A stretch of 64,000 nucleotides of DNA from Alteraurantiacibacter buctensis. Its GTDB lineage: Bacteria > Pseudomonadota > Alphaproteobacteria > Sphingomonadales > Sphingomonadaceae. The stretch is from positions 186,001 to 250,000 of the forward strand of contig NZ_WTYV01000003.1 in assembly GCF_009827655.1 (NCBI RefSeq), in the 5' to 3' direction. Position numbers and translations under genes: made by a program. This document shows, in pieces, positions 1 through 64,000 of this stretch. Below the pieces are notes generated by a model. The model worked only from the letters and a program-made list of their open reading frames with translations, did not search any database and had not been told where the DNA came from. Position 1 is the first letter of the stretch, and each line of letters opens with the position of its first letter.

Positions 1-112
1 TCATGGCCGGTTGGCTCAGGTTGACCCGTTCGGCAGCGCGGCTGACGCTTCGAGTGGTCATCAGGGCATCGAATGCCACCAGCAGGTTCAGATCAAGGCC
101 TTTGAAACGCAT
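1..112 (-). CDS. LysR-family regulator, N-terminal fragment
   Basis: The reverse strand from an ATG at 112 reads [20 protein letters not shown] and continues [17 protein letters not shown] before leaving the window. This is the winged-helix DNA-binding start of a LysR-type transcriptional regulator. It closely matches the start of the complete LysR gene ending at 36421 ([20 protein letters not shown]), so the two look like paralogs. Only about 37 residues are visible and the effector domain is outside the window. It follows the TetR gene on the same strand by 55 bp and may be co-transcribed with it. Target unknown. Confidence 0.8.
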
Positions 113-167
113 GCGCGACAGCTTGCTGGCCAAGCCCGATCATTGCAACTGTAAATTGAAAGGCGGC

Positions 168-863
168 CTACCTATCGGCAGGGCGGATTGATGATTGCTC
201 GTCAAACAGCAGGTAGGCCAGCGCCATGCGCGACAATTCCGGCTTCATCAGGGTCCACACCTTCTCGTCACCGGATTCAGCAGTCGCGCCCAGGCCATAC
301 TGTCGGGCGATGGTCGCGAAGATGATCTGGAAGACCGCCTGTACCTTGATTTCCGGATCCGCCCCGCCGATTTCGTCACGGAAGGTCATGATCGCATCGA
401 GCGACATGCGCGCGGAACGTTGGGCTGTTTCGCGCCCGGGGCCCGATACGGCCGGATCGATCGCAGCCCGCTGCATGATCGTGCGCAACAGCGCCGCGTT
501 TTCCGCAAGAAAGCGGCTGTAGCGATCGATGTAGAGCGGCAGGAATTCGGCCAGGCTGCCGCTCTGTGCCAGCACCTCGTCGATCATGGCCCGTTCGCCG
601 GCGATCACCTGCTCAAGTTCCTGCGCGATGACCGCGTGCAGCAGGCGGTCCTTGCTTTCGAAGCGAAGGTAGATCGAACCGATCGAGACGTTGCCGCGCT
701 CGGATACGTCCTGCAGCGTAAAGTCCTCGCTACCCCGTTCCAGCATCAACGCCTTGGTCGCCTCGAGCATCCTTTCGAAGGAGGCGAGGGAGCGGCCCTG
801 GCGGGGTTTTCGGCTGATGGCACTGGTCGCAAGTGCGCGCGTCTGGGTTCCGAATGTTGACAT
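168..863 (-). CDS. TetR/AcrR-family transcriptional regulator
   Basis: A 231-residue protein with an N-terminal TetR helix-turn-helix at about residues 25-75 (FTLQDVSERGNVSIGSIYLR, then F-SKD-LL), followed by a helical ligand-binding domain. The first ~25 residues are a basic tail ahead of the usual start of the domain. It is divergent from the TonB-dependent receptor with a 364-bp gap, the usual setting for local control of an uptake operon. It is the only complete regulator gene close to the glycoside cluster and is therefore the best candidate reader of the TAGAAT-N4-ATTCTA dyads in region A; that link is inference. An isolated ATTCTA half-site lies in its own upstream gap at 898-903. Confidence 0.88.
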   Translation of the reverse strand: MSTFGTQTRALATSAISRKPRQGRSLASFERMLEATKALMLERGSEDFTLQDVSERGNVSIGSIYLRFESKDRLLHAVIAQELEQVIAGERAMIDEVLAQSGSLAEFLPLYIDRYSRFLAENAALLRTIMQRAAIDPAVSGPGRETAQRSARMSLDAIMTFRDEIGGADPEIKVQAVFQIIFATIARQYGLGATAESGDEKVWTLMKPELSRMALAYLLFDEQSSIRPADR

Positions 864-1227
864 GAAGGCCGTTATGCGGAATTAAACGATAACAGCAATT
901 CTAATTTGGATTCGTCAAACGGTTCGAATTCGGTGTTGGCTGTCAGAGGTTGAGGAAATTGCTGCCCCGAAACGTCTTTGGATGAGGGCTCGGGCAGGCG
1001 GAGGGAAGGACCAGTCATCCATCTTGTGAATGGGTTTGTATGGAAACTTACAATTTCACCTGATTGACCGCTTCGGCCATAACGCCGTTCGTGCCGAAAG
1101 CTCGCAAATGAGGGCGCAGCTTTTGGTTATGAAACACGCCTCCCAAGGGGGAGGCAGGGACCCCCGCGTGGGGCGGGGTGGAAATAGAACAAGGGTGCCC
1201 TTCGAGGGCGCTGAATGGGAGGAAGTC
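864..1227. other. Divergent intergenic region between TetR and TonB receptor
   Basis: This 364-bp stretch has no convincing gene. It holds an AT-rich patch at about 880-930, including an ATTCTA half-site (898-903) and an ATTCG-N10-CGAAT inverted repeat (910-929), and two GC-rich hairpins further downstream (1138-1173). A frame open from 1030 runs into the TonB receptor, but it lacks signal-peptide character before 1228, so I treat it as leader rather than coding. Confidence 0.6.
1138..1173 (+). promoter_or_regulatory. Two stacked hairpins in the TonB-receptor leader
   Basis: GCCTCCC (1138-1144), loop AAGG and GGGAGGC (1149-1155) form a perfect 7-bp stem. Six bases later CCCC (1162-1165) and GGGG (1170-1173) form a second short stem. 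Both lie 55-90 bp upstream of the receptor ATG and may influence leader stability or translation. Role inferred from position only. Confidence 0.4.
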
Positions 1228-3585
1228 ATGCGTATCACCAAGAGATCGATCCTGCTTGCCGGTTGCGGCATTGCGGCGCTGGCCATGCCGGCGCACGCCC
1301 AGGACAACGCTGAGGAAGAGGATGTCATCGTCGTTACTGCGCAGAACCGCGCGCAGGATGTGACTGACGTGCCGATCGCGATCGACGTGGTCGGCGGCGA
1401 GGAACTCGCCAATGAAGGCTTCACCGATGCCAACGACCTGAGCCAGATCGCTCCGGCGGTGCAGGTGATCCAGGACCAGGGCACGGTGAAGATCACCCTG
1501 CGCGGCATCGGCACCACCTCGAACGACGAGGCGCAGGACACCTCGGTCGTGGCCAATATCGATGGCGAATACATCAACCGCCCGAACGTGCTGGGCGTGG
1601 CGATCTTCGATCTGGAGCGCGTGGAGGTTCTGCGCGGCCCGCAAGGCACGCTGTATGGCCGCAACTCCACTGCCGGTGCGATCAATTTCATCACCCGCAA
1701 GCCGGGCGATGAGCTGGGCGCCAATGTCTCGCTGTCGCTGGGCAACTACAGCGCCCTGCGCGTGGATGCCGGTGTTGACGTGCCGCTGGCCGATGGCCTG
1801 GGCCTGCGTGTTGCCGGCTTCAAGGACTCGCGCGACGGCTATGTCGATCATCCCGCCGGCTACGGCTTCGGTCCGTTCCCGCGGTTCGGCGGCGGCCAGT
1901 CGGACGATAACTCGTCCTATGGTGGCCGTGCGACGCTGGCGTTCGACGATGGTGGCCCGTTCTCGGCCAATATCCAGTTCGAATATGCCGATCGGCAGTT
2001 CACGCCGCAGGCCTTCGCGGCGGCTGACCTGAATTCCGGCGGGCGGGCTCCGGCCGGTCCGGGTTGCAACCGCGACGGCTATACCCGCGTGGCCACGGCC
2101 TATGCGCAGACGCTGTGCGTGCCCAACCAGACAACGTTCCTGGAAACCCTGGATCGGTCCGAATACGCCTCGCCGGGCTTCGGCCTGGGCCGCATCGGTG
2201 ACGAGACCTGGGCGCTGCGCGGCCGCATTGCCTACGAGTTCAGCGATGCCGCAACCCTCAGCTACATCGCAGGCTATCGCGATTTCTCGGAAGACACCGG
2301 CACCTTCGTGACCCTGCCGGTTTCCTACCGCAGCTTCAACTGGCTGGGTGAAGCCCAGACGCAGAGCCACGAACTGCGCCTGAACGGCGATATCAGCGGC
2401 ATCATTTACCAGGTTGGCGGCTTCTACTTCAAGGAAGAGCAGCAGAGCGAAAGTGGCTTCTTCGTGCCGATCGGCGCGAACGGCACCTACCTCAGCTACT
2501 TCGGTCGCGACGTGTCGAGCGACAGCCTGTCGGCCTTTGGCCAGGTCGAAGTGCCGCTGGGCGATACGCTGACCGCAGTCGGCGGCATTCGTTACACTGA
2601 CAACTCGCGCTCGGCGATCTATGACAATGCCAGCCCGTTCGGTGCCGGTCCGCCCGACGCCGGGCTGTTCAACGCTGGCCCTTCGCGCAAGACCTTCTCC
2701 ACCCTGCGCTATGCCACCCGCCTCAACCTGGGCAGCGATGATGACAAGATTACCTGGCTGGCCGGCCTGAACTGGCAGCCGAATGCCGATACGCTGATCT
2801 ATGCCAAGGTTTCGACCGGCTTCAAGGGTGGCGGCTTCGACTCGGTCGGCACCTATGATCCGGAATCGAACACCGCCTATGAAGCCGGCGCCAAGCTGAC
2901 CTTCGGCCCGAACGGCAACTTCCAGTTCAATCTGGGCGGCTTCTACTATGATTACACCGGCCTTCAGGTCTCGGTGCTGCTCGACACCACAGTCGGCGGC
3001 CAGACCTTCAATGCCGGTGCGGCCACCATCTGGGGGCTGGAAGCCGAAGGCGTGTTCGATTTCGAGCAGGGCACCACGATCGACTTCGCGGTGAACTACC
3101 TCAATGCCACCTATGACGAGCTGTTTGCCCAGTTCAACGTGTACACCGTTCCTGGCACCGGCACCGACGTCAACGGCGTGGGCGATCTCGATCCCACCAC
3201 CGCCGGCGTGCAGCAGCCCAACTTTGCAGGCAACACCGCGCCGTTCTCGCCCGAATGGGTGATCCGGGCGGGTATCCAGCATGAGCTGGACCTTGGTTCG
3301 GCCGGTAGCCTGACAGCTGGCGCCAGCACCACCTACAAGAGCAGCTACTTCACCGACTTCTACAACTACAACGATGGCCGCCAGGTCGCCTTCTTCCAGA
3401 CCGATCTGTCGCTGCAGTGGCGCGATCCGGGTGACCGGGCCGGCGTGCAGCTGTTCGTCCGCAACCTCGAGAACAACCGCCCGCTGACCTACGGTTCGTT
3501 CGTTTCGGCTGGTCCGGACGATATCTTCAACTGGCAGTTCGGCACGCCGCGCACCGTGGGCATCCGCTTCTCGCTGGACTACTAA
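1228..3585 (+). CDS. TonB-dependent outer-membrane receptor
   Basis: A 785-residue receptor. I chose the ATG at 1228 because it has a GGGAGGAA ribosome site 5-10 bases upstream and opens a clean signal peptide (MRITKRSILLAGCGIAALAM, cleavage after AHA-Q). Residues about 30-150 are the plug domain (VIVVTAQNRAQDVTDVPIAI, then ERVEVLRGPQGTLYGRNSTA). The rest is the 22-strand barrel, ending in the aromatic-rich TVGIRFSLDY. Such receptors in sphingomonads import large aromatic or glycosylated substrates using TonB energy. It is followed 82 bp later by a sugar isomerase, a symporter and a nucleoside-hydrolase-like gene, which suggests a glycoside substrate, but the ligand cannot be read from sequence. 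Confidence 0.95.
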   Translation: MRITKRSILLAGCGIAALAMPAHAQDNAEEEDVIVVTAQNRAQDVTDVPIAIDVVGGEELANEGFTDANDLSQIAPAVQVIQDQGTVKITLRGIGTTSNDEAQDTSVVANIDGEYINRPNVLGVAIFDLERVEVLRGPQGTLYGRNSTAGAINFITRKPGDELGANVSLSLGNYSALRVDAGVDVPLADGLGLRVAGFKDSRDGYVDHPAGYGFGPFPRFGGGQSDDNSSYGGRATLAFDDGGPFSANIQFEYADRQFTPQAFAAADLNSGGRAPAGPGCNRDGYTRVATAYAQTLCVPNQTTFLETLDRSEYASPGFGLGRIGDETWALRGRIAYEFSDAATLSYIAGYRDFSEDTGTFVTLPVSYRSFNWLGEAQTQSHELRLNGDISGIIYQVGGFYFKEEQQSESGFFVPIGANGTYLSYFGRDVSSDSLSAFGQVEVPLGDTLTAVGGIRYTDNSRSAIYDNASPFGAGPPDAGLFNAGPSRKTFSTLRYATRLNLGSDDDKITWLAGLNWQPNADTLIYAKVSTGFKGGGFDSVGTYDPESNTAYEAGAKLTFGPNGNFQFNLGGFYYDYTGLQVSVLLDTTVGGQTFNAGAATIWGLEAEGVFDFEQGTTIDFAVNYLNATYDELFAQFNVYTVPGTGTDVNGVGDLDPTTAGVQQPNFAGNTAPFSPEWVIRAGIQHELDLGSAGSLTAGASTTYKSSYFTDFYNYNDGRQVAFFQTDLSLQWRDPGDRAGVQLFVRNLENNRPLTYGSFVSAGPDDIFNWQFGTPRTVGIRFSLDY

Positions 3586-3597
3586 GTTCCTGATACC

Positions 3598-3622
3598 GGG
3601 GGGCGCCTGGCGACCGCCCCCC
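3598..3622 (+). terminator. GC-rich hairpin after the TonB receptor
   Basis: GGGGGGCG (3598-3605) pairs with CGCCCCCC (3615-3622), a perfect 8-bp stem with a 9-base loop, 13 bases after the receptor stop. There is no following T-run, so it may reduce rather than end transcription into the next genes, or protect the receptor mRNA 3' end. Confidence 0.5.
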
Positions 3623-3667
3623 GCCATCCGGCAGCCGGCCGACCGTTTCCTTGGAGAGGGCGCAGCC

Positions 3668-4432
3668 ATGCAGCTGTCGGCATGTATTGAATGGCAATTT
3701 GCGGAAGCGGGGGACGATCTGGCCGATCGCCTGCGCGCCGCCCATGCGGCCGGCCTTTCGCTGGCCGAATTTCATTTGTGGCGGGACAAGAACAGCGACG
3801 GCATTGCCGCCGCGATGGCCGATACGGGCGTCAAGCTCACCGGCATCTGCGTCGATCCGCGGCGCTCCATCGTCGATCCGGTCGAGCATGACGAGATGCT
3901 GGCCGCTGTTACCGATACGCTGACCGTGGCCCGCAAGCTCGGCTCGCCCCCGTTGATCGTCGCCTCCGGCTTCCGGGTGGAAGGGATGAGCGAGGCCGAA
4001 CACTTTGCCAACGCCGTTTCGGTCCTGAAGCAGGCCGCCGCTTTGGCCGAGGCTGCCGGCGTGATGCTGGTGCTGGAGCCGCTCAACACCGAACTGTTCG
4101 CCACCATGTACCTGGTCAGCACGAAACTGGGCCTGGATATCGTGGAAGCCGTGGACAGCCCGAACCTGCGCCTGCTCTACGACGTCTATCACAGCCGCGT
4201 AATGGGCGAGGATGTGCGCGAAGTGCTGGCGGGGCGCACCCACCTGGTGGCCCATGTGCAGGTGGCCGGCTGGCCAGGCCGCAATGAGCCGGGCACCGGC
4301 GATCTCGACTATGCCGAGGTGATGCGAGTGCTGGCGGACCTGTGTTACACCGGCCCGATCGGCCTCGAATACTTCCCCACAGTGGACAGCGTGACCTCCA
4401 TCGCGCGTGCGCGGGAAGCGCTCGGTGGCTGA
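3668..4432 (+). CDS. Sugar isomerase/epimerase, hydroxypyruvate-isomerase-like TIM barrel
   Basis: A 254-residue protein of the xylose-isomerase-like TIM-barrel superfamily, of usual length for the Hyi/IolI-type group. The metal-ligand landmarks are present in order: Glu in LVLEPLN, Asp in LLYDVYHS, His in VAHVQVAG and Glu in IGLEYFP. The stretch GRNEPGTGDLDY is typical of hydroxypyruvate-isomerase-like members. Family members isomerise or epimerise keto sugars with a divalent metal. It overlaps the next gene by 8 bases, so the two are translated together. The actual substrate is unknown; a keto-sugar released from a glycoside fits the surroundings. Confidence 0.85.
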   Translation: MQLSACIEWQFAEAGDDLADRLRAAHAAGLSLAEFHLWRDKNSDGIAAAMADTGVKLTGICVDPRRSIVDPVEHDEMLAAVTDTLTVARKLGSPPLIVASGFRVEGMSEAEHFANAVSVLKQAAALAEAAGVMLVLEPLNTELFATMYLVSTKLGLDIVEAVDSPNLRLLYDVYHSRVMGEDVREVLAGRTHLVAHVQVAGWPGRNEPGTGDLDYAEVMRVLADLCYTGPIGLEYFPTVDSVTSIARAREALGG

Positions 4433-5750
4433 GGCTGCTGTTGCTGGCCAGCGCCTGTCGCTGGCAGAGCGCCTCAGCTACGGCTTTGGCGATTTCGGCT
4501 TCAGCCTTGCCTACAACATGGCGAGCGGTTTCCTGCTCTATTACTACACCAATGTGGTGGGCCTACCGGCGACGGCGGTGGGAGTGATCTTTCTAACCGC
4601 CCGGCTGATGGACGCGGTGATCGACATCCTGGTGGGCATCGCGGTTGACCGTACCCAAAGCCGCTGGGGCCGCACGAGGCCCTACTTCCTGTTCACCGCC
4701 ATTCCCTATGCGATCATGTCCGTGGCGGTCTTTGCCGTGCCGGACTGGGGGCTGAACGCCCAGCTCGTCTATGCCTTCATCACCTTCAAGGCGCTGGGTA
4801 TTTTGATGAGCCTGGGGTCCATTCCCTACACCGCGCTGATGCCGATGATGACGGCGGACACCGGCGAGCGGCTGAAGCTTTCGGGGATGCGCTCGGTCGG
4901 CACGTCGGCCTCGGTGGTGTTGGGAACGGCGGCCACGCTGCCGCTGGTGGGCCTGTTCGGCGGCGGTGACGAGCAGCGTGGCTTCCTGGCCGTGGCGGCC
5001 CTGTTTGCCGGTCTGGCGCTGATCGCCGTGCTGGCCCTGTTCCGCAACTGCCGCGAGCGGATAACCGCTCCGGCGGGGGATCGGCCGCCGGTACTACCGG
5101 TGATCGGCGAAATGCTGCGCAACCGGGCGTGGATCGTCGCTTTCCTGTCGTGCCTGTTCTACTTCATCCGCTTTGGCGCGATGATGGCGGCCACGCCCTA
5201 TCTGGCGATCGACGTGCTGGGCCAGCCGTGGCTGATTTCGATCATGCTGCCGGCGGTTTCTGGCACCCTGCTACTCTCGGCCTTCATCGCCCCGCCGATC
5301 CTGGCGCGCACGGGCATCCGCAACGGCTGCCTGGGGATTTTCGCGGTGTCTGCCGTGCTGTTCCTGCTGCTGCCGCTGGCGGAGCAGAACACTACCCTGT
5401 TCCTGGCGATCTACATCGCTGCGGCGCTGGTCACCTCGCTGACCATCACCGCTGCCTTCACCATGATCGCAGGTACGGTCGACTATCACGAGTGGAAGCA
5501 TGGCACCCGCAACGAAGGCGTGCTGTCCGCCGGTGTCAGCCTGGCCACCAAGGTGGGCATGGCGATCGGCTCTGCCGGGGTCGCCTTCCTGCTGGGCTGG
5601 GTGGACTATCAGCCCGATGCGGTGACCGAAGTGGCGCGCCAGGCCATCCGCTGGTCCTATTATGGCGGAGCCGCCGTGTTGCTGGCGATCCAGGGCGTGG
5701 TGGTGTGGTTCTGGCCGATGGACGGGGAATGGAAGGGAAGCTCTGCATGA
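4425..5750 (+). CDS. GPH-family sugar:cation symporter (MelB/XynB-like MFS)
   Basis: About 441 residues with 12 hydrophobic segments. The hallmarks of the glycoside-pentoside-hexuronide family are present: LSYGFGDFGFSLAYNMASGF at the start, YYYTNVVGLPATAVGVIFLT, and DAVIDILVGIAVDRTQSRWG-RPY with the conserved acidic residues. A GTG at 4425 overlapping the upstream stop, with GGAAG ahead, is the likely start; a GTG six codons earlier is possible. Family members import sugars or glycosides across the inner membrane with Na+ or H+. It sits between the isomerase and the nucleoside-hydrolase-like gene (ATGA overlap), so it probably carries the sugar that they process. Confidence 0.88.
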   Translation: MAEAAVAGQRLSLAERLSYGFGDFGFSLAYNMASGFLLYYYTNVVGLPATAVGVIFLTARLMDAVIDILVGIAVDRTQSRWGRTRPYFLFTAIPYAIMSVAVFAVPDWGLNAQLVYAFITFKALGILMSLGSIPYTALMPMMTADTGERLKLSGMRSVGTSASVVLGTAATLPLVGLFGGGDEQRGFLAVAALFAGLALIAVLALFRNCRERITAPAGDRPPVLPVIGEMLRNRAWIVAFLSCLFYFIRFGAMMAATPYLAIDVLGQPWLISIMLPAVSGTLLLSAFIAPPILARTGIRNGCLGIFAVSAVLFLLLPLAEQNTTLFLAIYIAAALVTSLTITAAFTMIAGTVDYHEWKHGTRNEGVLSAGVSLATKVGMAIGSAGVAFLLGWVDYQPDAVTEVARQAIRWSYYGGAAVLLAIQGVVVWFWPMDGEWKGSSA

Positions 5751-6706
5751 ACCGGCGGCAGTGGTTGGCGGGCTGCATGGCAACGGCCAGCCTGCTTGTT
5801 ATGCCTGCCGCAGCCTGGGCGCAGGCGCGGATTCCCCAGCGGCCCGGTGCACGGGTGATTGTCGACAACGACTTTGCCGGGGATCCCGATGGCATCGTGG
5901 CTCTGACCCATCAGGTGCTGGCCCCGCGCACGATTGTGCCGCTGGTCACCGTGTCTGGCCTGGTCGACCGGCCCGGTGGCCATGGCCTTGCCGGTCGTTC
6001 GGTATCTGCCGGGGAGCGGCTGGCGGGTGAAACATTGCGCCGCGCGGGCCTTTCCACAGTTCCGCCCATTGCAGGCGGCTACGAACTTGGCCAGCAGTCT
6101 GCAGGCCCATCGCCTGCCGCGATCGCGATTATCACCGAGGCCCGGCGCGACGATGCCAGACCGCTGTTCGTTTCCTGCGGTGGACCGTTATCCAACGTGG
6201 CTGAAGCCCTGCGTCTCGCTCCCGACATTGCTGACAGGTTGACGGTAATCTGGATTGGCGGCGGCGGTTATCCGGATGGTGGCTGGGAATACAACCTTTC
6301 GGCTGACCTGGCGGCGGCACGGCACGTGATCGAGGAAAGCCGTGTGCCGATGTGGCAGGTGCCGCAGCCAGCCTATCGACTGATGCAGGCATCGGTTGCC
6401 GAGATGGAGGCAGACATGCGGCCGATCTCGCCGTTTTCCGAATGGCTGTATGAGCGGTTCACTTCACCGCCCGCGTTTGTGGAACTGGGCGGCAGTTGGC
6501 CGATGGGGGATAGCCCGCCGGTGCTGCTGACAGCGATTACCGGCGAAAGCAGCCGCTATCGCGATCTCCCCGCGCGCCGCATTGGTGCCGATTTCTCTTA
6601 CGGCGAGGAAATTCCGGGCCGAACCGTGCGCGTGTTCGATGAACTCGACATGCGGCTCACCTGGGCGGACTTCCTGGCCCGCCTTCGCATCCACGCCGCA
6701 CGGTAG
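5747..6706 (+). CDS. Exported nucleoside-hydrolase-like glycosidase
   Basis: A 319-residue protein starting in an ATGA overlap with the symporter. The first ~27 residues are a signal peptide with an RRQW twin-arginine-like motif (MNRRQWLAGCMATASLLVMP, cleavage after AWA). The mature start VIVDNDFAGDPDG aligns with the Ca2+-binding DTDPGxDDA motif of inosine-uridine nucleoside hydrolases, with an altered GDPDG ending. Later VSCGGPLSNVAEAL and LTVIWIGGGG match the usual family core. It is a paralog of the gene at 31387-32433, which shares the GDPDG variant. Export and the altered metal loop suggest a periplasmic glycosidase on something other than plain nucleosides; the substrate is unknown. 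Confidence 0.75.
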   Translation: MNRRQWLAGCMATASLLVMPAAAWAQARIPQRPGARVIVDNDFAGDPDGIVALTHQVLAPRTIVPLVTVSGLVDRPGGHGLAGRSVSAGERLAGETLRRAGLSTVPPIAGGYELGQQSAGPSPAAIAIITEARRDDARPLFVSCGGPLSNVAEALRLAPDIADRLTVIWIGGGGYPDGGWEYNLSADLAAARHVIEESRVPMWQVPQPAYRLMQASVAEMEADMRPISPFSEWLYERFTSPPAFVELGGSWPMGDSPPVLLTAITGESSRYRDLPARRIGADFSYGEEIPGRTVRVFDELDMRLTWADFLARLRIHAAR

Positions 6707-6719
6707 CAACCGGACAGGG

Positions 6720-7121
6720 TCATGCGTGGCGGCTGCGGTTGTACCAGAGGGTGACCCACACCAGGCACAACGCGATCACGATCCCGCTCTGCGTCAGAGT
6801 ATGCCATTCCTTATGGATAATGTGGAACACCGCCGCGACAACGTGGTTGGCACCGATCCAGGCTGCGCCCAGCAGCCCCAGGCGCGCGGCGCGCGGCACC
6901 AGCAGGGCGATGGCCAGGGCCGCCACCGCTGCCAGTTCCAGCACGCCAACAATCCGGCCGAGCGCGACTGGCAGGTGGATCGTCCAGGCAGAATTCTCGC
7001 GCAGCAGAGCGAGCGGCGCGGTGGTCTTGTGCCAGCCGACGAAGGCGGAAAAACCCGCCAGCAGCACGGTCAGCGCCACCAGGGCGATAAGCGCGGCCCA
7101 GCCATAAGGTGTCTTTTGCAT
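6720..7121 (-). CDS. DoxX-like small membrane protein
   Basis: 133 residues from the ATG at 7121, which has GGGAGGGG 8-15 bases upstream; a longer reading to 7163 has no such site. Four hydrophobic segments are evident (WAALIALVALTVLLAGFSAF; VALGRIVGVLELAAVAALAI; LGLLGAAWIGANHVVAAVFH; IVIALCLVWVTLWY). This layout resembles DoxX-like proteins, which often accompany redox or catabolic operons without a settled function. It is divergent from the deglycosidase operon and shares the promoter gap holding the dyad at 7172-7187, so it probably belongs to the same regulon. Assignment to DoxX is by topology only. Confidence 0.6.
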   Translation of the reverse strand: MQKTPYGWAALIALVALTVLLAGFSAFVGWHKTTAPLALLRENSAWTIHLPVALGRIVGVLELAAVAALAIALLVPRAARLGLLGAAWIGANHVVAAVFHIIHKEWHTLTQSGIVIALCLVWVTLWYNRSRHA

Positions 7122-7171
7122 GGTATCGGTCCCCTCCCACTGTCGTGCCCCTTGACGCGGCATCGCAATTA

Positions 7172-7187
7172 TAGAATGAATATTCTA
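7172..7187. promoter_or_regulatory. Operator-like dyad TAGAAT-GAAT-ATTCTA (site 1)
   Basis: A perfect 6-bp inverted repeat with a 4-base spacer lies between the divergent DoxX-like gene and the deglycosidase alpha-subunit gene. Three related sites occur at 12323, 14724 and 19456, always in promoter gaps. It looks like a TetR-type operator. Confidence 0.65.
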
Positions 7188-7278
7188 ATTGAACTTCGGG
7201 ACTCGCGCAAGCGGCGTGATACCCCGGATTGGTGACGCAGCGGGCCCAGGATGCCTGCGAGGTGAGAGGATCGGGCAC

Positions 7279-8307
7279 ATGGCCATCAAGCGGGGCGTCA
7301 GCCTCTATTCCTACCAGAACGAGACCTTTACGGGGAAAATGACCCTGGAGGATTGTATCCGCACCAGCGCCGAACTGGGTGCCAAGGGGATCGAGGTGAT
7401 CGGCGAACAGAGCTTCTGGGGCTGGCCGGAATATGCGGTGGACCCCGCGGCCATCGCCAACTGGCACGGCCTGATTGCGAAGTACGATTGCGTTCCCGTC
7501 AGCCATGACTTCATGCTCGATTACAAGCGCTTCAAGGGCCGCATCATGTCGGTCGAGGAGCAGGTGGCCAGCGTGCGGCGCGATATTGAATTCGGCGCCC
7601 AGCTGGGGGTGAAATACCTGCGCGCGCTGGTCTCTATCTCGCCGGAAGTGCTGGTGGCCGCAGCGCCCTACGCCGAGGAGAAGGGCCTCAAGATCCTGAT
7701 CGAGGTCCATGCACCCCTGCACTTCGATCACCCATGGATCGTGCGCCACGCCGAAGCCTTCGAAAAGAGCGGATCGGATGCGCTGGGCTTCCTGCCCGAT
7801 ATGGGCATGTTCCTCCACGCCTTCCCGCCGGTGTGGTACGAGAAGTTCCTGCGCATGGGCGTGCCGAAGAATATCGCCGACTACATCGTCAAGGCTTACG
7901 AAGACCGCACCCTGTCCGAATACGTGGTGCAGGCCGTACGCGACATGGGGGCGGAAGGCCCGGCGCTGGGCATGGTGGAAACGCTGCGCCACAATGCCGC
8001 TTTCGAGCCGAAGCGGATGCTGGACTACATGCCCCGCATCCACAACATCCACGGCAAGTTCTACGAGATTACCGATGATTACGTGGAACCCTCGATCCCC
8101 TATGACCAGATCACCGCCGTGCTGAAGCAGGGCGGCTATGATGGCTACATCTGTTCGGAATACGAGGGCAACCGCTGGATCGAGGATGCGCAAGAGCCCG
8201 ATAGCGTCGAGCAGGTCCGCCGCCAGCAGGTGATGCTGGCCCGCCTGCTGGGCGAGCCCGAAGACCCCAGGATCACAACCCCGGCCTATGCCGTGGCTGC
8301 CGAATAA
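7279..8307 (+). CDS. C-glycoside deglycosidase alpha-subunit-like TIM-barrel protein
   Basis: 342 residues from the ATG at 7279. It is a xylose-isomerase-like TIM barrel whose metal-site residues can be placed: Glu142 (LIEVHAP), Asp174 (LPDMGMF), His255/His258 (RIHNIHGKFYE) and Glu294 (CSEYEGN). The start MAIKRGVSLYSYQNE and the segment FWGWPEYAVDP resemble the alpha subunits (CarC/DfgA/DgpC type) of C-glycoside deglycosidases, which cleave the carbon-carbon bond of 3-keto-C-glucosides with a Mn2+-type metal. The decisive support is the next gene, 14 bp downstream, which matches the obligate beta subunit. No signal peptide, so cytoplasmic. Substrate unknown. A plain sugar-phosphate isomerase is the alternative. 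Confidence 0.8.
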   Translation: MAIKRGVSLYSYQNETFTGKMTLEDCIRTSAELGAKGIEVIGEQSFWGWPEYAVDPAAIANWHGLIAKYDCVPVSHDFMLDYKRFKGRIMSVEEQVASVRRDIEFGAQLGVKYLRALVSISPEVLVAAAPYAEEKGLKILIEVHAPLHFDHPWIVRHAEAFEKSGSDALGFLPDMGMFLHAFPPVWYEKFLRMGVPKNIADYIVKAYEDRTLSEYVVQAVRDMGAEGPALGMVETLRHNAAFEPKRMLDYMPRIHNIHGKFYEITDDYVEPSIPYDQITAVLKQGGYDGYICSEYEGNRWIEDAQEPDSVEQVRRQQVMLARLLGEPEDPRITTPAYAVAAE

Positions 8308-8321
8308 GGAGTGCCCCGACA

Positions 8322-8714
8322 ATGATGGACAACAAGATGATCGTCGAGGGCAGCCTTGCCAACTACGCCGAAGGCGGCGTGGTCAAGGGCTTCCAGTTCC
8401 TGGGCCGCCTGCCGTATTACCGGGGACTGGGTCTCTCGATGGTGGAAGACATTGCCGTGGAGATCGACGGCGAGACGGTGGCGCGCGAGGATGTGCGCTT
8501 CAGCGTGCGGGGCAAGACCTATACGCTCGACGAGATGGAAACCGTCTACGATGATCGCTGGAACTTCGGTGAGAAGGCGACCATCATCGTGCTGAAGGAC
8601 GGTGGGCTGGCTCATGGGGAGCATCAGGTGGGCATGGCGGTGCGCTATCGCGTCTCCTACCTGCCCTTCGTGCCGACCACCAGGTTCACGAAGACGCTGG
8701 CGCTGGCCGCCTGA
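8322..8714 (+). CDS. C-glycoside deglycosidase beta-subunit-like protein (formerly DUF6379)
   Basis: A 130-residue, beta-rich protein without signal or membrane segment. Landmarks of the family are GRLPYYRGLGLSMVEDIAVE, the -DGE-V- segment, VRFSVRGKTYTLDEM, RWNFGEKATIIVLK, GGLAHGEHQV and the closing VSYLPF. I recognise this as the small subunit of C-deglycosylation enzymes (CarB/DfgB/DgpB type), which packs on the TIM-barrel subunit and helps complete the active site. It lies 14 bp after the alpha gene and 42 bp before a Gfo/Idh/MocA gene, the same trio reported for C-glycoside operons. This gene is the strongest single clue to the cluster's role. Start: tandem ATGs at 8322/8325 after GGAG. 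Confidence 0.82.
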   Translation: MMDNKMIVEGSLANYAEGGVVKGFQFLGRLPYYRGLGLSMVEDIAVEIDGETVAREDVRFSVRGKTYTLDEMETVYDDRWNFGEKATIIVLKDGGLAHGEHQVGMAVRYRVSYLPFVPTTRFTKTLALAA

Positions 8715-8756
8715 CAAACCGCCAAAACCGCGCAATAATGCGGGTTTGGAACGAAG

Positions 8757-9887
8757 ATGGAGGATCGCTTGGAGAGGCGTTTGCGCATGGGCATGATCGG
8801 CGGCGGACCGGGGGCCTTCATCGGCCCGGTGCACCGCTTTGCTGCCGAGCTGGACCGCGAGATCGAACTGGTGGCGGGGGTGTTCTCGTCTGACCCGGAT
8901 CGCTCGCGCGCAGCCGCCGGGCAGTATCGTATCGATCCCGAACGCGCCTATCCCGACCTGCCGACCATGTTCGCCGCCGAGAAGGCGCGGGCGGACGGGA
9001 TCGACTTTGTCTCCATTGTCACTCCCAATCACAATCACCTGCCATCGGCCCGTGCGGCGCTGGCGGCCGGCCTGCCGGTGATGACCGACAAGCCGCTGAC
9101 CGCCACGCTGGCCGAAGCGCAGGAACTGGCGGGGCTAGTTGCGACAGCTGGCCTGCCGCTGGGCGTCACCTTCACCTACACCGGCTATCCGCTGGTGCGC
9201 GAGATGAAGGCGCGCATTGCCGCCGGGGCCATCGGGCCCTTGCGCAAGGTGGTGGTTGAATACCCGCAGGGCTGGCTGTCGCAACCGGCAGAGGGCAAGC
9301 AGGCCGAATGGCGCGTCGATCCCGCGCGCGCAGGGGCGGGCGGCTGCATTGGCGATATCGGCGTTCACGCCTTCAACCTGTCGGAATTCGTTACTGGCCA
9401 GAAGGTGACGCGCTTGCTGGCGGATCTTGCTGCCGTGGTGCCGGGCCGGGCGCTGGATGACGACTGTTCGATCCTGCTCCGCTTCGCCAATGGCGCGCGC
9501 GGTGTGCTGCTGGCCAGCCAGATCGAGGTGGGCGAACTCAACGGACTGCGGATCCGCTGTTATGGCGAATTCGGCGGCATAAGCTGGAAGCAGGAGGAGC
9601 CCAACAGCTTCACCCAGCACCACGCCGATGGCCGAACCGAGATTGTCCGCGCCGCCGATGCCTCGCTCGGCCCTTGGGCTGCCGGGCGTACCCGCACGCC
9701 GGGCGGCCATCCGGAGGGCTACCTGGAAGCCTTCGCCAATATCTACCGCGATTTCGCCGCCGTGTTGCGCGGCGAGGATGCGCCGCTGCTCCCCGGCATT
9801 GCCGAAGGGCTGCGTGGCATGACCTTCATCGATACCGCCGTCCGCGCCAGCGCCGCCAATGCGGGCTGGGTGGATCTGGCCGACTGA
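8757..9887 (+). CDS. Gfo/Idh/MocA-family NAD(P)-dependent oxidoreductase
   Basis: A 376-residue cytoplasmic dehydrogenase. The N-terminal Rossmann fold shows MGMIGGGPGAFIGPVHR (about residues 11-27) and TPNHNHLPSARAALAAG. The family motif with catalytic lysine is MTDKPLTATLAEA, and GGCIGDIGVHAFNL supplies the downstream Asp/His pair. Family members oxidise or reduce sugar carbons, including C3 of glucosides (as in DgpA, YcjS and related enzymes). Set between the deglycosidase pair and another isomerase, it could interconvert glucose and 3-keto-glucose units, either making the 3-keto substrate or reducing the released 3-keto sugar. A later in-frame ATG at 8787 would drop the first ten residues. 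Confidence 0.9.
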   Translation: MEDRLERRLRMGMIGGGPGAFIGPVHRFAAELDREIELVAGVFSSDPDRSRAAAGQYRIDPERAYPDLPTMFAAEKARADGIDFVSIVTPNHNHLPSARAALAAGLPVMTDKPLTATLAEAQELAGLVATAGLPLGVTFTYTGYPLVREMKARIAAGAIGPLRKVVVEYPQGWLSQPAEGKQAEWRVDPARAGAGGCIGDIGVHAFNLSEFVTGQKVTRLLADLAAVVPGRALDDDCSILLRFANGARGVLLASQIEVGELNGLRIRCYGEFGGISWKQEEPNSFTQHHADGRTEIVRAADASLGPWAAGRTRTPGGHPEGYLEAFANIYRDFAAVLRGEDAPLLPGIAEGLRGMTFIDTAVRASAANAGWVDLAD

Positions 9888-9901
9888 CCGAGGATCGAGA
9901 C

Positions 9902-10957
9902 ATGAAGACCATCAAGGGCCCCGCCATCTTCCTCGCCCAGTTTGCGGGTGACGAGGCGCCATTCAATTCGTTCGACGCGATCTGCAAGTGGGTTGCGGGC
10001 ATGGGCTACAAGGGCGTGCAGGTGCCCAGTTGGGACGGCCGCCTGTTCGACCTCGCCAAGGCAGCGGAAAGCCAGGACTATTGCGACGAGATTGCGGGCG
10101 TTGCTGCCAGCCACGGCCTGCAAATCACCGAGCTTTCCACCCACCTGCAGGGCCAGCTTGTCGCCGTGCACCCCGCCTATGACGCGCAGTTCGATGGCTT
10201 TGCCGCACCGCACGTGCGCGGCAACCCCAAGGCGCGCCAGGAATGGGCGGTGGAGCAGGTCAAGATGGCCGGCACTGCCAGCAAGCGGCTGGGCCTGACG
10301 GCCCATGCCAGCTTTTCGGGCGCGCTGGCCTGGCCCTACCTCTACCCCTGGCCGCAGCGTCCGGCGGGTCTGGTGGAGGATGCCTTCGACGAACTGGCGC
10401 GGCGGTGGACGCCGATCCTCGACCATTTCGACGAGTGCGGAGTGGACATCGCCTATGAGATCCATCCGGGCGAGGACCTGCATGATGGCGTCACCTTCGA
10501 GATGTTCCTGGAACGGGTGAACAACCACCCGCGGGCCAATATTCTCTATGATCCCAGTCACTTCGTGCTGCAGTGCCTGGACTACCTGGATTACATCGAC
10601 ATCTATCACGAGCGCATCAAGTGCTTCCACGTGAAGGATGCCGAGTTCAATCCCACCGGTCGGCAGGGCGTCTACGGCGGCTATCAGGGCTGGGTCGAAC
10701 GGGCCGGCCGATTCCGCAGCCTGGGTGACGGGCAGGTCGATTTCTCGTCCATTTTCAGCAAGATGGCGCAATACGATTTCCCCGGCTGGGCCGTGCTGGA
10801 ATGGGAGTGCGCGCTGAAGCACCCCGAGGCTGGTGCGGCGGAAGGGGCCCCGTTTATCGCCCAGCACATCATCCGCGTGACCGAGCGCGCGTTCGACGAT
10901 TTTGCCGACAGCGGCAGCGATCGCGACCTGAACCGGCGGCTGATGGGGCTGGACTGA
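9902..10957 (+). CDS. Sugar isomerase/epimerase, xylose-isomerase-like TIM barrel
   Basis: 351 residues, 14 bp after the dehydrogenase. The metal-site landmarks are Glu in AYEIHPGED, Asp in LYDPSHFVLQ, His in CFHVKDAEF and Glu in VLEWECAL. The N-terminus (FLAQFAGDEAPFNSFDAICK, MGYKGVQVPSWD) belongs to a group of isomerases routinely found beside Gfo/Idh/MocA genes. It is only distantly similar to the deglycosidase alpha subunit and much less so to the isomerase at 3668, so the window has three different members of the fold. A role in isomerising the 3-keto sugar after deglycosylation fits the operon but is inferred. Confidence 0.85.
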   Translation: MKTIKGPAIFLAQFAGDEAPFNSFDAICKWVAGMGYKGVQVPSWDGRLFDLAKAAESQDYCDEIAGVAASHGLQITELSTHLQGQLVAVHPAYDAQFDGFAAPHVRGNPKARQEWAVEQVKMAGTASKRLGLTAHASFSGALAWPYLYPWPQRPAGLVEDAFDELARRWTPILDHFDECGVDIAYEIHPGEDLHDGVTFEMFLERVNNHPRANILYDPSHFVLQCLDYLDYIDIYHERIKCFHVKDAEFNPTGRQGVYGGYQGWVERAGRFRSLGDGQVDFSSIFSKMAQYDFPGWAVLEWECALKHPEAGAAEGAPFIAQHIIRVTERAFDDFADSGSDRDLNRRLMGLD

Positions 10958-10960
10958 AGG

Positions 10961-10990
10961 GGGTCTAACGGGGTCTAACCAGGCCTAACG
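10961..10990 (+). repeat. Three 10-bp direct repeats (GGGTCTAACG type)
   Basis: Three adjacent decamers read GGGTCTAACG, GGGTCTAACC and AGGCCTAACG. They fill the gap between the isomerase stop and the GST ribosome site at exactly one helical turn per unit. They could be a recent slippage product or a protein-binding array. Confidence 0.6.
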
Positions 10991-11008
10991 CTGCCAAGGG
11001 AGGGCACG

Positions 11009-11695
11009 ATGGCCGAGACAGTGCTCTATTTCGCCCCGCAAACCTGCGCCCGGGTGCCGCTGGTGGCGCTGGAGGAGGCGGGTGTGGATTTCACCGTCCA
11101 CACTGTGGCTTTCATGGCCGGCGAACACCGCCAGCCGGACTACCTGGCCCGCAACCCCAAGGGCAAGGTTCCGGCGCTGGCGATTGACGGGCTGGTGCTG
11201 ACCGAGAATGTCGCCATTGCCGATTACCTGGCCGAGCGACACCCGGAAGCCGCCCTGCTGCCGCCTGCAAGCACCCCGGCAGCGCGGGCGGAGCGACTGG
11301 CGGACCTGGCCTTCTGCGCCGCCACCCTGCACCCCATCGTCACCCGCATCCGCATGGCCCCCTTTATTGCCGGGCCGGCCAGCGCCAAGGCCGTGTACGA
11401 TGCCGCTTGCCAGGCGATGGACCCCAACTTCGCCATGATCGAGGCGCGGCTGGCGCAGCGGACCTGGTGGTATGGCGAGTGGTCGGTGATGGATGCCTAC
11501 CTCAACTGGGCGTTCTTCCGCGTGGCCGGCGCGCGCTACGATGTCAGCCGCTTCCCCGCTTTCGCCCGGCATGACGAACTGATGCAGGAACGCCCAAGCT
11601 ATCGCCGGGCCATGCTGCGCGAACGGCAGAGCGAGGCGGACCTGGTGGCCCGTGGCCTGTTGTTCACGCCGCCCGATCCGGCGACGTTCAGCTAG
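11009..11695 (+). CDS. Glutathione S-transferase family protein
   Basis: 228 residues with the two-domain GST plan. The N-terminal thioredoxin-like domain has YFAPQTCARVPLVALEEAGV (Cys/Arg/Ser-type activation region), NPKGKVPALAIDG and the glutathione-contact motif TENVAIADYLAERHP. The C-terminal helical domain follows from about residue 95. It is the last gene of the deglycosidase operon (51 bp gap) and converges with the thioredoxin-like gene, overlapping it by 4 bases. In aromatic catabolism GSTs open ether bonds, isomerise ring-fission products or conjugate reactive aglycones; which applies here cannot be told from sequence. Confidence 0.88.
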   Translation: MAETVLYFAPQTCARVPLVALEEAGVDFTVHTVAFMAGEHRQPDYLARNPKGKVPALAIDGLVLTENVAIADYLAERHPEAALLPPASTPAARAERLADLAFCAATLHPIVTRIRMAPFIAGPASAKAVYDAACQAMDPNFAMIEARLAQRTWWYGEWSVMDAYLNWAFFRVAGARYDVSRFPAFARHDELMQERPSYRRAMLRERQSEADLVARGLLFTPPDPATFS

Positions 11696-12309
11696 CCCCA
11701 GCTTGGGTCCTTGCCCGCCTTCCACTTGATGTTGCAGCCCGCGCTGGGCACCTGCGGTTGCGGGGCGGGCTGGCCTGCCAGCACGGCATCGGCGGCGCGG
11801 CGCATGTCCTCGCCAGTCACCGGCACAGAGGTGCGCCAGGTCTCTGTCCCCTCCATCGGCGGGTGCCCAAGGCCAGGGCGGCTGGGATCGAACTGGCCGC
11901 AATATGCCAGCTTCATCTGGCCATCGTAGAGGAAGAAATCGGGCGTGCAGATTGCGCCATATGCCAGCGCCACGTCCTGCGTGGCATCGAACAGGTAGGG
12001 GAACGGGAAGTCCATCGCCTGCGCCAGCCGGGCCATTTCCTCCGGCGCATCATCGGGAAAATCCGCCGGATCGTTGCTGCTGATCGCTACCACCTGCAGC
12101 CCTTGCGGCATATAGTCCCGGGCAAAGTCCACCAACCCCGGCAGGATGTGCTGCACGAATGGGCAATGGTTGCAGATGAAGGCCAGCAGTAGGCCCTTGC
12201 CCTGGGTGAACTCGTCCAGCCGCCGCACCTGGCCGTGGGTGTCGGTCAGCGCAAAGGGACGCGGGGGCTGGCCATAATCGACTTGTCGCGAAAGCTTGAG
12301 CACGGGCAT
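11692..12309 (-). CDS. Thioredoxin-like/AhpC-TSA-type protein with a CNHC site
   Basis: 205 residues from the ATG at 12309, which follows a CGGAGA site. The thioredoxin fold is visible: PFALTDTHGQVRRLDEF, then FICNHCPFVQHILPGL with a CxxC-like CNHC pair near residue 47, SSNDPADFPDD, and the cis-proline region GAICTPDFFLYD. The closing GCNIKWKAG is a recognisable signature of this redoxin group. There is no signal peptide. It is divergent from the GMC dehydrogenase operon, sharing the gap with the dyad at 12323-12338, so both are probably co-regulated. The role may be redox maintenance; the substrate is unknown. Confidence 0.82.
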   Translation of the reverse strand: MPVLKLSRQVDYGQPPRPFALTDTHGQVRRLDEFTQGKGLLLAFICNHCPFVQHILPGLVDFARDYMPQGLQVVAISSNDPADFPDDAPEEMARLAQAMDFPFPYLFDATQDVALAYGAICTPDFFLYDGQMKLAYCGQFDPSRPGLGHPPMEGTETWRTSVPVTGEDMRRAADAVLAGQPAPQPQVPSAGCNIKWKAGKDPSWG

Positions 12310-12322
12310 TCTCCGCTGGAAA

Positions 12323-12338
12323 TAGAATGAGCATTCTG
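12323..12338. promoter_or_regulatory. Operator-like dyad TAGAAT-GAGC-ATTCTG (site 2)
   Basis: The second copy of the 16-bp dyad, 14 bp before the redoxin ATG on one side and 42 bp before the GMC operon start on the other. It differs from site 1 at one arm base and in the spacer. Confidence 0.65.
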
Positions 12339-12379
12339 ATACGTCTCGCGCCAACAGTCAAACAAATGAGACAGGATCA

Positions 12380-13024
12380 ATGGCCACCGGAACAGGTGCA
12401 GGCTGGAACCGCCGCGAATTCGTCGGCGCGGCGGGGCTCTTGGCAATCGCGCTGGGTCTTCCCGGCTGCGTATCGGCATCGGCTGGTGCCGCCGATCTGG
12501 CCGCTGCGCTACCCCCTGAAGAGGCTCCCAATGATCGGCAACTGGCCATGCTGCGCGAGGTATCGCAGATCGTCATTCCGGCCACTGACACCCCCGGCGC
12601 AGGGGATGCGGAAGTGGGCGCCTTCGTGGCTATGGCGCTGGCCCACGGCATGGAAGCCTCGCGCGCGCCGCTGCCGCCTGCCGCGCAGACCTTTGCCTCC
12701 ACCCGGTTCCTGCGGGCCGACGGGTCCTTGCGCTATGTCGACTGGCTGGATGATGTGCTGGGCGCCGGCTTCCTTGAGGAAGCGCCCCCTGCGCGGCTGG
12801 AGAAGGTCCGCGCGCTGGATGCAGCCGCCTATGCGCAGAATGCCGGCGCGCACCCATGGCGCAAGGTCAAGGCGCTGATCCTGCTGGGCTATTACACGTC
12901 CGAAATCGGCGGCTCGCAGGAACTGCAATACGCCCCGCTGCCGGGCCGTTTCGATCCTGCCGTGCCGGTGCAGCCGGGCGAGCGGGCCTATTCCAACGAG
13001 TGGACCGGGGTGGAGTTCGGCTGA
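12380..13024 (+). CDS. Tat-exported gluconate 2-dehydrogenase subunit 3 family protein
   Basis: A 214-residue protein with a twin-arginine signal (WNRREFVGAAGLLAIALGLP) followed by a Cys in GCVSAS that could also act as a lipobox. The body (LREVSQIVIPATDTPGAGDA; FVAMALAHGM; HPWRKVKALILLGYYTSEIG; the closing EWTGVEFG) matches the small subunit of membrane-bound FAD dehydrogenases of the gluconate-dehydrogenase type. In that family the small subunit carries the signal that exports the co-folded GMC subunit. It overlaps the next gene in a TGATG arrangement, so they form one complex. No cytochrome c subunit is adjacent. Confidence 0.85.
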   Translation: MATGTGAGWNRREFVGAAGLLAIALGLPGCVSASAGAADLAAALPPEEAPNDRQLAMLREVSQIVIPATDTPGAGDAEVGAFVAMALAHGMEASRAPLPPAAQTFASTRFLRADGSLRYVDWLDDVLGAGFLEEAPPARLEKVRALDAAAYAQNAGAHPWRKVKALILLGYYTSEIGGSQELQYAPLPGRFDPAVPVQPGERAYSNEWTGVEFG

Positions 13025-14715
13025 TGGCTGAAAATTACGATTTTGACGCCATAGTGGTCGGTTCGGGCATCACCGGCGGCTGGTCGGCCAAGCAACTGAC
13101 ACAGGCCGGCCTGAAGGTGCTGATGGTGGAGCGCGGGCGCGAGATCATTCACGGACGCGACTATGCCACCGAGATGAAGGCCCCGTGGGACATGCCGTTC
13201 CGGGGCAAAGGCGATCCGGAGGTTTTCGCCAGCGAACATGCGGTGCAGCGCCTGAACCGCCATTTCACCGAGTTCACGCAGAACCATTTCGTCAGCGATC
13301 GCGAGAATCCCTACCAGACAGGCGAGAATACCGCGTTCAACTGGTTTCGCAGCTACCAGCTCGGCGGTCGCTCGCTCACCTGGGGGCGGCAGTCCTATCG
13401 CTGGTCGGACTACGATTTCGATGCCAACCGGCGCGACGGGCACGGCACCGACTGGCCGATCCGCTATGCCGATCTTGCGCCTTGGTATGACCTGGTGGAG
13501 GAATTCATCGGCGTATCGGGCTCGATGGAGGGCGTGCCGTCCTTGCCCGATGGCAAGTTCCAGCCGCCGATGGCACTTAACGCGGTGGAACAGGCCCTGC
13601 GTGAACGGATCGGCGAGCGCTGGCCCGAACGCCGCCTGATGATCGGCCGCACTGCCAACCTGACGCAGGCCAAACCCGGTCGCGCACCGTGCCAGAACCG
13701 GGCGATCTGCCCGCGCGGCTGTTCGTTCGGGGCCTATTTCTCCACCCAGTCCAGCACGCTGCCCGCCGCGCGGGCCACCGGCAACCTGACCGTGGTGACC
13801 GATGCCGTGGTGGAGAAGCTGGACTATGATCCAGCCACCCGCCGCGTCACCGGTGTGCGCTGGGTGGGCCGCAATGGCGCAGCCAGCGGCAGCGCCACGG
13901 CGCGCATGGTGTTCCTGAATGCGGGCAGCTTCAATTCGGTCCAGGTGCTGCTGAACTCTGCCAGCGAGGCCAATCCGCACGGCCTGGCAAACACCAGCGG
14001 TGTGCTGGGCACGCACATCATGGACCACCCCACCACGCTGTCTGCCGCCGCGCTGGTTCCGGGGTTCGAGGGGATCACCACTTTCGGCAACCGCCCCACG
14101 GGCGCGGTGATCGCCCGCTATCGCAATACGGACCAGATGGACGGCGTGGGCCATACCCGCGGCTTCTCCTACCAGGGCGGGGCGCTGCAATCGGCCTGGG
14201 TGCGCGGCATGCGTGAGCCCGGTGTGGGCGAGGATTTCAAGGCGAACCTGCGCGGCCCCGGCCCCTGGCGGGTGGTGCTGGTGGCTTTTGCCGATTGCAT
14301 GCCGCGGGCCAGCAACCGCCTGACGCTGGACCGCACGAGGGTGGACGCCAACGGCATCCCGCAACTGAAGATCGACTTTGCCTATGGTGCGGAGGAGCAC
14401 GCCGCGCTGGCCCAGGCCAAGGCCGATGCGGCCGAGATGCTGACCCACGCGGGCGGGCAGGTAATCATGGGCTTTGACCGGCCCGGCGCGGGCGGCTCGG
14501 CCATTCACGAGATGGGCGGCGCGCGCATGGGCCACGATCCGGCCACCAGCGTGCTCAACAAGTGGAGCCAGGCGCACGATATCCCCAACCTGTTCGTCAC
14601 CGACGGGGCGCAGATGAGCAGTTCGGCCTGCCAGAACCCCTCGCTGACCTACATGGCGCTGACTGCGCGGGCGGCGGATCACGCCGTGCAGTTATTGCGC
14701 GAAGGGGCCATCTAG
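13024..14715 (+). CDS. GMC-family FAD-dependent sugar/glycoside oxidoreductase
   Basis: 563 residues. The FAD-binding dinucleotide fold starts at AIVVGSGITGGWSAKQL (about residues 9-25). SLTWGRQSYRWSDYDF and NRAICPRGCSFGAYFSTQ are typical of the sugar-oxidising branch. The active-site pair is His495 (AIHEMGGARMG) and Asn538 (CQNPSLTYMAL), the His/Asn layout of pyranose 2-oxidase and of FAD glucoside/C-glycoside 3-oxidoreductases. It has no signal of its own and is probably exported with the Tat-bearing small subunit. I infer oxidation of the sugar at C3, the step that 3-keto-glycoside hydrolases and C-deglycosidases need. The alternative is oxidation of another polyol. Confidence 0.82.
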   Translation: MAENYDFDAIVVGSGITGGWSAKQLTQAGLKVLMVERGREIIHGRDYATEMKAPWDMPFRGKGDPEVFASEHAVQRLNRHFTEFTQNHFVSDRENPYQTGENTAFNWFRSYQLGGRSLTWGRQSYRWSDYDFDANRRDGHGTDWPIRYADLAPWYDLVEEFIGVSGSMEGVPSLPDGKFQPPMALNAVEQALRERIGERWPERRLMIGRTANLTQAKPGRAPCQNRAICPRGCSFGAYFSTQSSTLPAARATGNLTVVTDAVVEKLDYDPATRRVTGVRWVGRNGAASGSATARMVFLNAGSFNSVQVLLNSASEANPHGLANTSGVLGTHIMDHPTTLSAAALVPGFEGITTFGNRPTGAVIARYRNTDQMDGVGHTRGFSYQGGALQSAWVRGMREPGVGEDFKANLRGPGPWRVVLVAFADCMPRASNRLTLDRTRVDANGIPQLKIDFAYGAEEHAALAQAKADAAEMLTHAGGQVIMGFDRPGAGGSAIHEMGGARMGHDPATSVLNKWSQAHDIPNLFVTDGAQMSSSACQNPSLTYMALTARAADHAVQLLREGAI

Positions 14716-14723
14716 GTACTCAT

Positions 14724-14739
14724 TGAAATATCCATTCTA
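14724..14739. promoter_or_regulatory. Operator-like dyad TGAAAT-ATCC-ATTCTA (site 3)
   Basis: The third copy of the 16-bp dyad, 8 bp after the GMC stop and 188 bp before the Rieske start. One arm is exact (ATTCTA) and the other differs at two bases. Confidence 0.55.
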
Positions 14740-14926
14740 GTTATCTAGGATGGCGTCATGCCTGGTGGCGGGAGCAAACGGCCCGCCTGGGATGGTTTGC
14801 CCCTTCAGCCGGGCGGCCAGCTGCGGGCCCCATGTCGTGAAGACGGTTCCGCCTTGCGGGACGGGGTTGCCGCAACGCTTCGCACTCCCTCCCCCTGTCC
14901 GCGAGCCGCGCAAGAGGAGAGCGCAA

Positions 14927-15946
14927 ATGCCCGCATACGTCCGCAACCTTTGGTACATGGCCGCGTGGGAGCATGAGGTGCCCGATGGCGGGATGCTCAG
15001 CCGCAAGCTGCTCGACCAGGCGTGGCTGGTCCACCGGCTGGAAAGCGGTGCCTATGCCATGCTGGAGGACCGCTGCCCGCACCGCTTCGTGCCGCTATCG
15101 ATGGGCAGGAAGCAGGGCGATGTGGTCCATTGTCGCTATCACGGCCTGGGCTTCGGGCCGGACGGGGCCTGTGTCCACACGCCGTTTCCCGCAAGCCCGC
15201 CCGGCCACGTGAAGGCCGCGACCATGCCGGTGGTCGCCCGCTATCGCGCGCTGTGGTTCTGGCCGGGCGATCCGGCGCTGGCAGACCCGAGCCTGATCCC
15301 TGACTTCGCCTTCCTCGACAGCTACAGGCCGATGACCCGCGGCCACCTGGTGATGCAGGGCAATTACGAACTGGTGACCGACAACCTGATGGACCTGACC
15401 CATGCCGAGTTTCTCCACGTGGAGACCTTCGGGGTGAACGGCTCGCTGTTCGAAAGCGGCGCGCAGACCGTGCAACAGGAAGCTGACGGGGCGATCTGGA
15501 ACAAGTGGACCATGACCGATGCCCGTGCGCCGGCTTGGGCCAAACCAGTGCTGGGCGAGGGCGCAAGGGTGGACCAGAAGCTGCACATGCGCTGGCACGC
15601 CCCTGCTTCGATGGCGCTGCTGGTGGAGATCGGCAAGGCTGGCACGGCTTATGGCGTGCACCTGCTGCCGCCGATGCTGAACCCGCACATCATCACGCCC
15701 GAGACGCAAGGGTCATCGCACTATTTCTATGATCACGAGCCGACCGAGCAGGCCCGCGACATGGCCATGCAGGTCTTCGTGGAGGAGGACGAGCCGATGA
15801 TCGAGGCGGCGCAGGCAGCGCTGGGTGAAACCGACTTCTGGGATGCACGGCCCGCCATCCTGAAGACCGATGCCGCCGCCATCCGCTGCCGCCGTGCGCT
15901 GATGCAGCTGCGCCGGCGCGAGGCGGGCGAGGCCGAAGCCCCCTAG
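14927..15946 (+). CDS. Rieske non-heme iron oxygenase alpha subunit, VanA-type
   Basis: 339 residues from the ATG after AAGAGGAGA; a longer in-frame reading to 14750 lacks family similarity. The Rieske [2Fe-2S] ligands are in CPHRF (about residue 50) and CRYHGL. The mononuclear iron motif is NLMDLTHAEFLH, a D-x2-H-x4-H pattern at about residue 155. Length and the N-terminal RNLWYMAAWEHEV match the vanillate O-demethylase/monooxygenase group, so O-demethylation or hydroxylation of a methoxylated aromatic is likely. No reductase lies beside it. The stop overlaps the convergent DUF1080 gene by 4 bases. One of three paralogs in the window. Confidence 0.9.
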   Translation: MPAYVRNLWYMAAWEHEVPDGGMLSRKLLDQAWLVHRLESGAYAMLEDRCPHRFVPLSMGRKQGDVVHCRYHGLGFGPDGACVHTPFPASPPGHVKAATMPVVARYRALWFWPGDPALADPSLIPDFAFLDSYRPMTRGHLVMQGNYELVTDNLMDLTHAEFLHVETFGVNGSLFESGAQTVQQEADGAIWNKWTMTDARAPAWAKPVLGEGARVDQKLHMRWHAPASMALLVEIGKAGTAYGVHLLPPMLNPHIITPETQGSSHYFYDHEPTEQARDMAMQVFVEEDEPMIEAAQAALGETDFWDARPAILKTDAAAIRCRRALMQLRRREAGEAEAP

Positions 15947-16779
15947 TCCGATCCCTGGCGGCGGATGGAGGCTATCGCCGCCTCGTCCAGCTCGCGGATC
16001 ATCACCTGGCGGAAGGCCACGCTCGCCCATTCGAACTCCAGGGCGATGCGCCCGCTGGTCAGCGACGTGGTGCCATCGGACCGGCGCAGCTTGAACAGCG
16101 TGTTGACGATACGGCCATTGACCAACTGCGCGGCCTGGTCCCCGAAGCACACCAGATCGAGCGTATTCCACTCGCCGGCACGCTCGAAATCGCTGAGGCG
16201 CGGCAGCCACCGGCGGGCATAGCCCCCGTTGACGGTTGGCTCAATCGGTACGTCGGAAAAGGCGGGGATCCAGTTCGGCCACAGCGGCGTGCCGCCCAGT
16301 GATGGGCCTTGCACGCCCAGGGCATCGATCAGGATGGCATCGCCGCAGTTGCCCTCCTGCATCTGGAACTCGATACCTTCGGGAAACAGCAGGCCGGACC
16401 GCTGAGGGCCCATGTGGTAGAGTACACCGCTGTTGCGCGCCTGCCAGCCGCGCGGGGCCCAGCGCCGCTCGCCCCAGCGGTATTGCAGCCGCAGGTGATA
16501 GTTGCCGTGGTCCGCCATGGTGGCGATGAAGCCGGGCGGGGCGGTATCGTGGGCATAGCCATCGCCAAGGAAATGCAGCTCCTCATTGCGGATAGAGACG
16601 ACGCCCATCGTATCCGAATCGCCCACGCCGTCCTGCCAGAAGCTCCAGCCGTCGAGCGAACGACCGTCCCACAGCGGGCGCCAGCCCGTGCCCTGCGCCG
16701 AGGCGCGGGTCCAGCCGGGGAGGGCCATCGCGGCACCGCCAGCCGCAAGCAAACTCAGGGCGCGGCGGCGGTGGAGCAT
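15943..16779 (-). CDS. DUF1080 family protein (3-keto-glycoside hydrolase-like), exported
   Basis: 278 residues with an RRR-containing Tat-like signal (MLHRRRALSLLAAGGAAMAL, cleavage near ASA-Q). GWRPLWDGRSLDGWSFWQDG is the standard opening of DUF1080, and GNYHLRLQYRWGERRWAPRG plus NSGVLYHMG form its jelly-roll core. IEFQMQEGNCGDAILI follows. The family includes enzymes that hydrolyse 3-keto-disaccharides/glucosides in the periplasm. Beside a GMC oxidoreductase and a C-deglycosidase this supports a 3-keto pathway for O-glycosides. It is the last gene of the MFS-hydrolase-SnoaL-DUF1080 operon, 11 bp after the SnoaL-like gene. Confidence 0.85.
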   Translation of the reverse strand: MLHRRRALSLLAAGGAAMALPGWTRASAQGTGWRPLWDGRSLDGWSFWQDGVGDSDTMGVVSIRNEELHFLGDGYAHDTAPPGFIATMADHGNYHLRLQYRWGERRWAPRGWQARNSGVLYHMGPQRSGLLFPEGIEFQMQEGNCGDAILIDALGVQGPSLGGTPLWPNWIPAFSDVPIEPTVNGGYARRWLPRLSDFERAGEWNTLDLVCFGDQAAQLVNGRIVNTLFKLRRSDGTTSLTSGRIALEFEWASVAFRQVMIRELDEAAIASIRRQGSD

Positions 16780-16790
16780 GGCCTGTTTCC

Positions 16791-17234
16791 TCAGAACATC
16801 GGATGCGCGTTGGCGCTGGTCTCGGGCACCGGCTGGATTGCGTCCCAGTGTTCCACGATCTTGCCGTCCTCCAGCCGATACATGTCGAACACCGATGCGC
16901 CGCGTTCGCCGGGAGCAGGGATGGCGTGGACATGGATCACCGCCATGTCGCCATCCACCAGGATCTGCTTGATGCGGAACTCGCGGCCGGCTTCGGCAAA
17001 CATGCCCGCCAGTGCCGCTACTGCGGCCTCGCGCCCATCGGCCACGCCGGGATTGTGCTGGATGTAATCCTCGGCAACGTAGGTTTCGAAGGCCGCAGGC
17101 ACGTCGCGCTCGGTGTAGAACAGCCGGGCGAAGTCGGTCACGACGGCGCGATTGGCCGCGTCCGTATCGGCTGGCGGTTCGGCCGAACAAGCGCCGACCA
17201 GCAGGGCCAGCGGCAAAAGCGCTCGGCGCATCAC
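16791..17234 (-). CDS. SnoaL/NTF2-like lipoprotein
   Basis: 147 residues with a lipoprotein signal (MMRRALLPLALLVGACSAEP; lipobox LVGAC). The rest is an NTF2-fold SnoaL-like domain: AFETYVAEDYIQHNP, GREAAVAALAGMF, ILVDGDMAVIHVHA, FDMYRLEDGKIVEHWDAIQP, with the usual His/Asp pocket residues. SnoaL-like proteins bind or isomerise small cyclic molecules. Its start overlaps the end of the esterase gene by 4 bases. Membrane anchoring puts it alongside the exported DUF1080 protein. Substrate unknown. Confidence 0.82.
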   Translation of the reverse strand: MMRRALLPLALLVGACSAEPPADTDAANRAVVTDFARLFYTERDVPAAFETYVAEDYIQHNPGVADGREAAVAALAGMFAEAGREFRIKQILVDGDMAVIHVHAIPAPGERGASVFDMYRLEDGKIVEHWDAIQPVPETSANAHPMF

Positions 17235-18136
17235 GGCCGAGCGTCCAGCACGCCGATCACGCCCATCCAGCGGTACAGCGTTTCGATCCAGTCCTCGCTC
17301 GCCTTGCCCTCCGTGCCAAAGGCCAGGCCAAAGCCGTGGCCGCCGTTGGCCAGCAGGTGGAACTCGATTGGGGCACCGGCGGCGCGATAGTCACGCAGCA
17401 GCGGCATGTCCGGATGCATGGCCAGCAGGAAGTCGTCCGCCGCTATCGCCACGAACATCGGCGGGGCATTGGCCGGAACCTGCATCGGCGCCATGCTGGG
17501 ATAGATCGGGGCGACGAAGTTGGGCGCATCGGCGCCGCCATGCTCCACCACGCTCCGGCTGAGGAAGCCGCCGGCAGAAAAGCCCATGAAGCCCACGCGC
17601 TGCGGGTCGATCCCGTATTCGGTGGCATGCTCGCGCACGTGGCGGATCGCGGCCAGGCCATCGGCCAGCGCTGCGGGCGGCGTATCGGCGGGCGGCGCAA
17701 AGCTGGCCGTGCCGCCATTACGCATGGCATCATTCTCGCGCCGGAACTGGTCGTTGTCGGCCGGGGTGGGGATCACGCGATACTTGAGGACGAAGGCGGC
17801 AATGCCGTGGTTCGCCAGCCAGCGGGCCACCTGCCAGCCTTCGTGATCGATTGCCAGGCCCAGGAACGCCCCGCCGGGTGCCACGATCACCGCTGCGCCG
17901 GTGGAAGGGCCGGCGGGCAGCACCGGCGTCAGCGTGGGCACGGTCACGTTGCGCACGCCGATCAGGCCGTTTTGCACCATCCACTGTTCGCGGTCGGGAG
18001 TGCCGGCGGGAACGGTGGGCAAGACGATGGCTCCGGTCTGCCGCGGGGCGGCGATCTCGGTATAGCTGAAGCTTTCCTGTGCGGCGGCGGGAGCAGCCGA
18101 GAGCAGGGCAAGGGCGACGAGCGCGGGGCGGATCAT
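17231..18136 (-). CDS. Exported alpha/beta hydrolase (esterase)
   Basis: 301 residues with a signal peptide (MIRPALVALALLSAAPAAAQ). The oxyanion region is VIVAPGGAFLGLAIDHEG, the nucleophile elbow is GFSAGG (FMGFSAGGFLSRSVVEHGG), the acid is probably Asp in AIAADDFLLAMH and the catalytic His is in NGGHGFG. This is the layout of xylan-esterase-like/dienelactone-like carboxylesterases. It overlaps both neighbours by 4 bases within one operon with an MFS carrier and a DUF1080 protein. A plausible job is to remove acyl groups from sugar or phenolic substrates in the periplasm. Confidence 0.85.
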   Translation of the reverse strand: MIRPALVALALLSAAPAAAQESFSYTEIAAPRQTGAIVLPTVPAGTPDREQWMVQNGLIGVRNVTVPTLTPVLPAGPSTGAAVIVAPGGAFLGLAIDHEGWQVARWLANHGIAAFVLKYRVIPTPADNDQFRRENDAMRNGGTASFAPPADTPPAALADGLAAIRHVREHATEYGIDPQRVGFMGFSAGGFLSRSVVEHGGADAPNFVAPIYPSMAPMQVPANAPPMFVAIAADDFLLAMHPDMPLLRDYRAAGAPIEFHLLANGGHGFGLAFGTEGKASEDWIETLYRWMGVIGVLDARP

Positions 18137-19356
18137 GCGGCGGCACCCTCACCGGCCCGCGTGCTGCGCAGCAGCAGGGCCACCAGCACGCCGCCCACCA
18201 TGGCCGCGATGCCGGCGATCAGGAACACGCTCTGCGTGGTGCCTTCCGGCCCGCGGATCAGGCCCAGGACCAGAGGGCTGGCGAACTGGCCGAAGAAGAA
18301 TGTGGAAGTCCACACCCCCATGCCCCGTCCGCGATGTTCGCGGGGCATCTGGTTCTGCGCCCAGGCGATCAGCACCGGAATAGCCATCCCCGCGCCGGTC
18401 TGTTGCAGCACCATGCCGGCCACCATGCCCTGCCAGCCGGTGGTCAGGCCCATCAGCGCCAGGCCGGAGCCCAGGAAGCCGAGCATGATGGCAATCTGCC
18501 AGTGCGATGCCATGCCTTTCCTGCCCAGCACCCAGAAAATAACCGCACCGGCCAGCACAAACAGGCTGGGCAGGGCAGTGATCTGGCCGATGCTGGCGGG
18601 ATCGGTCACGCCCAGTTCCTGCCAAACCAGCGAACCGTTCACGATGAACACGTAGTAGATCAGCGAGGTGAACAGCGTTACCACGCCGATGCCCACGATC
18701 TTGGCCCAGGGGAAGCCGCTGGCGGCCACGCTCGCTTCGTCCATGCCCAGGTTGCGGCGCACGGTGGCATCGCTCTCGGGCTCGTACATCCACTTCAGCA
18801 TGGCAAAGAAGATCGGGATGGCGACCAGGTAGAGCAGGAAAATGCCGTTCCACTTCCAAGCCACCAGCGAACCGGCAAAGAAGATCATCACCGAAGACAG
18901 CCCTGGGCCGACGATGCCCTGCAAGGTCAGCCAGCGGCGGCGGCCGTTCTCGTCCCAATAGTCGGCGATCAGGGTGTTGATCGTGGTCAGGATGGCGGCC
19001 TCGCACACGCCCAGCGCCAGGCGCGAGGCATAGATCTGGTCGAGGTCTTCCAGGAAAAACGGGATCGCACCGACGATGCCATAGAAGAAGGTGGAGACCA
19101 GCAGCAGCTTGCGCCGACCGTACTTGTCCACCAGCACCCCGGCGAACAGCGCAATGATCGAAATCGCCAGGCCCGGGGCGGTCACCATCGAGGGGACCTT
19201 GGTGGCGGCGCTGGGATCGGTCGGCATGAAATGGCCGATGATCGCCCCTACCGCCGGAAACATCGAGACGATGGCCAGGATTGGCAGGAACGCCGTGAGA
19301 ATGACGGTTATCCCTTGCGGAAGACCCGCCGTGCGCTGTCCCGATGGTGCCTGCAT
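18133..19356 (-). CDS. MFS transporter (sugar/organic-acid type)
   Basis: 407 residues from the ATG at 19356, chosen for the GGGGAGAGGGATC leader immediately ahead. Twelve hydrophobic segments are evident; the MFS signature between segments 2 and 3 reads GVLVDKYGRRKLLL. RREHRGRGMGVWTSTFFFGQ-type text (residues about 325-350) is also characteristic. It is the first gene of the operon with the esterase, SnoaL-like lipoprotein and DUF1080 protein, and shares its promoter gap with the divergent DHA2 transporter and the dyad at 19456-19471. Probably imports the sugar or aglycone released in the periplasm. Confidence 0.85.
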   Translation of the reverse strand: MQAPSGQRTAGLPQGITVILTAFLPILAIVSMFPAVGAIIGHFMPTDPSAATKVPSMVTAPGLAISIIALFAGVLVDKYGRRKLLLVSTFFYGIVGAIPFFLEDLDQIYASRLALGVCEAAILTTINTLIADYWDENGRRRWLTLQGIVGPGLSSVMIFFAGSLVAWKWNGIFLLYLVAIPIFFAMLKWMYEPESDATVRRNLGMDEASVAASGFPWAKIVGIGVVTLFTSLIYYVFIVNGSLVWQELGVTDPASIGQITALPSLFVLAGAVIFWVLGRKGMASHWQIAIMLGFLGSGLALMGLTTGWQGMVAGMVLQQTGAGMAIPVLIAWAQNQMPREHRGRGMGVWTSTFFFGQFASPLVLGLIRGPEGTTQSVFLIAGIAAMVGGVLVALLLRSTRAGEGAAA

Positions 19357-19455
19357 GATCCCTCTCCCCGGACGCACTGGCGGCGTCCTTGTCCGGCCAC
19401 GCCCGAAAGGGCGCTGTTGAATGTGCGATTGACGCTAGGGCATTTCGCAGCATAA

Positions 19456-19471
19456 TAGAAGCACCATTTTA
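19456..19471. promoter_or_regulatory. Operator-like dyad TAGAAG-CACC-ATTTTA (site 4)
   Basis: The fourth copy of the 16-bp dyad, in the gap between two divergent transporter genes. It keeps TAGAA and ATT-TA but has one changed base in each arm relative to site 1. Confidence 0.5.
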
Positions 19472-19520
19472 ATTATCGCCGCGAACGTGTTCCGGGCGAG
19501 CTTCCTGGAAGGATATTTGC

Positions 19521-20957
19521 GTGGCTGATCAACCGGTTGGATCGGCGGCTAACCTGCCCGCAATCAGCGAGCGGCAGCGCACGCTGGCCTTCATTACGGT
19601 GCTGACCGGCCTGGTACTGGAAGTAGCCGATTCGACCATCGTCAACACCGCGCTGCCCGCAATCCGGGACGCGCTGCACGCAAGCCCGCAGGAAATGCAG
19701 TGGATCGTTGCCGGCTACCTGCTGGCATTGGGATCGCTGCTGCTGCTGGGCGGCAAGCTGGGTGATGCCTTCGGCCATGCGCGGGTGTTCCTGTGGGGCG
19801 TGGGCGGCTTCATCGCGGCATCGGCCCTGTGCGGCCTGGCGCAGGATCCGCTGCACCTGGTGCTGGCCCGCGTGGTGCAGGGTGCGGCGGCAGCGATCAT
19901 GGCCCCGCAGTCGATGGCCGTGGTGCAACTGCTCTATTCGCCGCTGGAGCGGGTCAAGCGGCTGGCCTATTTCGGGCTGACGCTGGGCCTTGCCGCCATC
20001 ATCGGCCCGATCATCGGCGGAATGCTGATTGCCCTGGACCTGTTCGGGCTGGGCTGGCGCACGATCTTCCTGATCAACCTGCCGATCGGGCTGGGGGTGA
20101 TCCTGCTGGGGCGCAAGGTGTTGCCTCGTGCGGAGGATCTGGCACCGCCCCAGATTGACCCGCTGGGCGCGGTGGTATTCACCGCCAGCTTCGGAGCCAT
20201 GCTCTACCCGCTGATCGAGGCGGCGGAGAAGGGCTGGTCGTTGCCCTTCGCGGCGCTGGCCGTGGCGGGCGTGGGCCTGCTGGTGTTCGGCTGGATACGT
20301 GCCAGGCAGCGCCGCACGCACGGCCTTGCATCGGTGGTTGAGCCGTCGCTGTTCGCCATTCCCACTTTCCGCTGGGCAACCTGGGCCGGCTTCGGTTTTG
20401 CCGCCGCCTCCACCGGCTTCCTGCTGGTGTTCGCCATATCGCTGCAACAGGGGCTGGGGTTGAGCGCGCTGGATACCGCGCTGGTGCACATCCCCTTCGG
20501 CGCGGGTGTGATGGCGGGCGTGGGCTTCATGGTGCCCCGCTTGCTGCCGCGCTTCGGCAAGGCCGTGCCGGTGACGGGCGGACTGGTGATGATCGCGGGC
20601 ACCTCTGGCTCCCTGGCCCTGATCGCCGCGGCCCAGCCGGCCAATGCGCCGTTGCTGGCCATGCTGGCTCTGGCGGGCATTGGCATGGGCCTGCTGCAGG
20701 GACCGCTGGGACCCATCGTGGTCGCGCAGGTCCCGCGCGAGCATGCAGGCACGGCCAGTGCCACGTTCCGCACGGCGCAGCAGATCGGCGGGGCAGGCGG
20801 GATCGCGCTGGTGGGCGCGGCCTATTTCAGCGTGGCGGGCACCGATGCCGCATCCAGCCTGGCGGGCGCGCCGCCGGCTGCACTGGTGGTGGCCCTGCTG
20901 CTGGCGGGGGCAGTGCTTGCGGTGACGCGGCTGCCGCGGACGCTGTTCGCGCGCTAG
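19521..20957 (+). CDS. MFS multidrug/aromatic efflux transporter, DHA2 (EmrB/QacA) family
   Basis: 478 residues with 14 predicted membrane segments. Segment 1 carries LTGLVLEVADSTIVNTALPA, the DHA2 motif D1 (xDxTxVNVALP), and GGKLGDAFGHARVF is motif A. The start is a GTG at 19521 after GGAAGG. Members export drugs, phenolics or other hydrophobic compounds by proton exchange. Divergent from the MFS operon and probably sharing the dyad at 19456. Export of a toxic aglycone is a reasonable guess. Converges with the flavin reductase gene with a 4-base overlap. Confidence 0.85.
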   Translation: MADQPVGSAANLPAISERQRTLAFITVLTGLVLEVADSTIVNTALPAIRDALHASPQEMQWIVAGYLLALGSLLLLGGKLGDAFGHARVFLWGVGGFIAASALCGLAQDPLHLVLARVVQGAAAAIMAPQSMAVVQLLYSPLERVKRLAYFGLTLGLAAIIGPIIGGMLIALDLFGLGWRTIFLINLPIGLGVILLGRKVLPRAEDLAPPQIDPLGAVVFTASFGAMLYPLIEAAEKGWSLPFAALAVAGVGLLVFGWIRARQRRTHGLASVVEPSLFAIPTFRWATWAGFGFAAASTGFLLVFAISLQQGLGLSALDTALVHIPFGAGVMAGVGFMVPRLLPRFGKAVPVTGGLVMIAGTSGSLALIAAAQPANAPLLAMLALAGIGMGLLQGPLGPIVVAQVPREHAGTASATFRTAQQIGGAGGIALVGAAYFSVAGTDAASSLAGAPPAALVVALLLAGAVLAVTRLPRTLFAR

Positions 20958-21721
20958 TCCGCCTGCGCCTCGGCATCGGCTCGCTTGGCCAGCTTGTGGG
21001 CATCCTCGGTAAGGCCCGATTTCCAGTAGGACGAGATGTAGAGGCGATCCGGCCCCAGGCCGCACTCGTCGCGCAGATAGGCGCGCAAGGCCTGCATGGC
21101 GGAAAACTCGCAGGCCACCCAGGCATAGGTTTCTTCCAGCGGCAGCGCGGCGGCGCGCGCCTCCTCGGCCAGCTTGTCCGGGCGTGAGCCGGGCTGCTCG
21201 GTCACCAGCCAGACCACGTCCACGCCTTTGGGGCGGGCAAGATCCTGGCAATCGTCGGGGCTGGCTACCTCGATAACCGCCATGCCGCAGGCGTTGTCCG
21301 GCAGGGCGGCGAGGTTGACGGCGATGGCGGGCAGTGCGGTCAGGTCCCCAGCGACGAAATAAAAGCCGAAGCCGGCGGGCAACGGCTTGGCAGGGCCAGG
21401 GCCGCCCACCTCGATCGTGGCGCCCGGTTCCACCCCCAGCGCCCATTCGGTCGCCGGGCCTGCATGGCCGGTGGCGGTATCGCCGTGGAGCGCGAAGTCG
21501 AGATCTATCTCACCGTCACGTTGGTTGCGGATGGTGTAGGTGCGCACCGCCTTCTTGCCCTCAACCTGCGGCAGTTGCAGCTTGACGTAGCCGCCCTGCT
21601 GTCCGGCGGGGAAACCCTCCAGCCCCGACCCGCCCAGTGTCACCCGCAGCATGTTGGGGGTGACGGCGGACTTGCCGATAACGGTGAGCGTGCGGGGCGG
21701 GGGTCTGTGCGGGGGTGCCAT
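20954..21721 (-). CDS. Siderophore-interacting/flavin reductase-like protein (ViuB type)
   Basis: 255 residues of the siderophore-interacting FAD-binding family. The FAD site is VRTYTIRNQRDGEIDLDFAL (RxYTxR), then HGDTATGHAGPATEWA, and the NAD(P) side is YFVAGDLTALPAIAVNL. The C-terminal WVACEFSAMQALRAYLRDEC and LYISSYWKSGLTED are family signatures. Known members reduce ferric siderophores with NAD(P)H. No siderophore genes are nearby, so it may serve general iron reduction or electron transfer. Whether it could feed the orphan Rieske oxygenases is untested and structurally unlikely. An ATATCTT-type dyad lies immediately upstream. Confidence 0.88.
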   Translation of the reverse strand: MAPPHRPPPRTLTVIGKSAVTPNMLRVTLGGSGLEGFPAGQQGGYVKLQLPQVEGKKAVRTYTIRNQRDGEIDLDFALHGDTATGHAGPATEWALGVEPGATIEVGGPGPAKPLPAGFGFYFVAGDLTALPAIAVNLAALPDNACGMAVIEVASPDDCQDLARPKGVDVVWLVTEQPGSRPDKLAEEARAAALPLEETYAWVACEFSAMQALRAYLRDECGLGPDRLYISSYWKSGLTEDAHKLAKRADAEAQAD

Positions 21722-21744
21722 AAGATATATCTAAACAATATCTT
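21722..21744. promoter_or_regulatory. AAGATAT-N9-ATATCTT dyad upstream of flavin reductase
   Basis: AAGATAT (21722-21728) and ATATCTT (21738-21744) form a perfect 7-bp inverted repeat one base upstream of the start codon. The arms resemble PadR-type operators known for this enzyme family, but no PadR gene is in the window. Confidence 0.5.
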
Positions 21745-21774
21745 TAAGCTTGGCAACCCCCTTACCCCGTCATG

Positions 21775-22935
21775 TCAGGCCTTGGTCCAGGTCCCCAGCG
21801 TTTCGGCGAACCAGTCGGCCATGTAATCGATGGCGAACGAGTGGTTGTCGGCCCCGACGTGCTCCACGCCGCCTTCGCGTTCCGTGAACCATTTCAGTTC
21901 CCTGCGCGGCGAATTGACCAGCTGGTCGTAAGCCTGCTGGGCATAGTCCGGGCTGATCTGCCGGTCATTCACGCCGTGGGTAACCAGGAACGGCACCTTG
22001 ATCCGGTCCATGTGGCCGTTGAGGTTCATGTCCTTCGACTTCTCCAGGAAGTCGTCCATGTTTTCGGCGCCGAATACCCAGAACACGTGGCCCCAGTAGT
22101 GCGGCACGGGGTTCTCGCCCTCGCGCTTCATGCGCTTGAACTGCACCTCATGCCAGTTGTGGTTGGCCCCCCAGGCCGCGCCGCTCTTGAAGCGAGGTTC
22201 ATAGGCGACGGCGCGCGGGGCGAAGTGGCCGCCCAGCGAGATGCCAGTCATGCCGAGGCGCTCCTTGTCCACGTCGGGCCGGGTTTCGAGATAGTCGACC
22301 CAGGCGCTGGCCCACTGTTCGGAATAGGGGGTGGCGGGCAGGCCCTGCAGGCGCAGCGCTTCGCCCGTACCCGGCTGGTCCACGCACAGGGTGTGCACGC
22401 CGCGCTTGGCCATGGCGTGCGGGAAGCCGCCCATCCACAGCATTTCCTTCATGGAATCGAGGCCGTTGCAATAGACCACGCAGGGCGCGGGGCCATCCAC
22501 CGGGGCCTTGTGGAACAGGCCTGTGATCTCCTTGCCCTGATAGGGAATGGTCACCTTTTCAACCGGTTCATTGGTCAGCTTCATGCCGCGCATGAAGTTG
22601 TTGATACCGTTGAGGTAGGTCGCCATGCGATCGGGCGAGCCATGCGGCTGCATCCGTTCCCCGGTCTGGTAGTAGATCGCGCTGCGCTTGAACTTGTTTC
22701 CGGCTGAAAACTCGCGGCCCAGCGCCAGGTCTTCCTCGCCCAGGGCCACCAGCTTGTCGGCCATCTTGACCCATTCGATCATGAACTCGCGCGTGCCGGC
22801 ATCCTCGCCGGCCTCGGCCGCCGCCATCAGCGGCTTGATGATGTCGACGATCTCGCCGATCTTGCCGCCGTTCTCCATCGCGATGGAGACGCTGAGGTTC
22901 CAGACATAGTTGGGGAAAGGTTCGAATAGGGCCAC
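21775..22935 (-). CDS. Alpha/beta hydrolase, FrsA/dihydroxypseudooxynicotine-hydrolase-like
   Basis: 386 residues. An N-terminal helical cap (to about residue 130) precedes the hydrolase core: PCVVYCNGLDSMKEMLWMGG, the nucleophile elbow GISLGGHFAPR, Asp in THGVNDRQISP and His in GADNHSFAID. This architecture with a large N-terminal cap is that of 2,6-dihydroxypseudooxynicotine hydrolase and FrsA-like esterases; the former cleaves a carbon-carbon bond of a beta-keto aryl compound. No signal peptide. A GATAGC-type element sits 113 bp upstream, linking it to the region B operons. C-C hydrolysis of an aryl ketone is possible but not shown. Confidence 0.82.
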   Translation of the reverse strand: MALFEPFPNYVWNLSVSIAMENGGKIGEIVDIIKPLMAAAEAGEDAGTREFMIEWVKMADKLVALGEEDLALGREFSAGNKFKRSAIYYQTGERMQPHGSPDRMATYLNGINNFMRGMKLTNEPVEKVTIPYQGKEITGLFHKAPVDGPAPCVVYCNGLDSMKEMLWMGGFPHAMAKRGVHTLCVDQPGTGEALRLQGLPATPYSEQWASAWVDYLETRPDVDKERLGMTGISLGGHFAPRAVAYEPRFKSGAAWGANHNWHEVQFKRMKREGENPVPHYWGHVFWVFGAENMDDFLEKSKDMNLNGHMDRIKVPFLVTHGVNDRQISPDYAQQAYDQLVNSPRRELKWFTEREGGVEHVGADNHSFAIDYMADWFAETLGTWTKA

Positions 22936-23047
22936 GGCTTGTCTCCTCAGGGCGCGCCGGGAGGGAAGCCGACAGGCGGCAGGGCGCGCGATGATCTTCC
23001 CCTAGCCAGCGGGCTGGCAATAACGAAAGCCGGATTTCGGGATGCGA

Positions 23048-23055
23048 GCTATCGA
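23048..23055. promoter_or_regulatory. GCTATCGA element (aromatic regulon, site 1)
   Basis: The reverse strand reads TCGATAGC followed by TCGCATCC, 113 bp upstream of the hydrolase start. It is one of five aligned elements in region B promoter gaps, possibly a LysR-type site. Confidence 0.4.
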
Positions 23056-23094
23056 CCTGATGGATTTGAACAGGGCCCGGCGCGCAGTGCCGTC

Positions 23095-24399
23095 TTAGGT
23101 CGCTGCCATCCGCGCAGCCAGGGCCTTGCGCGCCTGCCAGGTCAGCGCCAGGGTAGCCACCATCGACAGGGCGGCGACCAGCTGCATAGCCCGGCCCAGG
23201 TGCTCCTCGCCAAGCACATATTCGCTCAGCGCTCCGACCAGCGCGGGACCGATGGCAAAGCCCAGCACGTTGATCGCAAAGATGAACAGGGCTCCCACGC
23301 GAGCGCGCAAGGCGGGCGGGGCGATCGTCTGGGCGACGGTGTTGTGCGCGGCATTGAGGCTGGACGTGCACAGGGCCAGCAGGAAGAGCAGCGGATAGAA
23401 TCTGGCCGTATCGGGCGCGGCAAAAGCCAGCCAGCCCAGCGGGATGGCCAGTGCGACCGGCACCAGCGCAGCGCGCAGCGGCGCGTCCTGCACCCCGCGA
23501 GCGGCCAGCCAGTCGATGGCGGTGGCAAGCGTTCCCTGGCCCGCAAATGCCGCGGCCAGCAGGATCAGCCCCAGCGCACTGCCTGCCTCTGCCGGGGAAG
23601 CTCCCAGCACACGCTGGAGATATTCCGGCACCCACGCGGTGATGACCCCGGTGGCAATAGCCGAACAGCCTGCCGCCAGCAGGAACAGCGTCAGGTGCGC
23701 GCGGTTGCCACGCACAAACGGCAGCAACTGGCCCTCGGCCCCGCTGGCCACGGCAGGCGCGGGCGGCGGGGAATGCAGCAGCGGCACCAGCAGCAGCGCC
23801 AGCAGGCCGGGCAGGCCGATCAGGATGAAGGCCACCCGCCAAGGGGCCAGCTCGCCCAGCAAGGGCCAGCCCTCAAAAGCGCCGGCCGACCCCGCCGCCA
23901 GGATCGCCCCCGCTGCGGCTACGCCCACTGCCGGGCCAACCTGGAAGCCGATGCCCTGCAGCGCCATCGGTTTGGCCATCGCATGGCGCGGGAAGCTGCA
24001 ACCGATGATGCCCTGCGAGCATGGGCCGATCGCCGCCTCGCCCGATCCCGCCAGCATCCGGCAGATGAAGAGGGCAATGAGGCCCGTGGCAAAGCCGCAC
24101 AGCACCGTCGCCAGCGACCACACGGCCAGGCATACACCCAGAACCTTCGCCCGGCTGAACCGGTCCGCCGCCGCGCCGATGGGGATCAGGAACAGGACGT
24201 AGAACAGCGTGAAGGCCAGGCCCACCAGCAGGCTGGCCTGGAAATCGCCGATGCCGAACTCCGCCTTGATTGGCCCGATCAGCATGGCAATCGCCATTCG
24301 GTCAGCCAGGGCGATGGCAGTGATCAGGAAGATGACCACGGCAGAAAGCCACGCGCGGCTGCGCGGCGGATAGGTTGCCGCCTCGGTTGCGCTGGCCAT
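23095..24399 (-). CDS. MFS transporter (aromatic/carboxylate uptake type)
   Basis: 434 residues from the ATG at 24399 with GGGAGAG ahead. Twelve hydrophobic segments; the signature after segment 2 is GAAADRFSRAKVLG. ALADRMAIAMLIGPIKAEFG in the first segment resembles the Spinster/ACS-like MFS branch common next to aromatic catabolic genes. It is the third gene of the FAH-cupin-MFS operon (42 bp after the cupin stop). Likely imports the aromatic acid or aglycone handled there. Confidence 0.85.
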   Translation of the reverse strand: MASATEAATYPPRSRAWLSAVVIFLITAIALADRMAIAMLIGPIKAEFGIGDFQASLLVGLAFTLFYVLFLIPIGAAADRFSRAKVLGVCLAVWSLATVLCGFATGLIALFICRMLAGSGEAAIGPCSQGIIGCSFPRHAMAKPMALQGIGFQVGPAVGVAAAGAILAAGSAGAFEGWPLLGELAPWRVAFILIGLPGLLALLLVPLLHSPPPAPAVASGAEGQLLPFVRGNRAHLTLFLLAAGCSAIATGVITAWVPEYLQRVLGASPAEAGSALGLILLAAAFAGQGTLATAIDWLAARGVQDAPLRAALVPVALAIPLGWLAFAAPDTARFYPLLFLLALCTSSLNAAHNTVAQTIAPPALRARVGALFIFAINVLGFAIGPALVGALSEYVLGEEHLGRAMQLVAALSMVATLALTWQARKALAARMAAT

Positions 24400-24440
24400 C
24401 TGCGTTCTCTCCCGTCTTGCTTGTCTGGCGCTGCCTAGCC

Positions 24441-24935
24441 CTAAGGTTTGAGTTCCGCCAGCGGCTGGCCGTTGTGCAGATAGGCCGGGGCCTCGATCAG
24501 GATGAACGCCATGCGGCACACCTTGTCGGTGGTGTTGCGCCACAGGTGGTTGGTGCCGCGCTGAACGATCACGCCGTGCCTGCCCACGGTTCTCTTGTGG
24601 CCATCCTCCAGCTCCAGCTCGATCTCGCCTTCCAGCACGATGCCGTAATCGATCGAGTTGGTGCGATGCATCGGGCTTTCACGGCCTGGCAGGATGTCGA
24701 CGATGCGGAACACGCTGCCGCCATTCAGCGTCAGCCCGGCATCGCGATGGCGGCCATCGGTCTCGTCGTTGTTGTCGGCGGGAACCGTGGGCGTGGTCCA
24801 CAGCAGGAGGAACTCGGCATCGCCGCCGGGCACCAGCTTCGGCGCCTCCACGTCCTCGCTCTTGAACCGGGCGCGTCCGTTGTCATCGTGGCCGGTCACC
24901 ACCCGCTGGATGGGCGGCAAGAGTTCGCCGCTCAC
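24441..24935 (-). CDS. Small cupin-domain protein
   Basis: 164 residues. The cupin motif is recognisable as SPMHRTNSIDYGIVLEGEIE followed by LELEDG and, in motif 2, GVIVQRGTNHLWRN; the metal-binding set is incomplete, with His in MHRT and NHLW but an Asp-Tyr where a second His is usual. Start is a GTG overlapping the FAH stop (GTGA), so it is co-translated. Small cupins of this kind sit in many aromatic operons as dioxygenases, isomerases or binding proteins; the altered metal site makes a dioxygenase less certain. Function unassigned. Confidence 0.78.
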   Translation of the reverse strand: MSGELLPPIQRVVTGHDDNGRARFKSEDVEAPKLVPGGDAEFLLLWTTPTVPADNNDETDGRHRDAGLTLNGGSVFRIVDILPGRESPMHRTNSIDYGIVLEGEIELELEDGHKRTVGRHGVIVQRGTNHLWRNTTDKVCRMAFILIEAPAYLHNGQPLAELKP

Positions 24936-25876
24936 CGGCTGACAACCTTCTGGTCAATGGCGCCAAACGGCTTGCGGCCATCGGCAGTGACCGCTTCCAT
25001 CCGCACGCTGTCGCCAAAGCGCATGAACTCCGTCTTCGGTGCGCCTTCGTCCACGATCTCGATGCCCCGCCGCTCGGCGATGCAGCTTGAGCCCACTTCG
25101 CGGAAGTTCTCATTGGAAACGGTGCCGCTGCCGATCACGGTGCCTGCCACCAGGTCGCGCGTACGGGCAGCGTGCGCCACCAGGGCATCGAAGCCGTAAC
25201 CCATTGCCTGCCCGTGGGCATTGCCGAACTGCGCGCCGTTCCAGTGGACGGTAAGGTTCATGTTGGGCTGGCAATCCACCCAGGCGTCGCCCAGTTCGTC
25301 AGGCGTCACCGCGAAAGGCGCCATCGAACACGGCGGCTTGGCCTGGATCCAGCCGAACCCGGTCTTCATCTCCGGCGCGGCCAGGGTGCGCAGCGACCAG
25401 TCGTTGATCTGCACCACCAGCTTGATGTGGCCTGCTGCATCGGCGGCGCTGGTGCCCATGGGAACCATGTCGGTGATGATGCCGAACTCGCCCTCGAAAT
25501 CGATGCCCAGCGCCTCGTCTGCCATCACCACGTCTTCATTGGGTGCGTAGAACTTGCTGGAGACGCCCTGGTACATCAGCGGGAAGGGCACGGGCGGCTT
25601 TTCCACGCCGATCACCTTGTCCATCAAGGCTCCGTGGCTGGCATAGACCGAGCCATCGAGCCACTGCCATGCGCGCGGCAGCGGGGCCAGCAGGCGGGCC
25701 TGGGCCAGCGGCTGGTCGAACGTGGTGACGGCACGCAGGGCCGCTTCTGCCGTGGCCCACTGCTCCAGCGCGGCCTGCATGGTCGGCACGGGCGCTTCCG
25801 CGTAGCTGGTGCCATCGGTTGATATCACCACCAGGCGGCCATCGGGGGTGCCATTGTCAATCGTTGCCAAGCGCAT
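24932..25876 (-). CDS. Fumarylacetoacetate hydrolase (FAH) family protein
   Basis: 314 residues. The C-terminal FAH domain is clear: FYAPNEDVVMADEALGIDFE, the acidic metal motif DFEGEFGIITD, VQINDWSLR, GFGWIQAKPPCSMAPF, and GTVIGSGTVSNENF. Family members hydrolyse C-C bonds of acylpyruvates or decarboxylate/hydrate ring-fission products with Mg2+ or Ca2+. First gene of an operon with a cupin and an MFS carrier, divergent from the HisD-like gene. It would suit the last steps after ring cleavage by the VOC dioxygenase at 33744. Which acylpyruvate it uses is unknown. Confidence 0.9.
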   Translation of the reverse strand: MRLATIDNGTPDGRLVVISTDGTSYAEAPVPTMQAALEQWATAEAALRAVTTFDQPLAQARLLAPLPRAWQWLDGSVYASHGALMDKVIGVEKPPVPFPLMYQGVSSKFYAPNEDVVMADEALGIDFEGEFGIITDMVPMGTSAADAAGHIKLVVQINDWSLRTLAAPEMKTGFGWIQAKPPCSMAPFAVTPDELGDAWVDCQPNMNLTVHWNGAQFGNAHGQAMGYGFDALVAHAARTRDLVAGTVIGSGTVSNENFREVGSSCIAERRGIEIVDEGAPKTEFMRFGDSVRMEAVTADGRKPFGAIDQKVVSR

Positions 25877-25950
25877 GGTGCAGAACTCTCCCTGAATCTA
25901 TCTCGTGTGCCTGACTATGCGGGGAGGCAGGCGCCAGCAACGGCATTGGG

Positions 25951-25958
25951 TCGATAGC
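25951..25958. promoter_or_regulatory. TCGATAGC element (aromatic regulon, site 2)
   Basis: Located between divergent FAH (75 bp away) and HisD-like (88 bp away) genes. It is extended here as GATAG-N13-CTATC, an inverted repeat of the core, which the other copies lack. Confidence 0.45.
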
Positions 25959-26045
25959 TAGTCATCCATCCTATCCATTGGTCAGCGAGGCGGGGCGGCT
26001 GCATTCAGCGGCGCGATCACTGTCACAGCATTCGGGAGTTTCATC

Positions 26046-27377
26046 ATGGCCATCTGGCTGAAGCGCGGCGCTAACGCACAGGCGAAGGCCGATGCCGACC
26101 GCAAGGTGCGCGAGATCGTGGAGGCCGCACTGGCCGATATCGAGGCGCGCGGCGATGCGGCGGTGCGCGACATGAGCATCCGCTTCGATCAGTGGGACCG
26201 CGAGGACTATCGCCTGAGCCAGGCCGAGATCGACGCGGCGGTGGACAGCCTGACCCCGCAGGAACGCAAGGACATCGAGTTCGCGCAGGCGCAGGTCAGG
26301 AACTTCGCCCAGATCCAGCGTGACAGCATGAAGGACGTGGAGGTGGAGACCCTGCCCGGCGTGGTGCTGGGGCACAAGAACGTGCCCGTCAGTGCAGCCG
26401 GTTGCTACGTTCCCGGCGGCAAGTATCCGCTGCTGGCCAGCGCCCACATGAGCGTGATCACGGCCAAGGTGGCGGGCGTGAAGCGCGTTATCACCTGCGC
26501 CCCGCCGTTCCATGGCAAGGCCGCGCGGCACATCGTGGCGGCACAGGCGATGGCCGGGGCCGATGCGATCTATGCCCTGGGCGGCATCCAGGCCGTGGGC
26601 GCCATGGCTATCGGCACCCAGAGCATCGACCCGGTCGACATGCTGGTGGGCCCCGGCAATGCCTTCGTGGCCGAAGCCAAACGCCAGTTGTTCGGCCGCG
26701 TGGGGATCGACCTGTTCGCCGGCCCGACCGAGACCCTGATCATCGCCGACGAGATCGGCTGCGACCCAGAATTAGCCGCCACCGATATCCTTGGCCAGGT
26801 GGAACACGGGCCAGACAGCCCCGGCGTGCTGCTGACCAATTCCGAGAAGTTCGCCCGCGCCACCATGGCCAAGATAGAGCGGCTGCTGCAGATCCTGCCC
26901 ACCGCCGACCATGCCCGCAAGGCGTGGGAGACCTTCGGCGAGGTGATCGTGGCCGACAGCTACGAGGAGATGGTCAGCATCGCCGACGAGATTGCCAGCG
27001 AGCACGTGCAGGTGATGACCGGGGATCCCGATTACTTTCTCAACCACATGACCAACTATGGCGCGCTGTTCCTCGGCAACCGCACCAATGTGTCCTATGG
27101 TGACAAGGTGATCGGCACCAACCACACCCTGCCCACGAAGAAGGCGGCGCGCTATACTGGCGGGCTGTGGGTGGGCAAGTTCATCAAGACCTGCACCTAC
27201 CAGAAAGTGCTGACAGACGAGGCCAGCACACTGATCGGCGAGTATTGCAGCCGCCTGTGCGCGCTGGAAGGTTTTGCCGGGCACGGCGAGCAGGCCAATG
27301 TGCGTGTGCGCCGGTTCGGCGGGCGCAATGTGCCCTACGCCGGTCAGGCAGAGCCGAGCGAGCTGACCAGAGCGTGA
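26046..27377 (+). CDS. Histidinol-dehydrogenase-family enzyme (HisD/HpsN-like)
   Basis: 443 residues, the usual length. Residues equivalent to those of E. coli HisD are all visible: zinc ligands Gln251 and His254 ([10 protein letters not shown]), Asp353 ([14 protein letters not shown]) and His413 ([12 protein letters not shown]), and catalytic Glu319-His320 (ASEHVQVM). Start MAIWLKRG follows GGGAG. HisD proper works in histidine synthesis, but no his genes are near, and the operon continues with an SDR and a cyclase-family hydrolase. HpsN-type relatives oxidise other primary alcohols, such as sulfopropanediol, to acids. I infer a four-electron alcohol-to-carboxylate oxidation on a catabolic side-chain or polyol; the substrate is not known. 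Confidence 0.88.
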
Positions 27378-28129
27378 CGCTTCCCCAAACTCCCTCCTTC
27401 CGCCTCGACGGCAAGCGCGCGCTGGTCACCGGCGCGGGGCGGGGGATCGGGCTGGCGGCGGCCGCCGCGCTGGCGGAAGCGGGCGCGCAAGTGACGCTGG
27501 TAGCGCGCTCGTCTGGCGAGATCGGGGAGGCGGCCCAAGCGATCGGCAGGGGTGCCACCGCCGAAACACTCGACGTGTCTGACCTTGCCGCCGTGCAAGC
27601 CTTCTTCGCCGAACGCCCGGCGTTCCACATCCTCGTCAATAATGCCGGAACCAACCGGCCCAAGCCGCTGTGGGAGGTGTCCGAGGACGACTATGACGCG
27701 GTGCTCGATCTCAACCTCAAGAGCGCCTTCTTCGTGGCGCAGGCATGCGTGAAGCGAATGCTGGCCGAGGGCGCGCGGGGCAGCTTGATCCACATGGGCA
27801 GCCAGATGGGCCATGTCGGCGGCCCCAACCGCAGTCTCTACTGCGCTAGCAAGTGGGCGCTGGAAGGCATGAACAAGGCGATGGCGCTGGACCTGGCCCC
27901 CCACGGCATCCGCTCCAACACCGTGTGCCCCACCTTCATCGAAACCCCGCTGACCAAGCCCTACTTCGAGGACACAGCGTTCAAGGACAGCGTGCTCGGC
28001 AAGATCAAGCTCGGCCGCATCGGCCAGGTGCAGGACCTGATGGGCGCGGTGGTGTTCCTGGCCAGTGACGCGTCTGCCCTGATGACCGGCACACACATGA
28101 TTATCGATGGCGGCTGGACCGCCGACTAA
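27374..28129 (+). CDS. SDR-family oxidoreductase
   Basis: 251 residues from a GTG that overlaps the HisD-like stop. Classical short-chain dehydrogenase: [15 protein letters not shown] (NAD(P) site), NNAG (about residue 93), Ser in HMGSQMG, Tyr-x3-Lys in [11 protein letters not shown] and the closing IDGGWTAD. Coupled translation implies that it works on the same carbon chain as the HisD-like enzyme, for example reducing or oxidising a secondary hydroxyl. A cyclase-family gene follows by 11 bp. Substrate unassigned. Confidence 0.92.
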
Positions 28130-28140
28130 GGAGAGAGACA

Positions 28141-28941
28141 ATGCCCCGCCGCTATATCGACCTGTCGATGACGCTGGAAAACGACGTGATTTCCGATCCG
28201 CCGTTCCTGGCCCCCAAGATCGACTATGAAGTTCACGCCGATACCCGGCACGAGCTGGAACAGTTCTTCCCCGGTGCCGACATTGACGGGATCATCGGCG
28301 GTGAGCCGTTTGCCGCCGCCGAATGGGTCAAGCTGACCACCCACAGCGGCACCCACGTGGATGCGCCTTGGCACTATCACCCCACGCAGGATGCCAAGCT
28401 GGCAGGCGGCAGCCGCCCGGCGATGACGATCGACCAGATGCCGCTGGAATGGTTCTTCAACCCCGGCGTGAAGCTGGACTTCACCGCCAAGGAAGACGGC
28501 TACCTGATCACCGCGAAGGATATCGAGGAAGAGCTCGACCGGATCGGCCACGATCTCCAGCCGCTCGATATCGTCGTCGTCAACACCAGCGCTGGCATGG
28601 CGCTGAAGAACCGCGACCCGAAATATGTCAGCCGCGGCGCGGGCGTGGGCTATGAAGGCACCATGTACCTGCTGGAACGCGGCGTGCGCGTGACCGGGAT
28701 CGACGCGTGGTCATGGGATGCGCCCTTCATCCACACCAAGAAGCGGGTGGAGGAAACCGGCAATTCCAAGCTCATCTGGGAAGGCCACCGTGCCGGTGTG
28801 GACATCGGCTATTGCCACATCGAGAAGATGCACAACCTTGAAGCGATCCCCGCTACCGGATTCATGATTTCGTGCTTCCCGCACAAGATCAAGGGTGCCA
28901 GCGCCGGCTGGACCCGCGCCGTGGCGATCTTCGAGGACTGA
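28141..28941 (+). CDS. Cyclase/kynurenine-formamidase-like metal hydrolase
   Basis: 266 residues of the PF04199 cyclase family. The metal motif is HSGTHVDAPWHYHP (HxGTHxDxPxH), preceded by IDLSMTLENDVISDPP, and later GVRVTGIDAWSWDAP and the C-terminal His in GHRAGVDIGYCHIE are present. Members hydrolyse amides or lactones, or cyclise/hydrate cyclic intermediates with Zn2+ or Mn2+. Third gene of the HisD-SDR-cyclase-TetR operon. Opening of a lactone or cyclic ketone intermediate would be consistent; that is inference. Confidence 0.9.
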   Translation: MPRRYIDLSMTLENDVISDPPFLAPKIDYEVHADTRHELEQFFPGADIDGIIGGEPFAAAEWVKLTTHSGTHVDAPWHYHPTQDAKLAGGSRPAMTIDQMPLEWFFNPGVKLDFTAKEDGYLITAKDIEEELDRIGHDLQPLDIVVVNTSAGMALKNRDPKYVSRGAGVGYEGTMYLLERGVRVTGIDAWSWDAPFIHTKKRVEETGNSKLIWEGHRAGVDIGYCHIEKMHNLEAIPATGFMISCFPHKIKGASAGWTRAVAIFED

Positions 28942-28986
28942 GGCCGGGCCCTTGCCGCAAGGCGCGCGCGCGGGCACACGGGGCGG

Positions 28987-29640
28987 GTGACATCCGCCCC
29001 GCAAGCCCCTGCGCCCGACGGCAAGCAGCGCGCCGCGCAGGCCCGCTGCGATGCCATGGTGCGCCACGCCCGCGCGCAGATCATGGCCGTGGGCGTGGAC
29101 CGCTTCAGCGTGAACGAGGTGCTGCGGGCCAGCGGCGGATCCAAGGCCACGCTGGCCAAGTATTTCGGTGACCGCAGTGGCCTGATTGCCGCCGCCATCG
29201 GAGCAGAGGCGCAGGCTGCGGTAGCGGATCTGGCGCTGGACGAAGTGGCCGGGTTGCCGCTGGGCGAGGCGCTGGAGCGGGTGCTGGCCGGCATCCTGCG
29301 ATTCTACCTGCTGCCCGGTTCACTGGCGCTCTATCGCGCGGTTGTCAGTGCGGCCGATCCGGTGGGCTCGGCCGGCTTTTACCGTCAGGGGCACCAGTCG
29401 CTCGTAGCGGCTCTGGCGGCGCTGCTGGAGGCGCGCAAGGGGGCCGAGGTTCGCTCCGCTGTCGATAGCAGCGCGGTGGCCGATCAGATGCTGCACGCCA
29501 TCCGCGCCGGGTTATACGAACAGGCTCTGATCGGGTTGGGCGAAAGTGCCGTCAGCGCGCAGGATGCCGCCCTCCGGGCGCGTGCCACCGTCGCCCTGTT
29601 CTTGCCCTCTATCAGCATTGACGGGCTTCCCGCGCGATAA
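28987..29640 (+). CDS. TetR-family transcriptional regulator
   Basis: 217 residues from a GTG at 28987. The helix-turn-helix is FSVNEVLRASGGSKATLAKY followed by FGDRSGLIAAAI at about residues 38-70, with an alanine-rich ligand domain after it. It lies 45 bp after the cyclase gene and 38 bp before the Rieske-methyltransferase operon. A TGTACC-N3-GGTACA palindrome sits in that downstream gap and is the obvious operator candidate. Probably represses the Rieske/O-methyltransferase genes. Confidence 0.88.
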   Translation: MTSAPQAPAPDGKQRAAQARCDAMVRHARAQIMAVGVDRFSVNEVLRASGGSKATLAKYFGDRSGLIAAAIGAEAQAAVADLALDEVAGLPLGEALERVLAGILRFYLLPGSLALYRAVVSAADPVGSAGFYRQGHQSLVAALAALLEARKGAEVRSAVDSSAVADQMLHAIRAGLYEQALIGLGESAVSAQDAALRARATVALFLPSISIDGLPAR

Positions 29641-29642
29641 TA

Positions 29643-29657
29643 TGTACCAACGGTACA
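29643..29657. promoter_or_regulatory. TGTACC-AAC-GGTACA palindrome, TetR operator candidate
   Basis: A perfect 6-bp dyad with a 3-base spacer, directly after the TetR stop and 21 bp before the Rieske ATG. It overlaps the region where a promoter for the Rieske-methyltransferase operon must lie. Confidence 0.65.
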
Positions 29658-29678
29658 CATAAGATCGGGAGAGTCCCT

Positions 29679-30704
29679 ATGCCGTTCCTCCGCAACGCCT
29701 GGTACATGGCCGGCTGGGCGCACGAAGTTGGCCAGCAGGGACTGGTTCGCGAAATCTGCGGTGAGAAACTGTTCATCTATCGCCTGGGTGATGGTTCGCT
29801 GAACGCACTGCACGACCGCTGCCCGCACCGCTTCGCGCCCCTCTCGCTTGGCACGCGCGACGGCGACCTGGTGGTTTGCCCCTATCACGGCCTGGCTTTC
29901 GGGCCTGATGGGGCCTGCAAGCGCAACCCGTTCGCAGAGAAGATCCCCGCCGGCGCGCAGGTGCCCGCTTTCATCGTTCACGAGCGGGATAGCATCGTGT
30001 GGCTGTGGCGGGGCGATCGGGAGGCGGCCGATCCGGCGCAAATCCCCGCGTTCCATTTCGTGCCTGACGCGCCCGGCTGGCGGACGCTGACCGGCTATAC
30101 GCTGATGCAGGCAAACTACGAGTACGGGACAGACAACCTGATGGACCTGTCGCACATCGAATTCGTCCACAAGGGCAGCTTTGCCGGTCAGGGTGTGATC
30201 TTTGCCGGCCAGCACACGGTGGAACAGGACGGCGATACCTTGCACTCCAAATGGTGGATGCCGGACATTCCCCCGCCGTCTGTGGCGCAGGGTGTCTTTC
30301 CGCCGGAGATGAAGGTTGATCACTGGCTGGACATGCGCTGGAACGCGCCCGCCTCCATGCGCCTCCATGTTGGCGTGTGCCCGCATGGGACCCCGCGCGA
30401 TGCAGGATTCGAGGTGCCGCAGGCGCACATTCTGACGCCGGCTAACGAGCACCAGACGCACTATTTCTGGTCCACCAGTCGCCCGGCGCAGGGGCCCGAG
30501 CCGGAACTGGACGAGATGCTGCTGGGCCTGTTCCGCCAGGCTTTCGACGAGGAGGACAAGCCGCTGATTGAAGCTGCCTATGGCAACGTGAAAGGTGATT
30601 TCTGGGCCGAGAAGCCACTCTCGCTTGGTATCGACCAGGGCGGCACCCGGGCCCGCCGGGTACTGGAAAAACTCCTGCGGGAAGAGCAGGGTGGCGCCAG
30701 CTAG
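29679..30704 (+). CDS. Rieske non-heme iron oxygenase alpha subunit, VanA-type
   Basis: 341 residues. Rieske ligands are in CPHRF (near residue 49) and CPYHGL; the mononuclear iron motif is NLMDLSHIEFVH. The N-terminus RNAWYMAGWAHEV and length match vanillate-type O-demethylase oxygenases. It is followed 42 bp later by an O-methyltransferase, an unusual partner for a presumed demethylase. No ferredoxin or reductase gene is nearby. Substrate likely a methoxylated or hydroxylated aromatic acid; not determinable from sequence. Confidence 0.9.
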   Translation: MPFLRNAWYMAGWAHEVGQQGLVREICGEKLFIYRLGDGSLNALHDRCPHRFAPLSLGTRDGDLVVCPYHGLAFGPDGACKRNPFAEKIPAGAQVPAFIVHERDSIVWLWRGDREAADPAQIPAFHFVPDAPGWRTLTGYTLMQANYEYGTDNLMDLSHIEFVHKGSFAGQGVIFAGQHTVEQDGDTLHSKWWMPDIPPPSVAQGVFPPEMKVDHWLDMRWNAPASMRLHVGVCPHGTPRDAGFEVPQAHILTPANEHQTHYFWSTSRPAQGPEPELDEMLLGLFRQAFDEEDKPLIEAAYGNVKGDFWAEKPLSLGIDQGGTRARRVLEKLLREEQGGAS

Positions 30705-30745
30705 CAACGGCCGATTCACCGGCCGGTAAGGGGGAGAGCCAGCCG

Positions 30746-31390
30746 ATGATCTTTGCCGATGTGCGCGTGCAGCAGGTGTTCGACGAATACGAGGCTCGCG
30801 CTGCCGACGATGCCCGGCGGATGATCGACCTTGGCAGCGAGGGCTTCGCCCGTCGGGACGAGTTCCTGTTGCCCGTAGGCCGGGAAGCAGCCGCCGTGCT
30901 CCACGCGCTGATCCTTGCCCGTCGCCCGCGTCGCATCCTGGAACTGGGCACCAGCTATGGCTATTCCACGCAGGTCCTGGCCGATGCCGCCCGCGCGGTT
31001 GGCGGGCAACTCGTCACGATGGAACTGGCCGACTACAAGCAGGCCTATGCCCGCGAACGGCTGGAACGCGCCGGCCTGCTGCCCCATGTTGACCTGCGCT
31101 GCGGTGATGCCGTGGCCATGATCGGTGAGGACCCGGGCGAGTGGGATTTTGTCCTGCTCGATATCTGGAAGGACCTTTACCTCCCGTGCTTCGAGGCGCT
31201 CTATCCGCATCTGTCCGAGGAGGCGGTCATCTGTTCCGACAACATGATCGATCCCGCCGCTGCGCGCCCCAGCGTGCGCCTCTACCGCGAGGCGATCCGC
31301 AGCAAGGCTGACCTGCAGACCGTCCTGCTGCCCGTGGGTCAGGGCATCGAACTGACCGTGAAGTGGAGCGCAGGGAATGTCAGGCTCTAG
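30746..31390 (+). CDS. Class I SAM-dependent O-methyltransferase
   Basis: 214 residues. The SAM-binding motif I reads ILELGTSYGYSTQVLADAA (about residues 64-82). LVTMELADYKQAYARERLER gives motif II, and the metal-site acids are in FVLLDIWKDLYLP and CSDNMIDP. This is the cation-dependent O-methyltransferase family 3 (catechol-type). It acts in the cytoplasm on catechols or related substrates. Paired with a VanA-type Rieske protein, it might move or recapture methyl groups, or protect a catechol. It converges with the nucleoside-hydrolase-like gene with a 4-base overlap. Confidence 0.88.
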   Translation: MIFADVRVQQVFDEYEARAADDARRMIDLGSEGFARRDEFLLPVGREAAAVLHALILARRPRRILELGTSYGYSTQVLADAARAVGGQLVTMELADYKQAYARERLERAGLLPHVDLRCGDAVAMIGEDPGEWDFVLLDIWKDLYLPCFEALYPHLSEEAVICSDNMIDPAAARPSVRLYREAIRSKADLQTVLLPVGQGIELTVKWSAGNVRL

Positions 31391-32433
31391 GGCACCAGCG
31401 CCCTCAGCCGCCGGTCCTCGGCCCGGAACTTCGCAGTCATGTCGGCAAAGGTCAGGCGGTTGTCGCTGCGGGTATAGACGCGCATCGGCCGCCCCTGCGG
31501 GTTGGGCGTATAGCTGCCATCCGCGTTCAGATGCGGTGTTGGGCGCAGGTCATGGAAGCTGGATGCCGGATCGGCGTTGAAGAAGCTGTGCAGCGCGCTC
31601 AGCGTGACCAGCGGGCTGTCACCCATCACGTAGGTTTCAGTACGCGGGAATACAGCATCGGGGCGGATGCGGCGAAGGGCCTGTTCGATCCCGGCGATCT
31701 TGTCCGCCAGATAGCGCCCCAGCGGCCCGCTTTCTCCCATTTCCGCCAGTTCGGCATAACTGAATAACAGTTGCCGGTAGACATCGCGCGGCACCTGCCA
31801 GATTTCGATGTCACTCTCGTTGAACACCACCTGCGCGGCAATCACGTCCAGCCCCAGGTTGAACTCCACCGGGTCGGGATCGGGCGGGGGCAGGGCCAGG
31901 CCGGGATGCTCGTTGCCGCCGATCCAGATCAGCCGCAAGCGCGGGCCGATGCGTGGCTCCGCCAGCCAGGCCAGCGCCAGTTCGGTCAGGCTGGCGCCGG
32001 CGCAATAGACCAGCGGGCCGGCGGCATCTTCGCGCATCGCCTCGGCCACGATGGCGGCGGTGGCGGGACTGGGTTGCCAGTCGTCGCGCGCGGCAATCTT
32101 CGTTTCCGCACCCGCGACCACCGGCACATTGCCTTCTCGCCGCATTACCCGCAGCAGGGCATTGGCCTCGTTCGCGGCGTCGGTGGCGCTGGTGGCGCTG
32201 CCCCAGCCGCCTCCGCCGGGCAGGTGCGAGCCGACGATCAGCGGGATGTCGACCGCTGGCGACAGCAGGTGGTGCGCCAGTTGCACCAGGCCATCGGGGT
32301 CGCCTGACCAGTCGTTGTCGCAGATCACCCGTGCCAGCGGCGGTGCATCGGCAGCCAGTGCGGGGCGGGCGAGGATGGCGAGGGCCAACGCCAGGGTGGA
32401 GCCGGCAAACTGGCGGCGCGACAGAACGGTCAT
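31387..32433 (-). CDS. Exported nucleoside-hydrolase-like glycosidase (second copy)
   Basis: 348 residues from the ATG at 32433, opening a Tat-type signal (MTVLSRRQFAGSTLALALAI, cleavage after ALA). The mature start VICDNDWSGDPDG carries the same variant metal loop as the protein at 5747, with LRLIWIGGNEHPG as the next core strand and a long C-terminal half ending in an NRLTFADM segment shared with that paralog (DMRLTWADF). Family: nucleoside hydrolases (Ca2+). Two exported copies flanking a glycoside/aromatic cluster suggest a glycosidic substrate in the periplasm. A GATAGC-type element lies 80 bp upstream. Confidence 0.75.
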   Translation of the reverse strand: MTVLSRRQFAGSTLALALAILARPALAADAPPLARVICDNDWSGDPDGLVQLAHHLLSPAVDIPLIVGSHLPGGGGWGSATSATDAANEANALLRVMRREGNVPVVAGAETKIAARDDWQPSPATAAIVAEAMREDAAGPLVYCAGASLTELALAWLAEPRIGPRLRLIWIGGNEHPGLALPPPDPDPVEFNLGLDVIAAQVVFNESDIEIWQVPRDVYRQLLFSYAELAEMGESGPLGRYLADKIAGIEQALRRIRPDAVFPRTETYVMGDSPLVTLSALHSFFNADPASSFHDLRPTPHLNADGSYTPNPQGRPMRVYTRSDNRLTFADMTAKFRAEDRRLRALVP

Positions 32434-32512
32434 CGTGGGGCCTCTCCCGAAACGTGAGCGGGCGAGGGTATGGCGGCGCGCCACGCACCACAAACCCGTT
32501 CTCCGGAATCGC

Positions 32513-32520
32513 GCTATCGA
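32513..32520. promoter_or_regulatory. GCTATCGA element (aromatic regulon, site 3)
   Basis: The reverse strand reads TCGATAGC followed by GCGATTCC, 80 bp upstream of the nucleoside-hydrolase-like start. Confidence 0.4.
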
Positions 32521-32535
32521 GCGGACAGAAGGGAA

Positions 32536-32599
32536 GGCGCTGCCGCCGTGCCAGCCTGCGTTGGGAGAGAGGAGTACAGACAGGGCAGGCGGCAGCGCC
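32536..32599 (-). terminator. 12-bp inverted repeat after the flavin monooxygenase gene
   Basis: GGCGCTGCCGCC (32536-32547) and GGCGGCAGCGCC (32588-32599) are perfect complements with a 40-base spacer, starting 8 bases after the monooxygenase stop on the reverse strand. The 3' side on that strand continues TTCCCTTC, so a long-loop terminator or mRNA-protecting stem is likely. Confidence 0.6.
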
Positions 32600-32606
32600 C
32601 AGGGTG

Positions 32607-33731
32607 TTACACCGGTTCGGCCAGCGCCTGGCGCACCCGTTCGGTCACTTCCACGGGATTGCCGGCCTGTTCGGGATGCATTTCCCATTCGCCCAGCATG
32701 ATGGAACTGGTGCCGACCAGTTTCGCACGTTCGAAGCGGCGGGCCATGAATGCCTTCAGCGCCATGTCGACCGGTTGGCTCTTGCCCAGCTCTTCGGCCA
32801 GCACCACGGCATCTTCCACCGCCATCGCCGCGCCCTGGCCCAAGTGCGGGGTGGCGGAATGGGCGGCATCGCCGATCAGCACCACGCGGCTCTGGTACCA
32901 GGGATCGGGCATGATGCAGGCTTCCAGCGGGCGATAGACCACCAGGTTCGGGTCGGTCACGTGTTTCGCCGCTTCGCCCATGATGCCGCCGTAGCCGGCC
33001 AGCCGCTTCTTCATTTCATCGGCCAGCGTTTCGGTGGGGAAGCGGGGTTTACCCGGCTCCTCGATCACGGCGAAGATGTACATCTCGGTTGGGGTGAGCG
33101 GGCAATAGCCGGACTTGCCGTTGAAACCGTTGTCCACCCCGAGGTAGATGTCGGACCATTCCAGCCCGGCGGGCTTGGGCACGTTGTAGCGCCACACCGC
33201 CTGGCCGGTATATTGCGGCGCGGCTTCCGGCCACAGCACCTTGCGCACGGCGGAATAGTTGCCATCGCAGCCGATCAGCAGGTCATAGGAGCCGCTGGTC
33301 CCGTCGCTGAAAGTCACGTCCACCCCGTCGCCCGTATCGGTGAAGCTTTCGAAGGTGACGCCCAGCTTCACCGGGATGCCAAGTTCCTTGACGCGGGTGG
33401 TCAGCACCTGGTGGAGGGCCGGGCGGGTCAGGCCCAGGTCGCCCGGCAGGCCGTCCACCTGGCTTTCCGCCGGAATCTGCGCGATCAGATCGCCCGCCGG
33501 TGTCATGAAACGCACCCCGTTGTAGGGATATCCGGCGGCCACGGCTTCCTTGCCGATGCCGAGCTGGTCCAGCGCTCGCACGAAGTTGGACTGGACGATG
33601 ATGCCCACGTGATAGACGCTCCAGTTGGCGTCCTTCTCCACCACCTCGACAGCAATGCCCTGGCGGTGCAGGCCGATTGCCACGGCCAGACCGGCAACGC
33701 CGCCGCCGATTACGCATACCTTCTTTGTCAT
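32607..33731 (-). CDS. FAD-dependent group A aromatic monooxygenase
   Basis: 374 residues. The FAD fold starts at VCVIGGGVAGLAVAIGLHRQ; the DG motif lies around YDLLIGCDGNYSAVRKVL; the second FAD motif is VVLIGDAAHSATPHLGQGAA. The length is that of single-component hydroxylases of the 3-hydroxybenzoate/salicylate/kynurenine-type group. It hydroxylates an activated phenol using NAD(P)H and O2. It follows the VOC dioxygenase by 12 bp in one operon, so it probably makes the catechol-like substrate for ring cleavage. A relative with the same plan lies at 38816. Confidence 0.92.
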   Translation of the reverse strand: MTKKVCVIGGGVAGLAVAIGLHRQGIAVEVVEKDANWSVYHVGIIVQSNFVRALDQLGIGKEAVAAGYPYNGVRFMTPAGDLIAQIPAESQVDGLPGDLGLTRPALHQVLTTRVKELGIPVKLGVTFESFTDTGDGVDVTFSDGTSGSYDLLIGCDGNYSAVRKVLWPEAAPQYTGQAVWRYNVPKPAGLEWSDIYLGVDNGFNGKSGYCPLTPTEMYIFAVIEEPGKPRFPTETLADEMKKRLAGYGGIMGEAAKHVTDPNLVVYRPLEACIMPDPWYQSRVVLIGDAAHSATPHLGQGAAMAVEDAVVLAEELGKSQPVDMALKAFMARRFERAKLVGTSSIMLGEWEMHPEQAGNPVEVTERVRQALAEPV

Positions 33732-33743
33732 GGCATTTTCTCC

Positions 33744-34757
33744 TCACTCGGCCGCCTGGGCGAAATTGAAATCCACCGGGATGAAGTGCGTCTCGTCCTC
33801 GCGGGCATAGCGCACGTCCCAGCTGGGTTCTTCCATCAGCCACTTGGGCAGGTTGTGCATGTAGATCAGCGTGCCGAAGTTCCCTTCCCACACGCGCGGC
33901 CGCCAGCCATCGTCCACGCAATCGCAGTCGGCGCCGTACTCCGCTTCGCCGCCTGCCGGGCAGGGGACATAGAGGAAGGCCGCGCTGGTCAGCCGGTGGC
34001 GGCCGAAGCCCCAGTCATTGAACTGCCAGCCGCGCCGGTCGAGGTGGTTCTTGGCCACCAGCATCTCGTCGATGTCCTCCACCTCGAAGTTGGCATGGTG
34101 GAACTTTAACGACCCGTCGAAGCCGGGCATGGGCGCCTTGGCATTGGCGATGAACACGTTGTGGTGTTCCCAGGCACCATCGGCGCGGATGTAGACCCCG
34201 AAGCCGCGCTGGATGTCGGTCAGCCGGAAGCCCAGCCGGTCACGGTAATAGTCCAGCGCCTCGTCCACGTCCGGGAAGGTCCAGACCACGTGGTGGATGC
34301 GCTTGGGCACGCCCTTGTTGATCCACTTGCGCGGCTGGTTGAGGCGGCCGATGCGGCCCACGGTGTTGCTGGGGCTGGGCGCACCCTGCACCATGCGGGG
34401 CTGCCAGACTTCGAGCGCGATTGCCTGCCCGAAGGGGGTGACGAAGCGGACAACGCCAGCTTCATCCCGGGTGATCCGGTGATCGGTTCCCAGCCCCTTG
34501 CACAGGCGCGCCAGGGCCTGTTCGCTGTCGACCGCCCAGGTGCATTCGTGCACACCGATGCCGGTCTGCTGCGTGCCGATGGGCAGGTCTGCATGGCCGC
34601 GCGGCAGCAGCCGCACCTCGCTGCCATCGGGCAGCTCGTACAGGGCGGTATCGCCCACCCGTTCCACCAGCGGCAGGCCGAAATCGCAGAAGAAACGGAC
34701 GCATTCGTCCATATCGTCCACCAGATAGGTCAGCCGCCTGATACCCGTAATTGCCAT
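33744..34757 (-). CDS. VOC-family extradiol-type dioxygenase
   Basis: 337 residues from the ATG at 34757 (GGGAG ahead). Two vicinal-oxygen-chelate halves: residues about 3-130 (IRRLTYLVDDMDECVRFFCD) and about 160-310 (RIHHVVWTFPDVDEALDYYR). The iron ligands of type I extradiol enzymes are placed as His in RIHHVVW, His in KFHHANFEVED and Glu in GGEAEYG. Such enzymes open catechols next to the hydroxyls. The flavin monooxygenase follows by 12 bp. The catechol used is unknown; bulky bicyclic catechols are possible given the two-domain size. Confidence 0.88.
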   Translation of the reverse strand: MAITGIRRLTYLVDDMDECVRFFCDFGLPLVERVGDTALYELPDGSEVRLLPRGHADLPIGTQQTGIGVHECTWAVDSEQALARLCKGLGTDHRITRDEAGVVRFVTPFGQAIALEVWQPRMVQGAPSPSNTVGRIGRLNQPRKWINKGVPKRIHHVVWTFPDVDEALDYYRDRLGFRLTDIQRGFGVYIRADGAWEHHNVFIANAKAPMPGFDGSLKFHHANFEVEDIDEMLVAKNHLDRRGWQFNDWGFGRHRLTSAAFLYVPCPAGGEAEYGADCDCVDDGWRPRVWEGNFGTLIYMHNLPKWLMEEPSWDVRYAREDETHFIPVDFNFAQAAE

Positions 34758-34858
34758 GCTGTGGGCTCCCTCGCCATCGATGGGCGAGGAATGAGGCAGA
34801 AGCGGAATGCGATTGTTGATCCGGCGCAAGTTTGCCGCATTGATTGAATGCGGGGCCA

Positions 34859-34866
34859 GCTATCCA
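34859..34866. promoter_or_regulatory. GCTATCCA element (aromatic regulon, site 4, variant)
   Basis: The reverse strand reads TGGATAGC followed by TGGCCCCG, 102 bp upstream of the dioxygenase start. It is the weakest of the five copies. Confidence 0.3.
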
Positions 34867-34876
34867 CCGGATCGAA

Positions 34877-35902
34877 TTAGCCGCCAGCCTCCGCCGCCAG
34901 CAACCGGTCGAGCGTGCGGCGGGCTAGCACTGCGCCCTTGTCGGACGGCAGCATGGCCGGGCGCAGCGCCCAGAAGTCGCGCCCGGCGATGCGAGCGGTC
35001 TGGGCTTCCAGCATCGGCTTGTCTTCCCCGGCAAAGGCCTTGCCAAGGATTTCGGCGATGATGGGCGTCAGCGCCGGATTGGCGATCATCTCGTCGCTGG
35101 TGCTGCAATAGAAGTAGTGCGTGCGCCCCGCGCACTCGGGCGTCATCACATGGGCGCTGGTGGCATCGTGGCCGCCAATTTCCAGCGCACCCGGTTGGGC
35201 CACTCGGAGTTGCAGCAGCATGGTTCCCGGCGCATACCAGTGTACGCGGTTGCGGAAATCGCCCCGGCCATCCGCTGTATCCACCTGCTTCACCATAAGT
35301 GGGGGTAACTCGTCATCCCGCGCAGTCCAGGTGATGGTCACGCGGTCTCCGTCCTGCACCACATCGGCCCGCGCGCGGCTGTTGATGCCGCCGCCCAGCG
35401 TATCGGCGTGCAGGTAGTCCGCGTGGGTCAGGTCCATGATGTTGTCGACCATCAGGCGATAGTCGGCAGCACTGGGGAGATAGCCCATGGCCCGCGACTG
35501 CGGCGGGGTTTCGTCGATGAACGACAGGTCCGGCACCAGCGCCGGATCGGCCGGCTGTTCGCCCAGCCACAGCCACAGCGCCGCATGCCGTTCCACCACG
35601 GCATAAGCGGGCACTGCCAGGGCTGCGGTGATGGCGCCGTGCGGATTGTGGACGCACCTGCCATCGACCGCAAAGCGCAGGCCGTGATAGGGGCAGGTCA
35701 CCTGGCCATCGGCCCACGCGCCCATCGACAGGGGGGCGAAGCGGTGGGGGCAGCTATCTTGCAGGGCCGCCAGCTGGCCCGCATCGTCGCGCAGCAGCAG
35801 CACGTGCTCACCCGCAATCTGCCGACCCAGCTTGGCACCCGGGGCCAACTCGTCCGCCCAAGCGGCCAGGTACCAGCAATTTTTCAGGAACACTTCGGCC
35901 AA
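34877..35902 (-). CDS. Rieske non-heme iron oxygenase alpha subunit, VanA-type
   Basis: 341 residues. I place the start at a TTG (35902) because GGGAGGAG lies 6-13 bases ahead and the protein then begins LAEVFLKNCWYLAAWADEL, the family's normal opening. Rieske ligands: CPHRF and CPYHGL; mononuclear iron: NIMDLTHADYLH. Divergent from an HxlR regulator with a GGCACA-N4-TGTGCC palindrome between them. Third orphan oxygenase of the window, without reductase. Likely O-demethylation or hydroxylation of an aromatic acid upstream of the dioxygenase. Confidence 0.88.
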   Translation of the reverse strand: MAEVFLKNCWYLAAWADELAPGAKLGRQIAGEHVLLLRDDAGQLAALQDSCPHRFAPLSMGAWADGQVTCPYHGLRFAVDGRCVHNPHGAITAALAVPAYAVVERHAALWLWLGEQPADPALVPDLSFIDETPPQSRAMGYLPSAADYRLMVDNIMDLTHADYLHADTLGGGINSRARADVVQDGDRVTITWTARDDELPPLMVKQVDTADGRGDFRNRVHWYAPGTMLLQLRVAQPGALEIGGHDATSAHVMTPECAGRTHYFYCSTSDEMIANPALTPIIAEILGKAFAGEDKPMLEAQTARIAGRDFWALRPAMLPSDKGAVLARRTLDRLLAAEAGG

Positions 35903-35961
35903 TTCAGTTCTCCTCCCGCATCGGGTAGAGAATAGGCAGCAAGGTGCGGCGAGCGGAAGAA

Positions 35962-35977
35962 GGCACATTCTTGTGCC
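35962..35977. promoter_or_regulatory. GGCACA-TTCT-TGTGCC palindrome, HxlR operator candidate
   Basis: A perfect 6-bp dyad with a 4-base spacer lies 26 bp before the HxlR ATG and 60 bp before the divergent Rieske TTG. Confidence 0.55.
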
Positions 35978-36003
35978 CTGGCAGGCCCGCTGGAGGCGAG
36001 CAG

Positions 36004-36411
36004 ATGGAAGACACGGTTGCCCGCTTGCGCGCGCAAATGGCCACCGCCGAATATGGCCGGGACGATCCGATCCGCACCACCATGGCGCTGATTGGCGATA
36101 GTTGGACGCCACTGATCCTGCTGGTGTTGGAGAGTGGCGAATGGCGCCATGCAGACCTGCGCCGTGCGCTGGACCAGCTATCGGGCGAGCGGCCGATCAG
36201 CCAGCGGATGTTGACGCTGAAGCTGCGCGCGCTGGAGCGGGAAGGCTATGTCACCCGCCACGCCACGCCGGACGTGCCGCCCAGGGTCAGCTACGCGCTC
36301 AGCCCGCCGGGTCGCGAACTGCAGCGGCTTGTGCGCACCAAGGTGCAATGGATCGCCGACCGGCGCGGAGCGATTGCCGCTGCCCGCGCGCAATATGATG
36401 CCACGCGTTGA
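36004..36411 (+). CDS. HxlR-family transcriptional regulator
   Basis: 135 residues from the ATG at 36004 after GGAGGCGAGCAG. The winged helix of the HxlR/MarR-like group is clear: DPIRTTMALIGDSWTPLILL, RHADLRRALD, ISQRMLTLKLRALEREGYVT and PRVSYALSPPGREL. Most members keep a conserved N-terminal Cys for sensing; I see none here, so a ligand or another residue may be sensed. Divergent from the Rieske gene, which it most likely controls. Confidence 0.9.
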   Translation: MEDTVARLRAQMATAEYGRDDPIRTTMALIGDSWTPLILLVLESGEWRHADLRRALDQLSGERPISQRMLTLKLRALEREGYVTRHATPDVPPRVSYALSPPGRELQRLVRTKVQWIADRRGAIAAARAQYDATR

Positions 36412-36420
36412 GCTGGCTGG

Positions 36421-37413
36421 TCAGGCCGGGTGGCTCGCCTCCCGGTTGGCCTCGAACTCCACCAGGATGCGGCCGTGGTCATCGTATTCCTTCTGTCCTA
36501 CCTTGCCCAGTTGCTCCTGTGTAAAGATGCGAAGTTCGCCCAGCACCCACTGGATGGCGTGATCGTTCTTCGACGTGATGTGCCATTGCACCGCCTCGCG
36601 GATCGGCGGGATGTCGAACGGCACGGGGCAGGTGGACAGTGGCAGGTATTGCACGAGGCGGTCGGCCAGCTTGCGGTGCATGGTGGCGATGCGCCGCGTG
36701 CCGATCAGATAGCCGGGCACCGACATGAAGGACGGGGCCACCACCGCCACGTGGCGGGTCTGCTTCTGCTTGCGCAGGAACCAGTCCTCGAACGCGGGCA
36801 CCCGGCTGCGGCCGAAGCGCGTGGTCACATGGTCCATTGTGAAATATTGCTTGCTGTCGATGCCCGCTTTCACCGCCTCGTTGTTGGCATCGCCGACGAT
36901 GATATAGCCATCGTCGAACAGCACCTCGCTGGGGTGGTCGGATGAGAGCGAGAAGTCGACCGACACGATCAGGTCAATCATCCCGCGTTCCAGCGAATCG
37001 ATCGGCTTGCTGCCCATGCCCTGGATTTCAAAGCGCATGTACGGGGCCTTGTTAGCCAGGCCATTGATCACGTCGGTCAGCAGCACCTCGCAAGTGTAGT
37101 CCGAGGCCATGATGCGGATCTGCCGGTCACAGGTGGCGGGATCGAACTCCGGCGCCACGGCAATGGTGGTGCGGATCTGTTCCAGCACCGCGTGCACCGG
37201 TTCAATCAGTTCCTCAGCGCGCGGGGTCAGGATCATCTGCCTGCCCTTCAGCACCAGCAGGTCATCCTCGAAATAGTCGCGCAGGCGGCCCAGTGCGCTG
37301 GACGTGGCGCTCTGCGACAGGCACAGCCTGTCAGCCGCCAGCGATACGCTGCGCTCCTCCAGCAGCACATCCAGCGCTACCAGCAGGTTCAGGTCCAGTC
37401 GCTGGAACCGCAC
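36421..37413 (-). CDS. LysR-family transcriptional regulator (NodD/NahR-like)
   Basis: 330 residues from a GTG at 37413 with GGGGAGAG ahead. The helix-turn-helix opening is [20 protein letters not shown] and LAADRLCLSQSATSSALGRL; the NodD/LinR/NahR branch of LysR proteins shares the LDLNLL opening and the GRLRDYFEDDLLV segment. The effector domain covers residues about 95-300. Lying centrally in the aromatic region and 13 bp after the epimerase gene, it is my preferred candidate for the GATAGC-type elements upstream of five region B promoters. These regulators usually activate with an aromatic inducer. Confidence 0.9.
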   Translation of the reverse strand: MRFQRLDLNLLVALDVLLEERSVSLAADRLCLSQSATSSALGRLRDYFEDDLLVLKGRQMILTPRAEELIEPVHAVLEQIRTTIAVAPEFDPATCDRQIRIMASDYTCEVLLTDVINGLANKAPYMRFEIQGMGSKPIDSLERGMIDLIVSVDFSLSSDHPSEVLFDDGYIIVGDANNEAVKAGIDSKQYFTMDHVTTRFGRSRVPAFEDWFLRKQKQTRHVAVVAPSFMSVPGYLIGTRRIATMHRKLADRLVQYLPLSTCPVPFDIPPIREAVQWHITSKNDHAIQWVLGELRIFTQEQLGKVGQKEYDDHGRILVEFEANREASHPA

Positions 37414-37426
37414 GATTTTCTCTCCC

Positions 37427-38350
37427 CTAGGCGAGCGTCGAAAGAGCGCTCGCCACCAGCTTAGCGAGAGAACCGTCATGCGCAAAGCCCGCGCGCTCCG
37501 CCGCCGGGGTGGCTAGCGGCGGATAGGCGCCGAAGGCCTTTTCGAGCGGAGGGTCGGGCACGTAGGTGACAAGGGCCGGATCGGTGCCGCACTGGCGGGC
37601 AATCTCGGCCGCCAGGTCGTCCATGTGGATCAGCAGCGCGGGCAGGGTAACGGCGCGGGTTGGCGGCAGCAGCGCGGTGTCCATCGTCAGCGCGTGGACG
37701 AAGTTTTCAGCGCAGCAATCCACCGATTGCGCCCAGATCGTCGCGGCCGGGCTGGTGGGGCAGGTGAAGGACTCGCCAGCTTTCAGTGCATGGAACAGGT
37801 CGCTCATGAAGGCGCTCTTCATGCCGGATGGGCCTTTCGGGCGGGCCAGGATGCCCGGCAGGCGCAGGCTGACTGCATCGATCGCCCCGCGGTTGGACAG
37901 AAGCGCGGCTGCCACCTCCATCATTGCCTTGTGACCCCCGTAAATCAGGTGGGGAGAGAGCGGGGTACTATCGTCCACGCCCGTTGCCTGCAGGTGCTCG
38001 CCCAGCACGGCGATGGAACTGGCATAGACCACGCGTGGGCGGCCTCCGGCAGCAGCAGCTTCTTCCAGCAGGTCGTACGTGGCATCCACGTTGATCCGGC
38101 GGCTGGCGGCGGGATCGGCCTCGGCAGCGCCGCCGGGGACCGTGGCCAGATGCACCAGCGCGTCACAGCCACCAGCCAGCGCCTCGGCGCGCACGGCCTT
38201 GTTCCCCAGATCACCCGCCGCCGCCCGCGCCCCTGCGGGGATGCCGCCTGCCGCACTGTCCAGCCCCGTCACCGCGTGGCCTGCCGCCAGCAGTTTTTCC
38301 ACCAGTCGCCGGCCCACGAAGCCGCCCGCGCCGGTCACCAAAATTCTCAT
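37427..38350 (-). CDS. NAD-dependent epimerase/dehydratase family protein
   Basis: 307 residues, extended SDR. NAD site RILVTGAGGFVGRRLVEKLL, then AAGDLGN, VHLATVPGG, VYASSIAVLGE and the catalytic Tyr-x3-Lys in YGGHKAMMEV. The absence of long nucleotide-sugar signatures and the IPAGARAAAGDLG layout resemble D-erythronate/uronate dehydrogenase-type members (DenD-like) more than UDP-sugar epimerases. It precedes the LysR gene on the same strand. A role in oxidising a sugar acid or reducing a side-chain ketone is possible; not decided. Confidence 0.82.
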   Translation of the reverse strand: MRILVTGAGGFVGRRLVEKLLAAGHAVTGLDSAAGGIPAGARAAAGDLGNKAVRAEALAGGCDALVHLATVPGGAAEADPAASRRINVDATYDLLEEAAAAGGRPRVVYASSIAVLGEHLQATGVDDSTPLSPHLIYGGHKAMMEVAAALLSNRGAIDAVSLRLPGILARPKGPSGMKSAFMSDLFHALKAGESFTCPTSPAATIWAQSVDCCAENFVHALTMDTALLPPTRAVTLPALLIHMDDLAAEIARQCGTDPALVTYVPDPPLEKAFGAYPPLATPAAERAGFAHDGSLAKLVASALSTLA

Positions 38351-38388
38351 CGCTTGTCTCCCGCCCCGATTTTGGTCATGACAGCCGC

Positions 38389-38688
38389 ATGATCACCGAA
38401 GTGGCCCATATCACCATCGATCCCACCCGTGCTGCCGAATTCGAGGCTGCCGTGGCCGAAGCTGCGGCCTCGTTCAAGGCCGACAGTGGCTGCCGGTCCA
38501 TGCGGCTGGAGCGGGTGGTGGAAGACCCTGCGCAATACCGCCTGGTGGTTGGCTGGGATAGCGTAGAGGCCCACACGGTGACCTTCCGCGGTTCGCCCAA
38601 TTTCACCCGCTGGCGCGAACTGGCCGGGCCGTTCTTCGTTGAACCGCCACGGGTGGATCACTGGAATCTGGTCGCTACCCACTTCTGA
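38389..38688 (+). CDS. ABM-family quinol monooxygenase-like protein
   Basis: A 99-residue ferredoxin-like dimeric alpha/beta-barrel protein. Landmarks: EVAHITIDPTRAAEFEAAVA, DSGCRSMRLERVVEDPAQYR, LVVGWDSVEAH and the C-terminal FFVEPPRVDHWNLV. ABM proteins oxidise quinols without cofactors or simply bind aromatic products. Divergent from the epimerase gene (38-bp gap) and upstream of the second flavin monooxygenase, so it may handle the quinol that the latter makes. Confidence 0.85.
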   Translation: MITEVAHITIDPTRAAEFEAAVAEAAASFKADSGCRSMRLERVVEDPAQYRLVVGWDSVEAHTVTFRGSPNFTRWRELAGPFFVEPPRVDHWNLVATHF

Positions 38689-38740
38689 CCGGTGCGCCGT
38701 CGAACGGCCACTGCGGCACAGTTCCACCGACCGAACACCA

Positions 38741-38748
38741 GCTATCGA
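38741..38748. promoter_or_regulatory. GCTATCGA element (aromatic regulon, site 5)
   Basis: Located 68 bp upstream of the flavin monooxygenase start, in the opposite orientation to most other copies; the reverse strand reads TCGATAGC followed by TGGTGTTC. Confidence 0.4.
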
Positions 38749-38815
38749 TGAAAGCGGTTTGGCCTCGCGCGCGGCGCACCCTAGGCAGCGGGCAAGTGCG
38801 GGAGGAACCCTTCAG

Positions 38816-39943
38816 ATGATTTCGACGATAGCGAATGCCCTGATCGTGGGCGGCGGCATTGGCGGCATGTCCACGGCCATCAGCCTGGCGGAACGCGGCG
38901 TGGCGGTGGACCTGATCGATCTCGATCCCGAATGGCGCGTGTATGGCGCTGGCATCACCATCACCGGCCCCACGCTGCGCGCCTACAAGGCGCTGGGCAT
39001 GGTTGACCAGATCGCCACCCAGGGTGCGATCACCAGCGGATCGCGCATCTTCCTGTTCAACGGCACGCACCTGGCCGACCTTGACGAACCGGCGATCGAG
39101 GAAGGCCTGCCCGCCACTGGCGGGATCATGCGCCCCGTGCTGCATCACATCATGCAGGACCGGGTAAGGGCGCTGGGCATTCCCGTGCGCCTGGGGCTGA
39201 CCGTCACCAGCCTGACAAACCGTGATGGCGGGGTGGACGTGGTCTTCTCCGACGGCAGCGAGGGACGTTATGACCTGGTGGTCGGCTCGGACAGCGTCAA
39301 TTCCGCCGTGCGCGAGATGGCCTTCCCGCACATGGGCGAGCCGGAGCGGACTGGCCAGGGCTGCTGGCGCATCTCGATCGAGCGGCCGCCGGGCCTGGAG
39401 CGCGGCGAATTCTACCTCGGCCACCAGTACACCGTAGGCATCACCCGCTGCGGCGAGGATGCGGTGTACCTGTTCATGCTGACCCCGCATGAAAGCCGCG
39501 AAAAGCACTTCGACGACGAGGAACTGTACCAGACGCTCAAGGCCAACCTGGCCGGTTTCGGTGGCAGTGCCGGCTGGATCCGCGACAACATGACGCGCGA
39601 TCACTGGATCAACTATCGCCCGCTGGCCGCCAAGATCCAGCCGGGGCCATGGTCGAACGGGCGCATCGTCCTGGTTGGCGATTCGGTCCACGCCACCACG
39701 CCGCACCTTGCCTCTGGCGCCGGCATGGCGGTGGAAAGCGGCATCGTGCTGGCCGAGGAGCTGGAGAAGGGCGCAACGGTGGAAGAGGCGCTGGCCGCCT
39801 ATCAGGAGCGCCGGTTCGAGCGTTGCCGCGACGTTGTCGACAGCAGCGTGGAAGTGGGACAACTGCAACTCGCTGGCGGCGATGCCAGGATGATCAGCGG
39901 CAAGTTGTCCGCCGCGCTGCACCGGCTTGCCGCACCTTTCTGA
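38816..39943 (+). CDS. FAD-dependent group A aromatic monooxygenase (second)
   Basis: 375 residues from the ATG after GGAGGAA. FAD fold at ALIVGGGIGGMSTAISLAER, DG motif around YDLVVGSDSVNSAVREM, and second FAD motif IVLVGDSVHATTPHLASGAG. Same plan and length as the protein at 32607, with moderate similarity, so an old paralog. Hydroxylation or oxidative decarboxylation/demethoxylation of a phenol is expected. A TetR gene follows 32 bp later. The substrate is unknown. Confidence 0.92.
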   Translation: MISTIANALIVGGGIGGMSTAISLAERGVAVDLIDLDPEWRVYGAGITITGPTLRAYKALGMVDQIATQGAITSGSRIFLFNGTHLADLDEPAIEEGLPATGGIMRPVLHHIMQDRVRALGIPVRLGLTVTSLTNRDGGVDVVFSDGSEGRYDLVVGSDSVNSAVREMAFPHMGEPERTGQGCWRISIERPPGLERGEFYLGHQYTVGITRCGEDAVYLFMLTPHESREKHFDDEELYQTLKANLAGFGGSAGWIRDNMTRDHWINYRPLAAKIQPGPWSNGRIVLVGDSVHATTPHLASGAGMAVESGIVLAEELEKGATVEEALAAYQERRFERCRDVVDSSVEVGQLQLAGGDARMISGKLSAALHRLAAPF

Positions 39944-39975
39944 CACGTAAGCTTGCGCCGTGCCCCGGTTGCCTT

Positions 39976-40656
39976 ATGCCTCTGGCCCGGAGCGGGCCGG
40001 AGACGATCGTGGCAGGCAAGGGTGACGAACACGCGGGACGGATAGCCGCCGGGCGCAAGCGCAAGGCGGAAAACCGTGCCCGCATCATCGCCGCCGCCTT
40101 CACAATTTTCGGCAACGAGAACGGCCTGTTTGCCCGGATCGAGGACATTGCCGAAGAGGCCGGCGTAACCCGCGCCACGTTCTACAATCACTTCGCGGGC
40201 ATGATCGACCTGCGCGAGGCCCTGACCCGCGAGGTAACGCACGATTTTCTCTCCGCAGTGACCGCCACCATTGCCACCATGCCTGACGCCCGCGACCGCT
40301 CGGCCGTGGCGATCCGCTTCTACCTGCACCGGGCGATGGCCGATCAGCGGTGGGGCTGGTCGATGCTGAACCTCAGCGCAAACGGGCTGATCTTCGGCGC
40401 GGAAACATTCGACCAGGCCGGGCAGACTGTGCGCGAAGGGCTGGACGCCGGCGTGTTCCGCATCGCCTCGATGGAACTGGGGCGCGATATCCTGCTGGGC
40501 GCCTGCCTGGCAGCGCTGGGCACGATCTTGCGGGGCCAGGCACCGGCAGATTACCCGGAAGCCGTGGCCGGCCACATCCTGGTAGCGCTGGGCGTGCCGC
40601 ATGACGAGGCGCGAGCCATCGTCCACCAACCCCTGCCGCAGTTGGCCGCCTCGTAG
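39976..40656 (+). CDS. TetR-family transcriptional regulator
   Basis: 226 residues from the ATG at 39976 (a GTG at 40009 is an alternative). HTH: ARIEDIAEEAGVTRATFYNH followed by FAGMIDLREALT, residues about 50-85. The ligand domain follows (FYLHRAMADQRWGWSMLNLS; GRDILLGACLAALGTIL). Placed between the flavin monooxygenase and the cytochrome c/VAO operon, with an AAATGT-N4-ACATTT palindrome before the latter. Likely repressor of one or both neighbours. Confidence 0.88.
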   Translation: MPLARSGPETIVAGKGDEHAGRIAAGRKRKAENRARIIAAAFTIFGNENGLFARIEDIAEEAGVTRATFYNHFAGMIDLREALTREVTHDFLSAVTATIATMPDARDRSAVAIRFYLHRAMADQRWGWSMLNLSANGLIFGAETFDQAGQTVREGLDAGVFRIASMELGRDILLGACLAALGTILRGQAPADYPEAVAGHILVALGVPHDEARAIVHQPLPQLAAS

Positions 40657-40737
40657 ACTGCTCTCGACACCGTTCTGCTACGTTAGACCACGTTTGACTC
40701 CCCCGGGAGGCGAGCGTATGTCAGCCCATATTAGACG

Positions 40738-40753
40738 AAATGTAAAAACATTT
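40738..40753. promoter_or_regulatory. AAATGT-AAAA-ACATTT palindrome before cytochrome c/VAO operon
   Basis: A perfect 6-bp dyad with a 4-base A spacer, 20 bp before the cytochrome ATG. Best candidate operator for the TetR protein encoded just upstream. Confidence 0.55.
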
Positions 40754-40773
40754 GTCGGGCGAGGAGAGGGCTG

Positions 40774-41124
40774 ATGGGAACAAGCGCAAGTAGATGGCGG
40801 GCCGCCGGTGGCCTTGCCGCAGCAGCAGCTATGGCGGCAATCGCCATGTTGGGCGGCAATGCCCGGGCGCAGGCAACCTATGAGGTCCAGCCCCGCGCGC
40901 CGGAGTTTCTCTACGCCCGCACCTGCGGCTATTGCCACGGGCACAACGTGGCCCCGATCATCCGGGGCCGAAACCTGCCTGCGCCCGTGATCGCCGCGAT
41001 GGTCCGCAGCGGGCAGGGTGCCATGCCCGCGTTCAAGCCCACCGAGATTACCAATGCCGAACTGCAGGCGCTGGCCCAGTGGCTGTCCACCGCCCCTGCC
41101 GATCCCCGGGAGCATGGCCAGTGA
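40774..41124 (+). CDS. Periplasmic c-type cytochrome (flavoprotein partner)
   Basis: 116 residues with a signal peptide (cleavage near ARA-Q) and a single heme site CGYCH (about residue 51). The distal Met is probably in GAMPAFKPTEITNAELQALA. This is the PchC-like small cytochrome that accepts electrons from 4-cresol-dehydrogenase/eugenol-hydroxylase-type flavoproteins. It overlaps the flavoprotein gene in a GTGA arrangement, which supports a two-subunit complex. A close relative with the same PxFTPTEISDAELDAL tail lies at 59558. Confidence 0.9.
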   Translation: MGTSASRWRAAGGLAAAAAMAAIAMLGGNARAQATYEVQPRAPEFLYARTCGYCHGHNVAPIIRGRNLPAPVIAAMVRSGQGAMPAFKPTEITNAELQALAQWLSTAPADPREHGQ

Positions 41125-42740
41125 GCGGCCCCGGTTTCTCCCGCCGCGAAATGCTGGCCATCGGCGGAGCTGCCGCCGGTCTGGCCGCCATGACCCCGCT
41201 GGCGCATGCCCGCATGTTGCCGGAAGCGATGGACCGCGACGTCTTCGCCGCTGCCTGCCGGGAACTGCGCGCCATCGTGGGCGAGGACTGGGTGTTCGCT
41301 GACGAAGCGTCCACCATCAGTTACCGCAAGAGCTTCATTCCCGACTTGCGGGGTGAGCACATCCCGTCCGGCGCTGTGGCTCCTGCTAGTGTCGAGCAGG
41401 TGCAGGCAATCCTCGCCGTGGCCAACCGCTACAAGCTCCCGCTGTGGCCGGTCAGCACCGGGCACAACATGGGCTATGGCATGGCCACCCCTGCCAGCAG
41501 CGGCCAGATGATCCTGGACCTGAAGCGGATGAACCGGATCATCGACTTCGATGCCGAACTGGGCACCATCCTGGTGGAGCCGGGCGTCACCTACCAGCAG
41601 ATCCACGACTATATCGAAGAGCACAACCTGCCCTACTGGCTGGACGTGCCCACCGTGGGCCCGATCGTCTCGATGGTGGGCAACACGCTGGAACGCGGCG
41701 TGGGATACACTCCGTATGGCGACCACTTCTTCATGCAGTGCGGCATGGAAGTGGTGCTGGCCGATGGCTCGATCCTGCGCACGGGCATGGGCAGCATCGA
41801 GAACGGCAACACCTGGCAGGCGTTCAAATGGGGTTATGGCCCCTATCTGGACGGTATCTTCACCCAATCAAACTTCGGCGTTGTGGTGAAGATGGGCATG
41901 TGGCTGATGCCAAAGCCACCGGTCTACAAGCCCTTCGTGGTCCGCTCGGCAAACTTCGAGGACGTGGCGGCGATAACCAATACCATCCGCCCGTTCCGGA
42001 TGAACAACCTCATTCCCAACGGTGTGCTGATCATGGGCGCGCTGTACCAGCTCGCCATGTTCAAGCGCCGCAGCGAGGTTTTCAGTGGCGATGGCGCAAT
42101 CCCCATGGACCTGCTGAAGGCCGAGGCCGCGCGCAACGGTCTGGGCATGTGGAACACCTATTTCGCACTCTACGGGACCGATGAGATTATCGGGGCAGTG
42201 GAACCGATCCTGCGCGGAGCATTCGAGGCTGCGGGCGGCGAGGTGCTGACCGAAGCCGAGATGGGCGGCAACCCCTGGTTTGAACACCACAAGACGCTGA
42301 TGCGCGGCGGCATGAGCCTGGAGGAGATCGGCCTGGTGCGCTGGTGGGGCCGCAACGGCGGGGCCGTGGCTTTCGCCCCTGTGGCGCCCGCCAAGGGTGA
42401 CCAGACGCTGGCCCAGTCGGCTCTCGCCACCGAGATCATGAACAAGTACGGCTTCGACTATGCCCCGGCCTATGCCGTGGGCGGGCGCGAACTGCACCAC
42501 ATCATCTTCCTGATGTTCGACAAGGGTGACGATGCCAGCGCCGCCCGCGCCGAACAGTGCATCGACGAGATGATCACCCGCTTCGGCGAGCGGGGCTGGG
42601 CGGCCTATCGGTCCTCGGTCAGCACCATGGACCTGGTGGCCCAGCAATACGGCCAGACCAACCGCGAGGTGAACGCGCGGATCAAGCAGGCGCTCGATCC
42701 CAACCACATCCTTGCGCCCGGCAAGCAGGGGATCGCCTGA
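41121..42740 (+). CDS. VAO/PCMH-family FAD-linked oxidase, Tat-exported
   Basis: 539 residues from a GTG overlapping the cytochrome stop. Tat signal: FSRREMLAIGGAAAGLAAMT. The FAD-binding PCMH domain includes LPLWPVSTGHNMGYGMATPA, ILVEPGVTYQQIHDYI and MVGNTLERGVGYTPYGDHF. The cap domain ends with GGRELHHIIFLMFDKGDD, where His459/His460 align with VAO His422, the covalent flavin histidine, and then LDPNHILAPGKQGI. With its cytochrome it should oxidise a para-alkyl or benzylic phenol to alcohol or aldehyde in the periplasm. An SDR gene follows by 2 bp and could continue the oxidation in the cytoplasm. Confidence 0.9.
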   Translation: MSGPGFSRREMLAIGGAAAGLAAMTPLAHARMLPEAMDRDVFAAACRELRAIVGEDWVFADEASTISYRKSFIPDLRGEHIPSGAVAPASVEQVQAILAVANRYKLPLWPVSTGHNMGYGMATPASSGQMILDLKRMNRIIDFDAELGTILVEPGVTYQQIHDYIEEHNLPYWLDVPTVGPIVSMVGNTLERGVGYTPYGDHFFMQCGMEVVLADGSILRTGMGSIENGNTWQAFKWGYGPYLDGIFTQSNFGVVVKMGMWLMPKPPVYKPFVVRSANFEDVAAITNTIRPFRMNNLIPNGVLIMGALYQLAMFKRRSEVFSGDGAIPMDLLKAEAARNGLGMWNTYFALYGTDEIIGAVEPILRGAFEAAGGEVLTEAEMGGNPWFEHHKTLMRGGMSLEEIGLVRWWGRNGGAVAFAPVAPAKGDQTLAQSALATEIMNKYGFDYAPAYAVGGRELHHIIFLMFDKGDDASAARAEQCIDEMITRFGERGWAAYRSSVSTMDLVAQQYGQTNREVNARIKQALDPNHILAPGKQGIA

Positions 42741-42742
42741 TC

Positions 42743-43507
42743 ATGAGCCGGGTCAGCTATGACTTCTCGGGCCGCACGGCCCTAGTTACCGGCGGGGCCA
42801 CCGGCATCGGGCGCGAGACCGCCAAGGCCTTTGCCGCCGCCGGCGCCAGCGTGATGATCGGCGACATCGACCCGCGGGCCGAGGAAACCGTCGCCATCAT
42901 CAGGCAGGCTGGCGGCACGGCGGATTTCAACCCCACCGATGTCACCATCGGCGACCAAGTGCGCGCCCTGGTGGCGGCGACGCTGAAGACCTACGGCGGC
43001 CTCCACATGGCGTTCAACAACGCCGGCGTGCTGCCACCGCTGCGCCCGATCCACGAAGTGCCGGATAACGAACTGGACCTGGCCATCGCGGTCGATTTCA
43101 AGGGTGTGTGGTATGCCATGCAGGCGGAAATCCGCCATTTCCTGGATGTTGGCGGTGGCTCCATCGTCAATACCGCCAGCGTCGGCGCGCTGATCGCGGA
43201 CCCGAACATGGCGGCCTATTGCGCGATGAAGCACGCGGTGGCCGGCCTGACCAAGGCGGCTGCGGTTGAATATGCCCGGAAGAACATTCGCGTGAACTGC
43301 ATTGCCCCCGGCTTCATCGCCACCCCTATGACTCAGGCCTGGGTGGACAGCGAGGAGTTCAAGGCCATGTTCTTCCAGCACAACGTGTCTGGCCGCATGG
43401 CCATGCCAGAGGAAATCGCCGCCACGGTGCTGCACCTGTCGTCCGATGCCGCCAGCTTCGTCAACGGCGCCACCTGGACCATCGACGGCGGGCAGACGGC
43501 GCACTGA
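42743..43507 (+). CDS. SDR-family oxidoreductase
   Basis: 254 residues. Classical SDR: ALVTGGATGIGRETAKAFAA, NNAGVLPP, Ser in NTASVGALIAD, Tyr-x3-Lys in AYCAMKHAVAGL, and IDGGQTAH at the end. Two bases after the VAO-type flavoprotein gene, hence co-translated; the likely role is NAD-linked oxidation of the alcohol formed by that enzyme. Last gene before the response-regulator locus; an inverted repeat follows its stop. Confidence 0.92.
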   Translation: MSRVSYDFSGRTALVTGGATGIGRETAKAFAAAGASVMIGDIDPRAEETVAIIRQAGGTADFNPTDVTIGDQVRALVAATLKTYGGLHMAFNNAGVLPPLRPIHEVPDNELDLAIAVDFKGVWYAMQAEIRHFLDVGGGSIVNTASVGALIADPNMAAYCAMKHAVAGLTKAAAVEYARKNIRVNCIAPGFIATPMTQAWVDSEEFKAMFFQHNVSGRMAMPEEIAATVLHLSSDAASFVNGATWTIDGGQTAH

Positions 43508-43509
43508 GC

Positions 43510-43530
43510 ATCCCCCCATCTGGCGGGGAT
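43510..43530. promoter_or_regulatory. ATCCCC-N9-GGGGAT inverted repeat (surface regulon, site 1)
   Basis: Two bases after the SDR stop and 170 bp before the response-regulator ATG. It resembles the repeats at 44394 and 52905. It may equally serve as a terminator for the SDR operon. A second weaker GCCCC-N10-GGGGC repeat lies at 43568-43587. Confidence 0.5.
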
Positions 43531-43679
43531 TCTCGCGCGGCTTTGCCCGCTCTATGGCCGTACCACTGCCCCACGCATAACCGGGGCGGGCGGAGCTTGG
43601 GGCATTGGCGCACTTCCTGCAGCACCTGGTTCGCAAGGCAGGCTGGAAGTTGCTGGATATTGCGGGCAAACAGACAGCG

Positions 43680-44381
43680 ATGAGCGAGGCAGAGACAGAC
43701 CGGCCAACACCCGTTTCGGCGATGCCCGCGCGGGTCATCGTGGTGGAGGACGACGAGCGGCTCCGATCCTATGCGCTGGGCGCCCTGGCCGGGGCGCAGG
43801 ATATCGCCGTGGTGGGGGATGCCGGGTCGCTGGCCGCCGGCCTGCCGCTGGTGGACCTGCAACCCGATCTGGCGCTGCTGGACCTGGGGCTGCCCGATGG
43901 CAGCGGCCAGACCATCATCCAGGCCATCCGCGAACGCGTTCCGGGTTGCCGGGTGCTGGTGTTCACCGTGTTCGAGGACAGGGCCAGCGTGCTAGGCACG
44001 TTGAAGGCAGGGGCCGACGGCTATATCCTAAAGGATACCTCGGTGGAGCAGTTGCTGGGCCACGTGCGGGCCACGCTGGCCGGGGAAACGCCGATCAGCG
44101 CTCGCGCCGCCAGCCATCTCCTCAGCCTGGTGCGTGATGAGCCGGTGGCGCCCGAGCCCGCCGATCCCGCAGCGCCGCATCTTTCCCCGCGCGAGCGTGA
44201 ACTGCTGGAGTATCTCGCCCGGGGCTTGAGCCGCAAGGAAGCTGCGCGGGTGATGAACCTGTCGCCCTACACGGTCGCCGAATACATGCAGGCGATCTAT
44301 CGCAAGTTGCAGGTGAAATCGCGCGGCGAGGCGGTGTTCGAGGCCATTCAGGCCCGGCTGATCCGGATCGATCGCGAATAG
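43680..44381 (+). CDS. NarL/FixJ-family response regulator
   Basis: 233 residues from the ATG at 43680; an in-frame TTG at 43605 behind GGAG would add 25 residues. Receiver domain about residues 15-130: VIVVEDDERL, phospho-acceptor Asp68 in LLDLGLPDGSG, Thr in VFTVFED and Lys in YILKDTS. C-terminal LuxR-type HTH: LSPRERELLEYLARGLSRKE, then AARVMNLSPYTVAEYMQAIY-KL. No kinase is adjacent, but a HisKA_3-type kinase, the class that pairs with NarL regulators, ends the locus at 54108. C-run/G-run repeats before this gene, the autotransporter and the DUF3592 operon are the likely binding sites. Confidence 0.92.
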   Translation: MSEAETDRPTPVSAMPARVIVVEDDERLRSYALGALAGAQDIAVVGDAGSLAAGLPLVDLQPDLALLDLGLPDGSGQTIIQAIRERVPGCRVLVFTVFEDRASVLGTLKAGADGYILKDTSVEQLLGHVRATLAGETPISARAASHLLSLVRDEPVAPEPADPAAPHLSPRERELLEYLARGLSRKEAARVMNLSPYTVAEYMQAIYRKLQVKSRGEAVFEAIQARLIRIDRE

Positions 44382-44393
44382 TTTGAGGGGCTT

Positions 44394-44413
44394 ATCCCCC
44401 CATGTAGGGGGAT
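44394..44413. promoter_or_regulatory. ATCCCCC-N6-GGGGGAT inverted repeat (surface regulon, site 2)
   Basis: The 20-bp element lies 12 bp after the regulator stop and 60 bp before the autotransporter ATG. The half-sites resemble NarL heptamers (TACYYMT). A GGGG block precedes it, as at site 3. Terminator function is the alternative. Confidence 0.6.
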
Positions 44414-44473
44414 GTTTCCTGACGGCCGCTTTTGGGAGTGAGGCGCAATCTTCACACCCAAAGGTAGGTTATC

Positions 44474-47400
44474 ATGTCCGCTGTCACTTCGCGTTCCGCC
44501 CGCAAGCTCCTGTCCGGCCTTGGCCTGATGGCGTCGGCCTCGGTCCTGTCGATGGTCGCGGCGGGGGAGGCGCAGGCCCAGTGCGCAGTCACTCCGGTGC
44601 AGCCGTTGAACGGCATCACGACCGACAACTCGCAGGTCGATTGCACCGGGGTGACCAGCGGTGCGATCGTTGTCGCCAACGCCAACAACGTGCTGGTCAA
44701 TGTAGCGCTTGGTGGCACGCAGCTGAGCACCTCAAGCATTCAGGTCATCGGCAATGGCAACTCGGTAGACATCCGCAACTCGGCGACCACTGCCGACGTG
44801 CAGGTGCTGGTGCAGGGCAACGCCGCAAGCCTGTCTCTGCAGGACAGCCAGAATACCAACTTCAGCGGTGCGGTTTCGGGTGCGGATGCGCAGTTCCGGA
44901 TCGGGAGCGGTGCGGTGGTTACCGCACAACCGGGCAGCCTGTCGATTGGCAGCCCGGCGGGGTCAGGTTCCACCTTTTCCCTGGGTGGCGAACTGTCCGC
45001 CATTGGCACCGTGCCTTCGGTCTTCGTGGTGGCTGGCAACACCGGCAATCAGACCTTCGAATTGCAGGCGGGCAGCAGGCTGACCGTGCAGAGCAATGGT
45101 CTGGCCTTTAGCGGTGGTGGCGGGGATGACCTGTTCATCATTCAGGATGGGTCCCTGATCCTGGGCGGCACCGGCAACAACATCCTGTTCAACGGCGGCG
45201 GTGATGCCGATGCCATGGAAATCAACGGATCCGGCATCACCAACTTCAACACCACCAGCATCGAAAAGCTGACGGTGGATGCCGGGACGGGCGGGTTCCG
45301 CGCGCTGAATGGTACCAATGCCGATCTGACTGAGGTTAACCTGCTGAGCGGAAACACGCGGGTGCTGGATCCGGCCGCGCTGGGGGTGAGCACCAGCCAG
45401 GTCTCTGTTGCGGCAGGGGCCAGCCTGACTCTTGCGCCATCAGTCCAGCAAACCTTCAACAACAGCTTTGCCGGTGCCGGGCAAATCGTATTGGGCACGC
45501 AGTTCAACGTCTTCACCTTCGGCGGGACGGCCAACGGGTTTACCGGCGAACTGGTGATCAGCCAGTTGAACAATGCGCTGCTCACTTCTGACACCGCCTT
45601 CGGCACGGGAACGATCACCAACAACGGCCAGTTGATCTTCGGCGGCGGGTTGAACGTGGCCAACACCATTTCCGGGACCGGCGCAGTGTGGATGACCGGA
45701 CCGGGGCAAAGCACCCTCTCCGGCATCAACAGCTATACCGGCAGCACGCTGATCTCCGGCGGGCAGTTGAACGTGACCAACGGCAGCGCCTTGGGCACGG
45801 GCGCGGTCGATATTGATACCGGGGCCCTCCTCAACCTGGATTTCGCCGCCGACGGGACGCTGGCCAATGACCTGACCGGCGTTGGCACCCTGCGCAAATC
45901 GGGCAATGCCACCGTGACGCTAACCGGCACCAACACCCACACCGGCGGCACTGCGATCACCGCCGGCGCGCTGCGGGTGGACGGGTTCGACCGGCTGGGC
46001 ACGGGCGCGACCACGGTGGACGCCGGGGCCAGCCTGGTCCTGGATTACAGCGGCGCGGGCCAGCTGCTGCAAACCACTTCCTTCATGAGCGGCGGCGGCG
46101 CCTTCATCAAGGAAGGTACGGGCGATGTGGTGCTGGACGTTGCCAGCCTGTTTACCGGCGGCACCATCATCCACGGCGGGCGGCTGGGCCTGAACGATGG
46201 CGGAGCACTGGGCACGGGATCGATCCAGGTGGATGCCGGGGCGATCCTGGGCATCGGCGGCATCACCCTGAACAACACCATCACCGGCTCCGGGTCGATC
46301 ATCAAGACGGCCAACAACCAGTCCACCCTTGGCGGCGACAACACCGGCTTCGCTGGCTTGTTCGACGTGCAGGATGGCGGCGTGGAACTTACCGATGGCC
46401 GTGCAGCGGGCGTGGGTGACCTTGCAATTGCCAGCGGCAGCTTCGTGTTTGTGAACAGCCTGGTGGGCGATACCACCATTGCCGCCGACATTTCCGGCGC
46501 GGGCGATCTGGAGAATTTCGGCAACACCCGCCTGACACTGACCGGCAACAACAGCCTGTCCGGCGTGGTCTTCATCTCCAACGGCACCCTGCAGATCGAG
46601 GGCAGCCAGAACATCGGCACTGCCACGATCAATATAGCCGGCAGCGCAGCCACGCTGAACCTGGACACCGCAGGAACCACAACTCTCAGCAACGTCGTCT
46701 CCGGTAATGGCGGCCTAGTGAAAACCGGCACCGGCACGGTGTTCGTCACCGGCAACAACACCTATGCCGGTGGTACGGACATCCAGCAGGGCGCTATCCG
46801 CGTAACCGATGTTAGCTTCCTGGGCTCCGGCGCGATCACCGTGCAGCAGGGCGCGGCGCTGGACCTGTCCATCGCCGGCCAGCAGACGCTGAACCAGGCG
46901 ATCAGCGGCGCGGGCCTGCTGCGCAAGTCCGATGTGGGCGACCTGACCCTGCTGGGCAACGGGCTGACCGGCGGGCTGGACGTGGTCGGCGGGCGAGTGA
47001 TCGTGAGCACCGCAGGTGCCATCGGCGGTGGTCAGGTGAGCCTAGCGGCCGACACGCAGCTTGTATTCGATACCAGCGGCACCGAGACGATGGGCAACAC
47101 CATTATCGGGGGCGGCGGCCTGACGAAGGATGGATCGGGCGTGCTGGTGATCCAGAACGCCAACACTTTCACCGGCGGCACCCTGGTCAACGCCGGCCGG
47201 CTGGGCCTCAACCACGGTCAGGCGCTGGGCACCGGCCCGGTTGTGGTACTGCAGGGGGCGCAGCTCTCGATCGGCGGGATTGCGCTGGCGAACGACATCA
47301 GCGGTGCCGGCCAGGTGCTCAAGACCAGCAGCAACACCGGCAGCCTGACCGGCACCAACACGTACACCGGCGGTACGGAAATCCAGGGTGGCACGCTGGT

Positions 47401-49582
47401 GGTCAATTCCCCGGCGGCGCTGGGCACCGGGGGCGTAAGCCTGGGTGCAGGGACCTTCCTGAACCTCGCTTACAGTGGCAGCACCAACGTGGCGCTGAAC
47501 AACGTGCTGAGCGGCTCAGGCACGCTGGTAAAGGACGGCAGCGGCACCGTAGTGATCAACGCCGCCAACAGCTACACCGGCGGTACCGCGATCAACGCAG
47601 GCCAACTGGCACTGGGTAACGGCGGTGCGCTTGGCACGGCAGGCGTGACCATCGCCAGCGGGGCGGAACTTGCCATCGGCAGCGCTACCCTGGCCAACGC
47701 GCTGACCGGTGCGGGCCGGGTGGTCAAGACGGGTAGCGGCACGGGTTTGCTGTCGGGCAACAACAGCTATTCGGGCGGCACCCTGATCCAGGGCGGCGAT
47801 CTGGCGGTAACCAGCGTCAACGCGCTGGGCACCGGCGGGGTCAGCACCACCAGCGGCACGGCGCTGCGGGTGGGCAATGCGACAGCGCAGACACTGGGGC
47901 TGGCGCTGACCGGCGCGGGCAGCCTGGTCAAGAGCAACACGGGCGACCTGACGGTGACCAACAATGCCCTCACCGGCGGCCTCAGCATCACCGCCGGGCG
48001 CGTGTTGGCCACCGGAGGTTCCACCGGCACCGGCAGCGGGGCCGTGGCGATCTCCTCGGGAGCCGAGCTGGTCTATACCAACGCCACTGATGCCACTTTC
48101 GCCAACGGCCTGTCCGGCGCGGGCACCTTCCGGAAGCTGGGGGCAGGGCGGCTGCTATTCGGCGGACCGGCCAGCATTGGCTCCCTGGCAGTGGACGCGG
48201 GCTCTGTGCGGATCAATGGCACGCTGACTGGCAACGTCAACATAGCCAGCGGCGCGCGGCTCGACGGCACCGGGCAGGTCACCGGCACGCTGACCAATAA
48301 CGGCACCGTGGCCCCCGGCAATTCGATCGGCACACTGACGGTGCAGGGCAACTATGTTCACACCAGCGGATCGGTGCTGGAGATCGAGTTTGACGGCAGC
48401 AGCGGCATTGACCTGCTGGCGGTCAACGGCACGGCCACCCTGAACGGCGGCACGTTGCGCTTCATCTCCACCACCGGCGCGGAAGGCAGTGGTGGCACGT
48501 TCCTTACTGCGACCGGCGGCGTGACCGGGACCTTCGCCACCGTGGAAACGGTGGGCGCGGCCCTGCCGCTGGCGGTGATCTACCAGACCAACAGCGCGCT
48601 GATGGCCCCTTCGGTGCTGACCGCGCGGCCCAGCACGTTCAATGCCCAGACGCTGGCCGGGGCCGATACCACACTGACCTTCATCGATGCGATGGGCCTT
48701 ACCGACCTGCGCCACGGCACCGGCAACCGGGTTTGGCTGAGCGGCCTGGGCGCCTGGGGCAGCCGCAGCGCCACCGCGTCCACGCTGGCCTACGATCACG
48801 ATGTCGCCGGCCTGGCTGGCGGGGTGAACCTGGCCGTTGGCGGTGATGTGACCCTGGGCGCGGCCGTGGGCTGGGCCAGCGGAGACATTACCCTGGGCAG
48901 CAATGGCGGCGGGGGCGAGCAGTCGAGCGTGCTGGGCGCGCTGACCCTGCGCCATGCCAGCACCGCAAACAGCAATGCCCCGCGCCTGGGGGCGGGCGTG
49001 GTCTATGGCCGGATCGACCAGGACACGCTGCGCAACGTCAGCTTCAACGGCTTCTCCGCCAGCGTGGAAGGTGCCACGCAAAGCGATGTGCTGGCCGCCT
49101 TCGCGGAGGCTGCCGTGCCGCTAGCCGAGCAGGGCAACTGGCGCTTTGCCGCCAACGCCAACGGGGCCTGGGTTCACCTGTCGCAGGACGGCTATACCGA
49201 AGGCGGCACCAGTCCGCTGCGGCTGAAGCTGGACGACCTGTCCACCAGCACGCTGGAGGCGGAAGGCCTGCTGTCGGCCACGCTCAACCTGCTGGATGGC
49301 GGCTTCGCGGCGGAAGATTCGCCGGAACGGCTGGACCTGCGGTTCGATCTCGGCGCCCGCTACCTAGCTGCGCTGGGCGATCGGGCAATCCCGGTCACCT
49401 TCGCCGCCAGCAATGCCGGGGTGGTCCTGCAAGGCGACACCCGCGACGTGGTGCAGGGCGTGGGCGGGGTCAGCGGGAGCTATACCACGCGCGAAAACCT
49501 CTCGGTGGGCCTGGGGTACCGGGCAGAAATCGGCCAGCGCGACAACCACAGCGTGCGGGCCACCGTCAGCCTGGCATTCTGA
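44474..49582 (+). CDS. Autotransporter adhesin with beta-strand repeats (type Va)
   Basis: 1,702 residues. A signal peptide (ends GEAQA-QCAV, about residue 36) is followed by a passenger to about residue 1,400 and a C-terminal autotransporter barrel (about 1,401-1,702; WLSGLGAWGSRSATASTLAY to the terminal ATVSLAF). The passenger is a predicted beta-helix carrying about 12 repeats of the autotransporter-associated type. NNGTVAPGNSIGTLTVQGNY marks its end. No protease or lipase motif is evident, so adhesion or surface structure is likely. It is preceded by AAGGTAGG and a C-run/G-run repeat, and followed 3 bp later by the DUF1176 genes. Expression is probably set by the response regulator just upstream. 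Confidence 0.93.
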   Translation: MSAVTSRSARKLLSGLGLMASASVLSMVAAGEAQAQCAVTPVQPLNGITTDNSQVDCTGVTSGAIVVANANNVLVNVALGGTQLSTSSIQVIGNGNSVDIRNSATTADVQVLVQGNAASLSLQDSQNTNFSGAVSGADAQFRIGSGAVVTAQPGSLSIGSPAGSGSTFSLGGELSAIGTVPSVFVVAGNTGNQTFELQAGSRLTVQSNGLAFSGGGGDDLFIIQDGSLILGGTGNNILFNGGGDADAMEINGSGITNFNTTSIEKLTVDAGTGGFRALNGTNADLTEVNLLSGNTRVLDPAALGVSTSQVSVAAGASLTLAPSVQQTFNNSFAGAGQIVLGTQFNVFTFGGTANGFTGELVISQLNNALLTSDTAFGTGTITNNGQLIFGGGLNVANTISGTGAVWMTGPGQSTLSGINSYTGSTLISGGQLNVTNGSALGTGAVDIDTGALLNLDFAADGTLANDLTGVGTLRKSGNATVTLTGTNTHTGGTAITAGALRVDGFDRLGTGATTVDAGASLVLDYSGAGQLLQTTSFMSGGGAFIKEGTGDVVLDVASLFTGGTIIHGGRLGLNDGGALGTGSIQVDAGAILGIGGITLNNTITGSGSIIKTANNQSTLGGDNTGFAGLFDVQDGGVELTDGRAAGVGDLAIASGSFVFVNSLVGDTTIAADISGAGDLENFGNTRLTLTGNNSLSGVVFISNGTLQIEGSQNIGTATINIAGSAATLNLDTAGTTTLSNVVSGNGGLVKTGTGTVFVTGNNTYAGGTDIQQGAIRVTDVSFLGSGAITVQQGAALDLSIAGQQTLNQAISGAGLLRKSDVGDLTLLGNGLTGGLDVVGGRVIVSTAGAIGGGQVSLAADTQLVFDTSGTETMGNTIIGGGGLTKDGSGVLVIQNANTFTGGTLVNAGRLGLNHGQALGTGPVVVLQGAQLSIGGIALANDISGAGQVLKTSSNTGSLTGTNTYTGGTEIQGGTLVVNSPAALGTGGVSLGAGTFLNLAYSGSTNVALNNVLSGSGTLVKDGSGTVVINAANSYTGGTAINAGQLALGNGGALGTAGVTIASGAELAIGSATLANALTGAGRVVKTGSGTGLLSGNNSYSGGTLIQGGDLAVTSVNALGTGGVSTTSGTALRVGNATAQTLGLALTGAGSLVKSNTGDLTVTNNALTGGLSITAGRVLATGGSTGTGSGAVAISSGAELVYTNATDATFANGLSGAGTFRKLGAGRLLFGGPASIGSLAVDAGSVRINGTLTGNVNIASGARLDGTGQVTGTLTNNGTVAPGNSIGTLTVQGNYVHTSGSVLEIEFDGSSGIDLLAVNGTATLNGGTLRFISTTGAEGSGGTFLTATGGVTGTFATVETVGAALPLAVIYQTNSALMAPSVLTARPSTFNAQTLAGADTTLTFIDAMGLTDLRHGTGNRVWLSGLGAWGSRSATASTLAYDHDVAGLAGGVNLAVGGDVTLGAAVGWASGDITLGSNGGGGEQSSVLGALTLRHASTANSNAPRLGAGVVYGRIDQDTLRNVSFNGFSASVEGATQSDVLAAFAEAAVPLAEQGNWRFAANANGAWVHLSQDGYTEGGTSPLRLKLDDLSTSTLEAEGLLSATLNLLDGGFAAEDSPERLDLRFDLGARYLAALGDRAIPVTFAASNAGVVLQGDTRDVVQGVGGVSGSYTTRENLSVGLGYRAEIGQRDNHSVRATVSLAF
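45725..48010 (+). repeat. About 12 passenger-domain repeats (PATR type) in the autotransporter
   Basis: Repeats of roughly 60-70 residues each carry a NxYTGGTxIxxGxL core followed by ALGTGxVxV. Well-kept cores are NSYTGSTLISGGQL, NTYTGGTEIQGGTL, NSYTGGTAINAGQL and NSYSGGTLIQGGDL; degenerate ones are NTGFAGLFDVQDGGV and NNSLSGVVFISNGTL. They are coding repeats that build beta-helix rungs, not mobile DNA. Confidence 0.8.
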
Positions 49583-49585
49583 GCC

Positions 49586-50818
49586 ATGTCCCTAAGCTTC
49601 CCGGCGGGTTGGTTTATCCCTCGTTCTGGGAAGCAGGCCCCGGCCGGCGCCGCAGCCCTACTGATTGCGCTGGCCGGGGCCACCTTTCCGTTCCAGGTCA
49701 TGGCGGAGCAGAACCTCTCGCCCCAGGCCGCGGCCACAGCCGGGGCCATGCAGGCGATGGGGCCGGGCGAGGCGGGGGACTGGGTTTTCACTTGCGACAA
49801 CCGCGCATGGTGCACGATCATCGGACATGATGGCCTGGCCGAACCCAACCGGGTGGTGGCACATGGCACGCGATCGCTGGCCCTGCGCCTCTGGGTCAAC
49901 CCGCAAGGACAGGTGGCCCGGCTGGAGTTCATCCCCGACGAGCAGGTCACCGACCAGCCGGTGGCGGGTATCGATTGTTCCTCTTCGTTTGAACTTGCGA
50001 TGCCACGGTTGCGCGGTCGGGCGGTAACCATGCCGTTCAGCCGCGGAGAACTCGCGGGCACCGATCTGGCCGCCGTGGTCACGCATTTGCGCAGCGGGCG
50101 GGTGCTGGCAGCCGTCAACCCGCAGACCGGTGCTCTGCGCCTGCGCCTGCCGTGGATCGGCTTTGCAGACGCGATGGAACAGGTGCGCCAGCGCCAGCGG
50201 GCCATCGGGCGCTGGCTGCGGCGGGTGCGGCCCGACCAGCGCGAGGTGCAACTGCGGGCGATCACACCCGTTATCGTCTCGGGCGTGCCGCCGGTTACCG
50301 CCGAACAGATGGACTGGTGCGCCAGCGGCATCGATGCAGCAGACCTGCACGCCTTCGACCTTGGGCCCGTGGGCCAGCTCTGGCAACACACCTGCACCGG
50401 GGATGCGCGCAACGCGTCCGTCTCACGCTTCTTCATTCACCTTGGGGATGGGACCGAGGCCCAGGCCTTTGCCCAGCGCGGGGAGATGGGATTGACTGTA
50501 TCGGACGATGGCTTTTTCTGGCCCAACCGCGCCCCGGTGCTGCGCCTGCCGGGGGAAATGGGCCAGACCACGGCGCAGCATGGCTGGTTCTGGCCCAATG
50601 CCCGGGTGGAGGCGGACTTCGGTGTGATTCGTTCGGTCAGCTATGGCATGCAAGGGCGCGAGGACTGCGGGATCAGCGCCGTCTGGGGCTGGACCGGACA
50701 GGAGTGGGTGGTGGTGGAACAGAGGATCATGACGTTGTGTCGGGGGCTAGCGGTCAGTGACTGGCCGGTCTCCTGGCGCCGCCTTTCGCGCAGTGCCCGC
50801 GCAGGTTCGGGCGAATGA
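49586..50818 (+). CDS. DUF1176 protein, copy 1 (exported)
   Basis: 410 residues, 3 bp after the autotransporter stop with no strong ribosome site, so probably translationally coupled. Signal-type hydrophobic stretch near residues 20-40 (GAAALLIALAGATFPFQVMA). DUF1176 signatures: GDWVFTCDNRAWCTIIG near the start and REDCGISAVWGWTGQEWVVV with MTLCRG near the end, including four conserved cysteines that could pair. Function of the family is unknown. First of three tandem, diverged copies (410, 333 and 355 residues). Confidence 0.82.
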   Translation: MSLSFPAGWFIPRSGKQAPAGAAALLIALAGATFPFQVMAEQNLSPQAAATAGAMQAMGPGEAGDWVFTCDNRAWCTIIGHDGLAEPNRVVAHGTRSLALRLWVNPQGQVARLEFIPDEQVTDQPVAGIDCSSSFELAMPRLRGRAVTMPFSRGELAGTDLAAVVTHLRSGRVLAAVNPQTGALRLRLPWIGFADAMEQVRQRQRAIGRWLRRVRPDQREVQLRAITPVIVSGVPPVTAEQMDWCASGIDAADLHAFDLGPVGQLWQHTCTGDARNASVSRFFIHLGDGTEAQAFAQRGEMGLTVSDDGFFWPNRAPVLRLPGEMGQTTAQHGWFWPNARVEADFGVIRSVSYGMQGREDCGISAVWGWTGQEWVVVEQRIMTLCRGLAVSDWPVSWRRLSRSARAGSGE

Positions 50819-51816
50819 GGTGGCTGGCCGCTGTCTTGCTGCTGCTTTTGCCCGCTCCGGCAATGGCAGAGACCGTTCGCCAGCAGGGCGACTGGTTGCT
50901 GGTCTGCGAAAACCACGGCCACTGCACGATCACCGGCGTTCCGCTGCCATCGGTCATGCCCGGCTATCCGCGCGCGCTGGTGACGATCTGGCGTGAGAAC
51001 CGGCCAGGCTATCCGCTGATGCTGGCGATGCGGCTGATCAACGAAGACGGCAGCCATAACGGTACGGTCGAGGGGCTGGAACTGGGTGCAACACCAATGG
51101 GCGGGTCGATGGCTTCTCTGCGGCTGGACCCGACGATTGCCAGCCCGCACGGCGACGTGATCATGCCAGAGAATGCGGAGGGCACCATCGGCGTCCTGGC
51201 GGACGAACGGCCCGGCCTGCTGCTCCATGGCTTCGGGGCCGTTGGTGCCGTCCCACAGGGCGATCTGGCCGATCTGCTGGAACGGATGGACCGTGCGCAG
51301 CCGCAGGTTGCCGAGCCGATCGGCCCCGAGATCGAAGACCCGCCGGCACCCGAGCCCTATCGCTATACCCTGTTCCCCCGCGATCGGGTGGACGGGCCGG
51401 TGACCCATCCGGACTTTGTCCGCCTCTGCCGCCGTGCGTCCTACAGCCACGCCAACGGCTATGCGCTGGATCACACTACTGTTCCCACGCTGCTGGTCCT
51501 GCTGTCCTGCGGTGGGCGGGACTATCTCTACACCTGGTATCCGTCCGGCAATGCGCCGCCCGCACCGCTCGACTTGCCCCGCCAGCGTGATCCACGCTTC
51601 CGCCGTATGGAGGCCAGCTTCGATCCCGATCTCGGCGTGCTGACCCTGCTCGATCACCCAATCGGCAGCCGGGATTGCGGCCTGCGGCACCGGTTCGGCT
51701 GGGTGGACGGTGAGGGGTGGGTCCTGCTGTCCCGCCAGACCATGCCGCGCTGCGTTGCGATCCTGCCGGAGGACTGGCCGGTCCACTTCATGGCCGACGG
51801 GTGGGGGGCGGGGTGA
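50815..51816 (+). CDS. DUF1176 protein, copy 2 (exported)
   Basis: 333 residues, starting in an ATGA overlap with copy 1. Clear signal peptide (MRWLAAVLLLLLPAPAMAET). Family landmarks: GDWLLVCENHGHCTITG and, near the end, SRDCGLRHRFGWVDGEGWVL with MPRCVAILPEDWP. A shared overall plan with copies 1 and 3 but low identity between them indicates old duplication. Overlaps copy 3 as TGATG. Exported to the periplasm; role unknown, perhaps in autotransporter assembly or envelope sensing given the operon. Confidence 0.85.
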   Translation: MRWLAAVLLLLLPAPAMAETVRQQGDWLLVCENHGHCTITGVPLPSVMPGYPRALVTIWRENRPGYPLMLAMRLINEDGSHNGTVEGLELGATPMGGSMASLRLDPTIASPHGDVIMPENAEGTIGVLADERPGLLLHGFGAVGAVPQGDLADLLERMDRAQPQVAEPIGPEIEDPPAPEPYRYTLFPRDRVDGPVTHPDFVRLCRRASYSHANGYALDHTTVPTLLVLLSCGGRDYLYTWYPSGNAPPAPLDLPRQRDPRFRRMEASFDPDLGVLTLLDHPIGSRDCGLRHRFGWVDGEGWVLLSRQTMPRCVAILPEDWPVHFMADGWGAG

Positions 51817-52883
51817 TGCTGAGGCTCTTGTTCGCAATGCTGGCTGCTCTTGCCGCGCTGCCCGCCTTGGCCCAGCCGGTTCCGCCGCCTGTTGTTGCCG
51901 GGTCTCACCAGTTGTTCGAGGACTGGATGGTGTTGTGCGACAACCGGCACGATTGCACCGCCACCAGTGCCGTGCCCGATGCGCCCGCGCTGATCCAGAT
52001 CACCCGCCACGCAGACTGGGACGCGCTGCCGTTGATCGTGCTGGACCTTGCTCGTGCAGGTTTCGACGGAATGTCGGTCGACCTTGTCCTGCAATCCGCA
52101 GACCGCCGAGCGCATTCCACGCCCGGCCGGCGCGCGCGAACGCGGTTTACCTTCCATCGGCTGGCGGCGGGGCGCTTCGGCATGCCCCATGACGAGCGGC
52201 TCAGCCTGCTGCTAGCCGCCCGTAACGCCCGCACCGCGCAGTTTCGCCACCGGGATGGCCGCGTCATCGCCGCTGTGTCGCTGAACGGCCTCGAAGCGGC
52301 CCTGAATCGCTTCGATCATGTGCAGGCGCGCACCGACACCGTCACCGGCATCTACACCCGCGGGGAAAACCGGGTTCCGCTTGCCGCCATCATGCCTCCG
52401 CACTTGCCGGTGCTGGTCCGTGAATCCGCGCTGGAGGAAGCCAACCGGGAACTGGGCACACAAGCCTTCCGGATGATCTGCGGCATCGGCGCGCCGCGCC
52501 ATTCGGGCGATGCGGTGGTCTGGCGCATGGCGGGTGGCAAGCGGATCGTGGCCGTCGATTGCGGGTCGGAAGCGCTCAACGGCGGGCGGATATGGCTGGT
52601 TGTGGATGAGGATGGCCAGCTTGACCTGGCGCATTTTCCGCAGCCCGATCTGGCAGCGCAGGATGGCACCGACGGCTTCCTTCCCAACAGCTGGTTCGAT
52701 CATGCTGCGGGCCAGATTCACTCGATGGAGCTGGGACGGCCCGACGGTGATTGCGGCAGCAGCCTCACCTGGCAATGGACCGCCGAGGGCTTCCAACTGG
52801 CAGAAGCCCGCCGCATGCCCCTGTGCATCGGCCTGGCGCAGGATCTCTGGCCGCGCACCTGGACCACCGCGTTCACACCCTGA
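51816..52883 (+). CDS. DUF1176 protein, copy 3 (exported)
   Basis: 355 residues from an ATG overlapping the copy 2 stop. Signal peptide MLRLLFAMLAALAALPALAQ. Landmarks: EDWMVLCDNRHDCTATSA at about residue 35 and GDCGSSLTWQWTAEGFQLAE with RMPLCIGLAQDLWPRTW at the end. It is the most typical DUF1176 member of the three. Ends just before a pair of inverted repeats that separate it from the DUF3592-kinase operon. Confidence 0.87.
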   Translation: MLRLLFAMLAALAALPALAQPVPPPVVAGSHQLFEDWMVLCDNRHDCTATSAVPDAPALIQITRHADWDALPLIVLDLARAGFDGMSVDLVLQSADRRAHSTPGRRARTRFTFHRLAAGRFGMPHDERLSLLLAARNARTAQFRHRDGRVIAAVSLNGLEAALNRFDHVQARTDTVTGIYTRGENRVPLAAIMPPHLPVLVRESALEEANRELGTQAFRMICGIGAPRHSGDAVVWRMAGGKRIVAVDCGSEALNGGRIWLVVDEDGQLDLAHFPQPDLAAQDGTDGFLPNSWFDHAAGQIHSMELGRPDGDCGSSLTWQWTAEGFQLAEARRMPLCIGLAQDLWPRTWTTAFTP

Positions 52884-52927
52884 ACCCCCTCAGGTGAAGG
52901 GGTCTACCCCCCTCCGATGCGGGGGTA
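52884..52927. promoter_or_regulatory. Tandem C-run/G-run inverted repeats (surface regulon, site 3)
   Basis: Two adjacent dyads lie between DUF1176 copy 3 and the DUF3592 gene. The first has ACCCC (52884-52888) and GGGGT (52899-52903); it may act as a terminator. The second, TACCCCC (52905-52911) and GGGGGTA (52921-52927), 45 bp before the ATG at 52972, matches the repeats at 43510 and 44394 and is the operator candidate. Confidence 0.6.
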
Positions 52928-52971
52928 ATGCCTGGGCATTCGTAATTGTCCATGCCGAGGGAGATAAGCCC

Positions 52972-53544
52972 ATGAATTCTGCCGCACGCCCGTGGATTGC
53001 CCTGTTCTTCAAGTGCGCCGCCGCGCTGGCGCTGATCTTCGCCTTCGTTTTCTTCATGCGGATGCAGGAAGAGCAATCTGTAGTGGACCGCTATCGCGCC
53101 GAAGGCACGGTAAGCCGGGCGATCATCACTGACAAGCAGGTGGATACCGTCCGCTACGAGGGGCGCCGGGGCCGCTCGCGCACAGAGGAATGGCGCATGC
53201 TGTGGATCCGCTTCGATCCCGATTCCACGGTGAAGTATGCCGATTACCCCGCAAGCGTCAGCGAAGCGCAACTGCCGGGGCCGGACGCGCTGAGCGGCGA
53301 TCCGGTGGCCGATAACCAGGGAGTCGAGATCATAACAGTGCCGCCCGCGGTCTATGATGCGGCGCAAGTGGGCGATTCCCTGGTGGTGGTCGACACGTTC
53401 TACAGCAGCGATGGCCCACTGTTCCATGCAGAAATCCGCGACTTCGACCCGGCCAGCTTCTATCCCGGCATCGGCATCTCGCTGGCGCTGATGGTGGTGC
53501 TGGGCCTGATCGGCTGGCGCATCGGCCGGCGCAGGGCCGCCTGA
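52972..53544 (+). CDS. DUF3592 membrane protein
   Basis: 190 residues with a start after GAGGGAGATAAG. One membrane segment near residues 10-29 (FFKCAAALALIFAFVFFMRM) and one near 165-183 (GIGISLALMVVLGLIGWRIG) enclose an extracytoplasmic domain of about 135 residues that begins RYRAEGTVSRAIITDKQVDT, the usual DUF3592 opening. Function of the family is unknown. It overlaps a second protein of the same plan by one base and both precede the sensor kinase, suggesting a role in signal input. Confidence 0.8.
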   Translation: MNSAARPWIALFFKCAAALALIFAFVFFMRMQEEQSVVDRYRAEGTVSRAIITDKQVDTVRYEGRRGRSRTEEWRMLWIRFDPDSTVKYADYPASVSEAQLPGPDALSGDPVADNQGVEIITVPPAVYDAAQVGDSLVVVDTFYSSDGPLFHAEIRDFDPASFYPGIGISLALMVVLGLIGWRIGRRRAA

Positions 53545-54086
53545 TGGGCAAGCGGGGCAAGCCGGGCGAACTGGCGCTCGTCTGCGGCGTGGGCCTGTTT
53601 TTCGTCGGGCCGGTGGTGCTGGCGATCCTGTCAGAACAGGATGGGCATCTGGACGAGCTGCAAAGGCAGGGTGTGGTGGCCGAGGCAGTGGTGACCGGAC
53701 ACCAGCAGGAGGTCGAGAATTACACCCAGCGCGGCAAGCCGCGGATGCGCACCAACTACTACCTTTCGCTGTCCTATGATCTGAATGCCGGCACGCCCTA
53801 TGCCGAGTGGCAGGCTCTCCGGGAACTGGCGCCATCTGCTTACCCAGCCATGGCGACCACTCGCATCGATGTGGGCGAGACCCGGCAGGAGGAACACCCG
53901 GTCGCCTCCCGCGTACCGGTGGTGTTTGTGCCGGGGCAGGGCGATGGACCCATGCTGGCCGGAGACCTGCAACAGCGCACTTCGTGGACATACCACCTGT
54001 GGCATTACCTTGCCGCTGCGGCCTGCATGGTATTGGGGATGGCGCTGACCATCTCCGGCTGGCGCAAGTGGCGCCAGTCAGGTTAG
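53544..54086 (+). CDS. DUF3592-like membrane protein (second)
   Basis: 180 residues beginning in a TGATG overlap with the previous gene. Membrane segments near residues 10-27 (LALVCGVGLFFVGPVVLAIL) and 150-172 (WHYLAAAACMVLGMALTISG). The intervening domain has the same layout as its neighbour (ELQRQGVVAEAVVTGHQQEV, SLSYDLNA, VPVVFVPGQGDGPML). Together they look like a tandem pair of envelope proteins. Function unknown; 21 bp before the kinase gene. Confidence 0.75.
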   Translation: MGKRGKPGELALVCGVGLFFVGPVVLAILSEQDGHLDELQRQGVVAEAVVTGHQQEVENYTQRGKPRMRTNYYLSLSYDLNAGTPYAEWQALRELAPSAYPAMATTRIDVGETRQEEHPVASRVPVVFVPGQGDGPMLAGDLQQRTSWTYHLWHYLAAAACMVLGMALTISGWRKWRQSG

Positions 54087-54107
54087 GGCAGGTTATCGGG
54101 GGGATCG

Positions 54108-56021
54108 ATGCAGGGCTGGCCCGCATACGCGAAATCGGCGGTGGTGCTGCTGGCTGTGATCGCCGGCTTCCTGGCCGCGCTGACTGCCTGCGAAGTAGCC
54201 ATTCGTCCCGCTGGCATGGCCGCGCGCCAGGCGGTGACCTTCCTGCCGGTGACGCAGGCCGGTCTGATCGACCGTACGGCACCAGTGCAGCAGGCACCCT
54301 ATTCGCAAGAGCCTGTTTATCGCGCCAGTGCGGACGTGGCCGGCCCGCATGTCGCCTTCCAGATACCGTTCTACCTCGCGACGCCCAAGGAAGAGCTGGC
54401 CTTCTTCATCGGTGCTACGCCGGGCCTGCAGGAAATCCGCCTGAACGACCGCGTGCTGCAGCCCAATGTGCCGCGCGATACGCTGCGCGGGGCCACCGAT
54501 GGCAGGGCGTTCTTTTACATGCTGCCGCCTGCGCTGCTGCAACCGGGCGCGAACCACATCGAGGTGCTGGTGGAGACCCAGAGTGGCCTGCTTGCCCTGG
54601 CGCCCTTCCATATTGGCCCAGCCACCGAAGCCGCGCGCGCCGCCGAGATGGCGGCACTGATCAGCACCTATGTGCCGGTGATGGCAATCTCGTTCCTGGT
54701 CTTTGCCACCCTGCTGTGCCTGGTCACCAACTGGCCGCCGCAGGACCGGCAGCGGATCCGCAGCCTGATGCTGCTGCTGGCGATCTGGGCCCTGCGCACC
54801 TGGTTCATCAGCTTTCCCACCCCGGTGGAACTGCCCTTTCTGGTGACGAGCTTCATCTATTATGCGCTGGAAGTGTCGCTGATCTTTGCCCTGGCCCGCA
54901 ACCTGCTGGCGGGCGAGGCGGCGCTGGAAGACTGGCGCAAGGGGCTGGGCTGGCTGTGGCTGGCGATTATTTGCTATCTTGTGGCCGTGACCCTGGCGGG
55001 TTTCGTGGTGGGGCCGGCAGTGCGCGAATGGTTCAAGGCGCTGGCCTGGGCCAATTCGTTGCTGCTGGCCGTGCTGGCGGTGATCGGGCTGAGTCTGCTG
55101 GCCTGGGGCGTGGCCACCAGGCGTGACGGACGCTGGCTTGAACGGCTGGCGCTGATGGTTTGCCTGCTGGCCCTGTCTATCGATGCGCTGGACAGCATCC
55201 TGGCGGTGTCCATCCCGCTGGGCAAGGGTGTGCCGCTAACCTTCTATGCCGCCGCACCGGTGGGCTTGCTGCTGGGCCTGGGCGTGATCGCCTCCATTGC
55301 GCGCGAGGCCAGCGAGGCGCGCCGCACCGTGGTCCAATCGAACCAGATCCTGGCCGGCCGGCTGGCGGAGCAGGATGCCGAACTGGCGCGCAGCTATGAC
55401 GCGCAAAAGCAGATGCTCCAGCGCCATACGATGCTGGAGGAACGCCAGCGCATTGTGCGCGACATGCACGATGGCATTGGCGGACAATTGCTTGGCCTGT
55501 TGATGCAGGTCCGCAGCGGCGGTGCCGATGCGCCGGTGGTGGAACAGGGCCTGCAGGCGAGCATAGCCGACCTGCGGTTGATCGTCGATTCTATGGATTC
55601 GGCGGAAGGTGGCCTGGCTGAAACGCTGCGCAGCTTCGAGCACCGGGCCCGGCCCCAGGTGGAGGCGGCGGGAATGGCCTTTTCGGTGGAACACGGGCTG
55701 CCCGATGACCAGCCCGGCCCCGGCCCGCGCCCCGCCTTGCAGATCCTGCGCGTGCTGCAGGAAGCGCTGACAAATGCCCTGCGCCATTCGGGCGGCACCA
55801 GGATCAGCCTTGCCAGCGCAGTCGCCCCGGAGGGGGCCGTGACCATTACCCTGGCTGACAACGGGCGGGGCTTGCCCGCAGAGGTGAAGGGCGGGCGCGG
55901 GCTTGCCAGCATGCAGAACCGCGCCGCCGCAGTGGGCGGAACCCTGGCCATCGCCAGCTCGGACGGAGGCACGGTGCTGTCCCTGACCATCCCCGATCCT
56001 GCGACGAGCCCGCCGGCCTGA
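54108..56021 (+). CDS. 7TM-type sensor histidine kinase (HisKA_3)
   Basis: 637 residues. An N-terminal membrane anchor (about 8-28) and a periplasmic beta domain (about 60-175; FQIPFYLATPKEELAFFIGA) are followed by seven hydrophobic segments (about 183-400), the 7TMR-DISM architecture. A coiled segment leads to the H-box RIVRDMHDGIGGQLLGLLMQ with phospho-acceptor His454, the HisKA_3 class that pairs with NarL regulators. HATPase: N-box VLQEALTNALRHSGG, DNGRGLP and GRGLASMQNRAA. The probable partner is the response regulator at 43680, 10 kb upstream at the other end of the locus. The ligand-type periplasmic domain may sense a carbohydrate or envelope state. Confidence 0.9.
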   Translation: MQGWPAYAKSAVVLLAVIAGFLAALTACEVAIRPAGMAARQAVTFLPVTQAGLIDRTAPVQQAPYSQEPVYRASADVAGPHVAFQIPFYLATPKEELAFFIGATPGLQEIRLNDRVLQPNVPRDTLRGATDGRAFFYMLPPALLQPGANHIEVLVETQSGLLALAPFHIGPATEAARAAEMAALISTYVPVMAISFLVFATLLCLVTNWPPQDRQRIRSLMLLLAIWALRTWFISFPTPVELPFLVTSFIYYALEVSLIFALARNLLAGEAALEDWRKGLGWLWLAIICYLVAVTLAGFVVGPAVREWFKALAWANSLLLAVLAVIGLSLLAWGVATRRDGRWLERLALMVCLLALSIDALDSILAVSIPLGKGVPLTFYAAAPVGLLLGLGVIASIAREASEARRTVVQSNQILAGRLAEQDAELARSYDAQKQMLQRHTMLEERQRIVRDMHDGIGGQLLGLLMQVRSGGADAPVVEQGLQASIADLRLIVDSMDSAEGGLAETLRSFEHRARPQVEAAGMAFSVEHGLPDDQPGPGPRPALQILRVLQEALTNALRHSGGTRISLASAVAPEGAVTITLADNGRGLPAEVKGGRGLASMQNRAAAVGGTLAIASSDGGTVLSLTIPDPATSPPA

Positions 56022-56069
56022 CACGGGGTTTTGGCGGCCAGGTTGTGCCAAATGTGGTGCGCCGCTTGA

Positions 56070-56092
56070 CTGAGCTGGGCCGGAGCCCTCAG
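56070..56092. terminator. Bidirectional hairpin between kinase and LacI gene
   Basis: CTGAG (56070-56074) and CTCAG (56088-56092) enclose GGGC-CGGA-GCCC (56077-56088) to give a bulged stem between two convergent genes, 49 bp after the kinase stop and 4 bp from the LacI stop. Confidence 0.5.
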
Positions 56093-56095
56093 CCT

Positions 56096-57103
56096 TTAGG
56101 CGCTTCCCCGGGGGACAATGGTGAAACCGCAGTTGATGCGCCGCTCGGGTAGGTCCTCGCCCTGTCCGCGCAGCGTCAGTACGTCCAGCACGCGGTCGGC
56201 AATGTCGGTCCCGTCGATTCGCACCGTGGTGAGCTGCGGCTCGGCGCTGGGCATGGCCATGTCGCCAAAGCCGATCACCGCCACGTCCTGCGGTACGCGC
56301 AGCCCCCCGGCCTGCAGTTGGCGGACCAGCTCGTAGGCCAGCAGGTCCGAGGCGACCACTATCAGGTCGGGCCGCTCGGCTGCGCTACCGATGGCCGCCA
56401 TCACTTCGCCCGCGTGGTCATAGACCAGCGGAATGGCGACGGTCTGCTCGGTAACCACCGCACCGCCATTTTGCGCCCAGCGTTCGGCGAAGGCATCGCT
56501 GCGGATCTGTCCGCGCGGTGATTGCGCGGTGACCAAGTGCGGCCGCCGATAGCCCTGCCGGGCGGCATAGTCGGCCAGGGCAAAGCCCACCTCGCGGTGC
56601 GAGAAACCGATCGCCACGTCCAGCGGCTCGCGCGGCAGGCCCCAGATCTCGATTACGGTGGTATCGAACCGGGCCAGCAGATCACGCAGATCGGGCGGAA
56701 TCTGGTTGGTGAAGATGATCGCCTCGGCCTGCATTCCCAGCGCCGCCATGGTGATGCTGTGCAGCCGTTCCGGATCGAGGTGGGTGATGCCCAGCAGCGG
56801 CACCACCCCGGCGGCGGAGAGGCGCATGACAAGCTGCTCCACCGTCTTGTCGATGATCGAGTTGACGATGCCGGGCACCACAACGGCTACCACCTTGCTG
56901 GACCGGCTGGCCAGCGATCCGGCAAAGATGTTGGGAATGTAGCCCAAGCTGGCGATCGCGCCCCGCACCCGTTCAGCCGTGGCCGGGGCCAGGGTGGCGC
57001 TGCCATTGAGGAAGCGCGAGACAGTGGCAGTGGAAACGCCTGCTGCGCGGGCGACATCGACAATGGTTGCCCGCACCGTGGCCTGCCGTTCTGCCCCGCT
57101 CAT
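56096..57103 (-). CDS. LacI-family transcriptional repressor
   Basis: 335 residues from the ATG at 57103. The LacI HTH is TIVDVARAAGVSTATVSRFL (about residues 13-32) followed by the hinge IFAGSLASRSSK. The periplasmic-binding-like domain covers about 65-335 (VVAVVVPGIVNSIIDKTVEQ, VASDLLAYELVRQLQAGGLR, VPQDVAVIGFGDMAMP). The GntR/GalR-like branch usually binds a sugar or sugar acid. It ends an operon with the two DUF6152-region genes upstream and is therefore probably autoregulated through the palindrome at 58342. A second matching palindrome at 61512 suggests that it also governs the flavoprotein and carotenoid-oxygenase genes. Confidence 0.92.
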   Translation of the reverse strand: MSGAERQATVRATIVDVARAAGVSTATVSRFLNGSATLAPATAERVRGAIASLGYIPNIFAGSLASRSSKVVAVVVPGIVNSIIDKTVEQLVMRLSAAGVVPLLGITHLDPERLHSITMAALGMQAEAIIFTNQIPPDLRDLLARFDTTVIEIWGLPREPLDVAIGFSHREVGFALADYAARQGYRRPHLVTAQSPRGQIRSDAFAERWAQNGGAVVTEQTVAIPLVYDHAGEVMAAIGSAAERPDLIVVASDLLAYELVRQLQAGGLRVPQDVAVIGFGDMAMPSAEPQLTTVRIDGTDIADRVLDVLTLRGQGEDLPERRINCGFTIVPRGSA

Positions 57104-57117
57104 GTCTGCCCGCGCTC

Positions 57118-57924
57118 CTATTCGGACGGCGCCGCTACCACGCCGCCAGCGCGCTGCCCATCCGCGCCGGGGGCGTCGCGGTTGTTTTCCAGGCAGGTGT
57201 ATTCGCGGATGCGCCATTCGGGCCGCTTGGAATAGACGAAGCGCCGCTCGATCGGGGCCGTCAGCGCCAGGGGATCGGTGATTGTCATGTCCATCACCAT
57301 GGTATCGCCGTCGATAAAGCGGAAGCGCTCGGTCAGCCGCATTTCCTCGGAGTGCGGCACCTGCCCGCCCAGTTCGGTCAGGGTGTTGAAGCCCACGGTG
57401 CTGACCACCAGCGTATCGCCCTCCCAATAGCCGATGGAATCGCCGTTGTAGCTGGGGTCCAACTCGTCGAACGGCAGGTGTTCGCTGCGATCGAGGAAAA
57501 TGCGGCGGACCTGGCTTTCGGTTTCGAAGATGATTGTGATGCGGCCCGGCGTGTGCAGGATTTCGAAGGGGTAGGGGTAACCCATAAGCCGGACCGTGCC
57601 CGGCCACGAACAGGGCTCAACGCCTTCCTCCCACCGGGCACGCTGGGCCAGCATCTGCTGGCGCACCACGTGGTATTCCTCGGTAAGCGGTGGAGGCGGA
57701 GGCGGTGGAGGTGGCGGGGCATTGGGATCGAGCCGGCGCAGTCCTTCGCGCTTCAGCCGCTCGTCCAGCGAGTTGTCGTTCATCCACACGCCGCTGAAAT
57801 CGCGCGGGTTCTCCGGCACGGTGCCGTCAGGTTCCTCGCCCTGCACGGCAAGGGCCGGGGCGGGCAGGGTGGTTGGCGCCAGCAGCGCGATGGCAAGCGC
57901 CAGCGGGAGGATTCGCTTAGCCAT
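57118..57924 (-). CDS. Exported hypothetical protein with a decaproline linker (DUF6152-partner type)
   Basis: 268 residues with a signal peptide (MAKRILPLALAIALLAPTTL, cleavage near ALA-V). After NPRDFSGVWMNDNSLDERL there is a run of ten prolines (near residue 60), then a beta-rich domain: EILHTPGRITIIFETESQVR, IGYWEGDTLVVSTVGFN, MRLTERFRFIDGDTMVMDMT and WRIREYTCLENNRD. The same signatures occur in the gene at 58803, so they are paralogs. These proteins typically sit beside DUF6152 proteins in aromatic-degrading bacteria; the biochemical role is unknown. Overlaps the DUF6152 gene by 8 bases; the LacI gene follows by 14 bp. Confidence 0.78.
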   Translation of the reverse strand: MAKRILPLALAIALLAPTTLPAPALAVQGEEPDGTVPENPRDFSGVWMNDNSLDERLKREGLRRLDPNAPPPPPPPPPPLTEEYHVVRQQMLAQRARWEEGVEPCSWPGTVRLMGYPYPFEILHTPGRITIIFETESQVRRIFLDRSEHLPFDELDPSYNGDSIGYWEGDTLVVSTVGFNTLTELGGQVPHSEEMRLTERFRFIDGDTMVMDMTITDPLALTAPIERRFVYSKRPEWRIREYTCLENNRDAPGADGQRAGGVVAAPSE

Positions 57925-58291
57925 GATAGTAGTACACGCTGCCATCTTCCTTGTGCACTTCCACGAACGTGCCGCCCGGCTGGCCGTTGCGCAGCGGGTA
58001 GAGCAGTATCCGCACCTTGTCGCCCGGTTGCAGGGCGGTGCGCCGCCAGCCGTTGCGCGAGAGGATATTGGGGCTGCCACCCTCCAGGCTCCACACCACC
58101 GCGCGCCCGTTCTGCTGCACGCTGACCTGGATGAAGGTGTGCGGGTTGGTCCACTGGAATTCCGCCACCGTGCCCTCAATCCAGCGTTCGTTCTGCTGGT
58201 CGAACATGGCGAAGCTGTGGTGGGCGTGGCTGCTGGCCGGCACGATCGCCAGGGCGGCAAGGGCGGCCGCCAGTTTGAGGGTGGCTGTCAT
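57917..58291 (-). CDS. DUF6152 family exported protein
   Basis: 124 residues from the ATG at 58291, which has GCAGGA 4-9 bases ahead; an ATG at 58306 is an alternative. Signal peptide MTATLKLAAALAALAIVPAS. The mature part starts HAHHSFAMFD, the DUF6152 hallmark, followed by VAEFQWTNPHTFIQVSV, VWSLEGGSPNILSRNGWRRT and LQPGDKVRILLYPLRNGQPG. The double His at the mature N-terminus suggests metal binding; function unknown. It is a near twin of the gene at 58390, transcribed in the opposite direction. Confidence 0.85.
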   Translation of the reverse strand: MTATLKLAAALAALAIVPASSHAHHSFAMFDQQNERWIEGTVAEFQWTNPHTFIQVSVQQNGRAVVWSLEGGSPNILSRNGWRRTALQPGDKVRILLYPLRNGQPGGTFVEVHKEDGSVYYYHG

Positions 58292-58341
58292 CTGTCCTGC
58301 TCCCATGCGGCAAACCGGCAGGCTTGACGCTGTTCTTGTGA

Positions 58342-58355
58342 TGTATACGCTTACA
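58342..58355. promoter_or_regulatory. LacI-type operator TGTATACGCTTACA
   Basis: A 14-bp near-palindrome with the central CG and TGTA/TACA ends typical of LacI-family operators. It sits between the divergent DUF6152 gene pairs, 51 bp from one ATG and 35 bp from the other. Confidence 0.7.
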
Positions 58356-58389
58356 TCCGATGGGAAGGTTGTAAAGCGGGGAAAGATAG

Positions 58390-58806
58390 ATGGGGGACGG
58401 GATTTTCAGGCTGGTCGGCGGGACGCTGGCGCTGCTGGCGATGATGGCCGTGCCGTCCGCCGCCCATCACAGCTTTGCCATGTTCGATGGCGAGCGGGAG
58501 ATCGAGCTGGCCGGGACGGTGCGCGAATTCCAGTGGGCCAACCCGCACACCTGGGTGCAGCTTGATGTGACCGCTAATGGTCGCAGCACCATGTGGAGCA
58601 TCGAAGGCCGCAGTCCCAACGTGTTGGCGCGGCGCGGCTGGAACCGCCTGACCCTGCGCCCGGGTGACCGGGTGACCTTGACCGTCCACCCCCTGAAGGA
58701 CGGACGGCCCGGCGGTGCGATCATCAGCGTGCGCTTTGCCGATGGCCGCGTGCTCAATGCCGATACGCCCACAGCGGTCGACACCAACGAGGAGGGGCCG
58801 CGGTGA
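58390..58806 (+). CDS. DUF6152 family exported protein (second copy)
   Basis: 138 residues. Signal peptide MGDGIFRLVGGTLALLAMMA; mature start AHHSFAMFDGERE, then VREFQWANPHTWVQLDV, MWSIEGRSPNVLARRGWNRL, LRPGDRVTLTVHPLKDGRPG. Strongly similar along its length to the protein at 57917, so the two arose by duplication with inversion or by rearrangement. It overlaps the next gene as GTGA, the same gene order as the opposite pair. Function unknown. Confidence 0.85.
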   Translation: MGDGIFRLVGGTLALLAMMAVPSAAHHSFAMFDGEREIELAGTVREFQWANPHTWVQLDVTANGRSTMWSIEGRSPNVLARRGWNRLTLRPGDRVTLTVHPLKDGRPGGAIISVRFADGRVLNADTPTAVDTNEEGPR

Positions 58807-59561
58807 GGGGCCGGACACTGCTTGCCGCGCTGTTGCTGGTGACCGGCGGCGTCATCCTGCCCGCGCACCCGCGCGCCCAGGAAGCCGTGGCGCGTGATCC
58901 GGTGGATTTCTCGGGTCTGTGGGTCATCTCCAACCGCTCGCAGAACGGCAACCTAGACGAGAACCTGCAGCCGATGCAGCCTGAGGACTACCTCACCCCC
59001 GCCGCGCTGGCAGCCACGCGAGAGGTGCGCCCCGCGCTGGATCCCAGCGTGCTGTGCCTGCCCGGCCTGCCGCGCCATTTCTCTGGCCCCTACCCGATCG
59101 AGATCGTCCAGCGGCCGGGGCGGGTGGCGATGCTGTTCGAATGGGATACGGTGTTCCGCCTGGTCTATACCGACGGGCGCGATCATCCCGATCCGCTGGA
59201 TGACACCCGCTTCTTCGGCCACGCCACGGCACACTGGGAAGGGCAGACGCTGGTGGTCGACACCACCAACTTCAACGGCAAGACCTGGCTGATGGGCAAC
59301 GGCATCCCCATCAGCACTGAAGCGCGGATGACCGAGCGGATCAGCCTGGAGGAGGATGCCCGCACGCTGGTAATTGCCGTGAAGTTCGAAGACCCGGTGA
59401 ACCTCACCCGCCCGGTCCATCGCCGCCATGTCTACAACCGGCGCGATGACTGGGCGATCCGCGAATACATCTGTGCCGAGGCCAACCGCGACAACGTTTT
59501 CAGCAACCAGGCCGGCGGTATGGGCTCCCTGACCGCCGAGGATGTGCTTCCCGCCGATTAG
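58803..59561 (+). CDS. Exported hypothetical protein (DUF6152-partner type, second copy)
   Basis: 252 residues from a GTG overlapping the DUF6152 stop. Signal peptide LLAALLLVTGGVILPAHPRA. Mature start VDFSGLWVISNRSQ, then EIVQRPGRVAMLFEWDTVFR, ATAHWEGQTLVVDTTNFNGK, ARMTERISLEEDARTLVIAV and WAIREYICAEANRDN; these match the paralog at 57118 but lack its proline run. Converges with the cytochrome c gene with a 4-base overlap. Beta-rich, periplasmic, unknown role. Confidence 0.78.
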   Translation: MRGRTLLAALLLVTGGVILPAHPRAQEAVARDPVDFSGLWVISNRSQNGNLDENLQPMQPEDYLTPAALAATREVRPALDPSVLCLPGLPRHFSGPYPIEIVQRPGRVAMLFEWDTVFRLVYTDGRDHPDPLDDTRFFGHATAHWEGQTLVVDTTNFNGKTWLMGNGIPISTEARMTERISLEEDARTLVIAVKFEDPVNLTRPVHRRHVYNRRDDWAIREYICAEANRDNVFSNQAGGMGSLTAEDVLPAD

Positions 59562-59893
59562 TCCGCGTTGCGGGTGGCCAGCCAGCGGGCGAGGGCGTCG
59601 AGCTCTGCGTCGCTGATCTCGGTCGGAGTGAACTGCGGCATCGAGCCGATCCCGCGCCGCACGGCGTGGCGCACCAGAATTTCGGGCAACACTTCGCGCT
59701 CCAGCAATTCAGCCTGGTCCGGCGGAGTGCGCCGCGCCAGCGAGCGCGTACCCCAGCCGCGCGCGTCGTGGCAGAACACGCAGCGCTGGGCGAAGATATC
59801 TTCTCCGGTGCGCGAAGGCGGTGCCTCTTGCGCGCCAGCCGCAAGGGTCGACAAGGCGAGCGCGCCGACTGCAAGTGTGATGGTCAGTTTCAT
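59558..59893 (-). CDS. Periplasmic c-type cytochrome (flavoprotein partner)
   Basis: 111 residues with a signal peptide (MKLTITLAVGALALSTLAAG). Single heme site CVFCH (about residue 38); distal Met likely in GSMPQFTPTEISDAELDALA. Its start overlaps the end of the VAO/PCMH-type flavoprotein gene (ATGA), so it is the electron acceptor subunit, as in 4-cresol dehydrogenase. Paralog of the cytochrome at 40774. Confidence 0.9.
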   Translation of the reverse strand: MKLTITLAVGALALSTLAAGAQEAPPSRTGEDIFAQRCVFCHDARGWGTRSLARRTPPDQAELLEREVLPEILVRHAVRRGIGSMPQFTPTEISDAELDALARWLATRNAD

Positions 59894-61455
59894 GCCCGCG
59901 CACTCCCGATGCCCTGTTTGCCGGGGGCAAGGATGTTGTTGGGATCAAGGCAGGCTTTCAGCCGCTCGTTCAGCGCAGGCAGCGCGCCCTGGCCGTCCTG
60001 GGCATTCCAGGTGTGCATCGCCTCGGCATCGTCCATGAAGGTGATGTGGCTGCGGTAAAGCCCTACGCCCATTGCCGAAACTTCCCTGCAAAGGGTGCGG
60101 AACAGGCGCTGGCAGGCGGCGGTCATCTCCGGATCGTCGCGCTTGTACAGCATATCCGCCACGAAGATCAGCGCCCGCCCGCCCATGCCGAACATGCCGA
60201 CCCAGGGGTCCAGGCCGTGTTCGAGGAAGCGCCGCTCGATCAGCTCGTAAACCTGTGTCACCCGGCTACCCACGGCAGCCACCACAGGCCCGAAATCGCT
60301 GTGTCCCCCGGGCGATCCGCGCCAATCGACGATGCCGAAGGGAGCGAGCGACACATCCTGCCGCATCCACGCCTGTTGCGGCTCGCCCTTCACCCAGCGG
60401 GTGTGCTCGATGCTGGCTTGCGGGAAATGGGCGGCGAAGTGCCGGTTGATCTTGTCGATCCGCAGGTCAATCCCGCCGGGCACGTGGTCGAACACGTTGA
60501 AGATCACGTTCCACCAGCCGCGCCCGCGCTCGGCCAGGCGGCGGGTGACCACCTCCTCCGGGATCGCGCCTTCGCCCTGCCACAGGTCGCTGCGCTGCGC
60601 GCCGCCTGTGCTCTGCCGCCAGGCGTTGGCGATGGTGTACGTGGCGTTGATTGTATCATCCAGCCGCAGCGGGCGCAGGGTATCGACCAGCCGCGCCAGA
60701 TCGCCCTTGGCGGGCACGCTGATGGTGAAGCCGGCCATGCCTTCGGGCTGCGGCATAAGCCACAGGCCCAGCTTGGTCACCACGGCAAAGTTCGACTGGG
60801 TGAACACGCCGTCCCAGTTGGGGCCGAAGGGCCACTTGAACGCCTGCCATTCCTGGCTGCCTTCGATGGCACCGAAGCCGGTGCGCACCAGCGTACCATC
60901 GGCCAGCATCACCTCCATCCCGCAGATCGTTTCCGCATGGATGCCATAGGGTGTGTAGCCCACGCCGTGTTCCAGCGCGTTGCCCATCACGCTGCCCCAG
61001 CTATGCGCTGCGCCGCTCATCCACAGGTTCGATTGCCGCCGGTCCAGCTCCGCCTTGAAGTCGAAATAACTGACGCCCGGTTCGACCACGGCATAGCCCA
61101 GGTCCTCGTTGATCTCGACGATGCGGTTCATCCGCTTGAGATCGAGCACCACGGTGCCCCGCAGGGCCGGGGCGGCGGTGCCATAGGCCAGGTTCTTGCC
61201 CATCGATACCGGCCACACGGGCACCTTGTGGGCATTGGCTGCCGCAAGCACCTGCGCTAGTTGATCGGTGTTTGCCGGGGCAACCGCAGCCGCTGTGGCA
61301 TGGGCATCGGGATCACCGATCGAGAAGGGATCGAGGTAGCTCGCCCGGTCTGCCTCGCTGGTAAAAACCCATTGCGGCCCCACCGCGGCGCGGAATGCCT
61401 CCAGCGCCGCATCCAACGCGGCTTGCGATGTGCCGGGGGGCAGGGGAGCGCTCAT
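59890..61455 (-). CDS. VAO/PCMH-family FAD-linked oxidase
   Basis: 521 residues from the ATG at 61455 (the same length class as p-cresol methylhydroxylase). FAD domain: VPVWPVSMGKNLAYGTAAPA, YAVVEPGVSYFDFKAEL and VMGNALEHGVGYTPYGIHAE; C-terminus LDPNNILAPGKQGIG. Where the protein at 41121 has RELHH, this one has RALIF, so the VAO-type covalent histidine is missing. PCMH itself uses a tyrosine elsewhere, so covalent binding is not excluded. No signal peptide is evident, though its cytochrome partner is exported. Expected to oxidise a para-substituted phenol. Probably under LacI control via 61512. Confidence 0.9.
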   Translation of the reverse strand: MSAPLPPGTSQAALDAALEAFRAAVGPQWVFTSEADRASYLDPFSIGDPDAHATAAAVAPANTDQLAQVLAAANAHKVPVWPVSMGKNLAYGTAAPALRGTVVLDLKRMNRIVEINEDLGYAVVEPGVSYFDFKAELDRRQSNLWMSGAAHSWGSVMGNALEHGVGYTPYGIHAETICGMEVMLADGTLVRTGFGAIEGSQEWQAFKWPFGPNWDGVFTQSNFAVVTKLGLWLMPQPEGMAGFTISVPAKGDLARLVDTLRPLRLDDTINATYTIANAWRQSTGGAQRSDLWQGEGAIPEEVVTRRLAERGRGWWNVIFNVFDHVPGGIDLRIDKINRHFAAHFPQASIEHTRWVKGEPQQAWMRQDVSLAPFGIVDWRGSPGGHSDFGPVVAAVGSRVTQVYELIERRFLEHGLDPWVGMFGMGGRALIFVADMLYKRDDPEMTAACQRLFRTLCREVSAMGVGLYRSHITFMDDAEAMHTWNAQDGQGALPALNERLKACLDPNNILAPGKQGIGSARA

Positions 61456-61511
61456 GTAGATGGTCCTGCAGGTGCCACGGCCAAAATTGACGACATATTC
61501 TCTCCCGGCCT

Positions 61512-61525
61512 TGCAAGCGTTTTCA
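61512..61525. promoter_or_regulatory. LacI-type operator TGCAAGCGTTTTCA
   Basis: A 14-bp element with central CG and the TG-AA-CG-TT-CA pattern of LacI/CcpA-type operators, between the divergent flavoprotein (57 bp) and carotenoid-oxygenase (82 bp) genes. It partly matches the one at 58342. Confidence 0.55.
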
Positions 61526-61606
61526 TATCGTGTTGATAATCTGGCCGTGCCTGTCAAGATGGCGGGGGATCGCAGGTCCGTAAAGGACCAAGGGCGAGAG
61601 GATGCA

Positions 61607-63073
61607 ATGACGCTAAGCTACGATAATCACCCGGCCCTGCGCGGGGCCATGGAACCCGCGCGGTTCGCCTCAGAGGTGTACGACTGCCTTGTGGAAGGAA
61701 CGATTCCGGCGGGCCTCAACGGTTCGTTCTTCCGCGTGGGTGCAGAGTGGTTCTACCCGCCCAAGTTCCCTGACGATTCGCCCTTTGCCGCCGATGGCAT
61801 CGCCTCGCGTTTCCGCATTGCCGATGGTTCCTGCGACTTTTCCGCCCGCTATGTGGAAACGCCGCGCTACCTGGCCAACAAGGCGGCGCGGCGGCAGCTC
61901 TTCGGATACTATCGCAACCCCTTTACCGATGAGCCGGAGGCGGAAGGCGTTCACGGCACGGTGGCCAACACCAACATCATCGTGTTCGCCGGCAAGCTGA
62001 TGGCGCTGAAGGAAGATGCGCTGCCTTATGTGGTCGATCCCGATACCTTGCGCACCGAAGGCACGAACGATTTCGGCGGTGACTACAAGGCCCCCACTTT
62101 CACCGCGCATCCCAAGGTGGATGGGCAGAGCGGCGAAATGGTCACCTATGGCTACGAGGCCGAGGGACTGGCCAGCAATGCCATCTGGATTTACACGATC
62201 GCACCTGACGGCACGGTGACAAGCGAGCGCAAGATCGCCGCGCCCTATCTGTCGATGGTCCACGATATCGCCATTTCGCAGAACTACATCCTGATCCCGG
62301 TCTACGGCATGGTTTCCAGCATGGAGCGCCTGCGGGAAGGCAAGGTCCACTGGGTCTGGGATGATACCGTGCCCAGCTATATCGGCGTGATGCCGCGGCG
62401 CGGCGACGGCGAGGTGGTGTGGATTGCCGGGCCGGAGATGGCCATGGTCCACACTTTCTCGGCGACGGACGAGGGCGGGGTGATCACCCTGCACGCGGCA
62501 GTCAGCGACTCGAACCCGTTCCCGTTCTTCCCGGACGTTCACGGCAAACCGTTCAACGGTGCGAAAGCGCGCACCACGGTGCGCAAGTATGTGATCGATC
62601 TCTCCCGCCCGCAGGATGGCTGGCAGGAGGAAGTGCTTTTCCCCGAATACGCCGGTGCCCTGTCGCGCATTGATGACCGGTTCCAGGGCCATCCGTTCCG
62701 CTACGGTTTCCTCAGCGCCTCGCACCCCTCGCTGGCATACGACGCGCAGGTGATGGGCCCGCGTGCGCCCAGCAATGGCATCTGCCGGTTCGATTTCCAG
62801 ACCGGGCAGGTGGACACGATGCATGCCGGCCCGACCGTGGCCCTGTCCGAAGTGGTCTTCGCCCCGCGCTCGCCGGATGCGCCCGAGGGCGATGGCTGGG
62901 TGCTGGCCTTCGCCACCGACTATGCCGACATGAAATCGCAGGTGATTATCGGCGACACGGCCAACTTGGCGGCCGGCCCCGTGGCGCGGATCAAGCTGCC
63001 GTTCCGCGCGCCGGGGCAGATCCACGGTAACTGGGTGCCGCAATGGATGATGCCGGGAGAAGGACAGGCATGA
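61607..63073 (+). CDS. Carotenoid-oxygenase-family dioxygenase (stilbene/isoeugenol-cleaving type)
   Basis: 488 residues from the ATG at 61607. The four iron-binding histidines of the seven-bladed propeller family can be placed at His168 (TAHPKVD), His219 (MVHDIAI), His282 (MVHTFSA) and His473 (IHGNWVP). Family openings FFRVGAEWFYPP and FAADGIASRFRI are present. The length fits bacterial lignostilbene dioxygenases and isoeugenol monooxygenase, which split a side-chain C=C of 4-hydroxyphenyl compounds. It overlaps the next gene, a VAO-type flavoprotein (ATGA), and is divergent from another, so alkene cleavage of a phenylpropenoid or stilbene is more likely than carotenoid cleavage. Confidence 0.88.
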   Translation: MTLSYDNHPALRGAMEPARFASEVYDCLVEGTIPAGLNGSFFRVGAEWFYPPKFPDDSPFAADGIASRFRIADGSCDFSARYVETPRYLANKAARRQLFGYYRNPFTDEPEAEGVHGTVANTNIIVFAGKLMALKEDALPYVVDPDTLRTEGTNDFGGDYKAPTFTAHPKVDGQSGEMVTYGYEAEGLASNAIWIYTIAPDGTVTSERKIAAPYLSMVHDIAISQNYILIPVYGMVSSMERLREGKVHWVWDDTVPSYIGVMPRRGDGEVVWIAGPEMAMVHTFSATDEGGVITLHAAVSDSNPFPFFPDVHGKPFNGAKARTTVRKYVIDLSRPQDGWQEEVLFPEYAGALSRIDDRFQGHPFRYGFLSASHPSLAYDAQVMGPRAPSNGICRFDFQTGQVDTMHAGPTVALSEVVFAPRSPDAPEGDGWVLAFATDYADMKSQVIIGDTANLAAGPVARIKLPFRAPGQIHGNWVPQWMMPGEGQA

Positions 63074-64000
63074 TCCCGATCCCGCCCGAGACGCTGGCCC
63101 GCGCGCTGGCCGAATTTGCCCGCATTGTCGGCGCAGACAATGTCTGGTCCGGCGATACCGCGCGCACGTCTTACGCCGATGCCATGGCCCCGCGCGATCC
63201 CGCCAGCTATGCGCCCGATGCCGCCGTCGCTCCCGCCAGCACCGATGAGGTGCAGGCGATCGTCCGAGTGGCGGCAGAGCTGGGCGTGCCGCTGTGGCCG
63301 ATCAGCCGGGGCAAGAACTTCGGCTATGGCGGGGCCGCGCCGCATATCCCCAATGTGGTGATGCTGGACATGGTCCGCATGAACCGCATCCTCGAATGCA
63401 ATGTCGAGATGGGCTATGTGGTTGTGGAGCCGGGGGTCAGCTTCGATGACCTCTACCACTACCTGGTGGACAACGACATTCCGCTGTGGATGTCCGCCCC
63501 TGCGCACACCTGGGGCAGCGTGCTGGGCAACGCGCTGGAGCGCGGTGTTGGCTATACCCCGTATGGCGAGCATGCCTCCAAGGTCTGCGGCATGGAAGTG
63601 GTGACCGCCGATGGCAGCCTCCTGCGCACCGGCATGGGGGCGATGGCAGGCAGCCAGACCTGGCATGGCTTCCCTTATGGCTATGGCCCCTCGTGGGACC
63701 CGGCCTTCATGCAGAGCAACTTCGGCGTGGTCACCCGCATGGGCCTGTGGCTGATGCCGCGCCCGGCGCAGACGCTGAACCTGGCGATGAAGCTGGACCG
63801 GGTGGAGGACCTGTCGCCCGCCATCGATGTGCTGCGGCCCCTGAAGCTGGATGGAACGGTCCAAGCCAACCCCTCGCTGGGCAACGTCATCCGATCGCTG
63901 GCGACGCGCGGCCCGCGGTCGGCGCTGTGGCAGGGGAGCGGGCCGATGCCGGCGGACGTGCTCGATGCCGCGCGCCAACAGGCCGGGGTGGGGCACTGGA
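63070..64000 (+). CDS. VAO/PCMH-family FAD-linked oxidase, 3' end outside window
   Basis: At least 310 residues, cut by the window end. The FAD domain is complete: VPLWPISRGKNFGYGGAAPH, YVVVEPGVSFDDLYHYLV and VLGNALERGVGYTPYGEHAS. It is more like the flavoprotein at 59890 than the one at 41121 (shared WMSAPAHTWGSV versus WMSGAAHSWGSV). It lacks a signal peptide. The catalytic and flavin-linkage part of the cap lies beyond the window. Coupled to the carotenoid-oxygenase-family gene by ATGA. Confidence 0.9.
   Translation, partial: MIPIPPETLARALAEFARIVGADNVWSGDTARTSYADAMAPRDPASYAPDAAVAPASTDEVQAIVRVAAELGVPLWPISRGKNFGYGGAAPHIPNVVMLDMVRMNRILECNVEMGYVVVEPGVSFDDLYHYLVDNDIPLWMSAPAHTWGSVLGNALERGVGYTPYGEHASKVCGMEVVTADGSLLRTGMGAMAGSQTWHGFPYGYGPSWDPAFMQSNFGVVTRMGLWLMPRPAQTLNLAMKLDRVEDLSPAIDVLRPLKLDGTVQANPSLGNVIRSLATRGPRSALWQGSGPMPADVLDAARQQAGVGHW

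What the first reader, a model, noticed from the sequence alone, without database searches (positions are those of the whole stretch)
7279..14715. Candidate C-glycoside degradation system in a sphingomonad-like genome
Seen: a metal-site TIM barrel (E142, D174, H255/258, E294) followed within 14 bp by a 130-residue protein with the signatures of the C-deglycosidase beta subunit, then a Gfo/Idh/MocA dehydrogenase and another isomerase; nearby a Tat-exported small subunit is coupled to a GMC enzyme with a His495/Asn538 pair. Known: C-glycoside deglycosidases (CarBC, DfgAB, DgpBC) cleave 3-keto-C-glucosides made by GMC or Gfo/Idh enzymes. Inference: this cluster oxidises C-glycosyl aromatics at C3 and cleaves the C-C bond, then feeds the aglycone to the Rieske, flavin monooxygenase and dioxygenase genes downstream. 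Combining a membrane-type GMC/subunit-3 oxidase, a TonB receptor and a full aromatic pathway with this pair appears unusual.
Basis: partly seen in the sequence, partly recalled or inferred. Interest (0 to 1): 0.88.

Follow-up and report, generated by a model that had tools for sequence, protein, structure and literature searches.

The report
Sphingomonad C-glycoside breakdown gene cluster
The cluster very probably lets a sphingomonad-type bacterium detach glucose from plant compounds in which the sugar is bound by a hard-to-break carbon-carbon bond, using a known two-part enzyme combined with a different oxidising partner than in the studied cases, and then eat both halves.

Summary
8322-8714 is a C-glycoside deglycosidase (CGD) beta subunit (Pfam CGDB, 145.9 bits, cut-off 27.6). 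7279-8307 is the alpha subunit: 48.9% identical to the solved chain 8qvc_A, whose partner chain is a CGDB-type protein, with all seven metal and catalytic residues. The "other isomerase" 9902-10957 is 73.7% identical to the solved 2-hydroxy-3-keto-glucal hydratase, the next pathway step; with the Gfo/Idh gene this makes a cleave-hydrate-reduce cassette. The GMC enzyme is not of the CarA/PsG3Ox oxidase kind; it resembles fructose dehydrogenase and glycoside 3-dehydrogenase (GlycDH), with a Tat-type partner. Orthologues (at least 70% identity) occur in 14 of 17 family genomes that have CGDB and in 0 of 281 without. Better aglycone candidates are a dioxygenase ending about 1 kb before the window (16 of 17 vs 21 of 281) and hydrolase 21775-22935 (16 of 17 vs 22 of 281), of gene classes known from flavonoid A-ring (ifc/fde) pathways. 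Verdict: a new variant of a known kind. Substrate, C- versus O-glycoside preference and periplasmic oxidation remain untested.

The parts
7279..8307 (+). CGD alpha subunit (metal-dependent TIM-barrel lyase)
   Evidence: Best solved match 8qvc_A, 357 bits; DgpC-type 7bvr_A 139 bits; 48.9% identity to 8qvc_A; E142, H144, D174, H258, K260, E294, E296 all present; AlphaFold2 model mean pLDDT 85.5 with helices 184-249 inserted between two barrel strands, as expected of the CGE lid
8322..8714 (+). CGD beta subunit
   Evidence: Pfam PF19906 CGDB 145.9 bits, E 5e-43; solved CGDB-type chains incl. 8qvc_B, 7bvr_B (DgpB), 7bvs_B (DfgB), 7dnm_B; Tyr33 falls on PuCGE Tyr39-beta by the net-gapless 7-118/13-124 match to 7bvr_B
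8757..9887 (+). Gfo/Idh/MocA oxidoreductase (start 8757 or 8787), likely 3-keto-glucose reductase
   Evidence: Pfam GFO_IDH_MocA; best solved match 3v5n 338 bits; adjacent to the hydratase in 41 of 41 loci that hold both
9902..10957 (+). 2-hydroxy-3-keto-glucal hydratase
   Evidence: 8ro4_A 612 bits, 73.7% identity over 350 aligned columns; the only match at E 1e-5 in this genome
11009..11695 (+). Glutathione S-transferase-like, role unknown
   Evidence: GST_N
12380..13024 (+). Small subunit (Sub3), Gluconate_2-dh3, twin-arginine N-terminus
   Evidence: PF13618 73.3 bits; one of 3 copies in the genome, 2 of which lie within about 6 kb of CGD pairs
13024..14715 (+). GMC FAD dehydrogenase, predicted glycoside 3-dehydrogenase
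   Evidence: Best solved match is the fructose dehydrogenase large subunit (150 bits); pyranose/C-glycoside oxidases match only at the C-terminus; His495 in an IHEMGxAR context; orthologue in 14 of 17 CGDB+ and 0 of 281 CGDB- genomes
1195..3585 (+). TonB-dependent receptor, candidate outer-membrane uptake
   Evidence: Plug and TonB_dep_Rec; homologue in 41 of 80 CGD loci
3668..4432 (+). Hydroxypyruvate-isomerase-like TIM barrel, role unknown
   Evidence: AP_endonuc_2; best solved matches 3ngf and 1k77 (the Hyi label is recalled); AtOGE (8BVK) not among 31 hits; in 43 of 80 CGD loci
4407..5750 (+). GPH-type (MFS_2) symporter, candidate (keto-)glycoside importer
   Evidence: TIGR00792 287 bits; in 53 of 80 CGD loci
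14927..15946 (+). Rieske VanA-type oxygenase, role unknown
   Evidence: VanA_C and Rieske on the ORF from 14750; in 15 of 80 CGD loci
21775..22935 (-). Alpha/beta hydrolase, candidate aglycone C-C hydrolase
   Evidence: Solved matches 8qd7 Yellowish-green 1-like protein 72 bits and 2jbw 2,6-dihydroxy-pseudo-oxynicotine hydrolase 58 bits; at 62% or more in 16 of 17 CGDB+ vs 22 of 281 CGDB- genomes
24441..25876 (-). Cupin and fumarylacetoacetate-hydrolase family genes, candidate aglycone pathway
   Evidence: Cupin_2, FAA_hydrolase; homologues (36% and 55%) downstream of the cluster in Croceicoccus marinus

Best explanation
This is a four-step oxidation - elimination - hydration - reduction pathway for aryl glucosides, most likely C-glucosyl polyphenols. 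Inferred order: the TonB receptor admits the glycoside. The GMC/Tat-subunit dehydrogenase oxidises glucose C3 (probably in the periplasm, passing electrons to the respiratory chain). A GPH/MFS porter imports the 3-keto-glycoside. The cytoplasmic CGD alpha/beta enzyme uses a divalent metal and His144 to abstract the C2 proton, while beta Tyr33 stabilises the phenolate, and beta-eliminates the aglycone, leaving 2-hydroxy-3-keto-glucal. The hydratase adds water to give 3-keto-glucose, and the Gfo/Idh enzyme reduces it to glucose. The aglycone is then degraded by a linked flavonoid-type A-ring-cleavage set (VOC dioxygenase about 1 kb upstream of the window, hydrolase 21775, cupin, FAA hydrolase). 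Shown here: sequence identity of the CGD pair and hydratase, catalytic residues, recurrent linkage and co-occurrence. Inferred: substrate, compartments, electron acceptor, direction of the Gfo reaction, roles of the transport and aglycone genes.
For: CGD alpha and beta identity. Hydratase at 73.7% identity. Beta gene next to alpha, same strand, in 79 of 80 relatives' loci; the one without lies on a contig that ends 117 bases after alpha. Within about 10 kb of CGD: Sub3 in 45, GMC in 44, HYD in 42, Gfo in 41 of 80. GMC orthologue (>=70%) in 14 of 17 CGDB+ and 0 of 281 CGDB- genomes; HYD (>=75%) 14 of 17 vs 1 of 281; upstream VOC dioxygenase (>=64%) 16 of 17 vs 21 of 281; hydrolase (>=62%) 16 of 17 vs 22 of 281. 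Croceicoccus marinus plasmid: CGDa 80%, CGDb 77%, Gfo 76%, HYD 85%, Sub3 48%, GMC 76%, VOC 67%, hydrolase 64%, cupin 36%, FAA hydrolase 55% within one 20-kb run. GlycDH plus a TAT partner oxidises C3 of puerarin and nothofagin, with orientin, vitexin and isovitexin as further substrates (PMC10628242 section 6 and passages of 18). FAD-GO His493 context matches His495 here.
Against: No activity data exist for any of these proteins in what I saw. A characterised CGE also cleaves 3-keto-O-glucosides (PMC10628242 section 14). Gfo-HYD-Sub3-GMC (76, 81, 48 and 76% identical) occurs without a CGD in the 25 kb shown of a Novosphingobium capsulatum plasmid, and HYD with a Gfo gene but no annotated GMC within 7-8 kb in six of six Rhizobiaceae plasmid regions opened, so those enzymes are not specific to C-glycosides. 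Three CGDB+ genomes lack the GMC orthologue. No cytochrome c family was among the Pfam matches of the genes I scanned beside GMC/Sub3. Only 18 of 67 loci with full flanks hold both GMC and HYD within about 10 kb. Identity thresholds in the co-occurrence tests were chosen after seeing the lists; at looser thresholds GMC is 14 of 17 vs 32 of 281 and HYD 17 of 17 vs 29 of 281. PurABC (O2-dependent oxidase type) homologues are reported in Pseudomonadota too (PMC12724307 sections 36-37), so this oxidant is not the only one there.
Confidence: 0.72

Rival explanations
1. A generalist O-glucoside system: the same four steps, but the physiological substrates are phenolic or flavonoid O-glucosides (or rhamno-glucosides), and C-glycoside cleavage is marginal.
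For: PuCGE cleaves both 3-keto O- and C-glucosides, and O-glycosides are commoner in plants (PMC10628242 section 14). Gfo-HYD-Sub3-GMC exists without CGD nearby. A GH106 alpha-L-rhamnosidase lies in the 16 kb upstream of the window (L005).
Against: A beta subunit is present with the Tyr39-beta equivalent, whose change to Phe in PuCGE removed over 99% of C-glucoside but only part of O-glucoside activity (PMC10628242 section 12, passages). The O-specific OGE needs no beta subunit. The nearby small TIM barrel is not AtOGE-like by sequence.
Confidence: 0.25
2. The Gfo/Idh enzyme is the C3 oxidant (DgpA-like, recycling with 3-keto-glucose) and the GMC/Sub3 pair serves another sugar or glycoside.
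For: In gut bacteria DgpA (Gfo family) oxidises puerarin (PMC11239390, abstract in the listing; PMC12724307 section 37). CGD loci of Nitrospirillum, Azospirillum, Ideonella, Pelomonas, Pseudomonas and Pantoea have Gfo and HYD but no GMC/Sub3 orthologue within about 10 kb; one of them, L125, holds a 35% match to the paralogue L005_23.
Against: GMC orthologues are confined to CGDB+ genomes in the sample, 14 of 17 vs 0 of 281. Gfo is adjacent to the hydratase in all 41 loci holding both, as expected of the downstream reductase described for A. tumefaciens (PMC10628242 section 7).
Confidence: 0.2
3. The CGD pair is detached from the aglycone genes: the island is a patchwork and the nearby Rieske, monooxygenase and dioxygenase genes serve lignin-type aromatics.
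For: The extradiol dioxygenase at 33744 does not co-occur with CGD (1 of 17, the own genome, vs 10 of 281). A lignostilbene dioxygenase-like gene at 61607 is nearby. The VOC dioxygenase and the hydrolase also occur in 21 and 22 genomes without CGDB.
Against: The upstream VOC dioxygenase and the hydrolase do co-occur with CGD (16 of 17 each), are neighbours of each other in 14 of 16 CGDB+ genomes, and lie next to the cluster in Croceicoccus.
Confidence: 0.2

Closest known systems
CGD/CGE enzymes (PuCGD = DgpBC, EuCGD = Dfg, MiCGD = CarBC, AgCGD1/2, MtCGD, PurBC)
   Same: Alpha TIM barrel plus CGDB beta subunit in tandem; all metal and catalytic residues; closest solved pair 8qvc A/B
   Different: Different partners: Tat-type GMC dehydrogenase instead of DgpA or CarA/PurA/PsG3Ox; clustered with a hydratase
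Agrobacterium tumefaciens GlycDH-OGE-HYD-Gfo glucoside pathway (PMC10628242)
   Same: Same four-step logic; hydratase class; Gfo reductase; GMC dehydrogenase with TAT partner
   Different: Eliminase is the two-subunit CGD, not the unrelated single-chain OGE
FAD-GO / GlycDH glycoside 3-dehydrogenase (Rhizobium sp. GIN611, PMC4650693)
   Same: GMC fold, catalytic His in an IHEMGxAR context, TAT partner gene next door
   Different: Direct sequence relation not measured (reference sequence not held); partner gene lies upstream here, downstream there
Variovorax ifc / Herbaspirillum fde flavonoid A-ring pathway (PMC11069340)
   Same: VOC dioxygenase, FAD monooxygenase, DHPON-hydrolase-like alpha/beta hydrolase and cupin gene classes
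   Different: Split around the CGD cassette in this genome; orthology not measured

Membership tests
CGD / C-glycoside eliminase | Beta subunit of the CGDB family | tested here: met
   PF19906 145.9 bits, cut-off 27.6; solved DgpB, DfgB and AgCarC2 chains
CGD / C-glycoside eliminase | Alpha metal ligands E147/D179/H269/K271/E305 and catalytic H149/E307 (AgCGD2 numbering, PMC8563793 sections 11-12) | tested here: met
   E142/D174/H258/K260/E294 and H144/E296, all identical in the alignment to 8qvc_A and with the same local spacing as in AgCGD2
CGD / C-glycoside eliminase | Tyr39 of the beta subunit, specific for C-glycosides (PMC10628242) | tested here: met
   Tyr33, offset 6 in the 7-118/13-124 match to 7bvr_B; the residue-level alignment to that chain was not printed
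CGD / C-glycoside eliminase | TIM barrel with helical lid (common but not universal in CGEs, PMC10628242 section 8 passages) | tested here: met
   AlphaFold2 model, pTM 0.84: five helices between strands 169-174 and 257-261; comparison with solved folds could not be run
CGD / C-glycoside eliminase | Alpha/beta complex and C-C cleaving activity on 3-keto C-glycosides | not testable with these tools
   Needs protein; only alpha was modelled, no complex
2-hydroxy-3-keto-glucal hydratase (8ro4) | Sequence family membership | tested here: met
   612 bits, 73.7% identity over 350 columns; activity not testable
Pyranose/C-glycoside oxidase kind (CarA, PurA, PsG3Ox) | Full-length similarity to that GMC clade | tested here: not met
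   Only C-terminal stretches of 28-40 bits to pyranose oxidases, 8qve and 7qf8 against 150 bits over residues 59-617 of the submitted 619-residue ORF to fructose dehydrogenase
GlycDH / FAD-GO glycoside 3-dehydrogenase | Catalytic His in the IHEMG context and an adjacent TAT partner | tested here: met
   His495 in AIHEMGGAR vs the H493 mutagenesis primer in PMC4650693, translated by eye; Sub3 with RR motif ending at the GMC start
GlycDH / FAD-GO glycoside 3-dehydrogenase | Falls in the same sequence subfamily | not tested
   AEX01166.1 / WP_003515231.1 not found in the collections I searched; no C3 activity data
AtOGE (3668-4432 considered) | Sequence similarity to AtOGE 8BVK | tested here: not met
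   8BVK absent among 31 PDB matches up to E 1; a shared fold is not excluded
ifc/fde A-ring flavonoid pathway | Monooxygenase + VOC dioxygenase + DHPON-like hydrolase + cupin genes together | tested here: inconclusive
   All classes present within about 40 kb around the cassette; orthology to Ifc/Fde not measured

The most novel reading that the evidence does not exclude
Sphingomonads carry a third route of C-glycoside catabolism, different from the NAD-dependent gut route and the O2-dependent actinobacterial route: a Tat-exported respiratory GMC dehydrogenase makes the 3-keto-C-glycoside in the periplasm, a symporter imports it, CGD cleaves it in the cytoplasm, and hydratase plus reductase return glucose while an adjacent A-ring pathway consumes the flavonoid, so that C-glycosyl flavonoids are completely mineralised by one island.
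Probability: 0.42. Interest if true: 0.65.

Novelty: new variant of a known kind. Interest (0 to 1): 0.5.

Why it matters
The 2025 paper read here (PMC12724307) calls its Paenarthrobacter isolate the first soil bacterium shown to catabolise a C-glycosylated flavonoid; in the papers I saw, the proteobacterial side appears only as database homologues. The recurrence of one cassette through Sphingomonadales (best 80 of 268 detected relatives examined) points to a large, partly culturable reservoir. It offers a concrete candidate for the oxidant, names a specific hydratase and reductase, and ties deglycosylation to aglycone ring cleavage. CGDs are also of biocatalytic interest: a 2026 paper (PMC13273386, abstract read) uses a 3-keto-C-glycoside lyase to make C-glycosides.

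Tried and rejected
(1) Idea that 3668-4432 is an O-glycoside eliminase, giving paired C- and O-eliminases: not supported by sequence. (3) Finding GlycDH itself on Rhizobium/Agrobacterium plasmids: of 627 records with a GMC match, 60 were listed in the spread list; the full-length rhizobial matches listed are about 35% identical or less, and the two opened sit in other contexts. Six Rhizobiaceae HYD regions opened hold HYD and a Gfo gene but no annotated GMC within 7-8 kb; some hold a further sugar phosphate isomerase gene that I did not test as OGE. (5) Paper searches for a sphingomonad C-glycoside system in one open-licence library (20 of 26 papers listed; none; 10 of 10; 15 of 2885; 12 of 67): no such report in the listings. 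(6) C6- versus C8-glycoside preference from active-site residues: the residue after Asn239 is Ala, small as in the C6 enzymes of PMC8563793, but the aligned residue of the solved relative is Asn, so I draw no conclusion. (7) That 8qvc is MtCGD and 8ro4 the Agrobacterium hydratase is my recollection; the PDB listing gives only molecule names.

Full report
What is there. The window lies in a genome of 3.77 Mb (G000, contig C16, 186001-250000). Named relatives of the alpha subunit at 75-85% identity are Novosphingobium, Sphingomonas, Sphingobium, Blastomonas, Erythrobacter and Aurantiacibacter, with a few alphaproteobacterial MAGs filed otherwise, among them one Hyphomonadaceae, so "sphingomonad-like" is right. 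The genes run: TonB receptor 1195-3585, Hyi-like TIM barrel 3668-4432, GPH symporter 4407-5750, DoxX on the other strand, CGD alpha 7279-8307, CGD beta 8322-8714, Gfo/Idh to 9887, hydratase 9902-10957, GST 11009-11695, an AhpC-TSA gene on the other strand, small subunit 12380-13024, GMC 13024-14715, Rieske oxygenase 14927-15946. CGDB was found in 17 of 298 family genomes, own genome included, and in 0 of 14 control genomes.

CGD identity. The beta protein scores 145.9 bits against Pfam CGDB (cut-off 27.6) over the whole profile; its eight PDB matches up to E 10 begin with 8qvc_B (1.3e-21) and include the DgpB, DfgB and AgCarC2 chains. The alpha protein matches 8qvc_A at 357 bits and the DgpC-type 7bvr_A at 139 bits, with 162 identities in 331 aligned columns to 8qvc_A. 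The residues found essential in PMC8563793 (sections 8 and 11-13 read: E147, D179, H269, K271, E305, H149, E307 of AgCGD2) correspond to E142, D174, H258, K260, E294, H144 and E296. PMC10628242 reports that Tyr39 of the PuCGE beta subunit is needed for C- but much less for O-glycoside cleavage (passages of section 12, section 14); the 7-118/13-124 match with 7bvr_B puts Tyr33 there, although that residue alignment was not printed. A model of alpha (mean pLDDT 85.5, pTM 0.84) shows five helices inserted between the strands at 169-174 and 257-261, in keeping with the helical lid described for CGEs; a fold search could not be run.

The second TIM barrel. 9902-10957 is identical at 258 of 350 columns to PDB 8ro4, named 2-hydroxy-3-keto-glucal hydratase. 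PMC10628242 (section 7, read) describes an A. tumefaciens operon with a C3 dehydrogenase, an eliminase, a putative hydratase and a Gfo oxidoreductase that returns D-glucose. The window therefore has the elimination, hydration and reduction steps side by side, with the two-subunit CGD in place of the unrelated OGE.

The oxidant. The GMC protein matches fructose dehydrogenase large subunits (150 bits) and a glucose dehydrogenase (134 bits) over nearly its whole length, but pyranose and C-glycoside oxidases only at its C-terminus (28-40 bits). Its His495 lies in AIHEMGGAR; the catalytic His493 of the Rhizobium GIN611 FAD-GO sits in a GIHEMGTAR context by the mutagenesis primer printed in PMC4650693, which I translated by eye (abstract and passages read); that paper also describes an adjacent TAT partner gene. 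The same enzyme (GlycDH) oxidises C3 of puerarin and nothofagin, with orientin, vitexin and isovitexin also as substrates, at least 100-fold faster with ferricyanide than with O2 (PMC10628242 section 6). The Sub3 N-terminus has an RR motif. Periplasmic location and respiratory electron transfer are inferences. I could not measure sequence identity to GlycDH.

Conservation. A scan of genome contigs found 268 relatives of alpha, of which the best 80 were kept and examined; the patterns came from this clade, so the sample leans to near kin. Counting hits above 35% identity and 60% coverage within about 10 kb: beta 79 of 80, Sub3 45, GMC 44, HYD 42, Gfo 41, GPH symporter 53, TonB 41. Among the 67 loci with at least 9 kb on both sides: GMC 40, HYD 37, either 59, both 18, neither 8. 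Gfo and HYD are adjacent in 41 of 41, Sub3 and GMC in 43 of 43, HYD and Sub3 in 13 of 22 loci holding both. Four gammaproteobacterial (Aestuariibacter and alteromonad-type MAG) loci carry CGD with GMC about 2 kb away; Ideonella, Pelomonas, Nitrospirillum, Azospirillum, Pseudomonas and Pantoea loci carry HYD and Gfo without this GMC. A Croceicoccus marinus plasmid has GPH symporter, ThuA, CGD alpha, CGD beta, GH3, Gfo, HYD, Sub3, GMC, two MFS genes, VOC, alpha/beta hydrolase, cupin and FAA hydrolase in one stretch, with homology of the window genes measured there. Against exclusivity, Novosphingobium capsulatum has Gfo-HYD-Sub3-GMC with no CGD in the 25 kb shown, and six of six Rhizobiaceae HYD regions opened have HYD and a Gfo gene but no annotated GMC.

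Co-occurrence test. Over the same 298 genomes, CGDB+ (17, own genome included) versus CGDB- (281): GMC at 70% or more, 14 vs 0; HYD at 75% or more, 14 vs 1; the VOC dioxygenase of C16:184088-185002 (about 1-1.9 kb before the window) at 64% or more, 16 vs 21; hydrolase 21775 at 62% or more, 16 vs 22; Fisher p without the own genome 3e-20, 5e-19, 1e-14 and 2e-14; by genus GMC 10 of 11 vs 0 of 85, HYD 10 of 11 vs 1 of 85, VOC 10 of 11 vs 9 of 85. Genomes are related, so p-values overstate independence, and the VOC/hydrolase link may partly reflect a shared aromatic-degrading lifestyle.

Aglycone. The VOC protein is 457 bits from solved 3b59. The hydrolase matches 8qd7, Yellowish-green 1-like protein (72 bits), and 2jbw, 2,6-dihydroxy-pseudo-oxynicotine hydrolase (58 bits). 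VOC and hydrolase genes lie within 50 bp of each other in 14 of 16 CGDB+ genomes that have both; in this genome they are 22.8 kb apart, with the CGD cassette between them. With a cupin and an FAD_binding_3-type monooxygenase these are the gene classes named for the Variovorax isoflavone and Herbaspirillum naringenin A-ring pathways (PMC11069340 section 15 and passages). A GH106 rhamnosidase, an FGGY sugar kinase and an aldolase/SDR protein lie in the same upstream 16 kb (L005). I read this as an island for flavonoid glycosides; exact substrates are unknown.

Assessment. The finding is real and the core inference good. It is a new variant of a known kind: known enzyme families in a combination not reported in the papers I found, apparently standard in sphingomonads that have CGD. 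The main open points are C- versus O-glycoside preference and which enzyme oxidises the sugar.

Noticed in passing
L004 12864-14212 (G000:C16:162864-164212): Second CGD-like pair in the same genome (CGDB 43.9 bits), beta before alpha, alpha 30% identical to the window's, followed by a TIM barrel, ThuA, MFS, another TIM barrel and another Sub3-GMC pair; a ThuA-MFS-TIM-Sub3-GMC run is annotated in Novosphingobium sp. ES2-1.
   Followed up: partly
L006 9455-10813 (G000:C10): Third CGD pair (CGDB 119 bits), alpha 32% identical, next to an FAA hydrolase family gene; a homologue in relative G127 sits beside homologues of window genes 24441-28941 (L050).
   Followed up: partly
alignment A1, L006 and L042, L046, L054, L055 alpha subunits: In these CGD alpha relatives the metal-ligand His258 is replaced by Gln (IQAKF instead of IHGKF), which may mark a different metal site or activity.
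   Followed up: no
L005 4755-13968 (G000:C16:174755-183968): GH106 alpha-L-rhamnosidase and an aldolase/SDR protein, an FGGY kinase and an AP_endonuc_2 protein that may be a rhamnose isomerase (isomerase identity recalled, not shown), just upstream of the window.
   Followed up: partly
window 44528-49582: 1684-residue autotransporter-like protein with eight passenger-associated-transport repeats (PF12951).
   Followed up: partly
window 26046-28941: Histidinol-dehydrogenase-family protein, SDR and PF04199 cyclase in a row; homologues near a third-type CGD pair in G127 (L050) at 76-90% identity, the cyclase match being cut by the end of the stretch; function unknown.
   Followed up: partly
window 61607-63073: Lignostilbene alpha,beta-dioxygenase-like protein (474 bits, below the curated cut-off of 800).
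   Followed up: no
L137 16049-16423 and 19621-20004 (Novosphingobium aromaticivorans pNL2): Plasmid pNL2 carries two CGD-type pairs about 2-3 kb apart with DUF1080 and GMC genes; the second matches this genome's L004 pair (alpha 91%).
   Followed up: partly
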